A DNA stretch of 64,000 bases from an uncultured Roseobacter sp. (lineage in GTDB: Bacteria; Pseudomonadota; Alphaproteobacteria; Rhodobacterales; Rhodobacteraceae), in contig NZ_CANLNE010000001.1 of assembly GCF_947492555.1 (NCBI RefSeq), positions 186,001-250,000 on the forward strand, read 5' to 3'. Made by a program: the position numbers and the translations under genes. Of the stretch, positions 1 to 64,000 are shown piece by piece; within the stretch, counting starts at the first letter, position 1, and each line of letters starts with the position of its first letter. The notes beneath the pieces were generated by a model. The model ran no database searches. It saw only the letters and a program-made list of their open reading frames with translations, and was not told where the DNA came from.

Positions 1-658
1 GGTTCATCACCCGCCCCACCAGCCCGCCCGCAGCTTCGTCCAGTTCCATCTGCACCGAAATCTTTGACGTCTCCCGCGCAAAACTGCCCTGCACCACATA
101 GGTGCCCGCCGTGTTGTCCACCCGGTTTGCCGTCAGATCGACAAAGGCGCCCGCGTCATCCAACCGCGCGCTGGCCTTGACATCCAGAACGGCGGCGGCG
201 CCGAGAACCGGTTCCCCCAGAGCGATACGGGAAACCTCAAACTGCTGGATGTTCACCGACACCGGCAGGTCCGGCAGCGCAAACTCGGTGGCCTCGGCGG
301 CGGGCACTTCCGTTGTTTCCTCGACCTCCGGCAAGCGCGGCAAGTCCAGCACGGCAGCGCTCAGGTTGTCCACTTCAAGCCGTCCGCGCAGCAGGGCCAG
401 CCTGCTCCAGTTCAGCTTCACGTCTTCGAGTGTCAGCCAGATGCCCTGATCATCGGCAATTGTCATGCGGTCAAAAGACGCCTCGGAGCTCAGCGCCCCG
501 GCAAAGCCTTCGATGTTGACCTCGCGCCCCGCGCCTGAGAGCAGGTCTTCGAGCGTGCGGGTCAGAAAGCCGCCGTCATCCTCATCGCTCTGCGCCTGCG
601 CATGAGTAACGCCCCAGAGCAATAGAAGAACGGCCAGCAATTTTACCCAAACCCGCAT
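1..658 (-). CDS. tamB: TamB-like translocation and assembly module subunit (N-terminal part, runs off the window)
   Basis: About 219 codons are visible, beginning with a signal peptide or membrane anchor (MRVWVKLLAVLLLLWG then a THAQAQ cleavage-like region). The following text has the TamB N-terminal pattern: a segment on a 'LLSGAGREVNIEGFAGALSS' theme, then alternating short beta-strand-like stretches. TamB is an inner-membrane-anchored periplasmic beta-helical protein that works with TamA in lipid transport or outer-membrane protein assembly. Its ATG shares one base with the tamA stop (TGATG at 660-656), so the two are translationally coupled. The C-terminal DUF490 region lies outside the window, so the family call rests on the N-terminus and on tamA next door. 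Confidence 0.8.
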   Translation of the reverse strand, partial: MRVWVKLLAVLLLLWGVTHAQAQSDEDDGGFLTRTLEDLLSGAGREVNIEGFAGALSSEASFDRMTIADDQGIWLTLEDVKLNWSRLALLRGRLEVDNLSAAVLDLPRLPEVEETTEVPAAEATEFALPDLPVSVNIQQFEVSRIALGEPVLGAAAVLDVKASARLDDAGAFVDLTANRVDNTAGTYVVQGSFARETSKISVQMELDEAAGGLVGRVMN

Positions 659-2475
659 CAGAATGCCTGCCCTATGCCGATGTAAACCTGGAACGCCGAC
701 CCCTCGTCGTCGCCTGATGTAGGCACCGCCAGGTCCAGCCGGATGGGCCCGATGGGCGTGGCATACCGCAGGCCCACGCCTGCCCCGCTGTGCCATTCGC
801 CGGACCCGTCGGGGAAAACTTCCTCGCCGATGTAGCCCACGTCCAGAAACCCGACATACCCCAGGCTGCCAGCCGTGCGCATACGTATCTCGGCGGAGAG
901 CCCAAGGAAGGACCGGCCCCCGACAGTCTGGCCACCCCCCAGATCGACGCCAAGCGATTGGTATTCATGGCCACGCACCGTGTCACTGCCGCCGGAATAG
1001 AACAGGAAATCAGCCGGTGCCACGGAGAGCGTCGGCCCGATCAGCGACCCAAGCTGCCCACGCAGGGCAATGGTTGTGGGACGCGCCTCGCCGAATGTCC
1101 GGTAACCGCGCAAATCGACTTTTGTCAGCAGCCCGTTGTCCGCGCCCGAGGCCGCCAGAAACGGGGCCACCTCCGCATCCAGAAAATAGCCGCGCCGCGC
1201 ATCCAGCACCCGGTCGCGGTAGTCAAAGGTCGCGCCCGCCGGCGCGAGCAGCAGCGTGTAGTCGTTTTCCCCAAAGGCGTCGCGGGTGGTCGCGCGCCGG
1301 ACCGCCAGCCCAAAGCGGTAACTGCGCTGGTCCGATGCGATCCGTTCGATGCCTGCACCTATAGTGCCCTGGCGCGAGAAAAAGTTGATCTCGTCCTGCT
1401 GCTCAATCTCGCCCAGCACGTAGAGGCCGGTGTCTTCATTGAAGGTGGCAGGGCGCTGGTAGAGCGCACGCAACAAAAAGTCCGTCCCACCGGTATCGCC
1501 ACCGATCCCCTCGATCTCTGCGTCCAGACGCAGCCGCTCTGCACCGCCAAAGAGGTTGCGGTGAATCCAGAACGTGCTGACGGACAACCCCTCCACGGTC
1601 GAGATTTCACCGCCAAAGCCGAACCGGCGCGGTTTTTCTTCGGCCACGCGCGCGGTGATCGCGAGGGTGTCGCCCGGCCCGGGCTCCTGCGCCTCGATCA
1701 TTGCGACGGAACTGAAGGTGCCGGTGCGCCGCAAACGGGCGGCAGCCTGTTCCAACTCCTGTGGTGAATATGTGGTGCCCACGGGCAACCCGGCGATCTC
1801 GAGAATGCGTTCCGTGCGCACCGCCTCATTGCCCTGCACGCTCAGCGCCCCAAAACGCAGCTTGGGCCCTGGGTCGACGCGCAGCTTTGCGTTCAGCATT
1901 GCGTCGCTGTGCCGTGCAGTGACGCGCTGGCTTTCAAGCTCAGCCTTGGCATGGCCCACATCGCGCCAGCCGTCCGTGGCGGCACCGGCGGCTTCGCGCA
2001 GCAGGCTCAGCCGGGCTGTTTCACCGGATCGAAACCCATCCGGCAAGGTGGTACCGGGTGCCAGCGGGCCAATCTCCGCCGTCCCAAAACGAAATTGATT
2101 TCCGGGTGTAATCGCGATCTCGGCCCGCGACACGCTGCTGGGCGGTGCCACGGATTTGATCGAGGATGCCTCGCGCCCGTCCAGCATGATGCGAATGACC
2201 GCGCCATAATATCCGTAGTCATAGAGCACGGCGAGCAGGCGCTTGTAATCCGCCTGTGCAATGGAGACGATTTCCTGTGGGGAAACGTCTGTCTCGGATA
2301 ACTCCTGTTCGATCAGCAGCGAGCCGCCTTCGAGATCGCCGCGCAGATCATCACCCAACGCGCCCTGCAAGGTCACATCCAGCGCCTGCGCGGGCTGCGA
2401 CATAAGTGCGGCCAGACTGATCGCACTGACAAGACCACGACCCGGAAGACCCCTGCCCATAATGGTTACCTGCAC
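658..2475 (-). CDS. tamA: TamA, outer-membrane BamA-family assembly factor
   Basis: A 605-residue Omp85-family protein. A signal peptide ends near residue 31 (MSQPAQA), POTRA-type domains follow (one clear unit around residues 205-265 containing 'LSVQGNEAVRTERILEIAGL'), and the last roughly 320 residues are a bacterial surface antigen barrel ending in phenylalanine (YIGIGQAF), as expected for an outer-membrane beta barrel. The GTG start is chosen because a GGGGGA ribosome site sits a few bases upstream; an internal ATG five codons later is the alternative. TamA works with TamB, encoded immediately downstream with a one-base overlap. Family membership is clear; which cargo it serves here cannot be seen. 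Confidence 0.88.
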   Translation of the reverse strand: MQVTIMGRGLPGRGLVSAISLAALMSQPAQALDVTLQGALGDDLRGDLEGGSLLIEQELSETDVSPQEIVSIAQADYKRLLAVLYDYGYYGAVIRIMLDGREASSIKSVAPPSSVSRAEIAITPGNQFRFGTAEIGPLAPGTTLPDGFRSGETARLSLLREAAGAATDGWRDVGHAKAELESQRVTARHSDAMLNAKLRVDPGPKLRFGALSVQGNEAVRTERILEIAGLPVGTTYSPQELEQAAARLRRTGTFSSVAMIEAQEPGPGDTLAITARVAEEKPRRFGFGGEISTVEGLSVSTFWIHRNLFGGAERLRLDAEIEGIGGDTGGTDFLLRALYQRPATFNEDTGLYVLGEIEQQDEINFFSRQGTIGAGIERIASDQRSYRFGLAVRRATTRDAFGENDYTLLLAPAGATFDYRDRVLDARRGYFLDAEVAPFLAASGADNGLLTKVDLRGYRTFGEARPTTIALRGQLGSLIGPTLSVAPADFLFYSGGSDTVRGHEYQSLGVDLGGGQTVGGRSFLGLSAEIRMRTAGSLGYVGFLDVGYIGEEVFPDGSGEWHSGAGVGLRYATPIGPIRLDLAVPTSGDDEGSAFQVYIGIGQAF

Positions 2476-3232
2476 AATTTCCCCCTGATCGGTGCGTCCA
2501 TATCATCCACAACGGCAGCGTTTCGTGGATGCGTGAACTACCTCTTTTGCTCGTTCTAACGGAAATAGACTGCGATCTGCAAATGGACAGGTGACCGGTG
2601 CGCCGCTTGAGCGGGAAAACCCGAGGTATTTTACGACCCAAGCGCCCTGCATCAGTATGCTGTTGGATCGGGGCTACCGTTACCGGGACTGCAAAGTGTC
2701 AAAAACGACATCTACGATGGTCGACATCGAAAAGCACCACGGCTCCGCTTGGGTCGGATTTGAATGTTACTGCGAAACCTAGTTAAATCACCATGAAATC
2801 TATGTTAATCAATATGCTGTGTCTTTTTCTTAAAGTCATATGACGGGTGGCACTTGTACGCACCTTCTGGATTTGGTGGAATTCCACGCACCAAATCCCG
2901 AGTATTTGCCTATTTTTTAAGCATTCCAGCAAAAAAGCCGCCGCATCGATGTCGCAAATGGACCATGGGGTTGAAGCCGGGCACAATCCCGTTACCTGAC
3001 ACGGCAATGCTATTTAACGTGTCAAAAAAAATGCCCGCCGGATCGCCTTGGCGAGCGAACGCCCGCGTGAAAATTTGCCCTGCCTCCTGCATGATATCCG
3101 CGCCCGTACAGGACCATCGCGGGCAGCGCCGGTGGCTGCTGTCGATGACGAACGCTGCAGCATTGTTCTCAAATATCCCGAATTTCATTGGCAAGGCGGT
3201 CTCCCAAGTTCAAAAACCCGAGGAGACGCGCA
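2476..3232. other. Intergenic region between tamA and the glucosylglycerol genes
   Basis: About 760 bases without a convincing gene. Several short open frames exist on both strands, but none has a recognisable product, a good ribosome site or consistent codon use. The only clear structure is the inverted repeat at 2869-2898, listed separately. The stretch presumably holds the promoters of the divergent tamA and HAD/ggpS units, but no -35/-10 pair stands out. Confidence 0.5.
2869..2898 (+). other. 10-bp perfect hairpin upstream of the glucosylglycerol operon
   Basis: GGATTTGGTG (2869-2878) pairs perfectly with CACCAAATCC (2889-2898) around a ten-base loop. A run of six T follows at 2913-2918, about 15 bases after the stem. 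It could be a weak terminator, a leader structure or a protein-binding inverted repeat. The gap before the T run argues against a classical terminator. Confidence 0.4.
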
Positions 3233-3997
3233 GTGAATAACACCCTTTCCGAGCGGCAATTCGTGCTGGCCACGGACCTTGATGGCACCTTCCTTGGCGG
3301 CAGTTCGGCAGACCGGCAGGCCCTCTACGACTGGATCGAAGCGCATCGCGCGTCTGTCGGATTGGTCTTTGTCAGCGGACGCGACCCGGCCTTCATTCAC
3401 CAGCTTTGTGGCAGCGGTGACGTGCCATGGCCCGAATATGTGATTGGCGATGTCGGCACAACGATTGCAAATGTCACAGCGGACCGAACCATCGTGCCGA
3501 TTGCGGATCTGGAAGCCCAGATTGCAGAGCGCTGGCAAAACAGCGGCGATACGGTCAAGTCGACACTGGAGAACGCGCCGGGACTGACCTTGCAACCCAC
3601 AGAGTTCCGCTACCGCGTGAGCTATGATTACGATCCGGATCAGTTCGACCCCGCAACGACCAAAAAGGTCGAGGCGATGGGCTTTGACGTACTGATTTCG
3701 GACAACCGGTTCTTTGACGTGCTGCCCCAGGGCGTCAGCAAGGGCCCCTCTCTGCTGCGTCTGCTCGATCATCTGAACATCCCGCAAGCCCAGGTGCTGG
3801 CTGCCGGCGATACCCTGAACGATCTGTCCATGCTGGTCGCGGGCACGCCCGCCGTCGCCGTCGGCGGCTCCGAACCGCCCCTGCTACGCGCCCTGTCCGA
3901 CGCCGCCCATATCTACCGCGCGGACGGCATCGGCACTGCGGGCATCTTCGAGGCTATCGCCCATTTTGATTTGCACCCAACTCCGGAAAGGGTCTGA
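3233..3997 (+). CDS. HAD-superfamily (Cof/SPP-type) sugar phosphatase, probable glucosylglycerol-phosphate phosphatase
   Basis: About 254 residues. The HAD motifs are all visible: DLDGT near residue 13 (nucleophile and acid/base aspartates), VSGRD (motif II), a lysine in VSKGPSL (motif III), and AAGDTLNDLSML (motif IV). The GTG start at 3233 is preferred over an upstream in-frame codon at 3188 because GAGGAG lies about eight bases before it. Three bases separate its stop from ggpS, so the two form one operon. By family it removes phosphate from a sugar phosphate; by context the substrate is the product of GgpS. In some gammaproteobacteria a HAD domain is fused to the N-terminus of the synthase, and here the same order appears as two genes. 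A trehalose-6-phosphate phosphatase role is the alternative. Confidence 0.75.
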   Translation: MNNTLSERQFVLATDLDGTFLGGSSADRQALYDWIEAHRASVGLVFVSGRDPAFIHQLCGSGDVPWPEYVIGDVGTTIANVTADRTIVPIADLEAQIAERWQNSGDTVKSTLENAPGLTLQPTEFRYRVSYDYDPDQFDPATTKKVEAMGFDVLISDNRFFDVLPQGVSKGPSLLRLLDHLNIPQAQVLAAGDTLNDLSMLVAGTPAVAVGGSEPPLLRALSDAAHIYRADGIGTAGIFEAIAHFDLHPTPERV

Positions 3998-4000
3998 TCC

Positions 4001-5500
4001 ATGCCGTCTGATCTCGTGATCGTCTACCACCGCCAACCCTATGAGGAAGTGGAGGAAAACGGCCAAACGGTCCTGCGTGAAAACAAGAGCCCCAACGGTA
4101 TTGTCCCCACGCTCAAGAGTTTTTTCGGCACCGCAGAGCACGCCTCATGGATCGCCTGGAAACTGGCGGACGACCCGGCCAATCCGGACTTCGAAAAAGT
4201 GGTGGAGATCAGCGATGCCCATGGCACCTATTCCGTATCCCGCCTGCCGCTGACCCACGAACAGGTCAGCAGCTTTTATCACGTGTCATCAAAAGAAGCC
4301 TTCTGGCCGATCCTGCACAGCTTCAAGGAAAAGTTTAACTACGACCCCGTGGACTGGCCCACCTTTCGCGAAGTGAACTGGGCCTTTGCCGAAGCCACCG
4401 CGCGCGAGGCGGCGCAGGGCGCGCGGGTCTGGATACATGACTACAATCTCTGGCTCGTGCCCGGCTACCTGCGGCAGCTGCGCTCCGACGTCACCATCTC
4501 GTTTTTCCACCACACGCCCTTCCCGGCGGCGGATATGTTCAACGTGCTGCCGTGGCGGCGTGAAATCGTGAAAAGCCTGCTGGAATGTGACATCGTGGGC
4601 TTTCACATTCCGCGCTACGCCGCGAATTTCGTCTCGGTCGCGCGCAGCCTCTTTGACGTGGACGTGGTGAAACGGGAAACGGTGGCGGCAGAACTCGTTT
4701 CGGACGGTACCGCGCTCAGCGAACGATCGGCCCCGACCCTGCTGTCTTTCGAGGGGCGGCAGGTTGCGGTCAGCTCTGCCAGCGTCGGGGTCGCCGTGGA
4801 TTTCATCGAAGAGCGCGCCACCGACCCGCAGGTACAGGCGGATGCCAGGGAAATCCGCAAGGGACAGGGACATCGCCGCCTGATCCTTTCCGTGGGGCGC
4901 ACCGATTACACCAAGGGCGGCGTCGACCAGCTGGAAAGCTTTGAGCGCGTGCTGGCGGACAACCCCGACCTGCGCGGCAAGGTCAAACTGATGCATGTCT
5001 CGGTGAGCGCGAACCGCAACATGTCCGCCTATGCGCTGACCCAGACCGGGATCGAAGAGACCGCCGGGCGCATCAACGGGCGCTACGGCACGCTCGACTG
5101 GCAGCCGATAGCCCTGATTTCGCGGGCGATCCCCTTTGACGATCTGATCAAATACTATCTGGCGGCGGATGTGGCCTGGATCACGCCACTGGTCGATGGC
5201 ATGAACCTTGTCTGCAAGGAATTCGTGGCCGCGCGCACGGACGGTGACGGGGTGCTTGTGCTCTCCGAATTTGCCGGGGCGGCGGTGGAATTGAACTCGG
5301 CCGTCATCACCAACCCGTTCTCGCACCGCTCCATGGATCAGGCGATCCTGCAGGCGCTGGAGATGCCGGAAAAGGAACGGCGCGACCGGATGAAGGAACT
5401 GCGCCGCGTGGTCGGCAAATACTCCGTCGCGGCATGGGGAGCAGAGCAGGAACGGCAGTTCAGCGCGGCGATAGCGCGCAAGGAAATGGCCGATGCCTGA
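4001..5500 (+). CDS. ggpS: GT20 glucosylglycerol-phosphate synthase
   Basis: A 499-residue GT-B glycosyltransferase of family 20. GT20 landmarks are present: HTPFP near residue 171, FHIPRY near 201, RTDYTKG near 303, and [10 protein letters not shown] near 399. The N-terminus reads [13 protein letters not shown] followed by [13 protein letters not shown], and later [18 protein letters not shown] recognise these blocks from cyanobacterial GgpS rather than from OtsA, which argues for transfer of glucose from ADP-glucose to glycerol-3-phosphate rather than to glucose-6-phosphate. The product, after dephosphorylation by the upstream HAD enzyme, would be glucosylglycerol, an osmolyte of salt-adapted bacteria. 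A trehalose-6-phosphate synthase assignment is the main alternative. Confidence 0.8.
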
Positions 5501-5538
5501 GTTGTTTCAGGAATTGGAGTGACATCAATCCGTCGGCG

Positions 5539-8500
5539 TCAGCCCACCGGCACGGCGCCCGAGACGTCGATATCGCTGTCAACGCCCAGCGTGGCCAGCA
5601 CGTTACCGCCCTCGACATAGGCATAGATGTCCAGCGTGTTGCCGTTGCCGTCCTCCACCGGCGTGTCAGATACCTTCTGGAACCCGCCTGCCGGGCCCGA
5701 AACCAGCGTCAGACTGTCGGTCGCATCGCCGTAGATCACGGCACTTTCGGGCAGGGCCGCGTCCAGCAAGGCTTCCAACTGGCTGTCGCTGGTCGAGGAC
5801 ATATCGATGACATCCTCCAGCGTGATTTCCAAGCTGTTGGCCTGGCCGTTCTCCATGTCGATGGCTTCGATATCCCTGATCTCCAGCGACGGGATCAGAT
5901 CCTCCGTCAGATTGCCCCCAACATCGATTTCAAGCACGTCGCGCCCGGCACCGCCGTCCAGCAGATCAACACCTGCCGTCGGCGCTTCGGAGACGCGCAA
6001 CACATCATCACCACCCCCCGCCAGCACGATATCCGCATCGGCACCACCATCCAGTGTGTCCGCCCCGTCAAACCCGAGGATCAGGTCACTACCGGCGCCG
6101 CCTGCGATATCATCCGCCAGATCGCTGCCAAAGAGCAGGTCCGCCGCCTCGAGGCCAGCGGTACTCTGCGCCGTATCCGCCTTGCCAATCACATCGCTGG
6201 AAAAGAGCTCGATCTCGGCGGTGCTGTCATCCCCATCCAGATCAAAGCGCGCGGTCACGCTGATCCGGTTGCTCTCACCCAGCAGCATTTCGATGTTTTC
6301 GATACTGGCAAGCGGCAGTTCGTAGTCGATCCCTTCGACGATCAATGCATCGCTGTCTTGCGTGGCGATGGTGACCGGATCCGCGCCGTCAGCCTCGAGC
6401 GAGACATCGAGCGAGATCAGCGTGGGCGCAAAGACGGGTGTTTGCGTCAACGCCGCCGCGAGGTCGTCGGCAGTCAGCAGAAGGGCCGGGTCGGGATCGA
6501 TCTCCTGCAGAAAGGTCGGATTGTAGTCATCGCCAATGCCAAAGGCCGCGATGTCCACGGTGAAGGCCCCTCCGGGCGGGTTGGTCAAGGCCTCCAGAGA
6601 CTCACGCCACGCACCATTCGACGGCACGCCATCGGTGATGAAGAGGAGAAAATTGGCTTCTCCGGCCGGCTGCCCGGTCAGAAAGTCATTGGCCTCATCC
6701 AGCGCCAAGTTCCAGGCCGTGGCGCCGCCCAGAAAAGGAAGTGCGAGAATTTCCGATGGCAAGTCCGGATCTTGCAGATCGAACGGCCCGATGGTGGAGG
6801 TAATTCCCGAGTAGGTGATGATCTGAACATCGACGGAAGTTGTCGACCCGTCGAACTGATCGCTCAGCAGCGCCACGGCATCTTTCACCGCCGCGCGCTG
6901 CACGGCCCAATCCGCCGACCCGATACTGCCGGAACTATCCATGGCGATGACCAGATTGACCGATTGCGCCTCCACCGATTGCGCATCAATGGCCACGGCA
7001 CCCGCCGCTGTTTCGGCGGTTGCATCCACGTTGAGAGATAGGGTGACCGACTGGTCTCCTTCGCCGCCAGACGTGCTTTCGACGGCCGCCGTGACCCGAC
7101 CGGTCGAAACACCGCCCTGCGCGTCCGTGACCGTGTAGCTAAAGCGGTCCGCGCCCAGAAAACCCGCATTGGGCGTGTATGTGAAACTGCCATCTGCGTT
7201 GACCGTGACAGTGCCGTTGTCCGGGCCGTCGTCGCCCAGGGCGAAACTCAACGGGCCGCTGCTGTCCACATCCGTGGCCGTCAGCTGGTTGGTCAGCACC
7301 CCATCCTGATCGATCTCGAACACGGTATTGCGCGTGACGGTCGGCGCGTCGTTTGTGCCCGTCAGTGTCACCTCGACGGTTTGTGTAACTGTCGCTCCGA
7401 ATTCATCCGTAGCAACAGCCGTAAAGGTTTCGACGACAGTTTCACCCTCGGAGATGCTGTCGGCGGCATCGTTGTTCAAAACATAGGTCCAGGCGCCGGT
7501 GCCGGAAATCGCAAAAACGCCGAAAAGGGCTGTGGAGGTGCCGCTCCATGTGACGGCATTATCCTCGGGGTCATCCGCACTCAGCTGACCGCCGGTGTCG
7601 GCCTGCTCATCACCTTCCACCACACTGCCGAAATTCGCGCCGATTGCTGTCGTGATGATCGGCGCATCGTTTTCGCCGGATATGGTGACGCTGATCGTTG
7701 CCTCCGCAGTCTCACCCGAAGGGTCAGAGACGACAACGCTGAAACTGTCAGTACCCTCAAAATTCACATCAGGCCGATAGGAATAAGTCCCATCGGGAAA
7801 GAGCAAGACCTCCCCGTTGTCAGGTGTCGCGCCGATGGCATAGCTCAGGACGTCACCGTCGATATCGCTGGCGATAATAATGCCCGTGACAATGCCGTCC
7901 TCGACAACCGTCGCCGTTCCATCTTCCGCCTGGGGGAGATCGTTCACGGGCAGGACCCGCACGATCACGGTGCCTTGTACCGCTTGCCCGTCCGGATCGG
8001 TCGCTGTGTATGTGAAACTGTCGGTGCCATTGAAGTTCGGATCGGGCACATAGTCGAACTGACCATCAGTGGCGACCGCGACATCGCCGTTTGACGGGCC
8101 GCTGGAGAGTGTGAAAACCGTGGCTGCGGTGCTTCCCGGCACCACGATGTCGCCGCTGATGGCGTCCTCCTCGCCTGCGTCCTCCGGGCCGCTGACCACA
8201 ACCACCGGGGCATCCTCATCCGGCACGAGCAGCCCTTCGTCAAAGGTTTCGCTGTCTTCGCCTTCCTGGTCATCCACTTCGGGCGGGGCCTCGACGGCAC
8301 CGGGCTCATCGATGGAATCCACTTCCAGATCGGTGGGCGACTGCCCTTGAGACTCTGTGCCAATGCCGCCACCACCTGTATCCGACAGGGAGACGAAGGT
8401 GTCGCCAGCATCAACACGAGACACCGCGGAACGGAAGGCCGCAAAGGCCTCGGCGATCAGCAGATTATCCTCGGCGTCATCCTGTAACGTGCGGTCAACC

Positions 8501-9342
8501 TCGCGGGTTTCACCTGTTGCAGCAGAGACAATCCACTTGGTGTTGGTCTGGTCGATCAAAGCAACGAGGTTGCCCTCGATATCACGAAGCTCCACCCGCC
8601 CGGTGTCCCCGTCAGGGTCGTTGGTGAGGGTCACCTCGGTGGTGTCGACGCCATTTACCGTTCCGACCTGAACCACCACGGTTGTGCCGCGAATGCCCAT
8701 CGTCGAGGACGGCGTATTCACATCCATGCCGCCGGTTTTGGCGACCTGCCCCGCAATGAAGACAAAACTGCCCTGGATCAGGCTGAAGCTGCCCGAGTTA
8801 TCCGTTGCGCCGGGATCATAAATCAGTTCGTCGATCACCATGCGGGACGCGGCCGCCAGTGTGAAGATTGTGCCATCCACAAAGGTGACCGAAACAGCGG
8901 CATCGTCGGACGTGGCAATCACATCGTTCTGGTAGATTTTCGAGCCCACCTGCAGGGCCTCAACCGTGCCATCGACGCGCTGGACCGATGTGGCACCCTC
9001 TACCGTCTCGACCTGTCCGATTGGGCTGGCCGCCGCAGCGTTACCAACCTGCGCGTATTGGCCGGGTGCCAACGGGCCAGCAAGCAGTTCAACCAGATCG
9101 CCGCGCAGCACGGCCCCGTTGGGATCGTGAAGATCTGCAGCCTTGGATTGCCGAAAATAGTCCGGTACGCGGAAATTCGCCGCCCCGTCATTTGCGATGT
9201 AAAGGTCCGGCCCGACCCGGAAGAAATCGCCATTGAAAAGAAGAGCGCTGTCCGGCACGGCGACCACCCCAGAAGTGTCACCCCATAGGGTAACTACCTC
9301 ATCCGGGTCTTCATTTTGTGCCTCGTGGAACAGGGACACCAC
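5539..9342 (-). CDS. Large FecR - cadherin-like repeat - VWA - RTX surface protein, type I secretion substrate
   Basis: 1267 residues with no signal peptide. In order: a FecR-like domain at about 95-240 (with TPSSTMGIRGTT), an acidic linker at about 310-385, four bacterial cadherin/VCBS-like repeats at about 390-760 (each with a 'DGTYSYRPDVNFEGTDSFS'-type core), a von Willebrand A domain near 795-965 with the MIDAS motif DSSGSIGS at about 800, and calcium-binding nonapeptides near 1065-1115 (GGAGSDLILGFDGADTLDGG). This is the build of a large exported adhesin or surface sensor. The T1SS genes lie nearby at 11887-16793. GTG start, with GAGGGTGG just upstream; the adjacent GTG codon is equally possible. 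A full CtrA-type box lies 23 bases upstream. Unlike the other RTX proteins here it ends in GAVPVG, without an aromatic terminal motif. Confidence 0.85.
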   Translation of the reverse strand: MVSLFHEAQNEDPDEVVTLWGDTSGVVAVPDSALLFNGDFFRVGPDLYIANDGAANFRVPDYFRQSKAADLHDPNGAVLRGDLVELLAGPLAPGQYAQVGNAAAASPIGQVETVEGATSVQRVDGTVEALQVGSKIYQNDVIATSDDAAVSVTFVDGTIFTLAAASRMVIDELIYDPGATDNSGSFSLIQGSFVFIAGQVAKTGGMDVNTPSSTMGIRGTTVVVQVGTVNGVDTTEVTLTNDPDGDTGRVELRDIEGNLVALIDQTNTKWIVSAATGETREVDRTLQDDAEDNLLIAEAFAAFRSAVSRVDAGDTFVSLSDTGGGGIGTESQGQSPTDLEVDSIDEPGAVEAPPEVDDQEGEDSETFDEGLLVPDEDAPVVVVSGPEDAGEEDAISGDIVVPGSTAATVFTLSSGPSNGDVAVATDGQFDYVPDPNFNGTDSFTYTATDPDGQAVQGTVIVRVLPVNDLPQAEDGTATVVEDGIVTGIIIASDIDGDVLSYAIGATPDNGEVLLFPDGTYSYRPDVNFEGTDSFSVVVSDPSGETAEATISVTISGENDAPIITTAIGANFGSVVEGDEQADTGGQLSADDPEDNAVTWSGTSTALFGVFAISGTGAWTYVLNNDAADSISEGETVVETFTAVATDEFGATVTQTVEVTLTGTNDAPTVTRNTVFEIDQDGVLTNQLTATDVDSSGPLSFALGDDGPDNGTVTVNADGSFTYTPNAGFLGADRFSYTVTDAQGGVSTGRVTAAVESTSGGEGDQSVTLSLNVDATAETAAGAVAIDAQSVEAQSVNLVIAMDSSGSIGSADWAVQRAAVKDAVALLSDQFDGSTTSVDVQIITYSGITSTIGPFDLQDPDLPSEILALPFLGGATAWNLALDEANDFLTGQPAGEANFLLFITDGVPSNGAWRESLEALTNPPGGAFTVDIAAFGIGDDYNPTFLQEIDPDPALLLTADDLAAALTQTPVFAPTLISLDVSLEADGADPVTIATQDSDALIVEGIDYELPLASIENIEMLLGESNRISVTARFDLDGDDSTAEIELFSSDVIGKADTAQSTAGLEAADLLFGSDLADDIAGGAGSDLILGFDGADTLDGGADADIVLAGGGDDVLRVSEAPTAGVDLLDGGAGRDVLEIDVGGNLTEDLIPSLEIRDIEAIDMENGQANSLEITLEDVIDMSSTSDSQLEALLDAALPESAVIYGDATDSLTLVSGPAGGFQKVSDTPVEDGNGNTLDIYAYVEGGNVLATLGVDSDIDVSGAVPVG

Positions 9343-9364
9343 ACCACCCTCAAAAAAAGTTAAG

Positions 9365-9380
9365 TTAACCGATGATTAAC
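9365..9380 (+). promoter_or_regulatory. CtrA-type box (TTAA-N7-TTAAC)
   Basis: TTAACCGATGATTAAC matches the full alphaproteobacterial CtrA consensus. It lies in an AT-rich gap of about 280 bases between the divergent FecR/VWA/RTX gene and the CHASE2 cyclase, close to the start of the former. Binding itself is inferred. Confidence 0.6.
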
Positions 9381-9621
9381 CGAAAAATGCGCAGCCGTAT
9401 GTGATCCACACCACATTTTGCCCATTTTAGGCCTGAAAAATGTCATATTCTTGCCGACGGTTAAGAAAATCCTTGATTATCCCCATAGTGCGAACAATCG
9501 CTGGTTGTTGCCCGGCTTGATCCATTTGCCGATTCGGTCAGTATGGGCACAGCAACCGGGAGCGCCGGTCTGCCCTGCACGGTTTGTGTAGTTTGTTGGC
9601 ACCGGGCAGGTGGTCCCCGAG

Positions 9622-11886
9622 ATGAACCAGTGGTTTTCGAAATGGGTTGGATGGGTCCGCGTGATCGCCCTGGTGGGGCTGTTTTTCGGCCTCATCATCC
9701 GTATCGGTGACCCGCACGCCCTGGCAACGCTGCGCAACGCCTCGTTCGATTTTTACCACCAGTCCAAACCCCGCGATCTGACGCCGATGCCCGTGGCCAT
9801 TCTGGATGTGGATGACCGCAGCATCGAGGAGATCGGGCAATGGCCGTGGCCGCGCAGCTACATCGCCGAACTGGTCACCCGCGCGACGGCACAAGGCGCC
9901 GTGGCCATCGGTTTCGACATCATCTTTTCCGAACCGGACAGACTGTCGCCCGCGCAAATCGCCGAAGACAATCCCGACATGCCCGGGGATCTTGCAACGC
10001 GGCTGGCTCAGTTACCGGACAACGACACCAAGCTGGCGCAGGCCTTTGCCGGGGCCCGGGTAATCGTCGGTCAGACCAGCGTGCGTAACGTGGCGGGCAA
10101 CCGGGCGGAAAAGCGCGAAATGGCGGATGCAGCCCACGCGCTCATCGGCCCCGATCCGATGCCCTACCTGATGAAATTCCCCGACATCGTCCAAAACCTG
10201 CCGGCGCTCGAAGCCAATGCCGCAGGCCGCGGGATGTTCGCAACCCGGCCTGATGCCGACGGCGTGTATCGGCGCGTGCCTCTGGTGATGAGTGTGCAGG
10301 GCCAGATCCGTCTTGGTCTCACACCGGAGCTGTTGCGCGTGGCGACGGGGGGCGATCCTTTTGCCGTGCGCACGAATGATGCGGGGATCGAGGGGGTTGT
10401 CCTGGCCCGCCAACTGATCCCAACCGCGCGGGACGGCACGGTCTGGCCCTACCTGACCCCTTCCGCGCAGAGCCGCTATATCTCTGCTGCCGACCTGCTC
10501 CGGGATCGGGTGCCCGACGGGCGATTGGCAGGGCATCTGGTACTGGTCGGCACCTCTGCCATCGGGCTGGAAGACTTCCGCGCCACCCCGCTGGGTGTCG
10601 CCATGGCCGGGGTCGAGATACATGCGCAGGTGCTTGAAAACATCATGGCCAAGACCCTGCTGATCCGGCCGAATTACACCATCGCCGTCGAACTGGTGAC
10701 AACGCTGATCCTCTGCCTTTTGGTCATCATCTTCGCGCCCGCCCTCTCCGCGCGGCTGCTCATTTCCTCGTCCGTGCTGCTGCTGGGCGGCTATGTCGCG
10801 GTCTCCTACTATCTCTTTTACGACAAGCGCATCCTGCTCGACCCCTCTTTCCCCGTGGTCGCCGTAACGACGGCGGTTATGCTGATTTCTACTGTGAACT
10901 ATCTGCGCGAAGAGCGGAAACGCCGCGAAATCCGCAGCGCCTTTGGCCAGTATGTCTCGCCCGATCTGGTGGATCAGCTCAGCCGCAATCAGGGCAGCCT
11001 GACATTGGGCGGTGAATCGCGACAGTTGACCCTGCTCTTCAGCGATGTGCGCGGGTTCACGGCGATTGCAGAGGAATTCCGCGACGACCCCGAGGCCCTG
11101 ACCGGTTTGATGAACCGCTTCCTGACCATCCTGTCCAACGCCATCATGGAGCAGAAAGGCACCATTGATAAATTCATGGGCGACGCGGTGATGGCCTTCT
11201 GGAACGCGCCGCTGGACAATCACGACCACCCGCGCGCTGCCTGCCGCGCCGCCCTGAAAATGATCGCCGATGTGCAGAGCTTCAACAAAGAGCGGCTCAG
11301 AGCACAGAAACGCAAACGTGTCGGTCAAAAACGTCAGCGCACCGAAAAACGGCGGCCCTGGGTCTCGGTGCATAAGATCAACGTCGGGATCGGCATCAAT
11401 ACCGGTCAATGCGTGGTCGGCAACATGGGCAGCGACACGCGGTTCGACTACACCGCCCTCGGGGACCCGGTGAACGTGGCCTCCCGGCTCGAAGGGCAAT
11501 CGCGCTACTACGGGGCGGCGATTATTCTGGGACAGGCCACGGCGCGCGAAGTCATGAATGAATTTGCGGTGCTGGAACTGGATGTGATCCGCGTCGTGGG
11601 CAAGGAGGTACCGGAAACGATCTACGCCCTGCTGGGGGACGAAGCCCTGCGACAGGACCCGCAGTTTCAGCAGCTTTGGGCGATAAACAAGGACATGCTG
11701 GCTGCGTATCGCGCCCAGAACTGGGATCAGGCCGAAGCCCGCCTTGCAAAGGTCCGCACATCCCTTGCCGCGTTGGATATTTCGCTGCAGGACTATCTGG
11801 ACATGTACGCGACACGCATTACCGATCTGCGTGCCGACCCGCCGGGCGCCGATTGGGATGGCGTGTTCTCGTCAACCCGCAAGTGA
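9622..11886 (+). CDS. CHASE2-domain class III adenylate/guanylate cyclase
   Basis: About 754 residues. One N-terminal membrane segment (residues about 10-28) is followed by a periplasmic CHASE2 domain (VAILDVDDRSIEEIGQWPWP near 60), then three closely spaced membrane helices (about 350-430), and a class III nucleotidyl cyclase domain. Catalytic features are visible: metal-binding FSDVRGF, MGDAVMAFW, and the FDYTALGDPVNVASRLE block with the transition-state asparagine and arginine. The product is probably cAMP made in response to a periplasmic cue. An unusual Lys/Arg-rich insert occupies about residues 556-580. ATG at 9622 is chosen because AGGTGG lies eight bases upstream; GTG at 9610 is in frame. 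It sits between an exported FecR/RTX protein and the T1SS, suggesting functional linkage. Confidence 0.85.
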   Translation: MNQWFSKWVGWVRVIALVGLFFGLIIRIGDPHALATLRNASFDFYHQSKPRDLTPMPVAILDVDDRSIEEIGQWPWPRSYIAELVTRATAQGAVAIGFDIIFSEPDRLSPAQIAEDNPDMPGDLATRLAQLPDNDTKLAQAFAGARVIVGQTSVRNVAGNRAEKREMADAAHALIGPDPMPYLMKFPDIVQNLPALEANAAGRGMFATRPDADGVYRRVPLVMSVQGQIRLGLTPELLRVATGGDPFAVRTNDAGIEGVVLARQLIPTARDGTVWPYLTPSAQSRYISAADLLRDRVPDGRLAGHLVLVGTSAIGLEDFRATPLGVAMAGVEIHAQVLENIMAKTLLIRPNYTIAVELVTTLILCLLVIIFAPALSARLLISSSVLLLGGYVAVSYYLFYDKRILLDPSFPVVAVTTAVMLISTVNYLREERKRREIRSAFGQYVSPDLVDQLSRNQGSLTLGGESRQLTLLFSDVRGFTAIAEEFRDDPEALTGLMNRFLTILSNAIMEQKGTIDKFMGDAVMAFWNAPLDNHDHPRAACRAALKMIADVQSFNKERLRAQKRKRVGQKRQRTEKRRPWVSVHKINVGIGINTGQCVVGNMGSDTRFDYTALGDPVNVASRLEGQSRYYGAAIILGQATAREVMNEFAVLELDVIRVVGKEVPETIYALLGDEALRQDPQFQQLWAINKDMLAAYRAQNWDQAEARLAKVRTSLAALDISLQDYLDMYATRITDLRADPPGADWDGVFSSTRK

Positions 11887-13209
11887 TCAGCGTTCGCGCA
11901 GCGCCTCTGCCTGCGCGCGCAGGATCGGTTTGGCCAGATAGGACAGCACGGTCTTTTGCCCCGTCTGGATATCGACCGAGGCGATCATCCCCGGCGTAAT
12001 CGGCAGTGGTTTGTCCTCGGTCCCAAGGTAGGACTTTGTGGTGCGCACGATCACCCGGAAGAACTCCGCCCCATCTTCGGTGGCAATCGTATCCGCGCCG
12101 ATGCGCACAACCTCGCCCTCCAGCGCGCCATAAATCACGTAGTCATAGGCAGAGATTTTCACCGACGCAGGCTCGCCCGGGCTGACAAAGGCAATGTCAC
12201 GTGGGCCCAGGTCCGCCTCGATCAGCAGACTGTCGTCGATCGGCACAATCTCCACGAGAGGCGCGCCGGGTTGTACCACAGCACCAATGGTCGTGGCATT
12301 CACCCGGTTAATCGTCCCGCGCACCGGTGCGCGCAGCTGTGCGCGGGTGACGCGGTCATTGGCGCTGCGCAGGGTTTCCTGCACCACCGCCAGTTCCAAC
12401 TGCAGGATCGCCAACCGCTGGCGCGCCGACAGCACATAGGCAGAGCGCGCGGCATCAATCTGGTTTTCCGCCTCGGCAATTGCTGCCTGCATGCGCGGTT
12501 CCGACGCCCGGCTGACCGCCATATCTCCGTTGAGCTCAGCTAATTTCGACTGCAACCGCAGCAGTTCGATCTGCGGCACCAATCCGCGGTCGAACATGTC
12601 CTGCGTGAGGGCAATCTCCGCGCTCAGCGGCGCAATTATACCTTCCGTTCTTTCGCGCAGCGCCCTGATTTCGCTCAACTCCCCCCGGCGTTGCAGCAGC
12701 TGTGCCTCCAGCACCTGTAGTTCGCGTTTGAGCTGTTCACGGCGGGACAGGAAAACCTCCTGCTCGGCCGCGACGGCCAAAGGAGCACGACCTTGCAGCA
12801 GCGCCGGAAAATCAAGTTCCGCCGCGAATTGCGCCTCCGCCGTCAGCCGCGCGGCTTCAGCGAGAATTGCCGCTTCCCGCTCCAACAACTCCCCGCGTTC
12901 GGCATCGAAACGCGTGTCGTCGATCCGCATCAGAACGTCCCCAGGAGCCACGATATCGCCTTCGCGCACCGTGATGTCACGCACGATGCCGCCCTCGAGG
13001 CTCTGTACCACCTGCACCTGTTGTGAGGGGATCACGCGGCCCGAGGCGCGCGCCGTCTCTTCAATCTTGTAGGTGGCCGCCCAGAGCAGAAAGGCACCCA
13101 GGCCAAAAGCAATCGCCAACAACAGACGCCAGGGACCACCATCGCGCACAGCCGCGCGCGCGCCCGAGATGTTATTGGCAAATTCATCTTCGATGCGGTT
13201 GCCGAACAT
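11887..13209 (-). CDS. HlyD-family membrane fusion protein of a type I secretion system
   Basis: 440 residues. A short cytoplasmic N-terminus, one membrane helix near residues 27-45 (LLLAIAFGLGAFLLWAA), a biotinyl-lipoyl-like half-motif (VVQSLEGGIVRDITVREGD), a long alpha-helical hairpin at about 100-290, and a second lipoyl half (LRAPVRGTINRV) followed by the beta-barrel and membrane-proximal domains. This is the periplasmic adaptor linking the inner-membrane ABC exporter to TolC. It lies three bases after the exporter gene in the order TolC, ABC, HlyD, and its stop abuts the stop of the convergent cyclase gene. Confidence 0.92.
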   Translation of the reverse strand: MFGNRIEDEFANNISGARAAVRDGGPWRLLLAIAFGLGAFLLWAATYKIEETARASGRVIPSQQVQVVQSLEGGIVRDITVREGDIVAPGDVLMRIDDTRFDAERGELLEREAAILAEAARLTAEAQFAAELDFPALLQGRAPLAVAAEQEVFLSRREQLKRELQVLEAQLLQRRGELSEIRALRERTEGIIAPLSAEIALTQDMFDRGLVPQIELLRLQSKLAELNGDMAVSRASEPRMQAAIAEAENQIDAARSAYVLSARQRLAILQLELAVVQETLRSANDRVTRAQLRAPVRGTINRVNATTIGAVVQPGAPLVEIVPIDDSLLIEADLGPRDIAFVSPGEPASVKISAYDYVIYGALEGEVVRIGADTIATEDGAEFFRVIVRTTKSYLGTEDKPLPITPGMIASVDIQTGQKTVLSYLAKPILRAQAEALRER

Positions 13210-13212
13210 CCA

Positions 13213-15417
13213 CTACCCCTTTGCCCGCGCGGCACCCATGGCCCGCAGTTTGTTCAATACATCGTTGCGCGGACCATCCAGCACGGCACGCCCCTGATCC
13301 ATCACGATCAACCGCTCTGCCATGGCGGCCAGTGATTGCCGATGCGTGCAGATGACCATGCCAACGCCTGTCTTGTTCAGCTCTGCCAGTCGGTCGATGA
13401 TCAACGTCTGCATACGCTGGTCCATGGCGTTGGTCGGTTCGTCCAGAAACAGCGTCTTGGGGCGGCGCAGCAACAGGCGGGCCAGCGCCACGCCCTGCTT
13501 TTGCCCCCCCGACAAATGCTTGCCCTGCTCGCCGATGAACATGTCGAGCCCTTCCGGCGCTTCAGCGAGAAACTCATCCATCGCCGCGAAATAGAGCGCC
13601 CGTGCAATCTCTTCATCACTGGCATTCTGCTGGCCGATCACAAGGTTCTCCCGCAGGGTGCCGGTGAAAAGTTCCGGAATTTGAGGCAGATAACCGATGC
13701 CGCGGCGCAGCTCTGCAGGCTCGTATTGCGACAAGGCGATCCCGTCCACCAGCACCTTGCCGCTGTCGGGCCGAAGCAACCCCGCCAGCACCTTACCCGC
13801 CGTGGTCTTGCCGGACCCGACCCGGCCCAGCAAGGCAACGCACTCCCCCGGTGCCACGGTAAAGCTAAGGTCTTTCAGCGCCGGGCGCGCAGCATTCGGA
13901 TAGGTGAGCGACACTGTGTCCAGCGCAAGCGCGCCCTCTTTGACATGCGCGTTACTCTTCACGGCAGAGCCTTGTTCTACCGGCAACGCCATGAACCGGT
14001 TCAGCGCCGCCAGCGATTTAAACGCATATTGTGCGCGGAAAATCGTCTGCGCGATGGTGCCCAGGGGGGCCAGCACCCGGCCAGCGAGGATGTTCGCCGC
14101 GATCAACCCGCCCACGGTGATTACGCCGTCCGAGACCAGAAAAACGCCCCAGACGATGATCAGGACCGACACCAGTTGCTGCACCAACATCGTGCCGTTG
14201 GTCGCGACGTTGGACCAGAATTTGGTGCGGCCGTTGATCCGCGAGGAGGCCGCGACCGCCGCTTCCCACTCACGCTGCATCAGGGGTTCGGCGTTCAGGC
14301 TCTTGATGGTTTCAATCCCGGCCAGCGACTCCACCAGCACCACGTGGCGTTTCGTGGCCATTTGCTGCGCGCGCCCCGCGCTGCGACCCAGCGGCAATTG
14401 CGCAGCAATGGCGATCAACAAGACCACGGGAACGGCAAGCAAAGGCACCAGCGCAATCGGCCCGACGATGAGGTAGAGCGCCGCCACAAATATCCCAATG
14501 AACAGCAGATCAATCAGCGCGACAAAGGTGGCGGAGGCAAAGAATTCGCGCACGACTTCGAAATCGCGGATCGTGCTGGCGATGCCCGCCGCCCCGCCGG
14601 GGCGGTCCAGCAGCCGGGTATTCATCGCCTGCCGAAACAACGTGGCCGCCACTTTCAGATCCACGCGCCGGCCAATGTTTTCAAGGATATTCGCGCGGAT
14701 CGTGCGCATCACCAGATCAAGCAGCAGCGCAATCCCGACCCCGATGGCCAGCGTCCAGAGCGTCACATAGGCGAGGTTGGGGATCACCTTGTCATAAACG
14801 TTCATGACAAAAAGCGGCAGCGCCAGCGTCATCAGATTGAGCAGGAAAGCGGCGACGAGAATCTGCGCCCAGTTCCCCGTGTTTGCCCGCACCGGCGCCC
14901 AGAACCAATGCCCGGGTCGCGGGCCGTCCCGCGCGGTGTCGGGCGACAGCATCGCCCCTGCCCGGTCGGCGCTGCGGGTGACCATCATCAGCTCCGGGCG
15001 GATGTCCTTGCGCAGCTTACGCAACGGAATTTCCTGCTCCAGGATGCCCTGCGCCGGATCGACCACGCGTGCGGTCTTGCCGCCTTCACTTATGTCTTGA
15101 ACGATCAGCGGTTGCCCGGATTTGCGCCAAACCAGAAACGGCAGCGCAATCGCGTCAACCGCCGTAGGGTCGCGCAATACAAGCCGGGATGCCAGCCCGA
15201 TGGCCTCCAGCGCGCGGGCAAGGTCGTGCGGATTCGAGAGCGCGGTCCCGTGCGAAAGCCGTGCCTGCACAGCATCCGCCGAGAACGGTTGGTCAAAAGC
15301 CCGCGCCAGCCATTCAATCATCGCCATATCCGGCGCAGCGCCATCCTTCGGTGGCATGTCGGCCCCCGCAGGGCGCAGCGGTACGGCACCGGCCTCCGTG
15401 CCGCCCTGCAATCTCAT
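13213..15417 (-). CDS. Type I secretion ABC transporter (permease fused to ATPase) with cysteine-less C39-like domain
   Basis: 734 residues. The N-terminal roughly 150 residues resemble a C39 peptidase-like domain but contain no cysteine, so they should bind substrate rather than cleave it, as in RTX exporters. The membrane domain spans about 165-450, and the nucleotide-binding domain carries Walker A GRVGSGKTT near 535, signature LSGGQKQ and Walker B TLFLDEPT. It exports unfolded RTX proteins using C-terminal signals. Its ATG overlaps the stop of the TolC gene by four bases. Likely clients are the RTX proteins at 5539, 41008, 43314 and 63296; this is inferred because no other exporter is seen in the window. 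Confidence 0.92.
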   Translation of the reverse strand: MRLQGGTEAGAVPLRPAGADMPPKDGAAPDMAMIEWLARAFDQPFSADAVQARLSHGTALSNPHDLARALEAIGLASRLVLRDPTAVDAIALPFLVWRKSGQPLIVQDISEGGKTARVVDPAQGILEQEIPLRKLRKDIRPELMMVTRSADRAGAMLSPDTARDGPRPGHWFWAPVRANTGNWAQILVAAFLLNLMTLALPLFVMNVYDKVIPNLAYVTLWTLAIGVGIALLLDLVMRTIRANILENIGRRVDLKVAATLFRQAMNTRLLDRPGGAAGIASTIRDFEVVREFFASATFVALIDLLFIGIFVAALYLIVGPIALVPLLAVPVVLLIAIAAQLPLGRSAGRAQQMATKRHVVLVESLAGIETIKSLNAEPLMQREWEAAVAASSRINGRTKFWSNVATNGTMLVQQLVSVLIIVWGVFLVSDGVITVGGLIAANILAGRVLAPLGTIAQTIFRAQYAFKSLAALNRFMALPVEQGSAVKSNAHVKEGALALDTVSLTYPNAARPALKDLSFTVAPGECVALLGRVGSGKTTAGKVLAGLLRPDSGKVLVDGIALSQYEPAELRRGIGYLPQIPELFTGTLRENLVIGQQNASDEEIARALYFAAMDEFLAEAPEGLDMFIGEQGKHLSGGQKQGVALARLLLRRPKTLFLDEPTNAMDQRMQTLIIDRLAELNKTGVGMVICTHRQSLAAMAERLIVMDQGRAVLDGPRNDVLNKLRAMGAARAKG

Positions 15418-16793
15418 TCGAGCGGCTCGATCGCGACGTTGAAAATCGCGGTTGGATTACCCTTCACGCGGTCCTGAAACCTCGGCTCCAGGGCAATATC
15501 GGCCTTGGCCAATCCAAAGTGCGCCGCCAACAGGCTTTGTGCAGCCAGCGCACGGTAGGTGCTGAAGGCAAGCCCGGCCCGCGCCCCAACCGCTTCGAAC
15601 TCCACGTTGAACCGGGCGCGTTCGACTTCCAGCAGGTCCAGCAAGGTGCGCTTTGCCGCCAGAAATTCGTCACCGTAGACCTCGACGATCAGCCTGTTGA
15701 TGCGGAGCTGATCGTTGAGCTGTGTCACCCGGTCGGCATTTGTCCGGTAGGAGTTCCATGTGCGGGCGGCCAGTTCACGCACGTCCCGCACGGCGACGGC
15801 CTGAAGTGCCATCGCGCGGCTGTTGCGTTCGGCCAACGCGCGCCGTTCCGCCTGTCGACCACCCTGATAAATCGTCCAGCGCAGTCCGATGCCCACCGTC
15901 TCATCCGTGCGCGTGCCGGAAACGCCGTTGCGATTGATATCGCGCACGACGCCGGTATTCAGCGACAATTCCGGGTAGCGGTCCGAGAGCGTCACTTCGG
16001 ACTGAAAGCGCGTCTGATCGATCTGCGTACGGGCAAATTGAACACGATAACTGTTGCGTTCGGCGGTGTTGGAAAGCTGCGCAAGGGACGACGGAGCCTT
16101 GGCCAGTGGAACGCTCATGGCACCGCTTGGTAGACGGCCAATTACCCTTTGATAACGAGCATTTGCATCCCGCAGTGCACGTTCCACATCAAGCTGTGCC
16201 AGTTGAGCAGAGCGGACCCTGTCATCAATTGTCAGTTCGTCACTGAACGGCAGACGCCCACCTTCCACAAGGTCCCGCACGCGGGCCCCGATTTCCTCAT
16301 GTTTGGCGACGTTACGCTCGGCCACAGTCAACAATTGCCGGTGCCTGTGCACATCAATGTAGGCTTCGGTGGCGTTCAGAGCCATGGTCTCGGATGCGTC
16401 CAGCAGACGGAAAATACTACCGTCCACGCGCGCCGCGTTTGCATAGACAAGATTGGCGCGCCGAAACCCGTCAAACAGCACCAGTTCCGCCCGCACCCCC
16501 AGCTGATTGCGAGCCTTGGTGTTGTCATTGTCCGAAACGGACAGGGAATTCGGGTCACTCACCCGCTGCCAGCCGGTTTCACCTGACAGGGTCACTCGCG
16601 GTTCATACTCGCCCCGCAATTGGATCAGCTCATAGGCCGAGGCACGCATTTCAGCCTGCGAGGCCTTGATGGTCGGGTTCGTGGTGACAGCAAAACGCAC
16701 CGCGTCAGACAAAGCTTCGGCGGAAACCGTTCCGGCAAGTACCGAGACAGCCAGACCTGCACAGACAAAATTGCGCATTCGTTTCAAGATCAT
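15414..16793 (-). CDS. TolC-family outer-membrane efflux protein of the T1SS
   Basis: About 459 residues. A signal peptide (MRNFVCAGLAVSVLAGTVSA) precedes two outer-membrane efflux repeats; the first starts with EALSDAVRFAVTTNPTIKAS, a typical TolC opening. It provides the outer-membrane channel and periplasmic tunnel. The start is placed at ATG 16793, after a G-rich stretch (GCGGGTGCGGGGGG); an ATG five codons later is also possible, and the longer frame would need a TTG. It is the first gene of the three-gene T1SS operon. The upstream 150 bases hold GTTAAC-type half sites but no full CtrA box. Confidence 0.9.
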   Translation of the reverse strand: MILKRMRNFVCAGLAVSVLAGTVSAEALSDAVRFAVTTNPTIKASQAEMRASAYELIQLRGEYEPRVTLSGETGWQRVSDPNSLSVSDNDNTKARNQLGVRAELVLFDGFRRANLVYANAARVDGSIFRLLDASETMALNATEAYIDVHRHRQLLTVAERNVAKHEEIGARVRDLVEGGRLPFSDELTIDDRVRSAQLAQLDVERALRDANARYQRVIGRLPSGAMSVPLAKAPSSLAQLSNTAERNSYRVQFARTQIDQTRFQSEVTLSDRYPELSLNTGVVRDINRNGVSGTRTDETVGIGLRWTIYQGGRQAERRALAERNSRAMALQAVAVRDVRELAARTWNSYRTNADRVTQLNDQLRINRLIVEVYGDEFLAAKRTLLDLLEVERARFNVEFEAVGARAGLAFSTYRALAAQSLLAAHFGLAKADIALEPRFQDRVKGNPTAIFNVAIEPLE

Positions 16794-16961
16794 GCCCCCC
16801 GCACCCGCGTACAAAATACTAAAACCAATGACCTTACGTTAACCAACTCGGTCAAAAAAGCAATCTGTCAGGGTTTTACCGGTGACGAGCGACCAAAGCT
16901 GCCGTGCAACCGACCGCATTTGCAGGTGCGTGGCTCGATGCAATTTTCCGCTGCGCAACCG

Positions 16962-17357
16962 TTAGGGTGCAGCCGCGGCCATCAGCCAGAGCCAGATCAT
17001 ACCGACATACGTGAGCTGGTGCAGAGCCTGATCCACACCCGACGCACGCCAATAGGCGGCATCCGCCGGTGTCAGTTTCAAATCTTCAGTATGGCGCCCT
17101 TTCCACCAGTCAATGTGGAAGTGTACAGCCCATTCCAGCAACACGACGGGAATGATGAAGGCGAATGGCGTGCCCACCAAGGCAAACGCCGCAACCGATC
17201 CGACGGCATGCACGCCCGCATGCAGGAACCGCCCAAGGTGCAGGTATTGCCCGCGTCCATCCAGCATCATCTTTGTCTGAAGGAAGTAATCCGCCAGCAT
17301 GTGTTTTACTTGTAAAAGGCACAACAGGATCAACAGTGTGCTGTAACTCACTACCAA
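16962..17357 (-). CDS. DUF3307 family membrane protein
   Basis: 131 residues with three to four hydrophobic segments and the DUF3307 pattern: a KHMLADYFLQTKMM motif near residue 18, HAGVHAVGS in the middle, and EWAVHFHIDWWKGR further on. The function of the family is unknown. A TTG start is used because GGAAG lies six to seven bases upstream; a GTG two codons later is the alternative. It stands alone between the T1SS operon and the agl cluster, transcribed in the same direction as both. Confidence 0.8.
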   Translation of the reverse strand: MVVSYSTLLILLCLLQVKHMLADYFLQTKMMLDGRGQYLHLGRFLHAGVHAVGSVAAFALVGTPFAFIIPVVLLEWAVHFHIDWWKGRHTEDLKLTPADAAYWRASGVDQALHQLTYVGMIWLWLMAAAAP

Positions 17358-17526
17358 GACATCTTCCTTTCACCCCCGGCATCTCAGACACTAATGCCAG
17401 CGGGGATCACCTGTAAATCCGGCAATCTACCAAAAGCCCCTGCAAATTTGCATTTCTCGGCGCAGGAGCAAAAATCTTCCTGTCAGGACGTCGCCGGATC
17501 GGGCGAAATTGAGCGGATTCTAACCG

Positions 17527-18633
17527 TCACGTCCGATAAAGCAGTGACTTACCATTGGCAAAAAGATGCACTTTGGACGGGTCCGCGGTCAATTTCAGGG
17601 TCTGGCCGCGCATATTGGTGTGAATCCCGGCCAGTTTGGCAATCACCGTGTCCGTGTCCCGGCTAGAGCTCGGGGCTTCGAAGTACAGTTGCGTGACCTC
17701 GCCCAGAGCTTCGACAATGGTGACCTTGTCGGCGAAGGCATAGTTGTCGCCATCGGTGGCAATCATGTCTTCGGGCCGAATGCCGACGTTGATCTTCATG
17801 CCCTTATCCGAAGGCTGCGTCGGTACATTCGACTGGAAGGTGCCGCCCCCTTCCGGACAGGAGACGGTGGTGACCTCACCGGTTTCCACGATCTCACCCG
17901 CCAGCAGGTTCATCGCCGGAGAGCCGATGAACTGCGCCACGAACTCATTCTCGGGCTTCTCGTAGAGCTCCAGCGGGCTTCCCACCTGTGCAATGCCCTT
18001 GTTGGCCAGCACCACGATGCGGCTGGCCAGCGTCATCGCCTCCACCTGGTCGTGGGTCACGTAGATCATGGTGGAATTCGGCATGCTCTCCTTGAGCTGC
18101 GCGATCTCGATCCGCGTGGCCACCCGCAGGGAGGCATCGAGGTTCGAGAGCGGTTCGTCAAAGAGGTAGACCTTGGGGTCACGCACGATGGAGCGGCCGA
18201 TGGCCACCCGCTGCCGCTGCCCGCCCGAGAGCGCCTTGGGCAGACGGTCCAGGTATTCATCGAGTTGCAGCACCTTGGCCGCGCGGCCCACCGCCTCGTC
18301 GATCTCCTGCGGGGATTTCTTGGCCAGCTTCAGCGCAAAGGCCATGTTGTCGCGCACGGTCATATGCGGGTAAAGCGCATAGGACTGGAAGACCATCGCG
18401 ATACCGCGCTGTGCAGGGGGCACGTCGTTCATACGGTCGCCGTCGATGGTCAGCTCACCCGCGGTGATCTTCTCCAGCCCCGCGATCATGCGCAGCAGGG
18501 TCGACTTGCCGCAGCCGGACGGCCCGACAAAGACGATCAACTCGCCCGTGGTGATGTCCAGATCGATGTGCTTGAGCACCTCGACGTTGCCGCCATAGGC
18601 CTTGCCCACATCCGTCAGTTTCAGATTGGCCAT
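17527..18633 (-). CDS. aglK: Alpha-glucoside ABC transporter ATPase
   Basis: 368 residues of the MalK/UgpC type. Walker A GPSGCGKST near residue 38, signature LSGGQRQ, Walker B VYLFDEP, switch histidine in YVTHDQVEAMTLA, and a C-terminal TOBE regulatory region from about 240. It energises uptake by the AglE-AglF-AglG system. The ATG at 18633 is preceded by GGGAGGGACAAGGAT. It is the last gene of the aglEFGAK-ordered operon; the order is the same as in Sinorhizobium. Confidence 0.9.
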   Translation of the reverse strand: MANLKLTDVGKAYGGNVEVLKHIDLDITTGELIVFVGPSGCGKSTLLRMIAGLEKITAGELTIDGDRMNDVPPAQRGIAMVFQSYALYPHMTVRDNMAFALKLAKKSPQEIDEAVGRAAKVLQLDEYLDRLPKALSGGQRQRVAIGRSIVRDPKVYLFDEPLSNLDASLRVATRIEIAQLKESMPNSTMIYVTHDQVEAMTLASRIVVLANKGIAQVGSPLELYEKPENEFVAQFIGSPAMNLLAGEIVETGEVTTVSCPEGGGTFQSNVPTQPSDKGMKINVGIRPEDMIATDGDNYAFADKVTIVEALGEVTQLYFEAPSSSRDTDTVIAKLAGIHTNMRGQTLKLTADPSKVHLFANGKSLLYRT

Positions 18634-18658
18634 ATCCTTGTCCCTCCCAAGACGCGGG

Positions 18659-20311
18659 TTAACCCTGTTTGATGGCCAGGCAGACTTGCCACGGCCCCAG
18701 GTGTAGTTTGAAATCCGGTGACGGGGTGGCCCCGCCCAACTCATGCCCTATTGTGCTCCAGTCGCCCGGCGGCATCCCGTGCAGCGACGGCGTGTCCGAC
18801 AGGTTGAAAGCGCAAAACAGCGTCTCGTCCCCATGTGTCCGGGTAAATTGCAGAATATCGCCATAGGCAAAGACACCGCCATGCTCCCCCTTGATCAGCG
18901 AGGGGTGCTCCTTGCGGAAGGCAATTGCCCGGCGATAGTGGTGCAGGATCGACGTCGGGTCGTCCTCTTGCACCCCAACCGACCGGTTGAGGTGATCATG
19001 ACTGACCGGCAGCCACGGGAACCCTTCGGAGAAGCCACCGTTCTGGTTTGACTGCTCCCAGACCATCGGCGTGCGGCAGCCGTCGCGGCCCTTGAACTCC
19101 GGCCAGAACTGCTTGCCATAGGGGTCTTGCAGGTCCTCAAAAGCCACGTCTGCCTCCGGCAGCCCAAGCTCTTCGCCCTGATACAGGCAAACCGACCCGC
19201 GCAGGCACATGATCAGCGTCGCGAACATGCGCTGCGCCGCCGGCGGCAGATCCCAGCGGGTCGCATGGCGCATCACGTCGTGATTGGAAAACGCCCAGCA
19301 GGGCCAGCCGTGTTTGGCCACGCGACCCAACTCATCGAAAACCTGGGCCACACGCGTGGCATCCAGCGGCGTCTTGGCGAGGAACTCGAAGGCGTAACAC
19401 ATGTGCACCCGGTCGGTGCCCTTGGTGTATTCCCCCAAGAGCTCAAGCCCCCGCTGCGCGTCACCGACCTCGCCCACACAGGCGGCGGCGGGGTATTCGT
19501 CCAGCAGCGCCCGGAACCGTTTCAGGAATTCGACATTCTCCGGCTGGTTTTTGGAATGGACGTGTTCCTGATGATTGTAGGGGTTCACCGATGGCGCGAT
19601 ATTGGCGTTGCGCCGCTCCGGCGGCAGCGCCGGGTTGTCGCGCAATTCCTTGTCGGCATAGTAGAAATTGATCGTATCGAGGCGGAAGCCATCGACGCCC
19701 CGATCCAGCCAAAAGCGCGTGGTGGCAAGAATCGCGTTCTGCACGTCTTCGTTGTGGAAATTCAGGTCGGGCTGCTCCACCAGGAAGTTGTGCAGGTAAT
19801 ACTGCTCGCGCCCCGGATCCCATTGCCACGCGGGCCCGCCGAAGATCGACAACCAGTTGTTGGGCGGGGTGCCGTCGGGTTTAGGGTCGGACCAGACATA
19901 CCAATCGGCCTTGGAATTCGTGCGGTCGGACTGGCTTTCCACGAACCACGGGTGCTGATCCGAGGTGTGGCTCAGCACCAGATCGATCATCACCTTCAGC
20001 CCGTGCTGATGCGCGGCCTCGACCACCACGTCGAAATCCGCGAGGCTGCCAAACATCGGATCGACGTCGCAATAGTCACTCACGTCATAGCCGAAATCCT
20101 TCATCGGCGAGGTGAAGAAGGGTGAAATCCAGATCGCATCCACCCCCAGAGAAGCGATGTAGCTCATGCGTTGCGAAATGCCGATCAGATCACCGATCCC
20201 ATCGCCGTTGCTGTCCTGAAAGCTGCGCGGGTAGATCTGGTAGATCACCGCGCCACGCCACCAGTCCTTGTCGATCACGGGCAGGTGCAGATGGTGTTCC
20301 ATCTTTGTCAT
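18659..20311 (-). CDS. aglA: GH13 alpha-glucosidase
   Basis: About 550 residues of glycoside hydrolase family 13 (oligo-1,6-glucosidase/alpha-glucosidase subfamily). Conserved regions are visible: YQIYPRSFQDSNGDGIGDL at the start, MIDLVLSHTSDQHPWF, GVDGFRLDTINF with the catalytic aspartate, a glutamate in CVGEVGD, and AFSNHDVMRH. No signal peptide, so it acts in the cytoplasm on imported alpha-glucosides. Start at ATG 20311; a second ATG three codons on is possible. Its coding region follows aglG after about 14 bases. Confidence 0.9.
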   Translation of the reverse strand: MTKMEHHLHLPVIDKDWWRGAVIYQIYPRSFQDSNGDGIGDLIGISQRMSYIASLGVDAIWISPFFTSPMKDFGYDVSDYCDVDPMFGSLADFDVVVEAAHQHGLKVMIDLVLSHTSDQHPWFVESQSDRTNSKADWYVWSDPKPDGTPPNNWLSIFGGPAWQWDPGREQYYLHNFLVEQPDLNFHNEDVQNAILATTRFWLDRGVDGFRLDTINFYYADKELRDNPALPPERRNANIAPSVNPYNHQEHVHSKNQPENVEFLKRFRALLDEYPAAACVGEVGDAQRGLELLGEYTKGTDRVHMCYAFEFLAKTPLDATRVAQVFDELGRVAKHGWPCWAFSNHDVMRHATRWDLPPAAQRMFATLIMCLRGSVCLYQGEELGLPEADVAFEDLQDPYGKQFWPEFKGRDGCRTPMVWEQSNQNGGFSEGFPWLPVSHDHLNRSVGVQEDDPTSILHHYRRAIAFRKEHPSLIKGEHGGVFAYGDILQFTRTHGDETLFCAFNLSDTPSLHGMPPGDWSTIGHELGGATPSPDFKLHLGPWQVCLAIKQG

Positions 20312-20325
20312 TCTTGTTGAACTTT

Positions 20326-21450
20326 CTATTTCACGGAGCCGGCCAGCAGACCGCGCACCAGATAGCGTTGCATTGTAAAGAAGACGATGAGCGGCACGGC
20401 AATCGAGATGAAGGCCGCCGAGGCCAGAATACCCCAATCGCCACCGCGTGAGCCCAAAAGATCATCAGCGATCTTGACCGTCATCACCCAGCTTTCCGAA
20501 TTCGACGGCAGGAAAACCTTGGCCACCAGCAGATCATTCCACGTCCAGAGGAACTGGAAGATCGCGAAAGACGCCAATGCGGGGAAGCTCAGCGGCAGCA
20601 CGATCTTGGTGAAGACCTGAAAATCCGTGGCCCCGTCGACCTTGGCGCTTTCAATAATGTCGCGCGGCAGACCGACCATGTAGTTGCGCAAGAGGTAGAT
20701 CGCGAGCGGTAACCCGAAGCCGGTATGCGCCATCCAGATGCCAAGGAAGCTTTGGCCGATGCCAATCTTGTTGTGGAACTGCAAAAGCGGCACGAGGGCC
20801 AGTTGCAGGGGCACCACCAAGAGGCCGACAACCATCGCGATCAGCAACCCCCTGCCCGCAAAGTCCATCCACGCCAGCGCATAAGCCGCAAAGGCCGCGA
20901 TCAGGATGGGGATAATGGTCGCGGGGATCGTGACCGTCAGCGTGTTGATGAAGGCGATGTCCATATTGTTGGAAAAGAGAATCGTCTGGTAGTTATCCAG
21001 CGAGAAATCCGGCGGCGTCGCGGTCGAGTAATAGACGCTCGGATCGCGTTTGATCTCTGCCGGAGAGCGATAGACGAAATCTCCATTCTCCTGCACGGTC
21101 AGGGATCTGTCGCGGGTCAGTTCGGCTGTTTCTCCAGCAGCCGCTACCGTTGGGTTGGAGCGCGCGCCACCAAAGCGGATCACCTCGCCTTCGCCACCCG
21201 AGAAGATGTTGCCCTCGATGACGAAGAACTCCCCATCCTGCCGGACTTCTCCGGCGGGGATCTTGGCCTGAAAGTTCTGCTCCACGGCGAAGGGCGACAG
21301 CCACCAGCCGGAGGCGGAAATCTGGTCCCGGTCCCGGAAGGAGGACACCAGCAGCCCGACGGTCGGGATGAGCCAGAGCACCACCAGGAAGATCACCGAG
21401 AGGTTGACGGCCCAGCTGAGCGAAGACTTTGTGCCTGCGATATTGTCCAT
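20326..21450 (-). CDS. aglG: Alpha-glucoside ABC transporter permease, AglG type
   Basis: 374 residues, MalG-like. A first membrane helix (about 12-36) is followed by an unusually long periplasmic region of about 110 residues before the second helix, as is typical of AglG. The EAA loop reads IESAKVDGATDFQVFTKIVLPL near residue 270. It pairs with AglF to form the pore. Its start overlaps the aglF stop by one base (position 21450). Confidence 0.88.
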   Translation of the reverse strand: MDNIAGTKSSLSWAVNLSVIFLVVLWLIPTVGLLVSSFRDRDQISASGWWLSPFAVEQNFQAKIPAGEVRQDGEFFVIEGNIFSGGEGEVIRFGGARSNPTVAAAGETAELTRDRSLTVQENGDFVYRSPAEIKRDPSVYYSTATPPDFSLDNYQTILFSNNMDIAFINTLTVTIPATIIPILIAAFAAYALAWMDFAGRGLLIAMVVGLLVVPLQLALVPLLQFHNKIGIGQSFLGIWMAHTGFGLPLAIYLLRNYMVGLPRDIIESAKVDGATDFQVFTKIVLPLSFPALASFAIFQFLWTWNDLLVAKVFLPSNSESWVMTVKIADDLLGSRGGDWGILASAAFISIAVPLIVFFTMQRYLVRGLLAGSVK

Positions 21451-22430
21451 TATCTCATCTCCGCCCTTGCCTGCCGGATGTTCCAGATCATCACCGGCAA
21501 CACCACGATCATGATGATGAAGGCCACCGCCGTGGCGCGCCCGTCATCGCGGAACATGTAAGACATCATGTAACTGGGCAGGATGTCAGTGCCGAAGTTG
21601 CCCCCTGTCATGGTGTAGACGATGTCGAAAACCTTGAGCACGAGGATGGTGATCGTGGTCCAGACAACGACGATAGTGCCCATGATCTGCGGCACCTTGA
21701 TCTTGAAGAAGACCTGAAACGGGTTGGCCCCGTCAATGATCGCCGCCTCGATGGTCTCTTCCGGAATGCCACGCAGCGCGGCGGAGAGGATCACCATGGC
21801 AAAACCGGTCTGGATCCAGACCAGAATGAACATCAGGAAGAAGTTGTTCCAGAAACGCACCTGCAGCACGTCAAGCGGTTCGGAGGCGCCAAAGAAGTCG
21901 CGGATCGCATTGATCAGCCCGATGTCGGCATTGTTGGCGTAGACGAATTTCCAGATCAGCGAAGCCCCCACAAAGGAGATCGCCATCGGCATGAAGATCA
22001 GCGATTTGGCGATATTGCCCCATTTCAGCCGGTCAGTGAGCTGCGCCACCAGCAGCCCGAGAAAGGTTGCCGCTGCGGGCACAACGAGCACCCAAAGCAT
22101 GTTGTTGAAGAAAGCAATCTGAAAGCCATCGTCAGCGAACATGGTCGTGTAGTTGCCAAAGCCGATGAATTCGTCGCCGGAGCGGTTGTAGAGCGAGCGG
22201 TAGAACGAGCCCACCACCGGGTAGACCAGATAGAGCCCCAGGGCGGCCATCGCCGGAAACAGGAACAGCCACGGGCGCACCAGATTGGCGCGGTTGATGT
22301 TCTGGCCCGGATTGTCCGCGCGCGGCGGAAAGATGACCTTGTCAAGGATCAGGTTGGACAGGAAGAAATAGCCGACGCAGCCGCCGACCCCGACGATAAC
22401 GGTGATAATTCCCTGGAGCAGCGGTGACAT
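21450..22430 (-). CDS. aglF: Alpha-glucoside ABC transporter permease, AglF type
   Basis: 326 residues, MalF-like with eight predicted membrane segments at most. The EAA loop is EETIEAAIIDGANPFQVFFKI in the C-terminal third. ATG at 22430 is chosen over an upstream in-frame codon because GGGAGGGA lies directly upstream. A strong hairpin separates it from aglE. Confidence 0.88.
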   Translation of the reverse strand: MSPLLQGIITVIVGVGGCVGYFFLSNLILDKVIFPPRADNPGQNINRANLVRPWLFLFPAMAALGLYLVYPVVGSFYRSLYNRSGDEFIGFGNYTTMFADDGFQIAFFNNMLWVLVVPAAATFLGLLVAQLTDRLKWGNIAKSLIFMPMAISFVGASLIWKFVYANNADIGLINAIRDFFGASEPLDVLQVRFWNNFFLMFILVWIQTGFAMVILSAALRGIPEETIEAAIIDGANPFQVFFKIKVPQIMGTIVVVWTTITILVLKVFDIVYTMTGGNFGTDILPSYMMSYMFRDDGRATAVAFIIMIVVLPVMIWNIRQARAEMR

Positions 22431-22462
22431 GGCGATCCCTCCCAAGACGCATGTGCGGGTTT

Positions 22463-22488
22463 GGTCCGGCGGCACACACCGCCGGACC
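22463..22488 (-). other. Intra-operon hairpin between aglE and aglF
   Basis: GGTCCGGCGG (22463-22472) and CCGCCGGACC (22479-22488) form a perfect 10-bp GC-rich stem with a six-base loop, 15 bases after the aglE stop. There is no T run on the minus strand. Such hairpins after binding-protein genes usually protect the mRNA or partly terminate, giving excess binding protein. Confidence 0.65.
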
Positions 22489-22502
22489 CATGTGCAAGAG
22501 CC

Positions 22503-23858
22503 TTACTGGATGGTGTCCCAGCGGTCCTGAATGCCTTTGGCAACCTCTTCGGCACTGGCCCCGGTGGTGTAATCCACCATACCGGTCCAGAAGGCGCCCG
22601 CGCCGATCTCACCCGGCATCAGGTCGGAGGCATCAAAGCGGAAGGTGGTCGCATTCAGCAGAATGTCGCCCTGCGCCTTGAGGCTGTCCTCAAGATACAT
22701 CTCGGTGTTCACGCCCGCATGGGCCGTCAGGAAACCACCCTGCGCCATCCACAGTTCATGTGCGATAGGTGTCTTCAGGAACTCGACGAAGGCGTTGGCA
22801 GCTTCGGACGGGTTGGTGATGGCGAAAAGCGTGCCCGCGCCCAGCACCGGCTTGCCCAGGTCTTTTTCCGCATAGGCCGGGAAGTAGAAGAAATCTACAT
22901 CGTCGCCCACGGTTGTCCCTTCCGGGAAGAAGGCCGGAATGAAGGAGGCCTGACGGTGCATGTAGCATTTTGGCGGGATCGAGAAGAGACCTGCCGGGCT
23001 GTCGCGGAAGTCGGTGTTGGCAACCGCGGAGGCCCCGCCATCGACGTAATCATCGTTGCGGGCAAAAGCACCGAATTCCTCAATGGCCGCGATGACCTTG
23101 GGGTCGTCGAACTTCATCTCATTGGCCACCCAGGCGTCGTAATCCTCAGGCGCCTGCGTGCGCAGCATCATCTCTTCGACCCAGTCGGTCGCCGGCCAGC
23201 CGGTCGCAGCTCCGGATCCCAGACCGATGCACCAGGGTGTGCCGCCCTCTTCCACGATCAGATCGGTGAGCTCTTTCAGCTCTTCCATGGTTTCGGGAAT
23301 GTCATAGCCCGCCTCGTCAAAAGCTTCGGGCGAGTACCAGACCAGAGATTTCACATCGACCCGGTAAAAGATGCCGTACATCTGGTCGTCGCCGTTCTGG
23401 TCCGCATAGGTGCCCAGATCGACCCAGGACTGACCGGCCGCGTAGTTGTCACGCACCCAGTCGGACATGCCATCGGGCAGCGGCGTCAGCAGCCCCTGGC
23501 TGGCCATATCAGCGGCGAGGCCGGGTTGCGGAAAGACGGCGAGGTTCGGCGCGGAGCCGGAGCGCGCGGAAATCACGATGTCCTGCTCAAAGCTGTCAGA
23601 ACCGGAGTAATTGACCGTGGCCCCCGTGGCGCTGGTAAAATAGGCAAACGCCTTGTCCACCTTTTCCTTTTCATCGCCGGTCCAGGGGCCGGTGATCTCG
23701 ACCGTCTGACCGCTCAGGTCGTATTTGTCAGCGAATTCAGTGTAGCTGTCCCAGCTGAAATCGCCCTCGCCCACGGCAAAGGGCTGGTGCCCATCCGCAT
23801 GGGCCGTCCCAGCGAAAAGAGCCAGTGCCGCAGCACCCGCGTAAAAACGTGCCTTCAT
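22503..23858 (-). CDS. aglE: Alpha-glucoside ABC transporter substrate-binding protein
   Basis: About 451 residues. A signal peptide (MKARFYAGAAALALFAGTAHA) precedes a type I sugar-binding fold of the extracellular solute-binding family 1, including GYDIPETMEELKELTDLI in the middle. ATG 23858 has GGGAGGAACTC immediately upstream. It is the first gene of the agl operon and lies downstream of a LacI-type palindrome at 23927. By family it binds maltose, sucrose, trehalose or related alpha-glucosides in the periplasm; given the nearby ggpS operon, glucosylglycerol is worth considering as a ligand. Confidence 0.88.
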   Translation of the reverse strand: MKARFYAGAAALALFAGTAHADGHQPFAVGEGDFSWDSYTEFADKYDLSGQTVEITGPWTGDEKEKVDKAFAYFTSATGATVNYSGSDSFEQDIVISARSGSAPNLAVFPQPGLAADMASQGLLTPLPDGMSDWVRDNYAAGQSWVDLGTYADQNGDDQMYGIFYRVDVKSLVWYSPEAFDEAGYDIPETMEELKELTDLIVEEGGTPWCIGLGSGAATGWPATDWVEEMMLRTQAPEDYDAWVANEMKFDDPKVIAAIEEFGAFARNDDYVDGGASAVANTDFRDSPAGLFSIPPKCYMHRQASFIPAFFPEGTTVGDDVDFFYFPAYAEKDLGKPVLGAGTLFAITNPSEAANAFVEFLKTPIAHELWMAQGGFLTAHAGVNTEMYLEDSLKAQGDILLNATTFRFDASDLMPGEIGAGAFWTGMVDYTTGASAEEVAKGIQDRWDTIQ

Positions 23859-23926
23859 GAGTTCCTCCCGTTGCAATGCCTGTTTCGACATCGTCTTGAC
23901 CATTTTTTGGGCGCAAAGAATCACTT

Positions 23927-23938
23927 CAAAGCGCTTTG
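23927..23938. promoter_or_regulatory. LacI-family operator palindrome in the aglE promoter region
   Basis: CAAAGCGCTTTG is a perfect 12-bp palindrome with the central CG typical of LacI-family operators. It lies 69 bases upstream of the aglE start, in the 257-base gap shared with the divergent LacI gene at 24116. It is the likely binding site of that repressor. Confidence 0.7.
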
Positions 23939-24115
23939 GATGTCTGAAAATTGGAGGAAGGTGTCAAATGTGTCAACTCGCGGTTGGGTTTCTGGACAAG
24001 TTTTCAATGCTCTGAGCCGAGTGGGCACCTCTTCCCGACGTTTCCGCTTTGACCTGCGGAAGCAGGCTGCCTAGGCTGTGATCTGTTTGAGAGTAAAAAT
24101 GAAACTGCAGGTCTT

Positions 24116-25147
24116 ATGAATCTACGCGAGCTTTCAGAACGGCTGAACCTGTCCCAGACCACGGTCAGCCGCGCGCTGAACGGGTACCCGGAAGTTAATG
24201 AGGAAACCCGCAAGCGGGTCGCAGCGGCGGCGGCCAAATTCAACTACCGTCCCAACATCCGGGCGCAAACGCTGGCGACAGGTCGGTCGATGTCCATCGG
24301 GCACATCATCCCCTTCTCAAAACAGAACGAAATGGTGAACATCGTATTTGCGGATTTCATCGCCGGTGCCGGGGAGATTTACGCCCAGCACGGCTATAGC
24401 ATGAGCCTTTCGCTGGTCCGGGACGAGGATGAACTCAACGCTTACCAGGGGGTTGCCGAAAAGGGCGCAGTCGATGGCATCATCGTGCACTCGCCTGCCC
24501 GCGATGATCCGCGGATTTCCTTTCTTTCCAATCTGGACATCCCGTTCCTTGTGCACGGGCGCGCCTCCGAGGTGACAACGCCCTATTCATGGCTGGACGT
24601 GAACAACAAACGCGCAATCGAAACCGGCACCGCCCATTTGCTGGACCTTGATCACCGCCGTATCGGGTTGATAAATGGCGAAGAACGGATGGATTTTGCG
24701 CAGCGGCGGCGCGACGGATATCTGGCGGCGTTGACAGCAGCAGGCATAACACCCGAGACCGCCCTGATGCGCTCCGGCGAGATGAGCGAGCCCCACGGCT
24801 ATGCCTCCGCGCATGATATGCTGGACAGCACGGAACCGCCCACCGCTTTTGTTGCCTCTTCCATCGTATCCGCCCTTGGTGTCAGACGCGCGATTGAAGA
24901 GCGTGGCCTTGTGATGGGACGGGACATCTCGATCCTGTGTTTCGACGATGATATCTCCTACCTTCCCAACGGGCGAACGACGCCTGTTTTCACGGCGATG
25001 CGCTCGTCGGTGCGGGCAGCCGGTCGCCGGTGCGCAGAATTATTGATTGACCAGATCAAGATACCACAACAAGGCATGGCAACAGAGCTCTGGGACGCGG
25101 AACTCATCATAGGCGGCTCTACCGGCCCCTGCCCCAAAGGAAGATAA
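24116..25147 (+). CDS. aglR: LacI-family regulator of the agl genes
   Basis: 343 residues. The N-terminal helix-turn-helix (LSERLNLSQTTVSRALNGYP) is followed by a periplasmic-binding-like effector domain (residues about 60-335). It is divergent from aglE and one base upstream of the GH1 glucosidase gene, so it likely represses both units in the absence of sugar. A palindrome of the right type sits between it and aglE. Calling it aglR rests on position and family, not on direct recognition of specificity. Confidence 0.82.
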   Translation: MNLRELSERLNLSQTTVSRALNGYPEVNEETRKRVAAAAAKFNYRPNIRAQTLATGRSMSIGHIIPFSKQNEMVNIVFADFIAGAGEIYAQHGYSMSLSLVRDEDELNAYQGVAEKGAVDGIIVHSPARDDPRISFLSNLDIPFLVHGRASEVTTPYSWLDVNNKRAIETGTAHLLDLDHRRIGLINGEERMDFAQRRRDGYLAALTAAGITPETALMRSGEMSEPHGYASAHDMLDSTEPPTAFVASSIVSALGVRRAIEERGLVMGRDISILCFDDDISYLPNGRTTPVFTAMRSSVRAAGRRCAELLIDQIKIPQQGMATELWDAELIIGGSTGPCPKGR

Positions 25148-25148
25148 G

Positions 25149-26462
25149 ATGGATTTCAAAAGATCGGACTTCCCGGTGGATTTCCAATTTGCCGCGGCCA
25201 CCTCAAGCTACCAGATCGAAGGTCATAGCTTTGGCGGGGCGGGGAAGACCCATTGGGACACATTCGCCGCGACGCCGGGCAACGTGGTGCGGGCCGAGCA
25301 TGGCGATATCGCCTGCGATCACTATCACCGGATGGAAGAAGACCTTGACCTGATGCAGGCGCTGGGGCTGGATGCCTATCGGTTTTCCACGAGCTGGGCG
25401 CGGGTGCTGCCAGAGGGTCGTGGCACGCCGAATGAGGAAGGTCTGGACTTCTACGACCGGCTGGTCGACGGGCTGCTGGCGCGGGGCCTGAACCCGATGG
25501 TGACGCTGTACCACTGGGAACTGCCCGTGCCGCTCGCCGATCTGGGCGGCTGGCGCAATCCGGACATCTCGCACTGGCTGGCGGACTACACCACCGTCAT
25601 CATGAAGCGCATCGGCGACCGGGTGTTCAGCGCAGCCCCGATCAACGAGCCGTGGTGTGTCGGCTGGCTGTCGCATTTCATGGGCCATCACGCGCCCGGT
25701 CTCCGCGACATTCGCGCCACCGCCCATGCGATGCATCACGTGCTCACGGGCCATGGCCGCGCCATTCAGGCGATGCGCGCGCTGGGGATGAAGAACCTCG
25801 GGGCCGTGTGCAATTTCGAATATGCGCACCCTGTGGATGACACGCCCGAAGCGGCGGCGGCGGCACAGCTTTATGACGGCTATTACAACCGGTTTTTCCT
25901 AGAGGGGCTCTTCAAGGGCGCCTACCCCGGCGACGTGATGGAAGGTCTCGCCCCCCATATGCCAAAGGGTTGGGAAGAGGATTTCGACCTGATCGGCCAA
26001 CCTCTGGATTGGTGCGGGCTGAATTACTACACCTGCAAGCGCATCGCGCCGGTGGACGGCCCCTGGCCCGCGCATGAGGAGGTCGACGGCCCCCTGCCGA
26101 AAACGCAGATGGGATGGGAAATCTTTCCCAAAGGCCTGCATCACTTCCTGACCTGGGTGCATGAGACCTACACCCAGGGCCTGCCGCTCTACGTCACCGA
26201 AAACGGCATGGCCAACCCGGATGAGGTCGGCGTGCCGGATCAGGCGCGCATCGACTATCTGAACGCCCATATCGCCGCGGCACGGCAGGCGATGGCCGAA
26301 GGCGTGCCGCTGGCGGGCTACACCTTCTGGTCGCTGATGGACAATTACGAATGGGCGCTGGGGTACGAGAAACGCTTTGGCCTGATCCATGTGGATTTCG
26401 AGACCTTGGAGCGGACGCCGAAAGCGTCTTATCACGCGCTGGCCGACGCGCTTAAGGCGTGA
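25149..26462 (+). CDS. GH1 beta-glucosidase
   Basis: 437 residues of glycoside hydrolase family 1. The opening FQFAAATSSYQIEG is characteristic, the acid/base glutamate lies in INEPWCVG near residue 165, and the nucleophile in LYVTENGMA near residue 350. There is no signal peptide, so it acts in the cytoplasm. It starts one base after the LacI gene and is co-transcribed with it. Its stop overlaps the 3' end of the convergent peroxidase gene by about 11 bases. The natural substrate is unknown; together with aglA it broadens the locus to both alpha- and beta-linked glucosides. Confidence 0.92.
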   Translation: MDFKRSDFPVDFQFAAATSSYQIEGHSFGGAGKTHWDTFAATPGNVVRAEHGDIACDHYHRMEEDLDLMQALGLDAYRFSTSWARVLPEGRGTPNEEGLDFYDRLVDGLLARGLNPMVTLYHWELPVPLADLGGWRNPDISHWLADYTTVIMKRIGDRVFSAAPINEPWCVGWLSHFMGHHAPGLRDIRATAHAMHHVLTGHGRAIQAMRALGMKNLGAVCNFEYAHPVDDTPEAAAAAQLYDGYYNRFFLEGLFKGAYPGDVMEGLAPHMPKGWEEDFDLIGQPLDWCGLNYYTCKRIAPVDGPWPAHEEVDGPLPKTQMGWEIFPKGLHHFLTWVHETYTQGLPLYVTENGMANPDEVGVPDQARIDYLNAHIAAARQAMAEGVPLAGYTFWSLMDNYEWALGYEKRFGLIHVDFETLERTPKASYHALADALKA

Positions 26463-27740
26463 ACCACACGGGCACGCCGAAGGGCGGGGTATCGACCGAT
26501 GTGCCGGTCAGGCTCTCCAGAAACGCAACGATCTGAGCAATTTCGATGTCGTTGAGGTCGGGCCCACGCGCCGGTACAACCTGCGCCTGACGCGCCATCT
26601 CGCGCCTGTCCGACTGGATGATGAAGTCGGTTGCCGCCAGCCAGGGCACCTTTGGCAGTGCTGCGTCCACCGGTTGCCACGTGGCGCGCATCGCCGCCGG
26701 ATCAAGATGATGACGCACCATCTGCTCCAGCGTCGCATAGGCCCCGTTGTGCCCATAAGGCGCGGTGAGCGCCACATTGCGCAGCATCGGCGTGCGGAAG
26801 GCATAGGCATCCTCGAGGCGATTGCTCTCGCCCATCCGCCCGACGTCACGCGCATAGGGGTCAAAGACCCGTGTCCGGCCGGGCCCAAAGGCAGGCAGCC
26901 CCAGCGCATGGAATTCCTGATCACTCATGAGCGCCCCGGCGTGGCACGTGCTGCACGCCGCCTTGCCGTAGAAAAGATCCATGCCCGCCCTCTGGTCCAT
27001 CGTCAGCGCGGCACTGTCCCCGGCGAGATACTGATCAAAGGGGCTGTCGATGCTGGTCCATTCGATGGTCATGAAGGCCGCCAGCGCGTTGGCAATCTCG
27101 ACGATCGTCACCTCTTCCGGTGTCTCGATGTGATCGAACGCGGCGACAAAGCGCGCGCCGTAGTCAGTTTCCGTACGCACCCGTTTGGCCAGGATCGGCC
27201 AGGCGTTGTCGATCCGGTCATGCACCGCGCCGATCACTTCGTTCTCACCCGGGTTGCCCGCCATCTCGAACTGCGCCACCAACGGAAACAGCGCCTGCGC
27301 GGCCAGCAAGGAGTTGAGCCCCTGTGGCAGCCACTCCTCCGCCGGAGAGTTGAAACCGTTGCCAAAGAGACCGGACGTGCTCAACCGCCCGTCGTGAAAC
27401 ATCACCGTCAGATCGCGCGCGCCGAGGTTCCACAGCCCCGGCGCATTGCGCGGGATGCGCTTGGCGATGCGGGACAGGCCGATGCCGGGGGTGCGCTCGG
27501 GTCCCAGACCCTGCCCGCCTTCTCCGATCCCAAGCGAAAGCCCGTCCCCCGTGCCAAAATCCGGGTGGTGACAATGCGCACAGGAGATATTCCGGTTGCC
27601 CGACAGGATGGTATCGTAGAACAAGGAGTGGCCCAGAGCGGCCTGACCCCGGTCGAAGTCCGGAAAGTCGGTCGCCGTCAGAGGCGGCGGCAAATCCCCC
27701 GCGAATGCGGCGGTTGCGAAACAGGAGAGAAGAACCCCAT
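26452..27740 (-). CDS. Di-haem cytochrome c peroxidase / MauG-family protein with a disrupted or unusual start
   Basis: About 415-430 residues. Two haem-binding motifs, CAHCH near the N-terminus and CSTCH in the middle, and the blocks RNAPGLWNLG and RTPMLRNVALTAPYGHNG identify a periplasmic di-haem peroxidase. The frame contains a signal-peptide-like segment (GVLLSCFATAAFA) but no ATG, GTG or TTG upstream of it for more than 100 codons. One extra G in the G4 run at 27735-27738 would join it to ATG at 27740, giving MGVLLSCFATAAFA. A TTG at 27693 is the only nearby canonical start but would remove the export signal. I therefore give the boundary of the inferred ancestral start; the span is not a multiple of three. 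Its stop overlaps the GH1 gene end. Confidence 0.75.
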
Positions 27741-28209
27741 GCGCGCCATATGTCTTGTGCTTGCGTTTCTTGCGTCCCCAGTCTTTGCGGAAATCGAAGA
27801 GGCGCGCGACATGATGGAAGAGGGCCGCTTTGAGGAGGCCTACGAGGCGCTCTGGCCCGCCGCGCGGTCCGGGAATGCGGATGCCGAGGAGTTGATGGGT
27901 GTCATGTATGCCATGGGCCTTGGTGTGCCCCGTGACGATATCCGGGCGTTTGACTGGTACCTGCGGTCGGCGATGAAGGGACATCCGGGAGCGCAGTCCG
28001 GGGTCGGCTGGTACTATGAAGTTGGGCGCGGGATGCCTGCGCCTGACCTGGTGCGGGCCTACATGTGGTACACGCTGTCCGCGATTGGGGGTGACCCGGA
28101 TGCTGCGATCAGCCTTGAGGAAGTCGTCAAGAAGATGACCGCTGAGGAGATCGAAAAAGCGCATGTTCTCGTGGGTGACTACAAGGTTTGGATGTATCCG
28201 TTCCGGTAA
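27739..28209 (+). CDS. Small exported Sel1-repeat protein
   Basis: 156 residues. A signal peptide (MRAICLVLAFLASPVFA) precedes two to three Sel1-like repeats (AEELMGVMYAMGLGVPRD and AQSGVGWYYEVGRGMPAPD). Sel1 repeats form helical scaffolds for protein contacts. AGGAG lies about 13 bases upstream of the ATG. The start codon shares the CATG palindrome at 27738-27741 with the putative ancestral start of the divergent peroxidase. The partner is unknown. Confidence 0.75.
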   Translation: MRAICLVLAFLASPVFAEIEEARDMMEEGRFEEAYEALWPAARSGNADAEELMGVMYAMGLGVPRDDIRAFDWYLRSAMKGHPGAQSGVGWYYEVGRGMPAPDLVRAYMWYTLSAIGGDPDAAISLEEVVKKMTAEEIEKAHVLVGDYKVWMYPFR

Positions 28210-28293
28210 GGATCGCCTGACGTTTGGCACCGCAATCGTGGCACCTGCACAGGACCGCACCGCCGGGCATATTTTTGGAACAATGAAGCAGAG

Positions 28294-28323
28294 GGAGAAG
28301 GCCCAGATGTGCGGGCCTTCTCC
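28294..28323. terminator. Bidirectional terminator between the Sel1 gene and dctP
   Basis: GGAGAAGGCCC (28294-28304) and GGGCCTTCTCC (28313-28323) form a perfect 11-bp stem with an eight-base loop. It is followed by ACTTTTG on the plus strand and lies 15 bases after the dctP stop on the minus strand. It separates two convergent transcription units. Confidence 0.8.
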
Positions 28324-28337
28324 GACTTTTGTGAGTA

Positions 28338-29396
28338 TCAGTTAAGATCGGCGGCGCGGGCGGCCCCAATCTCTTCTTCGGCTTCGGCCACGGCTGCGGC
28401 CAGCGCGTCAAAAATCTCTTCGCCACGGCCTACGTTGCCTTTGAACCAGTCGAACACCGGGGCAGCGCCTTCCTTGAAGGCAGCTTTCTGCTCGGGCGTT
28501 GGCACGTAGAGGTCCCCACCTTCGGCCACGAACTGCTCATACGCCTCGATGGATTTGCGCTTGGGCGAGGCAAAGGTCGCCTGCTGCAGTGCATAGAAAC
28601 CGTCAACCACCACGCGGCGCATGTCTTCCGGCATCTCGGTGAAACGCGCGTTGTTCATCCACCAGAGCGCGCCCATGTAGGCGTGGCCATCCAGCGTGAC
28701 GTATTTCAGGCCAGCATCCGGGAATTTCATGCCCATGATGTCGGTGATCCCGTTCTTGGAACCCTCAACCACACCGGTCTGGAAGGAGGTGAAAAGCTCG
28801 GGCCATGGGATCGGCGTGGGGGCCGCGCCCAAGGCTTTTACCAGTTCCTGCGGCAGGTCGGCGACGACGGTGCGGATCTTCAGGCCTTCCATATCCGACG
28901 GCTCTGCGATGCGGCGCTTGGTGTTGGCAAAGTTGCGCCATCCGCCTGTGTTGCCGATGGTCATCAGGCGGATCGAGTCGCCAGAATCTTCCAGCGCCAT
29001 GTCACGCATTTTCCGGGTAAAATCGCCCGAGAGAACATGCTCGGCAATCCGGTCGTCGGCCATCAGATAGGGCAGATCGAGCACCTGTACGTAGGGGAAG
29101 ATCCCCGAGGCGCCGCCGGACGTGGACACAAAAATATCGACGGTGCCATCGGCCACACCCTGCAGGCATTCCGCGCCGTTGCCACAAAGTTGCGTGCCGA
29201 TGAAAAGCTCTACCGCGATGGCGCCATTCGAGGCCGCCTCGACGTAGTTCTTGAAGACCACAAGGCCATCGTAATCCTCGTCGTTCTCATTTGAGTTGGC
29301 CGTTGCGCGCAGCGTGTAGTCCTGCGCCGCCGCCGCCATCGCGGTGCCCGCAAGCATCGCCGCCACGGTCAGCGATTTCAGGGTATTTTTGATCAT
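28338..29396 (-). CDS. TRAP transporter substrate-binding protein (DctP family)
   Basis: 352 residues. A signal peptide (MIKNTLKSLTVAAMLAGTAMAAAA) precedes a DctP fold, with FVSTSGGASGIFPYVQVLDLPYL in the first half and the carboxylate-binding arginine region GLKIRTV near the middle. The tail is Ala/Glu rich (AAAVAEAEEEIGAARAA). It is encoded after dctM in an operon with the flavin reductase, aldo/keto reductase and monooxygenase upstream, so it probably captures their substrate. TRAP ligands are usually organic acids; a sulfonated sugar or related acid is inferred from context. Confidence 0.88.
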   Translation of the reverse strand: MIKNTLKSLTVAAMLAGTAMAAAAQDYTLRATANSNENDEDYDGLVVFKNYVEAASNGAIAVELFIGTQLCGNGAECLQGVADGTVDIFVSTSGGASGIFPYVQVLDLPYLMADDRIAEHVLSGDFTRKMRDMALEDSGDSIRLMTIGNTGGWRNFANTKRRIAEPSDMEGLKIRTVVADLPQELVKALGAAPTPIPWPELFTSFQTGVVEGSKNGITDIMGMKFPDAGLKYVTLDGHAYMGALWWMNNARFTEMPEDMRRVVVDGFYALQQATFASPKRKSIEAYEQFVAEGGDLYVPTPEQKAAFKEGAAPVFDWFKGNVGRGEEIFDALAAAVAEAEEEIGAARAADLN

Positions 29397-29420
29397 GTTT
29401 TTCCTCCCATTGGATGTCGT

Positions 29421-30710
29421 TTAGTTTGCAAAACCCGTCAGACGCGGAACCGTCATGGATATGGCGGGTATGTAGGTAATTAAGAAAATCACGAGGATCT
29501 CAACCGCCAGAAACGGCAGGATCGCCTTGGAGATGGTCTCGACCCGTTCGCCCGAGACCGATGAGGCGACAAAGAGCACCAACCCCATGGGCGGTGTCGC
29601 GAGGCCGACGGTCAGGTTCACGCTCATGATGATCGCAAAGTGGATCGGATCGACCCCGAGGCTCACGAAGATCGGGCCAAGGATGGGGCCGAGGATGATG
29701 ATCGCGGGGCCCGCATCGAGAAACATGCCGACGATGAAGAGCAGCAGGTTGATCAGGAACAGCAGGATCAGCGGGTTGCTGGTCAGGCTGAGGACGAATT
29801 CGGCCATGGTCTCGGGCGCGTGGCTGAGGCTCACGACTGTCTTGAAGGCCATCGCGGCCCCCACCAACAGCAGCACCACGGCAGAGGTGATCCCTGCGCG
29901 GTTCAGCACATCCGGCAGGTCGCTGAGCTTGAGCGTGCGCATGACAAACAGTCCAATGACCAGCGCATAGGCCACTGCCACCGCCGCCGCTTCTGTGGGC
30001 GTAAAGACCCCCGCGAGGATGCCACCAAGGATGATCACCGGCGTCAGCAGCGGGAAGAACGCCTTGAGGCTCGCCTGCCCGCGTTCACCCCAGGAATGCT
30101 TTTTCGTGGCGACCGGGAAGTCGTATTTATCCGCCTGGAATTTCACCATCAGCATCAGACCGAGGCCTACCATAACCCCCGGCACAATCCCCGCAAGGAA
30201 CAGCGCCGCGACGCTCTCGCCCATCACATAGGCATAAATGATCATGATGCCCGAGGGCGGAATGATCGGCCCGATCACCGAACTGGCCGCCGTGATGGCG
30301 GCGGCAAAGCGGCGGGTGTAGCCTTGTTTTTCCATCGCGGGGATCAACATCGACCCCAGCGCCGAGGTGTCGGCCACCGCCGACCCCGACAGCCCGGCAA
30401 AGAGCATCGACGACAGGATATTCACATGCGCCAGGCCGCCCCGGAAATGGCCCATCATCGCCTGGGAAAACTCGACCAACCGCATGGTGATGCCGCCCCG
30501 GTTCATCAGCTCGCCCGCAAGCATAAAGAAAGGGATCGCCATCAGCGGGAAGCTGTCCATCCCGTTGTAGAGATTGCGATAAAGCAGCGTGATGTCGCGC
30601 TCCTGCCCGTTCAGCCAGAGCAGGATACCGGGCGCGGCCAGAAGGCCAAAGAACACCGGCAGACCGATCATCAAGAACAGCAGAAACAGCGGAAGGAACC
30701 AGACCAGCAT
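29421..30710 (-). CDS. TRAP transporter large permease (DctM)
   Basis: 429 residues and about 12 membrane segments, with DctM landmarks: PLMAIPFFMLAGELMNRGG, GLSGSAVADTSALGSMLIPAM, and VIGPIIPPSGIMIIYAYV. It is the sodium-coupled transport subunit. It overlaps dctQ by one base (TAATG at 30712-30708) and lies 24 bases upstream of dctP. Confidence 0.92.
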   Translation of the reverse strand: MLVWFLPLFLLFLMIGLPVFFGLLAAPGILLWLNGQERDITLLYRNLYNGMDSFPLMAIPFFMLAGELMNRGGITMRLVEFSQAMMGHFRGGLAHVNILSSMLFAGLSGSAVADTSALGSMLIPAMEKQGYTRRFAAAITAASSVIGPIIPPSGIMIIYAYVMGESVAALFLAGIVPGVMVGLGLMLMVKFQADKYDFPVATKKHSWGERGQASLKAFFPLLTPVIILGGILAGVFTPTEAAAVAVAYALVIGLFVMRTLKLSDLPDVLNRAGITSAVVLLLVGAAMAFKTVVSLSHAPETMAEFVLSLTSNPLILLFLINLLLFIVGMFLDAGPAIIILGPILGPIFVSLGVDPIHFAIIMSVNLTVGLATPPMGLVLFVASSVSGERVETISKAILPFLAVEILVIFLITYIPAISMTVPRLTGFAN

Positions 30711-31300
30711 TATTCAGCCCCCACTTGTTCTTCGAGCGCAATGGGTGGCAGTGCATCTGCCCCGCCCATCATCTTGACGAACGCGCGCAGGATCAGCTCG
30801 ATGTTCACCGAGATCAACATGATCACACCAAAAAGCAGCGAGGCCATCATCCAGCTGCGCGGTACGCGGAACCACGCCTCAAAGCTCAGATCCGTTGGCA
30901 GATAGAGCGAGGCAGTCGTGAATTTCCCTGCAAAACCGGTCACTTCAGACCAGCCGATCTGCATCGCGACGATCAGAACCCCGAGGCTGACAAACAGAAG
31001 AAGAAGCGAGATCAGCGCCCCGATCCGCGCGGGCAGCAACCGCACGACCGTGTCGATCGCCACAAACCCGCCACGACGAAAGGCTGTGGGCGCCATCAGA
31101 CCGGTCATCCACAACATGCAGAACCGCGCCGCCTCGTCTGGCCAGGGCAGCGCATTGTTCAGCACGTAACGATAGAACACCTGAATGAGGATCGCCGTGA
31201 CCATAAGAGCCACTGCCACCACGCCGAGACCCCTGCCCAGTTTGAGCACGGCCTCATTGACCAGCCTGAGCGGTGTCATCACCGCCAGCAATGCTCCCAT
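30710..31300 (-). CDS. TRAP transporter small permease (DctQ)
   Basis: 196 residues with four membrane segments and the DctQ signature region NALPWPDEAARFCMLWMTGL near residue 50. It joins DctM in the inner-membrane complex. About 80 bases separate it from the flavin reductase gene upstream, with no clear terminator, so transcription probably continues through. Confidence 0.88.
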   Translation of the reverse strand: MGALLAVMTPLRLVNEAVLKLGRGLGVVAVALMVTAILIQVFYRYVLNNALPWPDEAARFCMLWMTGLMAPTAFRRGGFVAIDTVVRLLPARIGALISLLLLFVSLGVLIVAMQIGWSEVTGFAGKFTTASLYLPTDLSFEAWFRVPRSWMMASLLFGVIMLISVNIELILRAFVKMMGGADALPPIALEEQVGAE

Positions 31301-31380
31301 TCCGGAGCCTCCTCCCTTGTGCCCGGGTATTCCGGGTCACGACGTGCGGGTTTTCCCCACACGCTCCATTGGTTGGCCTT

Positions 31381-31908
31381 TTAGGCCTGATTGTCAAACC
31401 GTCTGAACCGGCCTTGGCAAAAAATCAGCGCGTCCCCCTCCCGGAACGCAGCTGAGCGCACGCGGCCCAGAACAATCGAATGGTCGCCCGCGTCGTGGAT
31501 CTGGTGGGTGGTGCATTCGAAGCGGGCAAGACAATCGCCCAGCAGCGGCACACCTTCGGCATTGAGCGTCACATCGAGCCCGTCAAAGGCCTGCCCGGAT
31601 TTGGCGAAACCCATGGCGATCTCTTCGTGCTCGATCCCCATGACATGGACCGCAAAATGCTTGGCGGCGATGAAATGGGCATAGCGGCTGGAGGATTTCG
31701 CCGGGCACCACAGCACCAGGGGCGGCTCCATGGAGACGCTGGAGAAGGAATTCGCGGTCATCCCGATGGGACCGGTCGGCGTCTGCGCGGTGACCACCGT
31801 GACCCCGGTGCCGAACTGCCCGAGGGCCGAGCGAAACTGTCTCTGCGTGTCCGGACCCGGCATGAAGCTGTTCAACCGGGCCAGTGTCCGTGTTCCATCC
31901 GCCATCAT
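31381..31908 (-). CDS. Flavin reductase-like protein (FMN reductase of a two-component monooxygenase)
   Basis: About 175 residues of the flavin reductase-like split-barrel family: RSALGQFGTGVTVVT near the N-terminus, GMTANSFSSVSMEPPLVLWCP with the flavin-binding loop, and GLDVTLNAEGVPLL. It would supply reduced FMN to the SsuD-like monooxygenase two genes upstream. Tandem ATG codons follow AGGAGGTGCC, and the start overlaps the aldo/keto reductase stop. In the described sulfo-SMO pathway this position corresponds to SmoA. Confidence 0.85.
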   Translation of the reverse strand: MMADGTRTLARLNSFMPGPDTQRQFRSALGQFGTGVTVVTAQTPTGPIGMTANSFSSVSMEPPLVLWCPAKSSSRYAHFIAAKHFAVHVMGIEHEEIAMGFAKSGQAFDGLDVTLNAEGVPLLGDCLARFECTTHQIHDAGDHSIVLGRVRSAAFREGDALIFCQGRFRRFDNQA

Positions 31909-32795
31909 GGCACCTCCTGACCGTTTGCGGCCTCGTAGAGTTCGAACCACGTCTGGCGGTCCATCTCGACCTTGAACGCATCGCTGAATGTGGCGATGCG
32001 CGACAGGGTGTTGGTGCCCATGACCGGCAGGATGCCCGCCGGATGGGCTAGCAGCCACGCCACGGCGACAGCGGCGCGATCGACGCCCTGTGCCTGCGCG
32101 AGGGCATCCATCTTTTGCGCGACGGCACTGTCGTCGGTCATCAGGCTGCCGCCGCCCAGCGGCGACCAGGCCATCGGGCTGATGTGATGCTGCTGCAGAT
32201 GCGCCAGATCGCCGTTGGTAAAGCAATCGCGGGCGGCGAGGCTGATCTCGATCTGGTTGGTGACCAGCGGGTTGGTCATCGCCGATTGCAGCAGGTCCCA
32301 GTCCCACGGGCGGAAGTTCGACACACCCGCTGCCTTGATCTTGCCGCTCTGGATCAGCGCATCCAGCGCGCCGCCGGTCTCAGCCGCATCCATCATCGGG
32401 TCGGGGCGGTGGATCAGCAGCAGGTCTATCTGCTCGATCCCCATGTAGCTAAGAGAGGCCTCGACGCTCGCCTGAATATGCGCCGCCGAGGTGTCATAGT
32501 ATTTAACCCGCCGGTCCGCATACTTACCGAAGGGCGCGACGATGTCGCATTTTGTCACAATCTCGAGCTGGTCACGCAGGCCGGGGCTTTCCTTGAGCGC
32601 CGCACCCAGCACCTCTTCGGCAGCGTAGCCGCCATAGATGTCGGCCTGATCCATCGTGGTGATACCCTGCGCAAGGCAGGCGTCAATCTTGGCCCGCACA
32701 TGCGCGGGCGAGGTATCGTCGTCATCCGCCAAGCGCCACATGCCATAGACGATGCGGCTGAACTCAACGGTGTCTGAAAGGGTAACACGGTCCAT
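31905..32795 (-). CDS. Aldo/keto reductase
   Basis: 296 residues, a TIM-barrel AKR. The catalytic tetrad can be placed: Asp and Tyr in DQADIYGGY, Lys in IVTKCDI, His in LLLIHRPD. The cofactor site near the C-terminus (PVMGTNTLSRI) is of the NADPH type. It sits between the monooxygenase and the flavin reductase, overlapping both by one to four bases. In sulfo-SMO clusters the matching enzyme (SmoB) reduces 6-oxo-glucose, the product of oxidative desulfonation, to glucose. That role is inferred here from gene order. Confidence 0.87.
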   Translation of the reverse strand: MDRVTLSDTVEFSRIVYGMWRLADDDDTSPAHVRAKIDACLAQGITTMDQADIYGGYAAEEVLGAALKESPGLRDQLEIVTKCDIVAPFGKYADRRVKYYDTSAAHIQASVEASLSYMGIEQIDLLLIHRPDPMMDAAETGGALDALIQSGKIKAAGVSNFRPWDWDLLQSAMTNPLVTNQIEISLAARDCFTNGDLAHLQQHHISPMAWSPLGGGSLMTDDSAVAQKMDALAQAQGVDRAAVAVAWLLAHPAGILPVMGTNTLSRIATFSDAFKVEMDRQTWFELYEAANGQEVP

Positions 32796-33949
32796 CAGCG
32801 ACGGTCTCCGGCGGCAAGAGGGGTGAGCGGCGCGCTCTGCGGCACGCGGCCATAGGCCTCGGGCATAGAACAGGTTTTCAGATGCGGCATCACAAGGCGA
32901 CCGAAGTGTTCGGCCTCGTCGATGTGGGGATAGCCCGAGAAGATAAACGCGCGGATGCCCATCTTCTGATAGGCTTCGATCTCCGAGAGCACCTGATCGG
33001 CAGAGCCCACCAACGCCGCGCCACAACCCGAGCGCGCCCGGCCCACTCCTGTCCAGAGGTGCGGTTCGACGTAACCGAACTCATCGGCAATATCGCGGTT
33101 CTTCGATTGGTGAGACACGCCCAGCGACGTGGCATCGAGCGCCCGTTCGCGGATCTTGCGCCCGTAGTCATCATCCAGCTTGGAGACGATGTAGTCGGCG
33201 TATTCCTTGGCCTCGGCCTCGGTATCGCGCACGATCATATGCACGCGCAGCCCGTAATCCAATGTTCGGCCTTTCTCGGCTGCTCGTTCATGAACGGCCT
33301 GCATCCGCCCGGCAATAGCGTCCTTGGGCTCGGGCCACATCAGGTAAACGTCGCAATGCTCCGCACAGAGATCGAGCGCTGCAGGAGAGTAACCCCCGAA
33401 GTACAGCAGCGGCCCGCCGGTCTGATAGGGTTTGACTGGATCGGTGGTCAGGCCGGTAAAATTGTAGACCTCGCCTTCGTAGTTGATCTCATCTCGGGTC
33501 CAGGCCTGTTTGAGAATCTCCACCACTTCGCGGGATCGCTGATAGCGATAGTTGCTATCCGCCTTCTCGCCCGGGAAATCCGAGCTGATGATGTTCACCG
33601 TCAGCCGCCCTTCCAGCATGTGATCGAGTGTCGCGATGGTGCGCGCCAGCATGATGGGCTGCATCTCGCCGCAACGCACGGCGGCCAGCAGATTGATTTT
33701 AGACGTGATCGGCGCGCAGCCCGCCACGAAACTCAACGTGTCCTGCCCGACCTGATAAGACGACGGACAAAGAATGTTGCGGAAACCCTGCGCCTCGGCC
33801 GTCTTCACAATGTCCGAACAATGCGCCCAGCTTGAGCGCAGATCGCCCTCCGGCACACCCAGAAACTGGTAGTCATCCGAGCACAGCGCGGAAAACCACG
33901 AGACTTCGGCCGCATCGAGATCGGCGGAGGTGACGGGCACAACGGTCAT
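32795..33949 (-). CDS. LLM-class FMNH2-dependent monooxygenase, SsuD-like (candidate sulfoquinovose monooxygenase)
   Basis: 384 residues of the bacterial luciferase-like family, alkanesulfonate monooxygenase branch. Visible blocks include RLTVNIISSDFPGE, GGPLLYFGGYSPAALDLCAE, VYLMWPEP, SKLDDDYGRKIRE, LWTGVGRARSGCGAALVG and FIFSGYPH, which align with SsuD landmarks. It should use FMNH2 and oxygen to split a C-S bond, releasing sulfite and an aldehyde. First gene of a six-gene minus-strand operon (monooxygenase, AKR, flavin reductase, dctQ, dctM, dctP). Its start faces a GntR gene. With the AKR next to it, a sulfosugar substrate is more likely than a simple alkanesulfonate. Confidence 0.85.
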   Translation of the reverse strand: MTVVPVTSADLDAAEVSWFSALCSDDYQFLGVPEGDLRSSWAHCSDIVKTAEAQGFRNILCPSSYQVGQDTLSFVAGCAPITSKINLLAAVRCGEMQPIMLARTIATLDHMLEGRLTVNIISSDFPGEKADSNYRYQRSREVVEILKQAWTRDEINYEGEVYNFTGLTTDPVKPYQTGGPLLYFGGYSPAALDLCAEHCDVYLMWPEPKDAIAGRMQAVHERAAEKGRTLDYGLRVHMIVRDTEAEAKEYADYIVSKLDDDYGRKIRERALDATSLGVSHQSKNRDIADEFGYVEPHLWTGVGRARSGCGAALVGSADQVLSEIEAYQKMGIRAFIFSGYPHIDEAEHFGRLVMPHLKTCSMPEAYGRVPQSAPLTPLAAGDRR

Positions 33950-34020
33950 AGAATTCCCTTTGTCAGGCAGCGGTGATTTCTGTCTTGAATAGCACCGTCA
34001 AAATAGTAGATCAATGGTGT

Positions 34021-34033
34021 ATCAATTTTTGAT
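34021..34033. promoter_or_regulatory. Candidate GntR operator
   Basis: ATCAATTTTTGAT is an inverted repeat (ATCAA-TTT-TTGAT). An extra direct ATCAA copy lies at 34010-34014, within the same short gap between the divergent monooxygenase operon and the GntR gene. Its position fits autoregulation and control of the catabolic operon. Binding is inferred. Confidence 0.5.
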
Positions 34034-34052
34034 GTCGATACGGCCCGAGAGA

Positions 34053-34760
34053 ATGACGCACCCACCCTCCCGCAGCACCGCGCTGCCAAAATACATTCAG
34101 CTGACCGAATTGCTGATCCGCGACATCGACGCGGGCCGCTTGCTTGATGGCGAACGCCTGCCGCCCGAACGCGAGATGGCCGTGGCGCTGGGTGCCTCCA
34201 TCGGCACCTTGCGCAAAGCACTTGCGGAGCTGGACAGAAAGGGGCTGCTGGATCGTGTGCAAGGGTCCGGCAACTACGTGCGCAAACCGCGCAAACCCAT
34301 GGGCGTCTATGCCATGTTCCGGCTGGAGCTGCTGTCGGGCGGCGGCCTGCCGACGGCTGATGTGCTGCAGGTCGACGTCATGCACAAGCCGCGGGATTTG
34401 CCTGCGTTTGGCAGCAGCACGCAGGCCACACGCATCCGCCGCAGACGGTACCTCAATGATGTAGCAATCGCCGTGGAGGAAATCTGGCTCGACGCCAGCG
34501 CGGGCGTGCTGACACCCCAGATGCTGGGTGATTCCCTCTATCAGACCTACCTGTCAGAGCTGAATTTCTGGATCACCCGCGCCGAGGATCGGGTGAGCAT
34601 CAGCGCCCTGCCCGCGTGGACGCCAGACGGGTTTGGCCCGGCAGGCACGCCCTGCGGCTACATCGAACGCTTTAGCTGGGCCGCGGACGCGTACCCTATT
34701 GAATTTTCCCGTACATGGTTCGATACGGACAAATCTGTCTACGTACAGCGGTTGAAGTAA
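34053..34760 (+). CDS. GntR-family (HutC/UTRA-type) transcriptional regulator
   Basis: About 235 residues. An N-terminal winged helix-turn-helix (LPPEREMAVALGASIGTLRKALAELDRKGLLDR, seen in short blocks) ends in GSGNYVRKP, and a C-terminal UTRA effector domain follows. The frame is open from 34014, but ATG 34053, after CCGAGAGA, is chosen because the upstream part overlaps the candidate operator. It is divergent from the monooxygenase operon and nine bases upstream of the Gfo/Idh gene, so it probably controls both. The UTRA fold usually binds a sugar or related metabolite. Confidence 0.82.
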   Translation: MTHPPSRSTALPKYIQLTELLIRDIDAGRLLDGERLPPEREMAVALGASIGTLRKALAELDRKGLLDRVQGSGNYVRKPRKPMGVYAMFRLELLSGGGLPTADVLQVDVMHKPRDLPAFGSSTQATRIRRRRYLNDVAIAVEEIWLDASAGVLTPQMLGDSLYQTYLSELNFWITRAEDRVSISALPAWTPDGFGPAGTPCGYIERFSWAADAYPIEFSRTWFDTDKSVYVQRLK

Positions 34761-34769
34761 GGAAGAAAA

Positions 34770-35864
34770 ATGGGACAGACAACGCGCTATGGCATGATCG
34801 GGTGCGGCATGATGGGCCAGGAGCATCTGAAAAACATAGCCCTCTTGCCGGATACCGCAGTTACGGTGATCTATGAACCGGACGCTGCCATGCGCGCCGT
34901 CGCCGCCGACCTCGCGCCAAACGCCCGTTTTGCCGAGACACTGGACGACCTGCTGGCCGAAAGCGCGCTCGACTGTCTGGTGGTCACCAGCCCGAACCAC
35001 TGCCATGCCGATCAGATGGCAGAGATCGCGGCGCGCAATCCCCTGCCCCTGCTGGTCGAAAAACCGCTGCTGACCAATCCTGCCGACATCCCGCGCCTTA
35101 AGGAGATCGCGGCGGCCTACCCCGCGCCGATCTGGGTCGCCATGGAATACCGGTATATGCCGCCTATTGCCGCCTTGCTCGACGATGTCGAAACCGTCAC
35201 CGGCGGCATCAGGATGCTGAGCATCCGCGAACATCGCTTCCCCTTCCTGCAGAAAGTCGGCAACTGGAACCGGTTCAACCATCAGACCGGCGGCACCTTT
35301 GTCGAGAAGTGCTGCCACTTCTTCGACCTGATGCGCCTGATGATCGGCAGTGACCCGATCCGCGTCATGGCCAGCGCCAGCCAATCCGTGAACCACCTTG
35401 AAGAAACCTATGACGGGGCCACGCCGGACATCCTCGACAACGGGTTCGTGATCGTCGATTTCGCCTGTGGCGCCCGTGCGATGCTGGAGTTGTGCATGTT
35501 TGCCGAAGGCGCACGCTATCAGGAAACCATCGCGGCAATAGGCCCATCCGGAAAGATAGAAGCCTTCGTTCCCGGCCCCACCCGCTTCTGGCCGGACGAC
35601 CTTGGACCCGCGCCCACGCCGATCCTGGAAATCAGCCCCCGCGCCCCCAAACATCCTGAAATGCGTGCTGTTCCAGTCGACCCGGCACTGCTGGCGGCAG
35701 GCGATCACAACGGGTCCACCTTTTATCAGCATCAGCGGTTTCTGGATGTGGTCCGGGGCGTGTCGCACACGCCGGATGTCACCTTTGAAGATGGTCTCCG
35801 CGCCGTGGAACTGGGTATGGCGGCCCAACAGTCGGCGCAAACCGGCCTTGCTGTCGAATTGTAA
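34770..35864 (+). CDS. Gfo/Idh/MocA-family NAD(P)-dependent protein (dehydrogenase or NAD-dependent glycosidase)
   Basis: 364 residues. A Rossmann domain starts with YGMIGCGMMGQEH, with the substrate-orienting lysine in LLVEKPLL near residue 95. The C-terminal alpha/beta domain contains VGNWNRFNHQTGGTFVEKCCHFFDL around residues 165-190, with the His typical of the family active site. It is translated right after the GntR gene. Proteins of this fold include sugar dehydrogenases and also NAD-dependent glycosidases, one family of which (GH188) hydrolyses sulfoquinovosides. Because it adjoins an SMO-like trio and no GH31 sulfoquinovosidase is present, it is a candidate for that gateway step, but a plain sugar dehydrogenase is equally compatible with the sequence alone. 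Confidence 0.85.
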   Translation: MGQTTRYGMIGCGMMGQEHLKNIALLPDTAVTVIYEPDAAMRAVAADLAPNARFAETLDDLLAESALDCLVVTSPNHCHADQMAEIAARNPLPLLVEKPLLTNPADIPRLKEIAAAYPAPIWVAMEYRYMPPIAALLDDVETVTGGIRMLSIREHRFPFLQKVGNWNRFNHQTGGTFVEKCCHFFDLMRLMIGSDPIRVMASASQSVNHLEETYDGATPDILDNGFVIVDFACGARAMLELCMFAEGARYQETIAAIGPSGKIEAFVPGPTRFWPDDLGPAPTPILEISPRAPKHPEMRAVPVDPALLAAGDHNGSTFYQHQRFLDVVRGVSHTPDVTFEDGLRAVELGMAAQQSAQTGLAVEL

Positions 35865-35874
35865 CCCGGGTCGG

Positions 35875-36750
35875 CTAAGGGGAAATCAATTGCACGCCCG
35901 GAATGCGTGCGATGGCGAAAACATCCTCGTCGTAGGTCTGGGTCATTTCGGCCACCAGTTCTTCTGTCCAGCCGGGCATGTCCAACTCCTCCTCTATGGC
36001 CTCTTCGATTGCGAACTTGTCCAGAAACGCCACCATGACGCGACGCTTTTGAATTTCGGTCATGGTCGGATGTTTTTCGAGATAGGCCAGAAAACGGGTC
36101 ATGCCTTCGGGTGCCATAATCTCGCTTAGGAGATCATACTCCCCTTCTATACCGTCGCAGTGATCCATCCCCCCAATCTCGCGGAGAATCTCTGGCCAGA
36201 TCAGCGGGGCATCTTCATTGCACCACACCGTGATCGATATCTTTGGCACCGCTTCCCGTATCCGCAGCAGCGTATCCGACCACCGTACCGCCCGCGGATC
36301 CACCCCGCCCATGAAATCCGCAAGGCCCTCTTTCGAAGATCGCCGATAGGCTTCTGGCAAAAAGGTCGCAGGGTTGCGCAGCCCCATGAAGAGCTCGATC
36401 TGGTCAGTTTCAAATATCTGGGCCATCTGAACCATTCGTTTCGAGGCCTTCGGGTAGATCAACCCCCGCCGTACCGCCAGGCGGCCGGGGCCAAAAAATC
36501 GCCCGTTCGACATGACAACGCGCTCGGCGCTTGCGTGGTCCAATATGGCATCCAGCAGAATTTCCCTTGCGTTTTCAGCCGGTTCACTGATGTCCATAGC
36601 GTCCATGGTGTCGCGCAGTAATCTGCGATATTTGCCAGGTCCCGGGACAACCACGCCGCGCGTTCCGAAAGCTTCCTTGTTTTTCAAAAGACACTTCATG
36701 AGTCGCTCTTCTTCAGTGAAGTGTGCGCCCGTGTGAAAAACCAGTTGCAT
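35875..36750 (-). CDS. Uncharacterised protein, possibly sulfotransferase-like
   Basis: 291 residues, no signal peptide or membrane segment. It opens with MQLVFHTGAHFTEEERLMKCL and includes GVVVPGPGKYRRLLRDTMDA and ELFMGLRNPATFLPEAYRR. The N-terminal FHTGAHFT loop and the later 'LRNPATFLPEAYR' block are reminiscent of P-loop-like sulfotransferase folds, but I cannot identify the family. It is convergent with the Gfo/Idh gene (ten-base gap) and lies upstream of tRNA-Thr. Codon use is like the neighbours. Confidence 0.6.
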   Translation of the reverse strand: MQLVFHTGAHFTEEERLMKCLLKNKEAFGTRGVVVPGPGKYRRLLRDTMDAMDISEPAENAREILLDAILDHASAERVVMSNGRFFGPGRLAVRRGLIYPKASKRMVQMAQIFETDQIELFMGLRNPATFLPEAYRRSSKEGLADFMGGVDPRAVRWSDTLLRIREAVPKISITVWCNEDAPLIWPEILREIGGMDHCDGIEGEYDLLSEIMAPEGMTRFLAYLEKHPTMTEIQKRRVMVAFLDKFAIEEAIEEELDMPGWTEELVAEMTQTYDEDVFAIARIPGVQLISP

Positions 36751-36876
36751 AAAGCTCCGCGCGATTGCATTTGCGTGGTGTCAAACTAGCTTGGGAAACG
36801 TTGGGGTTCAAACGCAAACAAAGGCGCATTTCCCCTCTTGCGCGACGCGCTCAAACTGACTAAACGACCGCGCAGT

Positions 36877-36952
36877 GCCCCTATAGCTCAGCTGGTAGAG
36901 CAACTGATTTGTAATCAGTAGGTCCGCGGTTCGAGTCCGTGTGGGGGCACCA
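36877..36952 (+). tRNA. tRNA-Thr (anticodon TGT)
   Basis: A complete 76-base cloverleaf: acceptor GCCCCTA/TGGGGGC, D arm AGCTCAGCTGGTAGAGC, anticodon stem ACTGA-TTTGTAA-TCAGT with anticodon TGT, T arm with GGTTCGAGTCC, and encoded CCA. Its 3' end is the left boundary of a genomic island. Confidence 0.95.
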
Positions 36953-37028
36953 TTTCACCATATTTTAAAGTCCAGTGACATCCATTTCGGCCCTGTATAT
37001 AAGGGGTTTCATGAAAGTGTTTGTCCAG
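36945..37028 (+). repeat. Left island boundary repeat (attL)
   Basis: The last eight bases of tRNA-Thr and the next 11 bases (36945-36963) are identical to 45732-45750. After a three-base difference, 36967-36987 is identical to 45754-45774, and the similarity continues at about 70% to position 37028. The first identical block includes the tRNA 3' end, as expected for a tyrosine-integrase attachment site. Confidence 0.82.
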
Positions 37029-37051
37029 TTGAGTTTTTTGCAGTCCGCTGA

Positions 37052-37118
37052 CGTACCCCCAGATTGGGGGTCATTTTGGGGGTACGCTGAAACCCGTGAT
37101 GCGGAGCGTACCCCCAGA
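37052..37118. repeat. Arm-type repeats (CGTACCCCCA) in front of the integrase
   Basis: CGTACCCCCAGA occurs at 37052-37063 and 37107-37118, and its core occurs inverted (TGGGGGTACG) at 37077-37086, with a partial inverted copy at 37064-37071. The last copy runs into the integrase start codon at 37118. Related inverted copies lie near the right end at 45646-45655 and 45656-45666. This fits recognition sites for the DUF4102 arm-binding domain and autoregulation of the integrase. Confidence 0.6.
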
Positions 37119-38306
37119 TGCCTCTGAGTGACGCCAAGATTCGAAACCTGAAATCCAAGTCAAAGCCGTACAAAGTAAGCGACTTCGATGGTCTTTTCGT
37201 GCTGGTCAAAGTCAGTGGCTCAAAGTCATGGCGGTTCAAGTACCGCATCGACGGTAAGGAAAAGCTCATTGTGTTCGGCGACTACCCTGCCGTCGGCCTG
37301 AGCAAGGCCCGTGAGTTGCGGGACGCCGCCCGAACAAACCTTGCCGCTGGCCTTGATCCATCAGAACTGAAGCAGGAAGAAAAACTGCGTCGCGCGGAAG
37401 CCAGTGGCCAAACCTTCGAAAAGATAGGTGCAGCCTTCTTGGCCAAGCAGCGCAAAGAAGGAAAGTCAAAAGCCACGCTCGACAAAACCGCTTATCATCT
37501 GAAGCTCGCCAACCGCGATTTTGGGAAGAAACCCATCACTGCGATAACCGCGCCGATGATCCTGCGAGTTCTGCGAAAGGTCGAAGCGAAGGGCAACTAC
37601 GAGACCGCGCACCGCTTGCGCGCGCGCATTGGGTCTGTGTTCCGCTATGCGGTTGCAAGTGGCCTTGCGGAAACCGACCCAACCTATGCGTTGCGCGATG
37701 CTCTGATCCGACCAACCCGCCAGCATCGTTCCGCGATAACGGATCCGACAGCATTCGGTGCACTCTTGCGTGAAATCGACGTCTTTGATGGTCAGACGAC
37801 AACGCGCATTGCTCTTCAACTTCTGGCGTTACTTGCCCAGCGCCCCGGAGAGTTGCGGCATGCCAAATGGAGCGAGTTCGACGAAACAGAAAAAGTATGG
37901 GCCATCCCTGCTGGCAAAATGAAGATGCGCCGCGATCACTTTGTCCCTCTTGCGGATCAAGCGATCAAGTTGCTTGATGAATTGCGCCCTCTGACCGGCG
38001 CAAGCGAATAGTTCTTCCCCTCCCTGCGCTCATGGCACCGACCGATGAGCGAAAACACCATGAACGCGGCACTCCGGCGCATGGGGTATTCCGGCAACGA
38101 AATGACGGCTCACGGATTCCCCGCCACCTTTTTCAACATTGGCCAACGAAAGCGGCCTTTGGAACCCCGACGCAATCGAACGTGCTTTGGCACATGAGGA
38201 ACGCAACGAAGTGCGCAGGGCGTATGCACGAGGCGCACATTGGGACGAGCGGATGAGACTTTCAAACTGGTGGGCTGGATATGTTGATGAACTAAGGTCA
38301 AGTTGA
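37118..38306 (+). pseudogene. P4-type tyrosine integrase, inactivated
   Basis: The ancestral frame encodes about 395 residues: an N-terminal DUF4102 arm-binding domain (LSDAKIRNLKSKSKPYKVSD), a SAM-like core-binding domain at about 100-185 and a catalytic domain. The box I arginine is present (AQRPGELRHAKW). Three lesions follow. A TAG at 38009-38011 sits where an aromatic codon is expected (ASE-stop-FFPSLRSW). The conserved HGFR reads HGFP (CCC at 38120-38122), losing a catalytic arginine. A five-T run at 38129-38133 shifts the frame; removing one T restores TFSTLANESGLWNPDAIERALAH and then the catalytic tyrosine in RRAYARG, ending at the TGA at 38304-38306. The island should not excise with this enzyme. 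Confidence 0.88.
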
Positions 38307-38430
38307 TCCGACATTGAACAACGACACATGAATTATGGACAAATCAGAACAAGTTGCTCGCTTTCTCTGAATACTCACGCAAATTGGCGGAGGTCTGTTC
38401 ATTGGCCCGAACGAACCGGAAATCCCGCCA

Positions 38431-39246
38431 ATGGGTGATGAATACAAAGTGCGGATGTCGCGCTTGTTTGCAAAACGCGACGAAATGTCGAAGCAGATCC
38501 GCACCGAACTATCGCAGTTTCCGCCGGAGCAACTTGAGCAGTCTTTTGGCACCGACGGAAAGACCCTATCGGAAGATGCAAAACAATTCGTTGCAAGATA
38601 CCGAAAAGAGGTGGAGGTGACGTTTGGTCGACTGAAGCCGTGGTATTCAGCGCCGCTCTTTGGCACAAAGCAATTGGCCGATTTTGAACACTGGGCAAAG
38701 CACGAATTTTTGTCACTGGATGAGGTTGTATGGCTGTCAGTCGGGTTTGAACCAGAACAGCAGTTTGTCGCGTCAATTAAAGAGTTTGACCAACTAGGCA
38801 GCAGGCAAAAGGCCGATGAAGTGACAACCTATATGAGCCGTCACAGGGAAATAATCCGGCGAAAATTCGACCCCTACGACCAAAGAAACAAACCAAAGTT
38901 CGGTGAACTGTTCACATGGCTAAATGAAGTTAATCTGACGGTCCACTCTGGTTTTTACGATTTGGTGTCGCGTAGAGCGGCAACGGCTGGCAAAGGTTCA
39001 CAGCCTGATTTGACGAACAAGAATGATGGCAAGCTTGACGGTCGCGAGCGTGCGTCATTGGTGAAGCTCATAGCGGCGATGGCGATAGATGCATACGGCT
39101 TCGATCCCAAAGAGAAGCGCAGCGACATTCCCAATGAGATAGAAGGAATCGCAGATCGTCTGGGCCTGAACCTAACCAGCAAAACAATTCGAAAGTATCT
39201 CCGAGAAGGTTCAGAGAAACTACCTGAGGACTGGAAGCCGGAGTAA
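38431..39246 (+). CDS. Hypothetical island protein, probably N-terminally interrupted
   Basis: 271 residues with no family I can name; soluble, charged, and ending in a compact block (SDIPNEIEGIADRLGLNLTSKTIRKYL) that looks like a DNA-binding or accessory helix-turn-helix. The same frame stays coding-like upstream: from ATG 38335 it reads MDKSEQVARFL, then TGA at 38368-38370, then ILTQIGGGLFIGPNEPEIPP into the ATG used here. The true start is therefore probably 38335 with a nonsense mutation. The gene lies between the integrase and the AlpA-like gene, a common place for accessory proteins in P4-type islands. AT content is higher than in the flanking chromosome. Confidence 0.55.
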   Translation: MGDEYKVRMSRLFAKRDEMSKQIRTELSQFPPEQLEQSFGTDGKTLSEDAKQFVARYRKEVEVTFGRLKPWYSAPLFGTKQLADFEHWAKHEFLSLDEVVWLSVGFEPEQQFVASIKEFDQLGSRQKADEVTTYMSRHREIIRRKFDPYDQRNKPKFGELFTWLNEVNLTVHSGFYDLVSRRAATAGKGSQPDLTNKNDGKLDGRERASLVKLIAAMAIDAYGFDPKEKRSDIPNEIEGIADRLGLNLTSKTIRKYLREGSEKLPEDWKPE

Positions 39247-39392
39247 GGTTATTTCCTCAGGAAATAGCGGGATTTAATTCTTTTAAAATCATAGGCCTAT
39301 AACTGTTTCCGGGCGGCGAAACCTGTTTCCCCTCTGATTTCAAGCTTTGATCCAGAACCTGATCACATCACCTCACACAAGGATTGATCAGA

Positions 39393-39599
39393 ATGGACAA
39401 TACAGTATTTCCCCAGACCGGCCTCGTACGTCTTTCCCAGATTTTAGCGCCTGCCGGACCCATCCCAGTTTCAAAGTCTGCATGGTGGCAGGGTGTGAAA
39501 GAAGGGCGCTTTCCACAACCACAAAAACTTGGTCCACGCACTACGGTTTGGAAGGTTGAAGACATCCGCGCACTTTTCGAAGGTGACGCTGATGGCTAA
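39393..39599 (+). CDS. AlpA-like helix-turn-helix regulator (excisionase type)
   Basis: 68 residues. The layout TGLVRLSQIL, then VSKSAWWQGVKEGRFPQPQKLGPR, then VWKVEDIRALFEG is the AlpA/MerR-like excisionase pattern. Such proteins control integrase expression or direct excision in P4-type islands. ATG 39393 is chosen over an upstream TTG because AAGGA lies at a suitable distance. The IS remnant begins about a dozen bases after its stop. Confidence 0.75.
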   Translation: MDNTVFPQTGLVRLSQILAPAGPIPVSKSAWWQGVKEGRFPQPQKLGPRTTVWKVEDIRALFEGDADG

Positions 39600-39611
39600 G
39601 TATCCGAACCC

Positions 39612-40106
39612 CATCTGATCGCTCATGGACCAACCGACCACACGGCGCGAGAACAGATCGATGACGACCGCGACGTAAAGCCAGCCCTCAGCCGTCCAGA
39701 CGTAGGTGAAGTCGGCCACCCATTTCTGGTTCGGGCCGTTTGCGTCGCACTCTCGCTCAAGCACGTTGGCAGCTATGATCGACCTCGTACCCTCGTCTTT
39801 CGGTGGTTGCCGACGCTTTGGACGAGCTCTGAAGGCCGCCTGCCGCATCAATCGCTCGACGCAATGCAACCCGCAGGAATAGCCCTCTTCAAGAAGATCG
39901 TGCCAGACCCGTCGAGCACCATAGGTTCGGTCTGATCGCAGAAAGCTCGCACGGATCGCCGCCGATAGCTCTTCGTCGCGGATCGACCGGTCGCTGCGTG
40001 ATCGCGTCAGCCAGGCATGGAAGCCGCTTCGTGACACACCGAGCGCGTCACACATCCAACTGACTGGCCAGATCCCTCGCTGTTTCGCCACAAACCCAAA
40101 CATCAC
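39612..40106 (-). pseudogene. IS3-family transposase orfB, 3'-truncated
   Basis: About 165 codons match an IS3-type OrfB: an HTH_21 region (CDALGVSRSGFHAWLTR), a linker with RTYGARRVWHDL, and the first part of the rve integrase domain with the first catalytic aspartate (WVADFTYVWT). Homology stops after VVGWSMSDQM; the second aspartate and the glutamate of the DDE triad are gone. The reading continues for 40 non-homologous codons antisense to alpA. Confidence 0.75.
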
Positions 40107-40392
40107 AGCTGGTCCTTGGCGAAGTAGGCCGCGGCCTTTTGTAAGATGTCCCGCTCCGCCTTCAGTTTCGACACTTCGCGCCGCAGGTTCCTGGGCTCTT
40201 CCTGTTCTGGGGTTAGCTTGCCGTGACCGGGGAACGCAGCCGACCCGTCTGTCTCAGATGCCCGCACCCACCGGCGAAGCACAGTCCGTGTATTCCAAGA
40301 TCCCTTGAAGCCTGCGCCGTGCTGACGCCACGCTTCGTTATCAACTCCACCGCTTCCTGCTTGAACTCGCGGCTGAATGCTCTTCTCGTCAT
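40103..40392 (-). pseudogene. IS3-family transposase orfA, frameshifted
   Basis: The N-terminal part (MTRRAFSREFKQEAVELITK) is in one frame and the C-terminal part (TVLRRWVRASETDGSAAFPG, ending LQKAAAYFAKDQL) in another. The break is at about 40286, where one base appears to be missing between the codons for 'IHG' and 'TVLRRW'. The intact protein would be a HTH_Tnp_1 DNA-binding subunit. Confidence 0.72.
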
Positions 40393-40445
40393 CTAGATTC
40401 TCCAGTTTCATGAACATCTTATCTCGGTGTCCACAAAACCAGCAG

Positions 40446-41007
40446 CAGGCCAGTGCTGGTCCTCGTCGGCTTAACTTCGAGGGCCGCCGAGGTCGAGTCT
40501 GTTTAGTTTGAAACGGCGTGGTCGTTGTCTCGCGAATTAAAAAACGCTTTGCAAGGAGCTTAGGCAAGATGGTTTTCCGGAAGACCCCGTGAACTACCTC
40601 CAAGCTACAAATTCTAATCCTAGTCATTTGATTTAAAAAACAACATACCGAGCCCGTATTCCTGCAAGACCTACCTGCGGGCGTGCGGGTTCCGCTGTCA
40701 GGGATGACCAGTATATCGTCGGGGTCGAAGGAAACCATCGGGGAAATGGGTGGCATCTGATGATGCACCTACGTCTTCGTTCGACGCTCTGGTCGAGTGT
40801 GGTGTGAGTAAAGGACAGTTGAGATATGCGGAATACACTTGAAACCGTGACATGCCACGGACACGTCTACGCGTCTCCCGTCGGACGGGACGTCCCACAA
40901 TACTCCTTTATCCGACTTCCCGCTGGCCAGAGCTCAGCATCACACAAATCCACATCGGTTTAGACGGCACCTGACGCGTTGCGTCTGCTTGAAAAGGAGT
41001 AACGATT
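40446..41007. other. Intergenic region upstream of the first island RTX gene
   Basis: About 560 bases with no recognisable gene. Two overlapping inverted repeats stand out at 40875-40895: TCCCGTC-G-GACGGGA and the perfect palindrome GGGACGTCCC (40886-40895). They could be an operator for the downstream RTX gene. A good ribosome site (AAGGAGT) precedes the ATG at 41008. Confidence 0.4.
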
Positions 41008-43218
41008 ATGCCCGCAAAGACAGCCATCCATGGTCACGCGACCCAAGATGATCACATCAACATCAACTTCCATCCCAAATTTCTCGACCACACTTGGAAT
41101 CGGGAGATTTTTGGCCACGGCGGCAATGACACGTTTTACTACACGCCGGGCCAGGGGGGTGATGTCTACAGCCGGAACTTTCATGATCACTACTATTTCG
41201 GCGGATCAGGCAGCGACACGGTCAGCTACGCCTGGTCGACCTATGACCTGAACATCCGTCTGAACCTTGGCTGGGGTGAGATTCACGGTCTAAATTACAC
41301 ATTGTACGAGCCGGAGACCGGCCAGTCTGTGTACACCGAATACGACGCGAAGGAATACTACGATTCCATCGAGAACGTCACCGGCGGTCAGGGCAACGAC
41401 TACATCAAAGGCGACCTCGCTGCCAATGTGCTCATCGGCGGTGACGGCATGGACACGGTGCTCGGTGGGGGCGGCAATGACTCCGTGCGAGGTGGTGACC
41501 ATGCGGATTTCGTCGATGGGGGCCACGGGAATGACACTGTCAGGGGCGATGCCGGAAACGACTCCCTCTTCGGCTGGTGGGATGATGACATAGTCTACGG
41601 AGGGACCGGCAACGACACCCTGGACGGCGGCTATGGCAACGACAGCATGCATGGCGGCGAACACGGCGACTTCATGGAGGGTGGCTTTGGCGCCGATACC
41701 ATGCATGGCGACAACGGCGGCGACTGGATGAGCGGCGATGACGACAACGATGTCATGTACGGCGGGTCCGGCACCGACTCGATGTTTGGCGACGATGGCA
41801 ACGACACCCTTTGGGGCGGCAGCGAGGATGACCTGATCAACGGCGGCGAAGGCAACGACGAGCTGCATGGTGACGAAGGGGACGACACGCTCAACGGCGG
41901 CGGCGGCGATGACGATCTGGAGGGCGGCCTCGGCGATGACGTGCTCAATGGCGGCACCGGCCTGGACCTCGCAGTCTATGACACACCCGATTTCGTCGAG
42001 GTCCGGCTGGACCTTGGCGGCTCTTATGGCGCCATGGGCGAGGACACGTTCAACAGCATTGAAGGGGCCTTGATCCTCGGCAGCGGCGATGCGCTGGTCT
42101 ATGGCAACAGCGATGACAACGCGATCCTCCTCGGCTCCGGCAACGACACCGCCTATGCGGGTGATGGCAACGACTCGATCCTGGGTAATGCCGGGGCCGA
42201 CAATCTCTGGGGACAAGAGGGCCATGATTACATCAACGGCGGCGACGGCGCAGACACCGTAGAAGGCGGTGACGGGGACGACACCATCCTTGGCGAGGAT
42301 GACGACGACACGCTTTATGGCCGCGATGGTGATGACCTCATCAGCGGGGGCGACGGGGACGACTCCGTGAATGGTGGCGCCGACAACGACACGCTGATCG
42401 GCGGTGAGGGTGAAGACACGCTGATAGGCAGCTCCGGCCATGACAGCATCGAAGGCGGCAACGGTGACGACATCATCCAGTCCGGGTCTGGCAATGACAC
42501 GGTCATGGGGGGCGACGGCAACGACTACATCAATGGGTTCACCGGGACGCATCTTATGTACGGCGGTGACGGTCACGACACGATCTCCGGTGCCGAAGGG
42601 GCCGATACGCTCTATGGCGACAATGGCAATGATGTCATCGAGGGCTCGCTGGGTGACGACTCCATCGGCGGCGGGATCGGCCACGACGATCTCACCGGCG
42701 GCGAGGGCGAGGACACGCTGAAAGGCGCGTCGGGCAATGACACCATCGACGGCGGTGAAGGCAACGACGTCATCCGGGGCGGGCGCGGCGACGATCTGCT
42801 GATCGGTGGCGAGGGCGAGAACGAGATCCACACCGGCAAGGGCAACGACATCGTGGCCTGGGAAGCGGGCGCGGTCGGGTTCTCCAATATCCTCGATTTC
42901 AACCTCAACTCCGACATCCTGCAGTTCGGGCCCGGGTTCCTGAAGGTCTATGAGGTCAAGGGCAAGACGCTCGATGATCTCACGACGCTGATGATGATCG
43001 GCGACGACACCTACCTTGGCGCCGAGACTCAGGATGCGGGCTGGCAGTGGATCGCGCGGTTCGAGGGCATCCACGAGGACGACCTGCAGGCCAAGATCGA
43101 GGATCTGTCGATTGTCGGCATCGAGCCCGGCCCGGGTGCGCCAGGCGGGTGGAGCCCCGAAGAGGACGACCCCTTCGGTGGCCTCAACCCGATCCTGTCC
43201 GACGAATTTGTCTTTTGA
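41008..43218 (+). CDS. RTX calcium-binding repeat protein, island-borne
   Basis: 736 residues. A histidine-rich N-terminus (HGHATQDDHINI) without signal peptide is followed by three long blocks of haemolysin-type nonapeptides (GGxGxDxxx) at about residues 110-310, 375-460 and 465-610, which form calcium-dependent parallel beta rolls. A C-terminal secretion region ends in SDEFVF. It has no enzymatic domain I can recognise, so a structural, adhesive or surface-layer role is likely. AAGGAGT lies at a normal distance from the ATG. No T1SS genes are in the island; the exporter at 11887-16793 is a likely route. Confidence 0.85.
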   Translation: MPAKTAIHGHATQDDHININFHPKFLDHTWNREIFGHGGNDTFYYTPGQGGDVYSRNFHDHYYFGGSGSDTVSYAWSTYDLNIRLNLGWGEIHGLNYTLYEPETGQSVYTEYDAKEYYDSIENVTGGQGNDYIKGDLAANVLIGGDGMDTVLGGGGNDSVRGGDHADFVDGGHGNDTVRGDAGNDSLFGWWDDDIVYGGTGNDTLDGGYGNDSMHGGEHGDFMEGGFGADTMHGDNGGDWMSGDDDNDVMYGGSGTDSMFGDDGNDTLWGGSEDDLINGGEGNDELHGDEGDDTLNGGGGDDDLEGGLGDDVLNGGTGLDLAVYDTPDFVEVRLDLGGSYGAMGEDTFNSIEGALILGSGDALVYGNSDDNAILLGSGNDTAYAGDGNDSILGNAGADNLWGQEGHDYINGGDGADTVEGGDGDDTILGEDDDDTLYGRDGDDLISGGDGDDSVNGGADNDTLIGGEGEDTLIGSSGHDSIEGGNGDDIIQSGSGNDTVMGGDGNDYINGFTGTHLMYGGDGHDTISGAEGADTLYGDNGNDVIEGSLGDDSIGGGIGHDDLTGGEGEDTLKGASGNDTIDGGEGNDVIRGGRGDDLLIGGEGENEIHTGKGNDIVAWEAGAVGFSNILDFNLNSDILQFGPGFLKVYEVKGKTLDDLTTLMMIGDDTYLGAETQDAGWQWIARFEGIHEDDLQAKIEDLSIVGIEPGPGAPGGWSPEEDDPFGGLNPILSDEFVF

Positions 43219-43313
43219 TGAAGGTGAGTGCTGCGCGGGCGCGTTGTGCGCGCAGTTTTAAATATTGATCAAAGACTTAGCGACGCGTGCCGGGTCTCGA
43301 AAGGAGTAAGAGA

Positions 43314-45176
43314 ATGGGTAAACCAAACACACAAATTACCTTCTATGACGTGATCGGAACCAACAACTCGGATTATTTTTACATTGATTCGGTGAGCAAT
43401 GATGAAGGGCACCCGACGACCGCGGGCAATCACTGGACGCATTGGTTTTACTTCTTGGGCGGCAACGACTTTGTCGTCTTCAACCCTAAAGTGGATTGGA
43501 GCCCGACCAAGTCTCCCGACAAGGTGTATTTTGATGGAGGCGCCGGCACGGACTGGTTCAGCCTGGGCCATGTGGATGAAGACATCGTTCTGGACCTTGG
43601 CCAGGAGTACGGCCGGATCGAGATGCCCAACTACGTCTATTGGGACAAGGGGATCAACGATTGGAAGATCGTCGATCATGACATTCACTTCGAGATCTAC
43701 AACTTCGAAAATGTCACTGGCGGCTCCGGCAACGATAAGATCCGGGGCGACAATGGTGACAACGTCATCAACGGCATGCGCGGCAATGACACGCTCTACG
43801 GCCATGGCGGAAATGATGTGATCTCCGGGGGCAAAGACGAAGACAGCATCTACGGCGGCAACGATCACGATACGCTGGCCGGGAATGAAGGCGATGACCA
43901 CCTCTGGGGCGAAAACGGCAACGATTCCATGGGCGGCGGCGATGGCGAGGACACGCTGGAGGGCGGCGCTGGCCACGATAAGATCTTCGGTGGCGAAGAT
44001 GATGACGTGATCTACGGTGGCGAAGGCAGAGATACTCTGGAAGGGGATGCTGGTAATGACAGCATCTGGGGCGGCTCTGGGTTCGACCGGGTGGTCTATG
44101 ACACGAACGACGATGTAAAGGTCTGGCTCTGGGCCGAACTGGCCCAAGCCGGCAATCTGGGCACCGATGAGATTTACGACATTGAAGGTGTTGAGACTGG
44201 AAATGGCGACGATCTGGTGCAGGGCACAATGGGTAGCAACCTGATGTGGCTTTCCGGTGGCGATGACGCCGGGACCGGATATGAAGGCCAAGACTCCATG
44301 TGGGGCGGAGACGGCAACGACACGCTCTTTGGCGGCGATGACAATGACCTGCTTCACGGCGGCAATCACGACGACAGTATCAATGGCGGCGATGGCTTTG
44401 ACACCATCACCGGTGACCACGGCAATGACACCCTGATTGGTGAAGACGGTGATGACATGATCGACGGCGGCGATGGCAACGACGTCATTGATGCGGGCGC
44501 AAGGAATGACAGCGTCGACGGCGGTCTCGGACACGACAGCATCCTTGGCCATCATGGTTTCGATACCCTGCGTGGGGATGAGGGCAACGACACGATCAGA
44601 GGTGGTATGAACGACGATATGATCTTCGCAGGGCTTGGCGACGACCTCGTTGACGGCGGAAGCGGGGACGACATTATCCACCTCTGGTCCGGTGACAATG
44701 TGGTTCATTTCAGCAGCAATAGTGGCTTCGATCACATCTATGGGTTCAACGTTTGGGGTGATGCGCTATCATTCAACGAGTACTTGTTCGATCCGTCCGG
44801 GTTCAAAACTGATGGCAGCGGAGCGGACCCCGACGATATTCTGGTGGCTGTGCAGAACGGACAGCACGCGATACTGTTTGCGAACTACTTCAACTACAGC
44901 GATTTCGTCGCTGACGAGCAGATTTGGAGGCCTATTGCGCAGTTGATGGACGCAAGCGCCGCGGTACTGAATCAACGAATTGCGGACGGCGATATCCTGG
45001 CCGTAGAGGTGAACGGCGGCGCCCCTGATTTCGAATGGGACCCCAACACGCCAGAGAACGTCGCAAAAGGACCGCTGGGCTGGAACAGTGATGCGCAACC
45101 AGGCGTGCCGGAGGCGACGTACGATCTGTCAGAGGTGCAATTCGGTCTGCCCGAAGCGGATATGTTCGTCTTCTAG
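43314..45176 (+). CDS. RTX calcium-binding repeat protein, island-borne paralogue
   Basis: 620 residues, built like its upstream neighbour: a short N-terminal domain, nonapeptide blocks at about 135-260 and 325-460, then a roughly 150-residue C-terminal domain ending in EADMFVF. The inter-block segment FDRVVYDTNDDVKVWL matches the LDLAVYDTPDFVEVRL segment of the first protein, indicating duplication followed by divergence. The ATG at 43314 after AAGGAGT is used instead of the upstream in-frame GTG at 43287. It probably follows the same secretion route. Confidence 0.85.
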   Translation: MGKPNTQITFYDVIGTNNSDYFYIDSVSNDEGHPTTAGNHWTHWFYFLGGNDFVVFNPKVDWSPTKSPDKVYFDGGAGTDWFSLGHVDEDIVLDLGQEYGRIEMPNYVYWDKGINDWKIVDHDIHFEIYNFENVTGGSGNDKIRGDNGDNVINGMRGNDTLYGHGGNDVISGGKDEDSIYGGNDHDTLAGNEGDDHLWGENGNDSMGGGDGEDTLEGGAGHDKIFGGEDDDVIYGGEGRDTLEGDAGNDSIWGGSGFDRVVYDTNDDVKVWLWAELAQAGNLGTDEIYDIEGVETGNGDDLVQGTMGSNLMWLSGGDDAGTGYEGQDSMWGGDGNDTLFGGDDNDLLHGGNHDDSINGGDGFDTITGDHGNDTLIGEDGDDMIDGGDGNDVIDAGARNDSVDGGLGHDSILGHHGFDTLRGDEGNDTIRGGMNDDMIFAGLGDDLVDGGSGDDIIHLWSGDNVVHFSSNSGFDHIYGFNVWGDALSFNEYLFDPSGFKTDGSGADPDDILVAVQNGQHAILFANYFNYSDFVADEQIWRPIAQLMDASAAVLNQRIADGDILAVEVNGGAPDFEWDPNTPENVAKGPLGWNSDAQPGVPEATYDLSEVQFGLPEADMFVF

Positions 45177-45731
45177 AAACCGACTTTCCCATCCCTGTCA
45201 TTCTGGTTTGGACACTTGGAACTGGTCGGGCTGGGTGCGGAATCTTTGATATACTGTCGGCAAAAGAGGCGTTTAACATCCATCCGGAAGAAACGATTTT
45301 CCTCCATGTCCTTGTAGCCCCAGCACCCGTCGTCGTGACAAAGTGTATTCGATTGCTTGAGCGGGCCGTCACGTAGTTCGACAAGCAGCGAAGGTAGAGG
45401 CTTTCAACACCTGGAGCATGAAAGGTGAACATCAAGCGTACTTCGCCCGGAGGAGGGCATGTGCCGCCGAAGTCGGTATGGCATTGAACAGAGCCAGCTG
45501 GCATCTCGCTCAAGGCTCAGCAAGTCTGACCGCTACATGTGTATGGTCTGATCAATGTCGGCTTTGTCAGAAAGACTTAGAACCTTGTGCTGGTGCAGCA
45601 AAGGTCGGCTTCCCGCCCGGATACGTGACCGGACAACCAGCTCTTTGGGGGTATGATTGGGGGTACTAGTAATTTTCGCTAATATAATATTTTAATTATC
45701 AATTCTTTATGCATTTAATGTGGAGACGTAT
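45177..45731. other. Intergenic region at the right end of the island
   Basis: About 555 bases without a supportable gene. Two TGGGGGTA(C/T) copies at 45646-45666 are inverted relative to the arm-type repeats before the integrase. A very AT-rich stretch lies at 45668-45720, just before the right boundary repeat. Confidence 0.45.
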
Positions 45732-45815
45732 GGGCACCATTTCACCATATCGCAAAGTCCAGTGACATCCATTTGAGCTTTGTATGCTAGGGCTTTCACG
45801 AGAGTGTTTGTCCAG
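45732..45815 (+). repeat. Right island boundary repeat (attR)
   Basis: 45732-45750 and 45754-45774 are identical to 36945-36963 and 36967-36987, and similarity to the left copy continues to 45815. The copy retains the last eight bases of tRNA-Thr including CCA. The distance between copies defines an element of about 8.8 kb. Confidence 0.82.
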
Positions 45816-45900
45816 CTACTTTTCTTGCCGTCCGATACAATATCCCAACATCGAACGCGGTGTGTCTTACCGCAACAAGATGCGTAACATCCATGAATGA

Positions 45901-46357
45901 CTCGCGACGAACCATTTTGAATTTGCGCGAAGCGAAGCGCCGGAGCTGTTCCAATATCCACGTCTTGATCCATGGGATGTGTTTTGGGAAACCCACAGTG
46001 TCGAAAGCGGTTTGTTCGTTATGCCAGTGGATCAGTTTGGGATCGCCAGCCGAAAGCCGCTCCAAGATGATGTTTCGTCTTTTCGGTTGGGTCAGAAATA
46101 CATCTTCGAGCTCACAGCACCACAGCCTGCTTATGCAGTGGCCTTTGAAGAATGCGAAGACAAATGGTATCCGCTAGGCTTGGGAGCGACCGGGAAAACC
46201 AGGATCGTCCATGCCGATAAGCGACGGGATCATCACGCTGGTAGCGAACGATCTTCGATCCGGGCTGCGAATACTCAACCCACGTCCCAAGACAGTGGCG
46301 GGCAGAAAACCACTCTCATCAAAAGTGACTTTGCATCAATTTGAAGCTTCGTTTTAA
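45901..46357 (+). pseudogene. Decayed gene fragment of unknown family
   Basis: One frame reads FARSEAPELFQYPRLDPWDVFWETHSV, then GLFVMPVDQFGIASRKPLQDDVSSFRLGQKYIFEL and APQPAYAVAFEECEDKWYPLGLG, which looks like real protein. After about 46190 that frame becomes basic and low in hydrophobics, while the next frame continues plausibly (MPISDGIITLVANDLRSGLRIL...) to TAA at 46355-46357. A frameshift near 46185-46195 joins them. Upstream, a TGA at 45898-45900 interrupts a frame that remains readable to about 45830. I do not recognise the family. It is probably chromosomal debris next to the integration site. Confidence 0.5.
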
Positions 46358-46402
46358 TAACTGTGTATAAACCGGCGGCGCTACGAAAGGGACGACCGCA
46401 CT

Positions 46403-47779
46403 TCACTGAGAATACGCGCTGTACACGCTCGCGGCGTCACCCAGATAGTTATCCCAGGCAAACCAATAGGCAATATGTCCAGCGACACGTGACAGGCGCT
46501 TTCCGTCAGGGCTCACCAGCGCGTCCTCTGTCACCTTCCAAATCTGACCGGTTTCATCCGTCAGTGCGCCGCCAGATGCTGTGAAGCTATGTGCGTTTCG
46601 CTCATAGGCGCGCACGGTACGGCGCGAAACATCTCCAACCAGCAGCAGCGGCGTGTCGGCGATGGCATCGTTGATGACACGCTTTTCTTCAAATGCAGCT
46701 AGCGGCCAGGCCCTAGCGGCGCCGAACTGGCGGATGGCAAAGACATAGTCTTTCTGCCGATGCTCTGTCTGGTCGACCAATGCGGGAAACATCAGATCTG
46801 AAGAGGCAAAATACTCCCGATACACAACGCCCGAGCCATAGTTGCGGCGATGGCCCGTATTGAGGGACAACACTTTGGAGTTCGGATGCGAAGATGTCCA
46901 GTTTTCCCATGTGGTGATCACCACGGGGCGCTGTTTCAATTGTATGGTGCTATCGGCGAGGGGACCGACAACGGGTTTGCCGGTGAACTGGTTCCACAAC
47001 GAATGGGTTTCGCGATCAAACATCAGCTTGTTCGAACGATAGAGGAAACCGGAAGAACCGAAAATCAGCGGTTTTGACCGACCCGCGACCTGCGTCTCAA
47101 ACAAGATGCCGGAGCCGCACAGGGTGCAATACGCCAAGGCGACCGGCACCCCGCCGATCACTTCGTTGAACATCTCGTGCCACCCCATGATGCGCAGCGG
47201 ATAAGCGCGCACGTCGCCATTGATCGCGACACCAAAGACCAGATCGTCGGGCCTCAGATAGTTGGCACGCGGGGCCGGGATCAAGTCGGGGTTGTCGAGC
47301 GAGGGGATACCATCCTTGCTGACCCCGCCCCAGGCGATTTCCTCCAGCCTGATCTTCATCTTGTCGCGCGCCAGATACTCTGGCCGCAGGAACACATCGA
47401 AATTCGGATCAACTCCCAGCAGCACTTCGCGTTTGAACGGGATCAGCGACGGATGCGGGACGATCTGCGGATTGCGTTCCTGCCAGAGCATCCAGTCGAA
47501 CCAGTCGGTGCCGAGGGTTTCGCCCGTCAGGGCTTCCATCACCTTAGCGATCTCGTCGCGCCGCCGTCTGGAAAACCGCAACCCGGTCAGCAAGGCAGGC
47601 ACTACATCCGGATTGCCCCGCGATTTCAGCAGCGCCATGCCATCGGCAAATTCGGAGCTTGTGCCGTAGAGCGTGGAGCGGATGGCATCAAGAACCGGAT
47701 CCGCCTGCGCCCAAAGAGCATGCGGCGTCAACGCCCCCGCCCCGATCATCCCTGCAAACCCGCGACGTGTGACTGACAT
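46403..47779 (-). CDS. DUF3179 domain-containing protein with Tat-type signal
   Basis: 458 residues. An N-terminal twin-arginine-type leader (MSVTRRGFAGMIGAGALTPHALWA) precedes a DUF3179 domain, recognised by VAINGDVRAYPLRIMGWHEM, EVIGGVPVALAYCTLCGSG and LWNQFTGKPVVGPLA. The CTLCGSG cysteines may bind a metal or cofactor. Function is unknown. It lies outside the island and is transcribed toward it. Confidence 0.85.
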   Translation of the reverse strand: MSVTRRGFAGMIGAGALTPHALWAQADPVLDAIRSTLYGTSSEFADGMALLKSRGNPDVVPALLTGLRFSRRRRDEIAKVMEALTGETLGTDWFDWMLWQERNPQIVPHPSLIPFKREVLLGVDPNFDVFLRPEYLARDKMKIRLEEIAWGGVSKDGIPSLDNPDLIPAPRANYLRPDDLVFGVAINGDVRAYPLRIMGWHEMFNEVIGGVPVALAYCTLCGSGILFETQVAGRSKPLIFGSSGFLYRSNKLMFDRETHSLWNQFTGKPVVGPLADSTIQLKQRPVVITTWENWTSSHPNSKVLSLNTGHRRNYGSGVVYREYFASSDLMFPALVDQTEHRQKDYVFAIRQFGAARAWPLAAFEEKRVINDAIADTPLLLVGDVSRRTVRAYERNAHSFTASGGALTDETGQIWKVTEDALVSPDGKRLSRVAGHIAYWFAWDNYLGDAASVYSAYSQ

Positions 47780-47917
47780 GACATCCTCCAGATAACTTGC
47801 CGCGCAGTCTGCGCGTTTATCCGTTCACATGCATGAAACACTGTTGTGATCGGGCTGCGATCACTTCGGCGATGACCACCCTGCCCCGGTTTTCGCCGTT
47901 CCGGTTTGGTGAGACCA

Positions 47918-48940
47918 TCAAATCGCCCGGCACGATCCCCTTACGACCAATTCCGGTGCGCAATGGGCACCGGTTCGGTCCGCCTCGGGGTCCTTGATGG
48001 CCGCAGCAAGGGTCAGGCCCGCGCGTTGCCCGATGCGCCGGGCTGGCAGGCGCACAGTGGTCAGGCCGGGCTCAAATTCCGAGGACCCCTTGAAGTCTCC
48101 GATCCCGGTAATCGAGATATCCTCCGGCAGCCTGAGCCCGGCCTTGGCCGCCGCATAGATCGCGCCTGTGGCCAGAATATCATTGCCGCAGATCAGGGCT
48201 GTGGGCCGCTTCGTGCTGCTGAAAAGCGCGAAGGCTTGACGCTTGGATTCCGAGACAGAGTAAACAGTGGTCAATTGCCAGTCTTGCGGCACGTCCACGC
48301 CCGCATCCGCAAGCGTGTTCAGGATTGCCCGGCTGCGCGCCTTGGCCCGGTCGTTGCCTGCGCCCGGCGCAAACAGGCAGGCCACCTCACGATGCCCCAT
48401 CGAGAGCACGTGTTGGCTGATCATCCGCCCCGCCAACTCATTGTCGGCACCGATGGAGGGATAGAGCGAGTCCGCAGCGTAGTTCCACATCATCACGGTC
48501 GGCACACTCTGGCTCTCGATCAACTGGAACACGGCCTCGTCATGATCCAGCCCGGTCAGGGCGATGCCATCCACGCGGTGTTCCAGAAACTTCCGCAGGA
48601 TCGCGTATTCCCGCTGCTGGTCGTACCCATGGGAGGCCAGCAGAATGGTGAACCCCTCTTCCGCAACCGCATCCGAGAATGCCTGCACAACTTCGGCAAA
48701 GATCGTATGGTCGATGGTCGGCACCAGAACACCGATGGTGCCTGACCGTATCCCGTGGATCGTCTGGGCCGCGCGATTGCGAATATAGCCTTCCTTGCGC
48801 ACCGCGCGTTCGATCCTGCGGCGAGTCGCAAGTTTCAGCAGTTCAGGGTGATTGAAGTATCGCGACACCGTCGACGGCGACACGCGCGCGGTCTTTGCGA
48901 CACTGATGATATCAGACTTTTTCCTATTTTTATCAGACAT
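47918..48940 (-). CDS. LacI-family regulator of the first TTT transporter cluster
   Basis: 340 residues. Helix-turn-helix ISVAKTARVSPSTVSRYFNH at the N-terminus, followed by a type I periplasmic-binding effector domain. It is divergent from the tctABC-dehydrogenase-ligase operon, with an inverted repeat in the 94-base gap. It resembles GntR/IdnR-type LacI members that respond to acids, which suits a carboxylate or sulfonate effector. Repression relieved by the transported substrate is inferred. Confidence 0.85.
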   Translation of the reverse strand: MSDKNRKKSDIISVAKTARVSPSTVSRYFNHPELLKLATRRRIERAVRKEGYIRNRAAQTIHGIRSGTIGVLVPTIDHTIFAEVVQAFSDAVAEEGFTILLASHGYDQQREYAILRKFLEHRVDGIALTGLDHDEAVFQLIESQSVPTVMMWNYAADSLYPSIGADNELAGRMISQHVLSMGHREVACLFAPGAGNDRAKARSRAILNTLADAGVDVPQDWQLTTVYSVSESKRQAFALFSSTKRPTALICGNDILATGAIYAAAKAGLRLPEDISITGIGDFKGSSEFEPGLTTVRLPARRIGQRAGLTLAAAIKDPEADRTGAHCAPELVVRGSCRAI

Positions 48941-48964
48941 CTAATAACCGTTTTTGCGTAATTT

Positions 48965-48992
48965 ATGAAAACATTTGCAAAACTATTTTCAT
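48965..48992. promoter_or_regulatory. Inverted repeat, candidate operator between LacI and tctA
   Basis: ATGAAAA (48965-48971) and TTTTCAT (48986-48992) flank a core containing TTTGCAAA. The palindrome sits between the two divergent genes and is AT-rich compared with its surroundings. Confidence 0.55.
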
Positions 48993-49034
48993 CACTTAGC
49001 GTAAATGGTCAAGCAGCGTTGCGGGGAGGCAGCG

Positions 49035-50546
49035 ATGGAATTTCTGTTCTACATGGGGGACGTCTTCACGCCGATTAACTTCGGGTTGCTCTTGTTGGGC
49101 ACCATCGGCGGGTTGATCCTGGGCGCAACGCCCGGCCTGTCGCCTACGATGGCGGTGGCGCTGCTCATCCCCTTCACCTTTCAGCTGGAGGCAGCGCAGG
49201 GTCTGATCCTGCTGGGGGCGGCCTATACCTCCACCGTGGCAGGCGGTGCCGTCAGTGCGATCCTGCTGAAAATTCCCGGCGCGCCCGCCAATATCGCCAC
49301 CACGCTCGACGGGCACACGATGGCGCGCAAGGGCGAAGGGGCCAAGGCGTTGCAGATCAGCTTTCTGGCCTCGGCCGTCGGCGGCGTGTTTGGCGTCTTG
49401 TTGCTGATCTTCCTGACGCCGGTTCTGGCGCAGTGGGCGCTGGCCTTTGGTCCCAGCCACCTCTTCTGGCTGGCGATCCTCGGGGTCACGGTCATCGGCT
49501 CACTCGACGGCAATTCAGTGGTCAAGGGGCTGCTCTCGGGCTGCATCGGTCTTTGGCTGGCCACCATTGGCTTCGACGACATCATGGGTGCGCAGCGGTT
49601 CATCTTTCACCCCGCATTGGGCGGTGGGATCAACATCATCGCAGCCCTCATCGGCCTTTTCGCCATTCCGCAGGTCATCACCATGTTCGCCAAGGGTCGT
49701 CACAACGATGGGGCCGAGGTGATCGAGGTGCAGAAGCACCCCATCGGCGGCGCAATCCGCGAGCTGCTACGCAACAAGCGCGCCATGGGCATCGGCACCG
49801 CGTCGGGGTCGATCATCGGGTTGATCCCCGGTGTCGGCGGCCAGATCGCGGGGCTTGTGGCCTATGATCAGGCTAAGAAATTCAGCCCCGATCGCGACAA
49901 GTTCGGCACCGGCCACCCGGAAGGCGTGATCGCCGCCGAAAGCGCCAATAACGCCATGGTCGGCCCGTCGCTGGTGCCGCTGCTCACCCTGTCCATTCCC
50001 GGCTCCCCCACAGCGGCGGTGTTGCTGGGTGGTCTATTGATCCACGGGATCTTTCCCGGCACGGACCTCTTCGACAATCACCCGGACGTGGCCTGGACCT
50101 TTATTAACTCCATGCTGATCGGTCAGGTGCTGATGTGCCTCTTTGGGCTCTACGTCGCCGGTCTCGCGGCCAAGGTCGCGCAGGTGCCGCAATCGGTCAT
50201 GGCCGCCGTGGTGCTGGGGCTCGCGGTCTTTGGCAGCTATTCGGTGCAATCCTCCATGGGGGACGTCTATGTCATGGCGACCCTGGGGGTGATGATGTAT
50301 TTCCTCGAACGTTTCGGCTTTTCCGCCGCCCCGCTGGTGCTTGGCCTGATCCTCGGGCCCATTGCCGAGGCGAACTTCATCCAAGGGTCCATGATCGCCA
50401 ATGCCACCGAAGGCATGAGCGCCTATTTCCTCACCGGTGGGCTGAACCTGTTCCTGATCGCCGTGGTCATCGCCTCCATCTTCTATTCCGCCTACATGGA
50501 ACTGCGGTCGCGCCGCTACACCTCGAAAGAGGAGATCATGGCATGA
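49035..50546 (+). CDS. tctA: Tripartite tricarboxylate transporter large permease (TctA)
   Basis: 503 residues, about 12 membrane segments, with TctA signatures: LGATPGLSPTMAVALLIPFT near the N-terminus, and EGVIAAESANNAMVGPSLVP with LTLSIPGSPTAAVLLGGLLI later. It is the transport subunit of a TTT carrier. ATG 49035 follows GGGGAGGCAGCG; an upstream in-frame start would lack this. It overlaps tctB by four bases. The substrate is inferred to be the one handled by the downstream CoA ligase. Confidence 0.92.
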   Translation: MEFLFYMGDVFTPINFGLLLLGTIGGLILGATPGLSPTMAVALLIPFTFQLEAAQGLILLGAAYTSTVAGGAVSAILLKIPGAPANIATTLDGHTMARKGEGAKALQISFLASAVGGVFGVLLLIFLTPVLAQWALAFGPSHLFWLAILGVTVIGSLDGNSVVKGLLSGCIGLWLATIGFDDIMGAQRFIFHPALGGGINIIAALIGLFAIPQVITMFAKGRHNDGAEVIEVQKHPIGGAIRELLRNKRAMGIGTASGSIIGLIPGVGGQIAGLVAYDQAKKFSPDRDKFGTGHPEGVIAAESANNAMVGPSLVPLLTLSIPGSPTAAVLLGGLLIHGIFPGTDLFDNHPDVAWTFINSMLIGQVLMCLFGLYVAGLAAKVAQVPQSVMAAVVLGLAVFGSYSVQSSMGDVYVMATLGVMMYFLERFGFSAAPLVLGLILGPIAEANFIQGSMIANATEGMSAYFLTGGLNLFLIAVVIASIFYSAYMELRSRRYTSKEEIMA

Positions 50547-51013
50547 GCGCCCCGTCTCTCCCCCGCCTCCAGCACATCATCGGGTCCGGCATCGTGGCCA
50601 CCGTGGGCATCTGGGTGGCCTTTGTCAGCTACACCCAACAACCGTCCGAGGCCTTCCTCTTTCCGCGCCTGATCTCCTCGGTCTTCGTGGTGCTGGCGCT
50701 CTGGACCTTCGCCAAAGCCTGCCTTGGCTGGACCAAAGTGGGGGGCGGCATTTCCGTGCGTCAATTCACCAACCTGTTGCCGGGATTGATCATCGCCCTG
50801 ATCTACGTCTTCTGGGCGGCCAAGGGCCTTGGGTTCTACACCGCGACCACCCTCGCCTTTTTCACCCTGCTAAGCTTCTATGATCCCGCGCCTCACAACG
50901 CGGTCAGATCGTGGCTCAGGCGCATCCTCATCACGGCCATCTTCATGGTCGTCATCTACGGCCTCTTCGCAAAACTTCTGACCGTGTACACACCGCGAGA
51001 GGTCTTTTTCTGA
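50543..51013 (+). CDS. tctB: Tripartite tricarboxylate transporter small permease (TctB)
   Basis: 156 residues with four membrane helices (segments near 12-30, 40-60, 78-93 and 125-145). It includes the FLFPRLISSVFVVLALW block typical of TctB. It overlaps the tctA stop by ATGA, showing tight coupling, and precedes tctC by 43 bases. Confidence 0.85.
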   Translation: MSAPSLPRLQHIIGSGIVATVGIWVAFVSYTQQPSEAFLFPRLISSVFVVLALWTFAKACLGWTKVGGGISVRQFTNLLPGLIIALIYVFWAAKGLGFYTATTLAFFTLLSFYDPAPHNAVRSWLRRILITAIFMVVIYGLFAKLLTVYTPREVFF

Positions 51014-51056
51014 ACCGCAACGGCGGCAGAGCTCATATCCTAGGGAGGAACTACAC

Positions 51057-52025
51057 ATGAAAAAACTGATAACAGGAGCGGCCATTGCACTGGCCTCCAT
51101 GACCACGGGCGCACTGGCCGACGGCCATGCGAACTATCCCGAACGGCCGATCATGATGATGGTCAGCTACGGCGCGGGCGGCGCCACGGATTTCCAGGCG
51201 CGCATCGTCACGATGACCGCCGGGAACGAGGACGCCCTGGGCATGCCCATTGCCATCATCAACAAGCCCGGCGCCGGGGGCCGCGTGGGCTGGAACTGGC
51301 TGGCGGGTCAGGCGGAGGCCGATGGCTACACGCTGGGCGCCTACAACATCCCCCATTTCATCGCCCAGTCGATCAAGGGCGGGGTTGAATACTCCCGCGA
51401 CAGCTTTGAGCCCATTGCCAACTGGGGTGCCGATCCTGCGGTGCTGGTTGTCGGCGCGGAGTCGGAATTCAACGCGCTGCAGGACGTGGTTGAATTCGCC
51501 AAGGCCAATCCCGGCAAGCTGACCACCTCCGGCGCGGGTCTCTTCGTGGGTCACCACATCGCCGCCCTGCAGATGGAAAAGGCGGGCGAGATGAAGATGG
51601 CCTATATCCCCACCAAAGGCGGCGGAGCGGCGGCGATGAAAGCCGTGATCGCGGGCGACGTCATGGCGGGCATCAACAACCTCTCTGACGCCTTCCGTGC
51701 ACGTGAGGCTGGGAATGTGAAAATCCTCGCCGTGGCGGATCTGGAGCGGAACGATTTCCTGCCCGATGTGCCCACGATGCGCGAAGCGGGCCTGGACGTG
51801 GACAACTCCTCCGTCAACTTCCGCGGCATCATGGTGCCCAAGGGCACGCCGCAGGGGGTGATCGACAAACTGGCCGCGACCGTCCCCGCCATGTTCGAAA
51901 ACAAGCGCGTGGCGGGCAAGATGCAGGCAGGCGGCTCGCCGATGCATATCATGACCCGTGACGAAGTGCTGGACATGTGGGCCGCGCGGGAAGAAACCCT
52001 CAAGGAACTGCTTGCAGGCCTCTGA
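51057..52025 (+). CDS. tctC: TTT substrate-binding protein (TctC/Bug family)
   Basis: 322 residues. A signal peptide (MKKLITGAAIALASMTTGALA) precedes a Bug-type fold with YPERPIMMMVSYGAGGATDF at the mature N-terminus and NKPGAGGRVGWNWLA shortly after, the usual carboxylate-binding loops. AGGGAGGAAC precedes the ATG. A hairpin follows the gene, as for the agl binding protein. It delivers the substrate to TctAB in the periplasm. Confidence 0.9.
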   Translation: MKKLITGAAIALASMTTGALADGHANYPERPIMMMVSYGAGGATDFQARIVTMTAGNEDALGMPIAIINKPGAGGRVGWNWLAGQAEADGYTLGAYNIPHFIAQSIKGGVEYSRDSFEPIANWGADPAVLVVGAESEFNALQDVVEFAKANPGKLTTSGAGLFVGHHIAALQMEKAGEMKMAYIPTKGGGAAAMKAVIAGDVMAGINNLSDAFRAREAGNVKILAVADLERNDFLPDVPTMREAGLDVDNSSVNFRGIMVPKGTPQGVIDKLAATVPAMFENKRVAGKMQAGGSPMHIMTRDEVLDMWAAREETLKELLAGL

Positions 52026-52033
52026 AATCGCGA

Positions 52034-52058
52034 GGCGGGGCGCAAATGCCGCCCCGCC
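52034..52058 (+). other. Hairpin after tctC
   Basis: GGCGGGGC (52034-52041) pairs with GCCCCGCC (52051-52058) around a nine-base loop, nine bases after the tctC stop. No T run follows, so it is more likely an mRNA-stabilising or partly attenuating structure than a full terminator. Confidence 0.6.
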
Positions 52059-52078
52059 GACACATAAGGACATGTGAC

Positions 52079-53482
52079 ATGAACGCCCATGATGATCTTG
52101 CCGATGTAGATACCATCGTTGCCACGGCCCGCGCTGCGCAGGCCCGGTTCGAGGCAGGCGGATCGCAGGAACTCTATGATCGTGCCGCCCTTGCGGCGGG
52201 CTGGGCCATCATGGAACCCGCGCGCAACCGCCATCTTGCGGAACTGGCGGTGGCGACAACCGGGCTGGGCAATGTGCCTGACAAGATCACCAAGAACCAC
52301 CGCAAGACGCTTGGCCTGCTGCGCGACATCGCTACAGCCAAGACCTTTGGCGTGATCCGCGATGATCCGGCCACCGGCATCACCGAGATCGCGCGCCCCA
52401 TCGGGGTGATCGGCGCAGTTGTCCCCTCCACCAACCCCGGTGCGACACCGGCCAATAACATCATCAACGCCCTGAAATGCGGCAATGCAATTGTGGTCTC
52501 CCCCTCGCCCAAGGGCGTGGCGACCTGCGAGGCGCTGCTGGGCTACATCCATGCGGAATTCGACAAGGCCGGGATCGACCGCGATCTGGTGCAGATGATC
52601 CCCGGACGGGGCTCCAAGGAAAAGACCCAGCGCCTGCTGGAAATCTCCGACCTGATTGTTGTCACTGGCAGCCAGAACAATGTGAAACGCGCCTATACGT
52701 CGGGCACTCCGGCCCTTGCGGTGGGTGCGGGGAACGTGGCCGTGATCGTGGATGAAACCGCCGATCTGGCCGCTGCCGCCGACAAGATCTGCGCCTCCAA
52801 GACCTTCGACAACGCCACCTCCTGCTCGTCAGAGAATGCGGTGGTGATTGTCGACGCCATCTACGAACCCTTCGTGGCCGAGATGGCGCGGACCGGCGGC
52901 GCGCTGATCCGCGATGAGACAAAGGTCACCAACCAGCTTTGGGTCAAGGGCCACCTGAACCCTCAGGCCATTGCACGGGATGCGGACCAGATGATCGCGG
53001 CCCTTGGGTTGACGGATGAGGTGCCGGGGGGCACCGAATACCTTGCCGTTGAAACCACGGGCATCGGGCCGGACCATCCGCTCTCGGGGGAAAAGCTCAG
53101 CCGCGTGCTGACGGTTTACCGGGCCCGTGATTTCGAGGACGCCGTGCAGATCACCAAGGACATCCAGCTGCATCAGGGGCTGGGCCATTCGGTGGGCATT
53201 CACACAACCATGGCGGACAGGCCCATGGCTCTTGCCACGGCGATCCCGACCAGCCGGGTCATCGTCAATCAGGCGCATACCTTTGCCACGGGCGGGTCCT
53301 TTACCAACGGCATGCCGTTTTCGCTCTCCATGGGGTGCGGATCCTGGGGCGGCAATTCCATCGACACTAATCTGCATTGGAAGCATTTCATGCAGAGCAC
53401 GAAAATCGTGCGTGAAATCCCCGGCCAGGAACCCGCGCCCGAGGAGATTTTTGCCGACTACTGGGACGCGGTCGGAAAATGA
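52079..53482 (+). CDS. CoA-acylating aldehyde dehydrogenase, sulfoacetaldehyde dehydrogenase (SauS)-like
   Basis: 467 residues, related to EutE/AdhE-type acylating dehydrogenases. Key blocks are GAVVPSTNPGATPANNIINA, a catalytic cysteine in FDNATSCSSENAVV near residue 250, and ATGGSFTNGMPFSLSMGCGSWGG near the C-terminus. It converts an acyl-CoA to an aldehyde with NAD(P)H, or the reverse. It overlaps the following acyl-CoA ligase gene by four bases. The pair ligase plus acylating dehydrogenase, next to a transporter, matches the SauST route of sulfoacetate use (sulfoacetate to sulfoacetyl-CoA to sulfoacetaldehyde). Other short acids remain possible because xsc and pta are not in the window. 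Confidence 0.82.
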   Translation: MNAHDDLADVDTIVATARAAQARFEAGGSQELYDRAALAAGWAIMEPARNRHLAELAVATTGLGNVPDKITKNHRKTLGLLRDIATAKTFGVIRDDPATGITEIARPIGVIGAVVPSTNPGATPANNIINALKCGNAIVVSPSPKGVATCEALLGYIHAEFDKAGIDRDLVQMIPGRGSKEKTQRLLEISDLIVVTGSQNNVKRAYTSGTPALAVGAGNVAVIVDETADLAAAADKICASKTFDNATSCSSENAVVIVDAIYEPFVAEMARTGGALIRDETKVTNQLWVKGHLNPQAIARDADQMIAALGLTDEVPGGTEYLAVETTGIGPDHPLSGEKLSRVLTVYRARDFEDAVQITKDIQLHQGLGHSVGIHTTMADRPMALATAIPTSRVIVNQAHTFATGGSFTNGMPFSLSMGCGSWGGNSIDTNLHWKHFMQSTKIVREIPGQEPAPEEIFADYWDAVGK

Positions 53483-54981
53483 TCTTTACTCCCGAACATC
53501 CGCCGCGCGGCACCATCCGCGATTGGCTGACCGCGCGCGCCGATGATGGCGGCACGGCGATTGTCTTTCCCGAAACGGAGGAGGCCCTGACCTGGGCGGC
53601 GCTGCGCGCCACGGCGGAGCGCATGTCGCGCGGGATGTATGACCTCGGCCTTACCAAAGGCGAAAGCGTGGCAATCATCCATCCGAACGGGCGCGCGGGG
53701 ATAGAGGCGCTCTATGCCGCGCTTTACGGCGGGTTTCGCGCGACGATGATCAACCTTGCTGCCGGGCCGGACGCCATTGCTTACGCGCTTGAACATTCAC
53801 AAGCGCGCTATGCCTTCGTGCATGAGAGCCAGATCAGCACTTATGAGGCGGTCGCGCCGCAGGGCATGACGCTGCTGAGGCCGAATGCGCTGGAAGGCCG
53901 CGCGGATTTGCCGGATTTGTCTGGAGAAGATCACGCGTTGCTGATGTACACCTCTGGTACGACGGGCAAACCCAAAGGCGTCGTGCACAGCCACAGCAGC
54001 CTTCTGGCCGGGGGCTGGGCCACCGCCATGGCACATGAGTTAACCGCGCAGGACCGTGGTTTTTGCGTCCTGCCGATCTATCACATCAACGGGCTCTGCG
54101 TCACGGTCATGGGCGCATTGGTCTCCGGCGGATCGTTGGCGATGGTCTCGCGGTTTTCGTCCCGCAATTTCTGGGATCAGGCGGATCAGGGCGCGGTCAC
54201 GTGGTTTTCGGTTGTCCCGACAATCATCAGCCACTTGCTGCACGGCGCGGCAAGCCCCGGCCCCGCAGTCTGCGACCGGTTGCGCTTCGGGCGTTCGGCC
54301 TCTTCGGCTCTGGCGGTGGAGACGCAATCAGCTTTCGAGACCCGCTTTGGTGTGCCAATCGTAGAGACGATGGGGCTGACTGAAACCGCCGCCCAAATCC
54401 TGTCGAACCCCCTGCCCCCCGGCATACGTAAAATCGGCTCCCCCGGTGTCCCTTACGGCAATGAGGTCCGCATCCTGCTGCCTGACCTGACCGAAGCGCC
54501 AACCGGCCAGGAAGGCGAGATCGCCATTCGCGGCCCCAACGTGATGCGGGAATATCTTTTCAACCCCGAGGCAACAGCCGCGAGTTTTGCAGGTGACTGG
54601 CTCAGAACCGGTGATCTGGGTCGCATTGATGCAGATGGATATGTCTTTGTGACGGGTCGACTGAAAGAATTGATCATCAAGGGTGGCGAAAACATCGCAC
54701 CACGCGAGATCGACGAGGTGCTCTACACCCACGCGGATGTGGTCGAAGCCGCCGCCTTCGCGCGCCCCTGCAAACGCTACGGCGAAACGGTCGAAGCCGC
54801 CGTGGCGCTCAAATCCGGTACAAAACTGTCGGCTCAGGACCTGATCGACCTCTGCACCCGGCGGCTTGGTGGGTTCAAATCTCCCGAGGTCATTCACGTC
54901 CTTTCAGAGCTGCCCAAAGGCCCCTCCGGCAAAATTCAACGCCTGAAGCTGGCCGATCTCATTCCTATCGACGCTGTTTGA
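53479..54981 (+). CDS. AMP-forming acyl-CoA ligase (SauT-like)
   Basis: 500 residues of the ANL superfamily. Motifs in order: MYTSGTTGKPKGVVHSH near residue 155, ETMGLTETAAQ near 295, WLRTGDLGRIDADGY near 375, GRLKELIIKGGENIAPREID near 395 and the catalytic lysine in PSGKIQR close to the C-terminus. It activates a carboxylate to its CoA ester at the expense of ATP. It is coupled by a four-base overlap to the acylating dehydrogenase. In context it is a candidate sulfoacetate-CoA ligase. Confidence 0.85.
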   Translation: MIFTPEHPPRGTIRDWLTARADDGGTAIVFPETEEALTWAALRATAERMSRGMYDLGLTKGESVAIIHPNGRAGIEALYAALYGGFRATMINLAAGPDAIAYALEHSQARYAFVHESQISTYEAVAPQGMTLLRPNALEGRADLPDLSGEDHALLMYTSGTTGKPKGVVHSHSSLLAGGWATAMAHELTAQDRGFCVLPIYHINGLCVTVMGALVSGGSLAMVSRFSSRNFWDQADQGAVTWFSVVPTIISHLLHGAASPGPAVCDRLRFGRSASSALAVETQSAFETRFGVPIVETMGLTETAAQILSNPLPPGIRKIGSPGVPYGNEVRILLPDLTEAPTGQEGEIAIRGPNVMREYLFNPEATAASFAGDWLRTGDLGRIDADGYVFVTGRLKELIIKGGENIAPREIDEVLYTHADVVEAAAFARPCKRYGETVEAAVALKSGTKLSAQDLIDLCTRRLGGFKSPEVIHVLSELPKGPSGKIQRLKLADLIPIDAV

Positions 54982-55075
54982 GAGGCATCGGGAAGGCCTG
55001 GTGACGCCCCGGTGCACCGAAGATTATTCGCACACGGCTGCACCGTCATTCGAGTTATCACCGAAGCAATCGCCT

Positions 55076-55993
55076 TCACGCCTTCGCCTGTAGGGATCGG
55101 GCCCCTTGCCTTGCTTCCTGAAAAACGGCTTCCAGCGCCTCGCAAAACGCGTCCTTCGCCTCGGCCCGCGCGTCCGATTTGGGTAGAAAGTAGCCGAATT
55201 CGACCTCCATGCGCGGGTTCCAATCAATGAGCGCCACGTCCCCTGACAACTCCGGATCCAGTGCAACCGGATCCGCGAAGGTGAAACCCAGCCCACGGTG
55301 CACAAGCCTGTACGCCGCTGCCCCAAGGGACACTTCATGCGCCACCTGTATGGAAATCCCCTGCGCCGCCAGCTCTCGATCCACGATCCGCCTGATCACC
55401 GTGGTATCGTCCAATGCGATGTATGGAACGTCGGCAATATCCGAGGCGGTCAGGGCTTTTTTCCGCGCCAACGGATGATCCCGCGCGACGGCCACCTTCA
55501 AAGCGGCAGCACCGAGACGGTGCGCCCGAAGTTGCTCGACGGGCAAGGGCAGTGCGGAAACGCCAACATCGTAGCGATCATTCATGATGCGCCTGCCCAG
55601 GTCACGCCGTCGGTGAATCTCCAGCTTGACCGGCTGCCCCGGCAGGCTGTCAACAAATCGGGCAATGGCCGGCAAGACCAACCCGTTCACGATGCGCGAT
55701 TGCGCCACAATACGCAGCGGTTCAGGACGGTCAGACCCGATGTGCCGTACAAACTCCGGCAGTGCATCGATCTGAGAGAGGATGCGCAACGCCTCCGGAT
55801 AAAACCGTTCCGCTTCCAGGGTTGGGCTCAATCGTTTCTTGTCCCTTTGAAAGAAACTGACGTCGAAATCCTGCTCCAGCAGCGTGAGCTGGCGACTTGC
55901 CGCAGATTGGCTCAGGTTCATCCTCTCCGCAGCGCGCGCAAGGGTGCCTTCCTCCATGACGAAGGCAAAAACTCTCAACGCGCGCAGGTTCAT
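55076..55993 (-). CDS. LysR-family regulator of the second TTT cluster
   Basis: 305 residues. The N-terminal helix-turn-helix reads LARAAERMNLSQSAASRQLTLL, followed by a LysR substrate-binding domain (about 90-295). Divergent from the tctCBA-CoA transferase operon with a 122-base gap holding an inverted repeat. It probably activates that operon when the substrate or its CoA ester is present. Confidence 0.88.
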   Translation of the reverse strand: MNLRALRVFAFVMEEGTLARAAERMNLSQSAASRQLTLLEQDFDVSFFQRDKKRLSPTLEAERFYPEALRILSQIDALPEFVRHIGSDRPEPLRIVAQSRIVNGLVLPAIARFVDSLPGQPVKLEIHRRRDLGRRIMNDRYDVGVSALPLPVEQLRAHRLGAAALKVAVARDHPLARKKALTASDIADVPYIALDDTTVIRRIVDRELAAQGISIQVAHEVSLGAAAYRLVHRGLGFTFADPVALDPELSGDVALIDWNPRMEVEFGYFLPKSDARAEAKDAFCEALEAVFQEARQGARSLQAKA

Positions 55994-56012
55994 AATTCCA
56001 ATCTTTCGAAGT

Positions 56013-56031
56013 ATGCATTCGATAATTGCAT
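56013..56031. promoter_or_regulatory. Candidate LysR-type binding site
   Basis: ATGCA and TGCAT flank a nine-base centre (56013-56031) just upstream of the LysR start, giving an interrupted palindrome of the kind LysR proteins bind for autoregulation and divergent activation. Confidence 0.45.
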
Positions 56032-56115
56032 TTTTTCTACGACATATTCGGCGTTAAGGTCCAGTGAAGGATCAAGAAGGCGCACTATTGGCGCCTCGAC
56101 CATTGGGAGGACGAA

Positions 56116-57078
56116 ATGCGAAGACGAGATTTCATGAAGACAGGAGCGTCAGCCACCATGTTGTTATCAGCAGGTGCCGTTGCCGCTGAATGGGCGCCAC
56201 GACGCCCGATCAATGCTATTCTGCCTTACTCGGCAGGCGGTGGGACAGATGCGCTGGCACGCGCGGCGGCGGCTTCTGCTGACGGTATTTTGCCGGTGCC
56301 CCTCGTCATCGTGAACAAGCCCGGCTCCTCCGGAATCACCGGTGCGACCGAAGCAGCGGCTGCCCGTCCCGATGGCAACACCGTCATGGTGACCTCGGCA
56401 GGTTCCTTCCTGCTGACATCCATGCTGCGTGACACCGAGGTGACACCCTTTGACAGCTTCGAAATCATCGCCCAGATCGGCAACCTGACACCTGCGGTGA
56501 TTGTGCCCGCGGCCAGCCCGTTCCAGAGCGTTCAGGATTTGGTCGACGCGGCGCAGGCGGCGCCGGGCACATTGCGATGGGCACACAACGGGCGTGGTGG
56601 ATTTCATCAGGTGGCCGGGCAGAGTTTCCTCAATCGCAACGGGCTGGAAGCGCAGGATGTCCCGTTCAAGGGTGGCGGTCCAACCCGCGCGGCGGTCATC
56701 GGCGAACAGGTCGATTTCGCCTTTGTCGGCATTCAGCAGGCAGCGGGGTTCGAAAACGAGCTGCGGGTACTGGGACTGGTCGCGCCAGAGCGCGATGCCA
56801 TCCGCGATGACGTACCGACGCTGGCCGAACTCGGCTTTGACTATGTCGCCGTCTCTTCGCCCATCGTGTTTTTTGCCCCCAAGGGCACGGATCCGGAGAT
56901 TGTTGCTGGTATGGAAACGGCTTTGAAAGGCATCACCGAAACCCAGCAATTTGCCGACCTGATGCGCGAGCGTGGCAACGTACCGGCTTTTTTGAATGGT
57001 ACCGACACCGAGGCCCGCCTGCGCGCAATGCAGCGGGACACACAACCGGTCATCGACGCGCTGAAATCTCAAGGATAA
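56116..57078 (+). CDS. tctC: TTT substrate-binding protein (TctC/Bug family), second system
   Basis: 320 residues. A Tat-like or Sec leader (MRRRDFMKTGASATMLLSAGAVAA) is followed by the Bug fold: RRPINAILPYSAGGGTDALA and VNKPGSSGITGATEAAAARPDG. It shares only family-level similarity with the first tctC product, so the two carriers likely take different substrates. First gene of a tctCBA-CoA transferase operon. Confidence 0.9.
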   Translation: MRRRDFMKTGASATMLLSAGAVAAEWAPRRPINAILPYSAGGGTDALARAAAASADGILPVPLVIVNKPGSSGITGATEAAAARPDGNTVMVTSAGSFLLTSMLRDTEVTPFDSFEIIAQIGNLTPAVIVPAASPFQSVQDLVDAAQAAPGTLRWAHNGRGGFHQVAGQSFLNRNGLEAQDVPFKGGGPTRAAVIGEQVDFAFVGIQQAAGFENELRVLGLVAPERDAIRDDVPTLAELGFDYVAVSSPIVFFAPKGTDPEIVAGMETALKGITETQQFADLMRERGNVPAFLNGTDTEARLRAMQRDTQPVIDALKSQG

Positions 57079-57082
57079 GGCC

Positions 57083-57553
57083 ATGGCTCCGGGAAATTCG
57101 CCTGCCCCGCACACCGTTGGCATCGCACTGATCCTTCTGGGGATCGGTGCCACAGCCGCCAGCATGGGCATCGCCCTTGATCAATATGGCCGCTGGGGCG
57201 CGCGACTCTTCCCGCTGTGCGCGTCGGGCGTACTGATCCTTTTGGGGGTCGTGGAACTTCAGAGCGGGCAGAAAACAGCGAGACCCGAACACCGCGACAT
57301 AACCCACATTGCCGCCTTGCTAGTGCTCGCTCTTTGCTATGTCTGGCTAATGTCACGATTTGGCTATTTGATCAGCACAGCCGTCGCCGCCCCCGCGGCG
57401 CTTTGGATTTTCGGAATCCGCAATCCGGTTGGACTACTGGCCGCTGCATTCATGTGTCCGGCAGCGTATCATATGGTTTTCTTTGAAATGCTCGGAGTGT
57501 TCCCACCGTTAGGGCGCTGGTTCGACCTTCTCGATGTGGTGGGAGGGTATTGA
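57083..57553 (+). CDS. tctB: TTT small permease (TctB), second system
   Basis: 156 residues with four hydrophobic helices and GRWGARLFPLCASGVLILLGVVE near the N-terminus. It starts four bases after tctC. Confidence 0.8.
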   Translation: MAPGNSPAPHTVGIALILLGIGATAASMGIALDQYGRWGARLFPLCASGVLILLGVVELQSGQKTARPEHRDITHIAALLVLALCYVWLMSRFGYLISTAVAAPAALWIFGIRNPVGLLAAAFMCPAAYHMVFFEMLGVFPPLGRWFDLLDVVGGY

Positions 57554-57557
57554 TCCG

Positions 57558-59063
57558 GTGGAGATTTTCACAGGTCTTGCCACGGTCCTGAGCGATCCCG
57601 TGCTGATGGGCTGGGTGTTTCTGGCAGCCATCGTGGGCATGATTGTCGGGGCGATACCAGGGCTGACGGCCTCGGCCGCCATTGCAATGCTGCTGCCGCT
57701 GACCTTCTACATGGACCCCTTGCCCGCGCTCGCCTTTCTCTACGTGATCGGCAAATCGGGGCGGTACGGCGGGTCAATCGCGGCGATCCTCTTTAACACA
57801 CCGGGGACAGCAGCCTCAGCAGCAACGCAACTCGACGGTTATCCGCTGGCGCAGATGGGCAAGGCCGGAAAGGCGATGAAAGTTGCCACGCTGTCCTCCG
57901 TGATCGGCGATTTCATCGGAGAGGTCCTGCTTATTCTGGGCGTGGCGTGGATTGCGGCCATTGCCCTCAAACTGGGCCCACCGGAGCTTTTTTCCGTCTA
58001 CTTTGCGGCCTTCATCGTGATCGGATCGGTGATTGGCAAATCGGTCACCCGGGGGCTTGCGTCTGCCGCATTGGGTGTGCTTGTGAGCATGATCGGTCTT
58101 GATCCCATCAGTTCGACAGAACGCTTCACATTCGGCAGTTTCGATCTGACCAATGGCATCAGCCTCGTGCCGCTCATGATCGGGATTTTTGTGCTGGGCG
58201 AGGTCTTTGACCAGATCCAGACCAGACACACCCGCACCCAGATGGTGCATGACACCGGAGATACCACGCGCAACGGGTTGCGTTGGGCTGAATACAAACC
58301 CTGCCTGCCGCATGTGATCCGGTCGTCCTTTATCGGCGCTTTCATTGGCATGTTGCCAGGGCTTGGATCAGCCATCGCGGCCTTTGTCGCGTATGGCGAA
58401 GGGAAGCGGCGCGCGCATAATTCTGCGGCCTGGGGACAGGGCGCGCTCGAAGGGGTCGCCGCACCAGAGGCGGCGAACAATGCGGTCAGCGGGCCGTCGA
58501 TGGCACCGCTGCTGACCCTCGGCATTCCGGGGTCGACCATCGGCGCCATACTCATCGGAGTGTTCCTGATCCACGGCATCCAGATCGGCCCCACCCTCTT
58601 TCTCACCTCGCGTGATCTGGTCTATGCACTTTTTGCCTGTGGGTTGATCGGGATCGTGATGTACGGAGTGATCGGCTATTTCGGCGCGGCGTTCCTGGGC
58701 CGTTTCATCGTCCGCATTCCCACCGCCGTGCTGTATCCGGTTATCTTCCTGACGTCCTTCATTGCTGCCTATACAGCACGTGGCAATCTGTTCGACGTCT
58801 ACGTCATGGTGGCAGCAGGCTTTGCCGGTTGGGCCATGCGCAAGCTGGATTTCAATCCCGCCGCCTTTGTCATTTCCTTTGTGCTCGCCGGAGGGGCTGA
58901 AGAGACGTTCCGACAGGCATTGCTGCTCAGCGATGACGGTATGATGATTTTCATCACGCGGCCCATTGCCCTTGCCTTCCTGCTGATCGGCGTTGCCGCC
59001 TTGATCGCGCGTGTCCGCAGCCTGAGACGTCAGGCGCGCTTACCTGCCATCGGAGATACATGA
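57558..59063 (+). CDS. tctA: TTT large permease (TctA), second system
   Basis: About 501 residues with the TctA signatures GAIPGLTASAAIAMLLPLTF and EGVAAPEAANNAVSGPSMAP, followed by LTLGIPGSTIGAILIGVFLI. GTG 57558 is preferred because GGGAGG lies upstream and the protein then begins MEIFTGL, as is common in the family; ATG 57534 would overlap tctB. Its stop overlaps the CoA-transferase start (ATGA). Confidence 0.9.
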   Translation: MEIFTGLATVLSDPVLMGWVFLAAIVGMIVGAIPGLTASAAIAMLLPLTFYMDPLPALAFLYVIGKSGRYGGSIAAILFNTPGTAASAATQLDGYPLAQMGKAGKAMKVATLSSVIGDFIGEVLLILGVAWIAAIALKLGPPELFSVYFAAFIVIGSVIGKSVTRGLASAALGVLVSMIGLDPISSTERFTFGSFDLTNGISLVPLMIGIFVLGEVFDQIQTRHTRTQMVHDTGDTTRNGLRWAEYKPCLPHVIRSSFIGAFIGMLPGLGSAIAAFVAYGEGKRRAHNSAAWGQGALEGVAAPEAANNAVSGPSMAPLLTLGIPGSTIGAILIGVFLIHGIQIGPTLFLTSRDLVYALFACGLIGIVMYGVIGYFGAAFLGRFIVRIPTAVLYPVIFLTSFIAAYTARGNLFDVYVMVAAGFAGWAMRKLDFNPAAFVISFVLAGGAEETFRQALLLSDDGMMIFITRPIALAFLLIGVAALIARVRSLRRQARLPAIGDT

Positions 59064-60268
59064 TGGCAGCACCGCTGCAAGGCATTCGCGTCATCGACTG
59101 GACCCATGTTCTGGCGGGGCCCGCCTGCGCCTATTACCTCGGCCTGTTGGGCGCGGAGGTGATCAAGGTAGAACGCCCTGGACGGGGGGATGCAATCCGC
59201 CACCGTGGCGGCACGGACCGAGGTCGCGCAGCGGAGGGCATGAGCACTGCCTATCTGACCCAGGCAGCCGGCAAGCAGTGCCTTGCAGTCGATCTCGGCA
59301 CTGACAGCGGGCGCGCCGTCTTCCACCGTCTGCTCGCCTCTGCCGACGTGCTGGTGGAGAACCACCGGTTTGAGACATTGAAACGGCTGCGCCTGACCGA
59401 AAACGATACCCGCGCCCTCAATCCGCGTCTCGTTCACTGTGCCATGACGGGTTATGGACGGGGAAACGACATGTCCGACGCACCGGCCTATGATGTGAAC
59501 ATTCAGGCGATCAGCGGATTGATGGCCCTGACCGGGACCCAAGACAGCGGGCCAATTCGGACCGGCGCCCCGGTCATTGACTATGCCACGGGGCTCGCCG
59601 GTGCGTTGGGTGTCATGTCCGCCCTGATGACCCGTGCCGCCAGTGGAACAGGCAGCTTTGTTGATGTCTCGATGTTGGAAACGGCCTTCACCTTGATGAG
59701 TTCAACGGTCACCGACCACATGCTGACGGGCGTGGAGCCATCTCCGCGTGGGAACGCGGCCAACAGCCGGTCTCCCTCTGCCGGCGTATTTCCATGCAAG
59801 GAGGGCTACATCAGCCTTGGCGTCAATGAGCCCACCCAATTCACAGCCCTCGCGCGGGCGCTGGACAGGTCAGCCTGGCTGCGCGATCCCCGGTTCGCCA
59901 CGGTGGAGGCCCGCGGTTGCCATGCAGAGGCGCTGGATCAGGCGCTTTCCGCAAGGCTGAAGGACAAGGATGCGTCAACATGGGAAGAAGTCCTCATGGC
60001 GGCCCGCGTTCCGTGTGCAAAGCTGCGCAAGCTGGGCGACGCAATGCACCTGCCGCCGGTCGCACAACGCCGCTACACAACGCGCGGCGCCGCGGGGTTT
60101 CCCGGTCTGCCTTTTGCCCTCGACGGGATCGCGCATGGATCAGACGTAGCACCGAAAGGAATTGGCGCAGACACGAATACGATCCTGGACGGACTGGGTT
60201 ATAGCGCGGAGGAAATCTCCGCGATGCGGGCAAATGGCAGCGTTGGTGGCCCATCAGACGATGCCTGA
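59060..60268 (+). CDS. Class III (CaiB/BaiF) CoA-transferase
   Basis: 402 residues. The N-terminal IRVIDWTHVLAGPACAYYLGLLGAEVIKVERPG is diagnostic, and the catalytic aspartate is expected in PAYDVNIQAISGLMALTG near residue 140. These enzymes move CoA between carboxylates, such as succinate, itaconate or carnitine derivatives. Four-base overlap with tctA shows that the transferase acts on the transported acid. The nature of the acid is not visible. Confidence 0.9.
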   Translation: MMAAPLQGIRVIDWTHVLAGPACAYYLGLLGAEVIKVERPGRGDAIRHRGGTDRGRAAEGMSTAYLTQAAGKQCLAVDLGTDSGRAVFHRLLASADVLVENHRFETLKRLRLTENDTRALNPRLVHCAMTGYGRGNDMSDAPAYDVNIQAISGLMALTGTQDSGPIRTGAPVIDYATGLAGALGVMSALMTRAASGTGSFVDVSMLETAFTLMSSTVTDHMLTGVEPSPRGNAANSRSPSAGVFPCKEGYISLGVNEPTQFTALARALDRSAWLRDPRFATVEARGCHAEALDQALSARLKDKDASTWEEVLMAARVPCAKLRKLGDAMHLPPVAQRRYTTRGAAGFPGLPFALDGIAHGSDVAPKGIGADTNTILDGLGYSAEEISAMRANGSVGGPSDDA

Positions 60269-60317
60269 AAACGCATTCGGCCCTGGCTTTCGAGCTCTCG
60301 CGCGTCGAGCCCGTCGC

Positions 60318-61091
60318 TCATGACAGCGGCACAGCATCCTTCAGGAAGGTATCGATGGCACGGCGTAATTGCGCCGGATTATCCGTGTGCAACATGTGGC
60401 CGCCGGGTAAAGACACCAGCCTGGCACCTGGAATGGTTTGCGCGATCAAACGGGCACCGCCATGTGTCGCGCTGTTTTTCTGGCCGATGACCACCAACGT
60501 AGGTGCATTGATCCTGTGCAGAATGGGCCGGGCATCGTAATGGCTGGCCGCCTCCAGTGCCGCATTGATGCTGCGGCGGGTGTGGCGGGATAGCTGGTGC
60601 TTGAGATGGCGCGCTGTCTCTTCGGTCTGCCCAAATGCGGACAGCCAGCCAAAAAACCTTGGGGGCACGCAGTGCAGACACTTCATCGCGATGCCCGTGC
60701 AGATAATCCGCAGGCGGCTGGTTCTGACCGTGGGCACGGTTTCGATCAGGATGAGCGCTTTGACGCGGTCGGGAACCCGCGCTGCTAGCTCAAGCGCGAC
60801 CATGCCCCCGAGAGAATGGCCAATCAGAACGCAGCCCTTTGGCACCTTGGCCTGCAGGATATCGGCAAAATGCCCGACCCGGGCGGGATGGACGTGCGGC
60901 GCGGCACCGTGCCCCGGCAAATCCGGGGTAACGGCGCGGTTCAATGGTCCGGTAAAACGATCCCAGGTCGAGGCCGACAAGCCGGCGCCGTGCAGCCAAA
61001 AGCTTGGGAGCGTCCAAAGCGGATGTGGGTTTTCAGTGGCTTGAAGCATAGTCACGTCAGGAAAGGAAGTTGCTTGCGGATTGGATTTCAT
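60318..61091 (-). CDS. Alpha/beta hydrolase
   Basis: About 257 residues. The oxyanion segment SFWLHGAGLSASTWDRF near the N-terminus, nucleophile elbow GHSLGGMVALELAA and catalytic histidine in LPGGHMLHTDN identify an alpha/beta-hydrolase of the menH/lipolytic type. The ATG at 61091, preceded by GGACGAG, is chosen; the open frame extends further but without a good start. Substrate unknown. Convergent with the CoA-transferase gene and divergent from the AraC regulator. Confidence 0.8.
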   Translation of the reverse strand: MKSNPQATSFPDVTMLQATENPHPLWTLPSFWLHGAGLSASTWDRFTGPLNRAVTPDLPGHGAAPHVHPARVGHFADILQAKVPKGCVLIGHSLGGMVALELAARVPDRVKALILIETVPTVRTSRLRIICTGIAMKCLHCVPPRFFGWLSAFGQTEETARHLKHQLSRHTRRSINAALEAASHYDARPILHRINAPTLVVIGQKNSATHGGARLIAQTIPGARLVSLPGGHMLHTDNPAQLRRAIDTFLKDAVPLS

Positions 61092-61335
61092 ACCGGGTCT
61101 CGTCCTTGAAAAGCGGGCAAATGCTGGCCGCAGCACTGTCGCATGAAACCTATCAAGGGATCCTCGCCACATCGTCTGACCGCATGGGATCGGACCACCT
61201 CTCTGTCCTGACCGTCCCGGAAAGACACATCCGCCCAGGGCAAGAGTTGACCCGGACCGGCAACCCGACTACCGGACGGGGTACATTATCCAAACACCCA
61301 CTTTGAACGTCACCCTGATCTGAGGGAACAGGATC

Positions 61336-62523
61336 ATGTTGGACACCAATCTGCTTTTTGTCGTCTTTCAGACGACGGGTTTCTCCGCGGCGTGCATTGC
61401 CTTTGCCTTGTGCCTTGTGCAGTGGCGACATGGTTCGGCCTACGGGATGCTGGGCCTGATGTTTCTGGCGCTGGCCACCAGCGAACTGTCGGTGATGTTC
61501 GAAATCATCGTGACCGACCCGCCTCAGGCCCCGCGCGATGTACTGCGGATGATTTCCTATTTCTCTACCTTCTTCATTGCCCCGCTGTTTCTATTTTACG
61601 TGAGATTGCTGACCGGATCGGACACTATTTGCGCGCCACGCGCGTTCTGGCTTCACATGGCCCTGCCTGCCTTCAGCTTCATCGCCACCGCAGGCTTCCT
61701 GACGCTGCCCCCAGATATTCGTGGCCTGATTTTTGACGGAGCAGCCTTTGACACCCTGCCGGGCGCGGGCAAGACATTTGCACTGGCACTGGTTGCCGTC
61801 GAATTCCTGATCTATTGCCAATGGCTGATCTACGTGCCCTGGGTCCTGCGCGTGCAAATGCAGCACAAGGCCAGGTTGCGGGATCTCTTTGCCAGTACAG
61901 AGGCGTTTGAAACCCGCTGGGTGATTGGCATGGCCCTGTTTCTGGGATTTTATGCCGCGCTGTGCTTTGTGGATTTCGGATCCCGGCTCATCTATGACGT
62001 TCCCCTTCTCGGACGTCTGACCGACACGCTCATGGTGATGATCATCGTCCTGATCCTCATGCTCTGGGGGCTGCGGCAGTCTCCAGGGCTACACGGTCCC
62101 CGCGAAGCGGTGCATCAGGCGACCACGGCACCGCATCCGAAATACGAACGCAGCGCCCTGGCGGACACGCATGCGGATCGGATCGAGCGGAAGCTGCGGC
62201 GCGCGATGGAGCAGGACCACCTCTACCGCGATCCGAACCTGTCGCTCTGGACGCTGTCGCAACACATCGGCGCCTCCACCAATTACGTCTCACAAACCCT
62301 GAACGAACGGGTCGGGCAGTCGTTTTTCGACTATGTGAACGGCTGGCGGATCGAAGAGGCGAAACCCCTGATCCGGCGGGGCGAACAGACGGTTCTGGCG
62401 ATTGCCTACGAGGTTGGCTTCAATTCCCGGTCTTCCTTCTATGCGGCGTTCAGGAAGCAAACGGGCGTCACGCCCTCCACGTACAAATCGACACCCGGTG
62501 CACCGCAGGCCATGCTCGGATAG
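61336..62523 (+). CDS. AraC-family regulator with N-terminal membrane domain
   Basis: 395 residues. The first about 240 residues contain six to seven hydrophobic segments, then a linker and a C-terminal AraC DNA-binding domain at about 275-385 with SQTLNERVGQSFFDYVNGWRI and VAIAYEVGFNSRSSFYAAFRK. Such proteins sense a signal in the membrane and act directly on DNA. A target cannot be assigned; the alpha/beta hydrolase is divergent with a 244-base gap. Confidence 0.87.
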   Translation: MLDTNLLFVVFQTTGFSAACIAFALCLVQWRHGSAYGMLGLMFLALATSELSVMFEIIVTDPPQAPRDVLRMISYFSTFFIAPLFLFYVRLLTGSDTICAPRAFWLHMALPAFSFIATAGFLTLPPDIRGLIFDGAAFDTLPGAGKTFALALVAVEFLIYCQWLIYVPWVLRVQMQHKARLRDLFASTEAFETRWVIGMALFLGFYAALCFVDFGSRLIYDVPLLGRLTDTLMVMIIVLILMLWGLRQSPGLHGPREAVHQATTAPHPKYERSALADTHADRIERKLRRAMEQDHLYRDPNLSLWTLSQHIGASTNYVSQTLNERVGQSFFDYVNGWRIEEAKPLIRRGEQTVLAIAYEVGFNSRSSFYAAFRKQTGVTPSTYKSTPGAPQAMLG

Positions 62524-62529
62524 TACGTT

Positions 62530-63114
62530 TCAGATCAGCTCTTCCATCGGGCGCCATCCTGATCCCGGGCGGCGCGTGTCCGCATCGAAGGCATAATAAT
62601 TGCCACCACCGCCCGGACCCTGATCATGTGTCCGGCTGATCGGCACCCCTGCAAGCGTACAATAAAGCAAAGTGCCAACGGCACCGTGCCCCACGAACAG
62701 CAGGTCACCGCCGGTGTGGCCGTCAAGGCATGCCTCAACCTCGGCGCAAATCCGGGCCTGTGCCGCGCGCGCGGTTTCCCACCCTGCCGCGCTTTGATCC
62801 GGCTCGGCAAAAAACCGGTCGGCCATTTGCTCAAAGGCATCGGGCGGCAAAAAGCCGGTAGCACTCCGGTCATTCTCGTGCATGTCTACCCGCGTTTCCA
62901 GCGGGCAGTTCAGCGCATCCGCAAGGGGTTGCGCGGTCTCGAGCGCCTTGGTCTCCGCACTGCTGATGATCCGCGTGGTGTCCGCCAATCTCCCGGATGC
63001 CGCAAGTCGGGCGACACGGGCATGACCTGTCTCGTTCAACGACCACCGGGTGACATCCTTGGCAGGATCGATAAGAACCTGAGGGTGGCTGAGATACCTG
63101 ACTTTGAACGTCAT
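62530..63114 (-). CDS. Histidine phosphatase family protein with degenerate RHG motif
   Basis: 194 residues. The usual RHG phosphohistidine motif is replaced by YLSHP (residues 5-9) in VRYLSHPQVLIDP, but the downstream family features remain: SSAETKALETAQPLADAL and the second histidine in LLFVGHGAVG. The His of SHP may still be the nucleophile. ATG 63114 is chosen because the upstream frame is rich in cysteine and unlike the family. Substrate unknown. Confidence 0.78.
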   Translation of the reverse strand: MTFKVRYLSHPQVLIDPAKDVTRWSLNETGHARVARLAASGRLADTTRIISSAETKALETAQPLADALNCPLETRVDMHENDRSATGFLPPDAFEQMADRFFAEPDQSAAGWETARAAQARICAEVEACLDGHTGGDLLFVGHGAVGTLLYCTLAGVPISRTHDQGPGGGGNYYAFDADTRRPGSGWRPMEELI

Positions 63115-63295
63115 GAACGGGCCTTTCACAAAATATCGGGGCAAAAACGGGCAACACGCAAAGGTTCTTTGCCGGGATTCGCCCGCCATGTCACCGGCAA
63201 TCCGGGTATTCATTTCGACCCGGCAAACCCGCGGGCGACATCAGGCGAAAACACGCCCGATGTCGCCTTGTGGGGCTGCATGGTGATACAGTGGA

Positions 63296-64000
63296 TCAGA
63301 ACAGGAAATCGCTTTCCTGCAATTCACAGTGCCGGTCAAGAAGTTCGATACTGTCCCCGGCGCCATACTCGACAGTCACCCGGCCCCACCAGCTCCGGCT
63401 GATCTGCAGGTCCTCGAAACTCAGGCCGGTCTGGCTGAGGTCGATCACGTCTTCGCCAAAGCCGAAATCGCGGATTGCATCACGTTCGTCACCCGCCTCG
63501 AAAACGAAGCTGTCGGCACCGCGCCCGCCAAACAGCCGATCATTGCCTGCACCACCTTGCAAAACGTCTTCACCCGTGCCGCCAATCAGGATATCGCGCC
63601 CGTCTCCACCGTCGAGCGTATCATCCCCCGCAGCCCCGATGATCCGGTCGCACCCGGCGCCACCCGCCAAAAGGTCATCCCCGGCCCGGCCATTCATACG
63701 GTCGTGGCCCGCACCTCCGCCCATCTTGTCATCGCCAAACCCACCTGCGAGCCGGTCATTGCCGCCGCCTCCGATAAGCTGGTTGTCCGCATATGCGGCA
63801 TCCCGCGCAGACCGCAACACATCGAAGCGGTCGCGGCCCCCGTCCCCGATCCAAAGCACGGAACCGTCAGAAAAGGTGAATGCATCTGTGTCCAGCTGAT
63901 CAGGCGTGCCCTCAAAGGTAAGGGTCGCATCGTCCAGGCTGAACGTGGTCTGGGTTTGACCTTCCACATCCAGCGTCTCGGCAACGTCGATGTCCGCAGC
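63296..64000 (-). CDS. RTX calcium-binding protein, C-terminal part (runs off the window)
   Basis: At least 234 codons, open to the window edge, so the N-terminus is missing. The visible part has a beta-rich segment, then about nine nonapeptides (GGGNDRLAGGFGDDKMGGG and similar) and a C-terminal secretion region with SFVFEAGDERDAIRDF, ending in ESDFLF. This places it with T1SS-exported RTX proteins. The GTG at 63967 is an internal candidate start but the frame is coding-like before it. Confidence 0.85.
   Translation of the reverse strand, partial: AADIDVAETLDVEGQTQTTFSLDDATLTFEGTPDQLDTDAFTFSDGSVLWIGDGGRDRFDVLRSARDAAYADNQLIGGGGNDRLAGGFGDDKMGGGAGHDRMNGRAGDDLLAGGAGCDRIIGAAGDDTLDGGDGRDILIGGTGEDVLQGGAGNDRLFGGRGADSFVFEAGDERDAIRDFGFGEDVIDLSQTGLSFEDLQISRSWWGRVTVEYGAGDSIELLDRHCELQESDFLF

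Follow-up and report, generated by a model that had tools for sequence, protein, structure and literature searches.

The gene cluster described here is predicted to import and desulfonate sulfoquinovose (SQ) and SQ glycosides, a reading to which we assign a probability of roughly 0.87. SQ is a sugar sulfonate of plant and algal membranes, of which an estimated 10 billion tons are made yearly (PMC10755693, available sections). We infer the enzymatic and transport steps, the ligand and the regulation from homology, gene order, residue conservation and co-occurrence across genomes, all observed in the window (the whole stretch of 64,000 nucleotides analysed) and its relatives. In the proposed scheme, a conserved Arg/Arg/Asn anchor would let DctP hold the sulfonate of periplasmic sulfoquinovosyl glycerol or SQ, after which DctQM would move the captured SQ or glycoside into the cell. 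SqgA, which is taken to be cytoplasmic because it needs NAD, would free SQ from the glycoside. SmoA would provide FMNH2 to SmoC, which would cleave the C-S bond with O2 to give 6-oxo-glucose and sulfite, and SmoB would reduce 6-oxo-glucose to glucose. The GntR protein may govern the two divergent operons from a conserved site between them.

Gene content and predicted desulfonation core

A preliminary description of this DNA had proposed six genes, overlapping monooxygenase, aldo/keto reductase (AKR) and flavin reductase genes followed by dctQMP, and Pfam searches found all six on the minus strand in that order (Table 1). The unit extends further, since the divergent GntR/UTRA and GH188 genes, missed in that description, belong to it too; its reading of the cluster is otherwise largely supported. 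The first three genes overlap by 1 and 4 bases, and their products gave Pfam E-values of 1.8e-54 (Bac_luciferase, SmoC-like), 9.9e-52 (Aldo_ket_red, AKR) and 1.4e-37 (Flavin_Reduct). DctP, DctQ and DctM each scored above the Pfam gathering scores, giving a full set of TRAP subunits. Beyond DctP lie a convergent Sel1 gene and then a di-haem CCP_MauG gene. The region holds 16 terminator-like sites, whereas shuffled sequences held 7.1 on average.

Table 1. Features of the cluster and its flanks, in window positions
Feature	Position	Strand	Product	Evidence and remarks
Di-haem CCP_MauG-type protein, carrier-associated	26452..27738 (start codon uncertain)	-		PF03150 3.4e-36; two CxxCH
Sel1-repeat protein, carrier-associated	27739..28209	+	156 aa	PF08238 6.6e-16; leader-like N-terminus by eye
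Terminator-like stem, between convergent DctP/Sel1 genes	28294..28323	+		11 pairs; T run on plus strand, the Sel1 side
DctP, TRAP substrate-binding protein, putative SQ/sulfoquinovosyl glycerol receptor	28338..29396	-		PF03480 8.4e-52; model; anchor residues
DctM, TRAP large permease	29421..30710	-		PF06808 4.3e-121; TIGR00786 above cut-off
DctQ, TRAP small permease	30710..31300	-		PF04290 3.8e-21
SmoA-type flavin reductase	31381..31908	-	175 aa	PF01613; best PDB chain 4xhy; between SmoB and DctQ
SmoB-type AKR	31905..32795	-	296 aa	Matches to 7bby/7bbz
SmoC-type FMNH2-dependent SQ monooxygenase, predicted	32795..33949	-	384 aa	phmmer; identity; tree
Conserved element AATTGATACACCATTGATCTA, putative operator/promoter	34007..34027	-		Genome scan; upstream regions of relatives
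GntR/UTRA regulator	34014..34760	+		PF00392, PF07702
SqgA-type GH188 NAD-dependent sulfoquinovosidase, predicted	34770..35864	+	364 aa	Matches to 8zn9/8qc2; active-site residues

By phmmer, the monooxygenase scored 693 and 690 bits against chains 7olf and 7oh2, compared with 207 and 194 bits against alkanesulfonate monooxygenases, 38 against the nitrilotriacetate-family chain 7e36_B and 34 against RutA. It is 76.3% identical to 7olf, 76.0% to 7oh2 and 34.7% to a segment of the SsuD-type 7jv3, reaches 252 of the 518 bits required for TIGR03565, and clusters with SmoC chains in the tree. The AKR matched 7bby/7bbz at 447 bits, the next best match being 217. The PDB names of these entries are generic; we take 7olf and 7oh2 to be SmoC, and 7bby and 7bbz to be SmoB, of Agrobacterium/Rhizobium.

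The sulfo-SMO core proposed in the preliminary description is thus borne out by bit scores, identity and tree for the SmoC-type monooxygenase and by bit scores for the SmoB-type AKR, and the flavin reductase completes the trio, its SmoA-type assignment drawing on its PF01613 family and operon position. Compared with SsuD, RutA and nitrilotriacetate enzymes, groupings that would have told against that proposal, the monooxygenase goes with SmoC; a monooxygenase of any of these three types is dismissed on the phmmer scores, the TIGR03565 shortfall and the tree. A SmoC-type monooxygenase together with a SmoB-type reductase, the combination by which sulfo-SMO is recognized (PMC13372026, in the part available), is present in this cluster. 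No gene of the cluster accounts for sulfite disposal; the genome has no match to the exporter family PF03601, and eight TauE-family matches lie elsewhere in it.

The GH188 protein matched 8zn9 at 589 bits and 8qc2 at 370. Its K98, Y127, R156, L160, K162, E179, H183 and H313 correspond to K107, Y136, R166, L170, K172, E189, H193 and H321 of ArSqgA, so that all eight of the checked residues are kept; the SQ-contacting and catalytic residues of ArSqgA are described in PMC10755693 (available sections). These sections also report that sulfo-SMO clusters in marine bacteria of the Roseobacter clade almost universally include GH188 (Kaur 2023). No GH31 (PF01055) match was found in the genome, with the control positive in 6 of 14 genomes.

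Allowing up to three mismatches, the 4.4 Mb genome has just one copy of the element AATTGATACACCATTGATCTA. Within four mismatches it was found in 66 of 69 upstream regions of loci with TRAP genes and 34 of 35 of those without, and in none of 108 shuffled sequences. Since this element extends into the opening codons of the GntR reading frame as called, the true start of GntR is probably a later Met.

Distribution of the carrier and its neighbours

The order sample comprised 390 Rhodobacterales genomes, of which 194 encode SmoC and 132 of these also a DctP ortholog; DctP adjoins SmoC in all 98 genomes with coordinates for both. A TRAP-fed pathway had been put forward in the preliminary description as a variant. 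The link is real and recurrent. The TRAP form is not rare, being the commoner one among the SmoC genomes of the order sample, and the idea of a one-off is dismissed. The gene order of the present cluster recurs in Ruegeria sp. TM1040 (locus L102). Since 62 of the 194 SmoC genomes have no DctP ortholog, the pathway as such does not depend on the carrier. The arrangement is no product of chance: of 80 SmoC loci, taken from the best 80 of 576 relatives and so a non-random sample, 62 have DctP within the available stretch, and four of the other 18 are short contigs ending near SmoC or within TRAP genes. On the SmoC tree the presence or absence of TRAP genes needs 12 changes, at least five of them forced. 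A class survey of 385 genomes gave matches at 1e-100 in 21, nine with identities of at least 76% (counting the window) and 12 at 50-54%; these matches entered the tree only partly.

A DctP ortholog was also found in 23 SmoC-less genomes, from which 20 loci were retrieved (L110-L129). In 18 of these the stretch holds GH188 together with SQ isomerase-, SFP aldolase- and PfkB kinase-type genes, and for this reason one carrier seems to feed two SQ pathways; the remaining two have none of these SQ genes. The isomerase-type match in a SmoC-less locus reached 252 of 700 bits, below the curated cut-off, and kinase and aldolase were assigned by family only. The best match to the SMO element per locus (n=20) was at four mismatches in one and at six to nine in the rest. 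The best DctP tree needs five pathway changes, at least two forced by starred (well-supported) branches; the AU test does not reject a single EMP clade (p 0.48).

Unexpectedly, the di-haem gene, usually with the Sel1 gene alongside, tracks the carrier rather than SmoC. In the order sample its ortholog occurs in 102 of 132 genomes with both SmoC and DctP, none of the 62 with SmoC but no DctP, 21 of the 23 with DctP but no SmoC, and three of the 173 with neither. The di-haem protein has its CxxCH motifs at residues 53 and 262 and scored 255 of 340 bits against TIGR03981. For the Sel1 protein, column identity averages 82% in an alignment of 23 rows from SMO and EMP loci. In eight genomes the di-haem gene is separated from DctP by over 10 kb or sits on a different contig (in three, the two are over 400 kb apart on one contig), and Sel1 adjoins it in all eight.

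These two genes may be passengers of the carrier block, or belong to the general defence against peroxide, and contribute nothing to SQ uptake, at odds that we put only a little below even. Both lie outside the smo operon, the di-haem ortholog is absent from 30 of the 132 genomes with SmoC and DctP, and six of seven plasmid TRAP loci have neither gene within their flanks. When the carrier and the di-haem gene were compared by independent pairs, a phylogeny-aware test, three pairs fell on well-supported branches, never contrary and too few for significance. Against mere passage stand the contrast between the carrier-less SmoC genomes and the SmoC-less carrier genomes, and the retention of Sel1 beside the di-haem gene even far from DctP. 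A stronger proposal, which we consider unlikely though conceivable, is a portable Rhodobacterales SQ-uptake module of DctQMP, Sel1 and a MauG-like di-haem enzyme, plugged into two unrelated pathways (monooxygenase and isomerase/kinase/aldolase), in which the di-haem enzyme would have a real task in uptake, such as maturing the receptor, or some other protein of the envelope, by oxidation. If so, the MauG family would gain a new role, and a functional link would be a surprise about the envelope handling of SQ.

Ligand of the receptor

The SmoC-less loci offer the best evidence on the substrate, independent of SmoC. Because DctP orthologs 71-85% identical to that of the window sit in SQ clusters whose GH188 is only 49-54% identical, the carrier appears to follow SQ rather than one pathway. 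This, and the constant adjacency of DctP to SmoC, argue against the carrier being a mere neighbour of SQ-desulfonating genes that takes up some other anion, such as a sugar acid or a carboxylate, while SQ enters otherwise, for example by the nearby alpha-glucoside-type ABC system. Such a reading would accommodate the 62 SmoC genomes without the carrier, the ABC set at 17530-23924, which includes a GH13 enzyme and has LacI and GH1 genes next to it, and the generality of the Arg anchor among carboxylate TRAP receptors (PMC4646407, in part); we nevertheless hold it to be improbable.

IseP is a sulfonate TRAP receptor of Oleidesulfovibrio alaskensis with an Arg/Arg/Asn/Trp sulfonate site (PMC11668362, available portion). 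R154, R175, N215 and W198 of DctP correspond to its R156, R177, N217 and W200 and are invariant in 32 DctP orthologs; R175, with R154, matches the ligand-anchoring arginine of TRAP receptors. In the alignment, the distal hydroxyl contacts D77 and H244 of IseP become G74 and A243, and its other sulfonate contacts Y153, N98 and S95 become Gly, Gly and Thr. DctP keeps the Arg/Arg/Asn anchor but not the distal contacts, and isethionate is dismissed as its ligand because the distal residues differ. The DctP model resembles TRAP receptors including IseP (8t9t), although it is of moderate quality (mean pLDDT 78, with residues 198-224, in the pocket half, below 50), and DctP is only 20-28% identical to any of the 50 solved structures listed.

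It is very improbable that another sulfonated sugar or glycoside (methyl-SQ, sulfofucose, or sulfoquinovosyl glycerol desulfonated before hydrolysis) is the true substrate and SQ secondary: specificity is not readable from sequence and a sulfofucose pathway exists in Paracoccus, but GH188 keeps every checked residue, SmoC shares 76% identity with the solved chains of SmoC type, and the sulfofucose clusters described in PMC12421959 (in the part available) have ABC carriers and other enzymes. With SQ as the ligand, a known importer would provide a marker gene for SQ uptake in ocean data and would show the independent exchange of carrier and breakdown route, and TRAP sulfonate transport would extend from small sulfonates to a hexose.

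Comparison with known systems

The sulfo-SMO (sulfo-ASMO) system of Agrobacterium tumefaciens has an ABC importer with SmoF and the GH31 enzyme SmoI. The present cluster shares its SmoC/SmoB/SmoA core, with an AKR for 6-oxo-glucose and a flavin reductase partner, but differs in having TRAP DctPQM for ABC/SmoF, GH188 SqgA for GH31 SmoI, and a GntR regulator. No ABC importer with a SmoF-type receptor was found in the cluster, where the TRAP genes take its place. Roseobacter-clade sulfo-SMO clusters with GH188 were reportedly also described by L. Liu in 2023 in the ISME Journal.

Sulfo-SMO is reported to be prevalent in Roseobacter clade bacteria (PMC13372026, in part), and the present cluster is very probably of the same type as the GH188-bearing clusters of Kaur 2023 (PMC10755693), in the available main text of which the words 'transporter' and 'TRAP' are absent. 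GH188 in roseobacter sulfo-SMO clusters is already published; the present analysis contributes the survey of the carrier, the conserved element and the di-haem/Sel1 link. No mention of an SQ TRAP carrier was found in the titles and abstract openings of the sulfoquinovose literature searched.

Sulfo-EMP clusters likewise contain GH188, and the SmoC-less loci share the TRAP, Sel1 and di-haem genes of the present cluster; these differ in their putative isomerase/kinase/aldolase route, a DeoR-type regulator in 13 of 20 and the absence of a close SMO element. The di-haem protein resembles MauG, MbnH and bacterial di-haem cytochrome c peroxidases in its PF03150 domain, two CxxCH motifs and fold, but reaches no NCBIfam cut-off and is linked to an SQ carrier. 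DctP, lastly, shares with IseP the TRAP receptor type and the sulfonate site, yet is only about 24% identical to it, and the replacement of D77, H244 and Y153 would fit a different, probably larger ligand than that of IseP.

The predicted sulfo-SMO cluster and its enzymes

The preliminary description had claimed a run of six genes, an overlapping trio followed by the TRAP carrier genes, and this order is present, with Pfam matches for all six products (see table). The overlaps among the monooxygenase, reductase and flavin reductase genes are 1 and 4 bases. The assembly to which the window belongs comprises 4.44 Mb in 11 contigs, and the nearest named SmoC among the matches listed, from an uncultured Roseobacter isolate, is 98% identical.

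Features of the sulfoquinovose (SQ) cluster and its surroundings
Feature	Position	Strand	Remark
Large cadherin/Big/VWA surface protein; CHASE2-adenylate cyclase type protein; type I secretion set (HlyD, LssB-type ABC, TolC)	5539-16814		
Sugar ABC set and GH13 enzyme; LacI and GH1 beta-glucosidase	17530-26462	minus; plus	Adjoining the SQ cluster
Sel1-repeat gene and di-haem CCP_MauG gene	26452-28209	Sel1 plus; di-haem minus (putative start)	Head to head
DctQ, DctM, DctP, in that order	31300-28338	minus	Pfam family matches for all three
Flavin reductase	31908-31381	minus	Pfam family match
Aldo/keto reductase	32795-31905	minus	Pfam family match
SmoC-like monooxygenase	33949-32795	minus	Pfam family match
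GntR/UTRA regulator	34014-34760	plus	Divergent; part of cluster
Gfo/Idh/MocA-type protein (GH188)	34770-35864	plus	Divergent; part of cluster
tRNA-Thr(TGT), then tyrosine integrase with arm-binding domain	36877-40106		Lower GC (0.52-0.55), IS3-like transposase fragment; likely an integrated element adjoining the SQ cluster
Two proteins rich in RTX calcium-binding repeats (18 stretches in one, 9 in the other)	41008-45176		Downstream of the tyrosine integrase
Two TctA-family tripartite tricarboxylate carriers	49005-50546 and 57534-59063		Starts 8.5 kb apart

The proposed SmoC-type identity of the monooxygenase was borne out by both bit scores and phylogeny. It scored 693 and 690 bits against PDB chains 7olf and 7oh2, which carry generic names in the PDB table and which we take to be SmoC, compared with 207 and 194 bits against alkanesulfonate monooxygenases, 38 against a nitrilotriacetate-family chain and 34 against RutA. 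Its identity is 76% to both SmoC chains and 35% to a segment of 7jv3; in a 79-row tree it groups with the two SmoC chains, away from 7jv3 and from the proteins of two loci elsewhere (L100 and L101, the 50% group). The reductase scored 447 bits against 7bby and 7bbz, likewise generically named and presumably SmoB, with the next chain at 217 bits.

The Gfo/Idh-type protein scored 589 bits against 8zn9 and 370 bits against 8qc2, a GH188 crystal structure according to the available part of PMC11465081. All eight of the SQ-contacting residues of ArSqgA, as given in the accessible text of PMC10755693, are kept in it, and no GH31 match was found in the window's genome. On grounds of homology, a sulfo-SMO pathway with a GH188 sulfoquinovosidase is thus a well-supported prediction.

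Distribution of the TRAP-coupled form and a putative regulatory element

Amongst 390 genomes of the order, SmoC (E <= 1e-100) was found in 194 and window-type DctP (E <= 1e-110) in 155; 132 genomes have both, 62 SmoC alone, 23 DctP alone and 173 neither (Fisher p 1e-31, uncorrected for kinship). In all 98 of the 132 genomes with coordinates for both genes, DctP and SmoC are no more than 6.5 kb apart, which upholds the suggested coupling of the pathway to a TRAP carrier. SmoC matches also occur on 29 plasmid records, 11 of them at 76% identity or more. Eight of these 11 were inspected: annotated TRAP genes adjoin SmoC in seven, and the eighth (Marinovum) has an ABC set a few genes beyond it. 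A Rhizobium plasmid (L104) bears a TRAP-type cluster, with a SmoC that shares 89% identity with 7olf. A reduced form was observed on a Qingshengfaniella plasmid (L109, 10001-14307), where SmoC is directly followed by TRAP genes and the 21 kb stretch lacks SmoB, SmoA and GH188 matches.

On the SmoC tree the TRAP and no-TRAP states need 12 changes, at least five of them forced by starred branches, which argues that carriers have been swapped repeatedly among SmoC clusters. An ABC receptor of one family was found in 8 of the 33 no-TRAP loci of at least 15 kb. GH1 and LacI matches are present in 12 of 63 TRAP loci (the window counted in) and in nine and ten, respectively, of 33 no-TRAP loci.

The 21-base element AATTGATACACCATTGATCTA, a putative operator, lies between the SmoC and GntR genes and has a single copy in the genome at up to three mismatches. 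Allowing four, it was found upstream of SmoC in 66 of 69 TRAP loci and 34 of 35 no-TRAP loci (108 upstream regions tested, four on short contigs belonging to neither class), and in none of 108 shuffled regions. Its occurrence in both classes indicates that it goes with the SMO/SqgA part and not with the carrier. As it overlaps the first called GntR codons, the GntR start probably lies later than called. No sigma-70-type promoter was found in a scan of 28100-36900.

One carrier in two probable sulfoquinovose routes

Twenty of the 23 genomes with DctP and no SmoC were examined (L110-L129). A GH188 homologue together with SQ isomerase-type, SFP aldolase-type and PfkB-type genes was found in 18 of these loci, with a mutarotase-type gene in 15 and a DeoR gene in 13; the stretches of L121 and L128 contain none of the first four. 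Example loci match the NF048012 sulfoquinovose isomerase model at 252 bits (cut-off 700) and the LacD/DeoC aldolase, PfkB, GalM and aldehyde dehydrogenase families. The isomerase of an example locus matched no solved structure, and the aldolase scored a weak 54 bits against solved sulfofructosephosphate aldolases compared with 326 for its best chain. Judged by these families, the gene set appears sulfo-EMP-like. Identity to the window proteins is 71-85% for DctP against 49-54% for GH188, so the history of the carrier is closer to that of the window's than is the glycosidase's; on the DctP tree, a single EMP clade was not rejected. The predicted ligand is SQ or its glycoside, and the strongest argument for it is that two chemically different SQ routes have one carrier.

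The Sel1 and di-haem genes lie beyond DctP, the former convergent with it and separated from it by a terminator-like stem with a T run on the plus strand. In a non-random sample of named loci of at least 15 kb, each gene was found in 47 of 63 loci with SmoC and DctP and in 18 of 20 with DctP only, while loci with SmoC only had di-haem in 1 of 33 and Sel1 in none of 33. Genome-wide, with orthologs cut off where the values jump from 1e-145 to 1e-128, the di-haem gene occurs in 102 of 132, 21 of 23 and 0 of 62 genomes of these classes and in 3 of 173 others. Of 121 genomes with coordinates for both this gene and DctP, 113 have the two no more than 10 kb apart; in the remaining eight they are separated by 25-29 kb (two), by over 400 kb on the same contig (three) or are on different contigs (three), and Sel1 adjoins the di-haem gene in all eight. 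In the three carrier-less genomes Sel1 is not beside it. The pair accompanies the putative SQ carrier in both pathways. Three points weigh against a necessary role: the di-haem gene is absent from 30 of the 132 genomes with SmoC and DctP, six of the seven plasmid TRAP loci have neither gene in their flanks, and kinship among the genomes may contribute to the pattern. The di-haem protein has the fold of di-haem peroxidases and MauG; a conserved Met after its second haem motif was looked for and not found, which argues weakly for a MauG-like over a classical peroxidase site.

Comparison with known systems

Sulfo-SMO in roseobacters and the near-universal occurrence of GH188 there are already in print (PMC10755693; PMC13372026; review PMC12890257, as far as their accessible texts go). 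In the accessible main texts of these three papers 'TRAP' does not occur, and 'transporter' occurs 0, 0 and 2 times, both on other proteins; Liu L. 2023 may describe the carrier. No report of a carrier common to two SQ pathways was found in the literature searched on SQ and TRAP carriers, nor of the di-haem/Sel1 association in that searched on SQ, TRAP carriers and cytochrome c peroxidase.

The AlphaFold model of DctP (mean pLDDT 78; residues 198-224 below 50) matches TRAP receptors, and IseP, the isethionate receptor of Oleidesulfovibrio alaskensis, ranks second among the matches listed. When residues were mapped by phmmer alignment onto the site described in the available part of PMC11668362, Arg156, Arg177, Asn217 and Trp200 of IseP corresponded to Arg154, Arg175, Asn215 and Trp198 of DctP, all four invariant in 32 SMO and EMP orthologs. 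Such an anchor would mark an anion ligand but not its identity, because it is general in carboxylate TRAP receptors. Other positions of the same mapping speak against a simple transfer of the site: DctP has Gly in place of Tyr153 and Asn98 of IseP, Thr in place of Ser95, and Gly and Ala at the positions of Asp77 and His244, the distal contacts.
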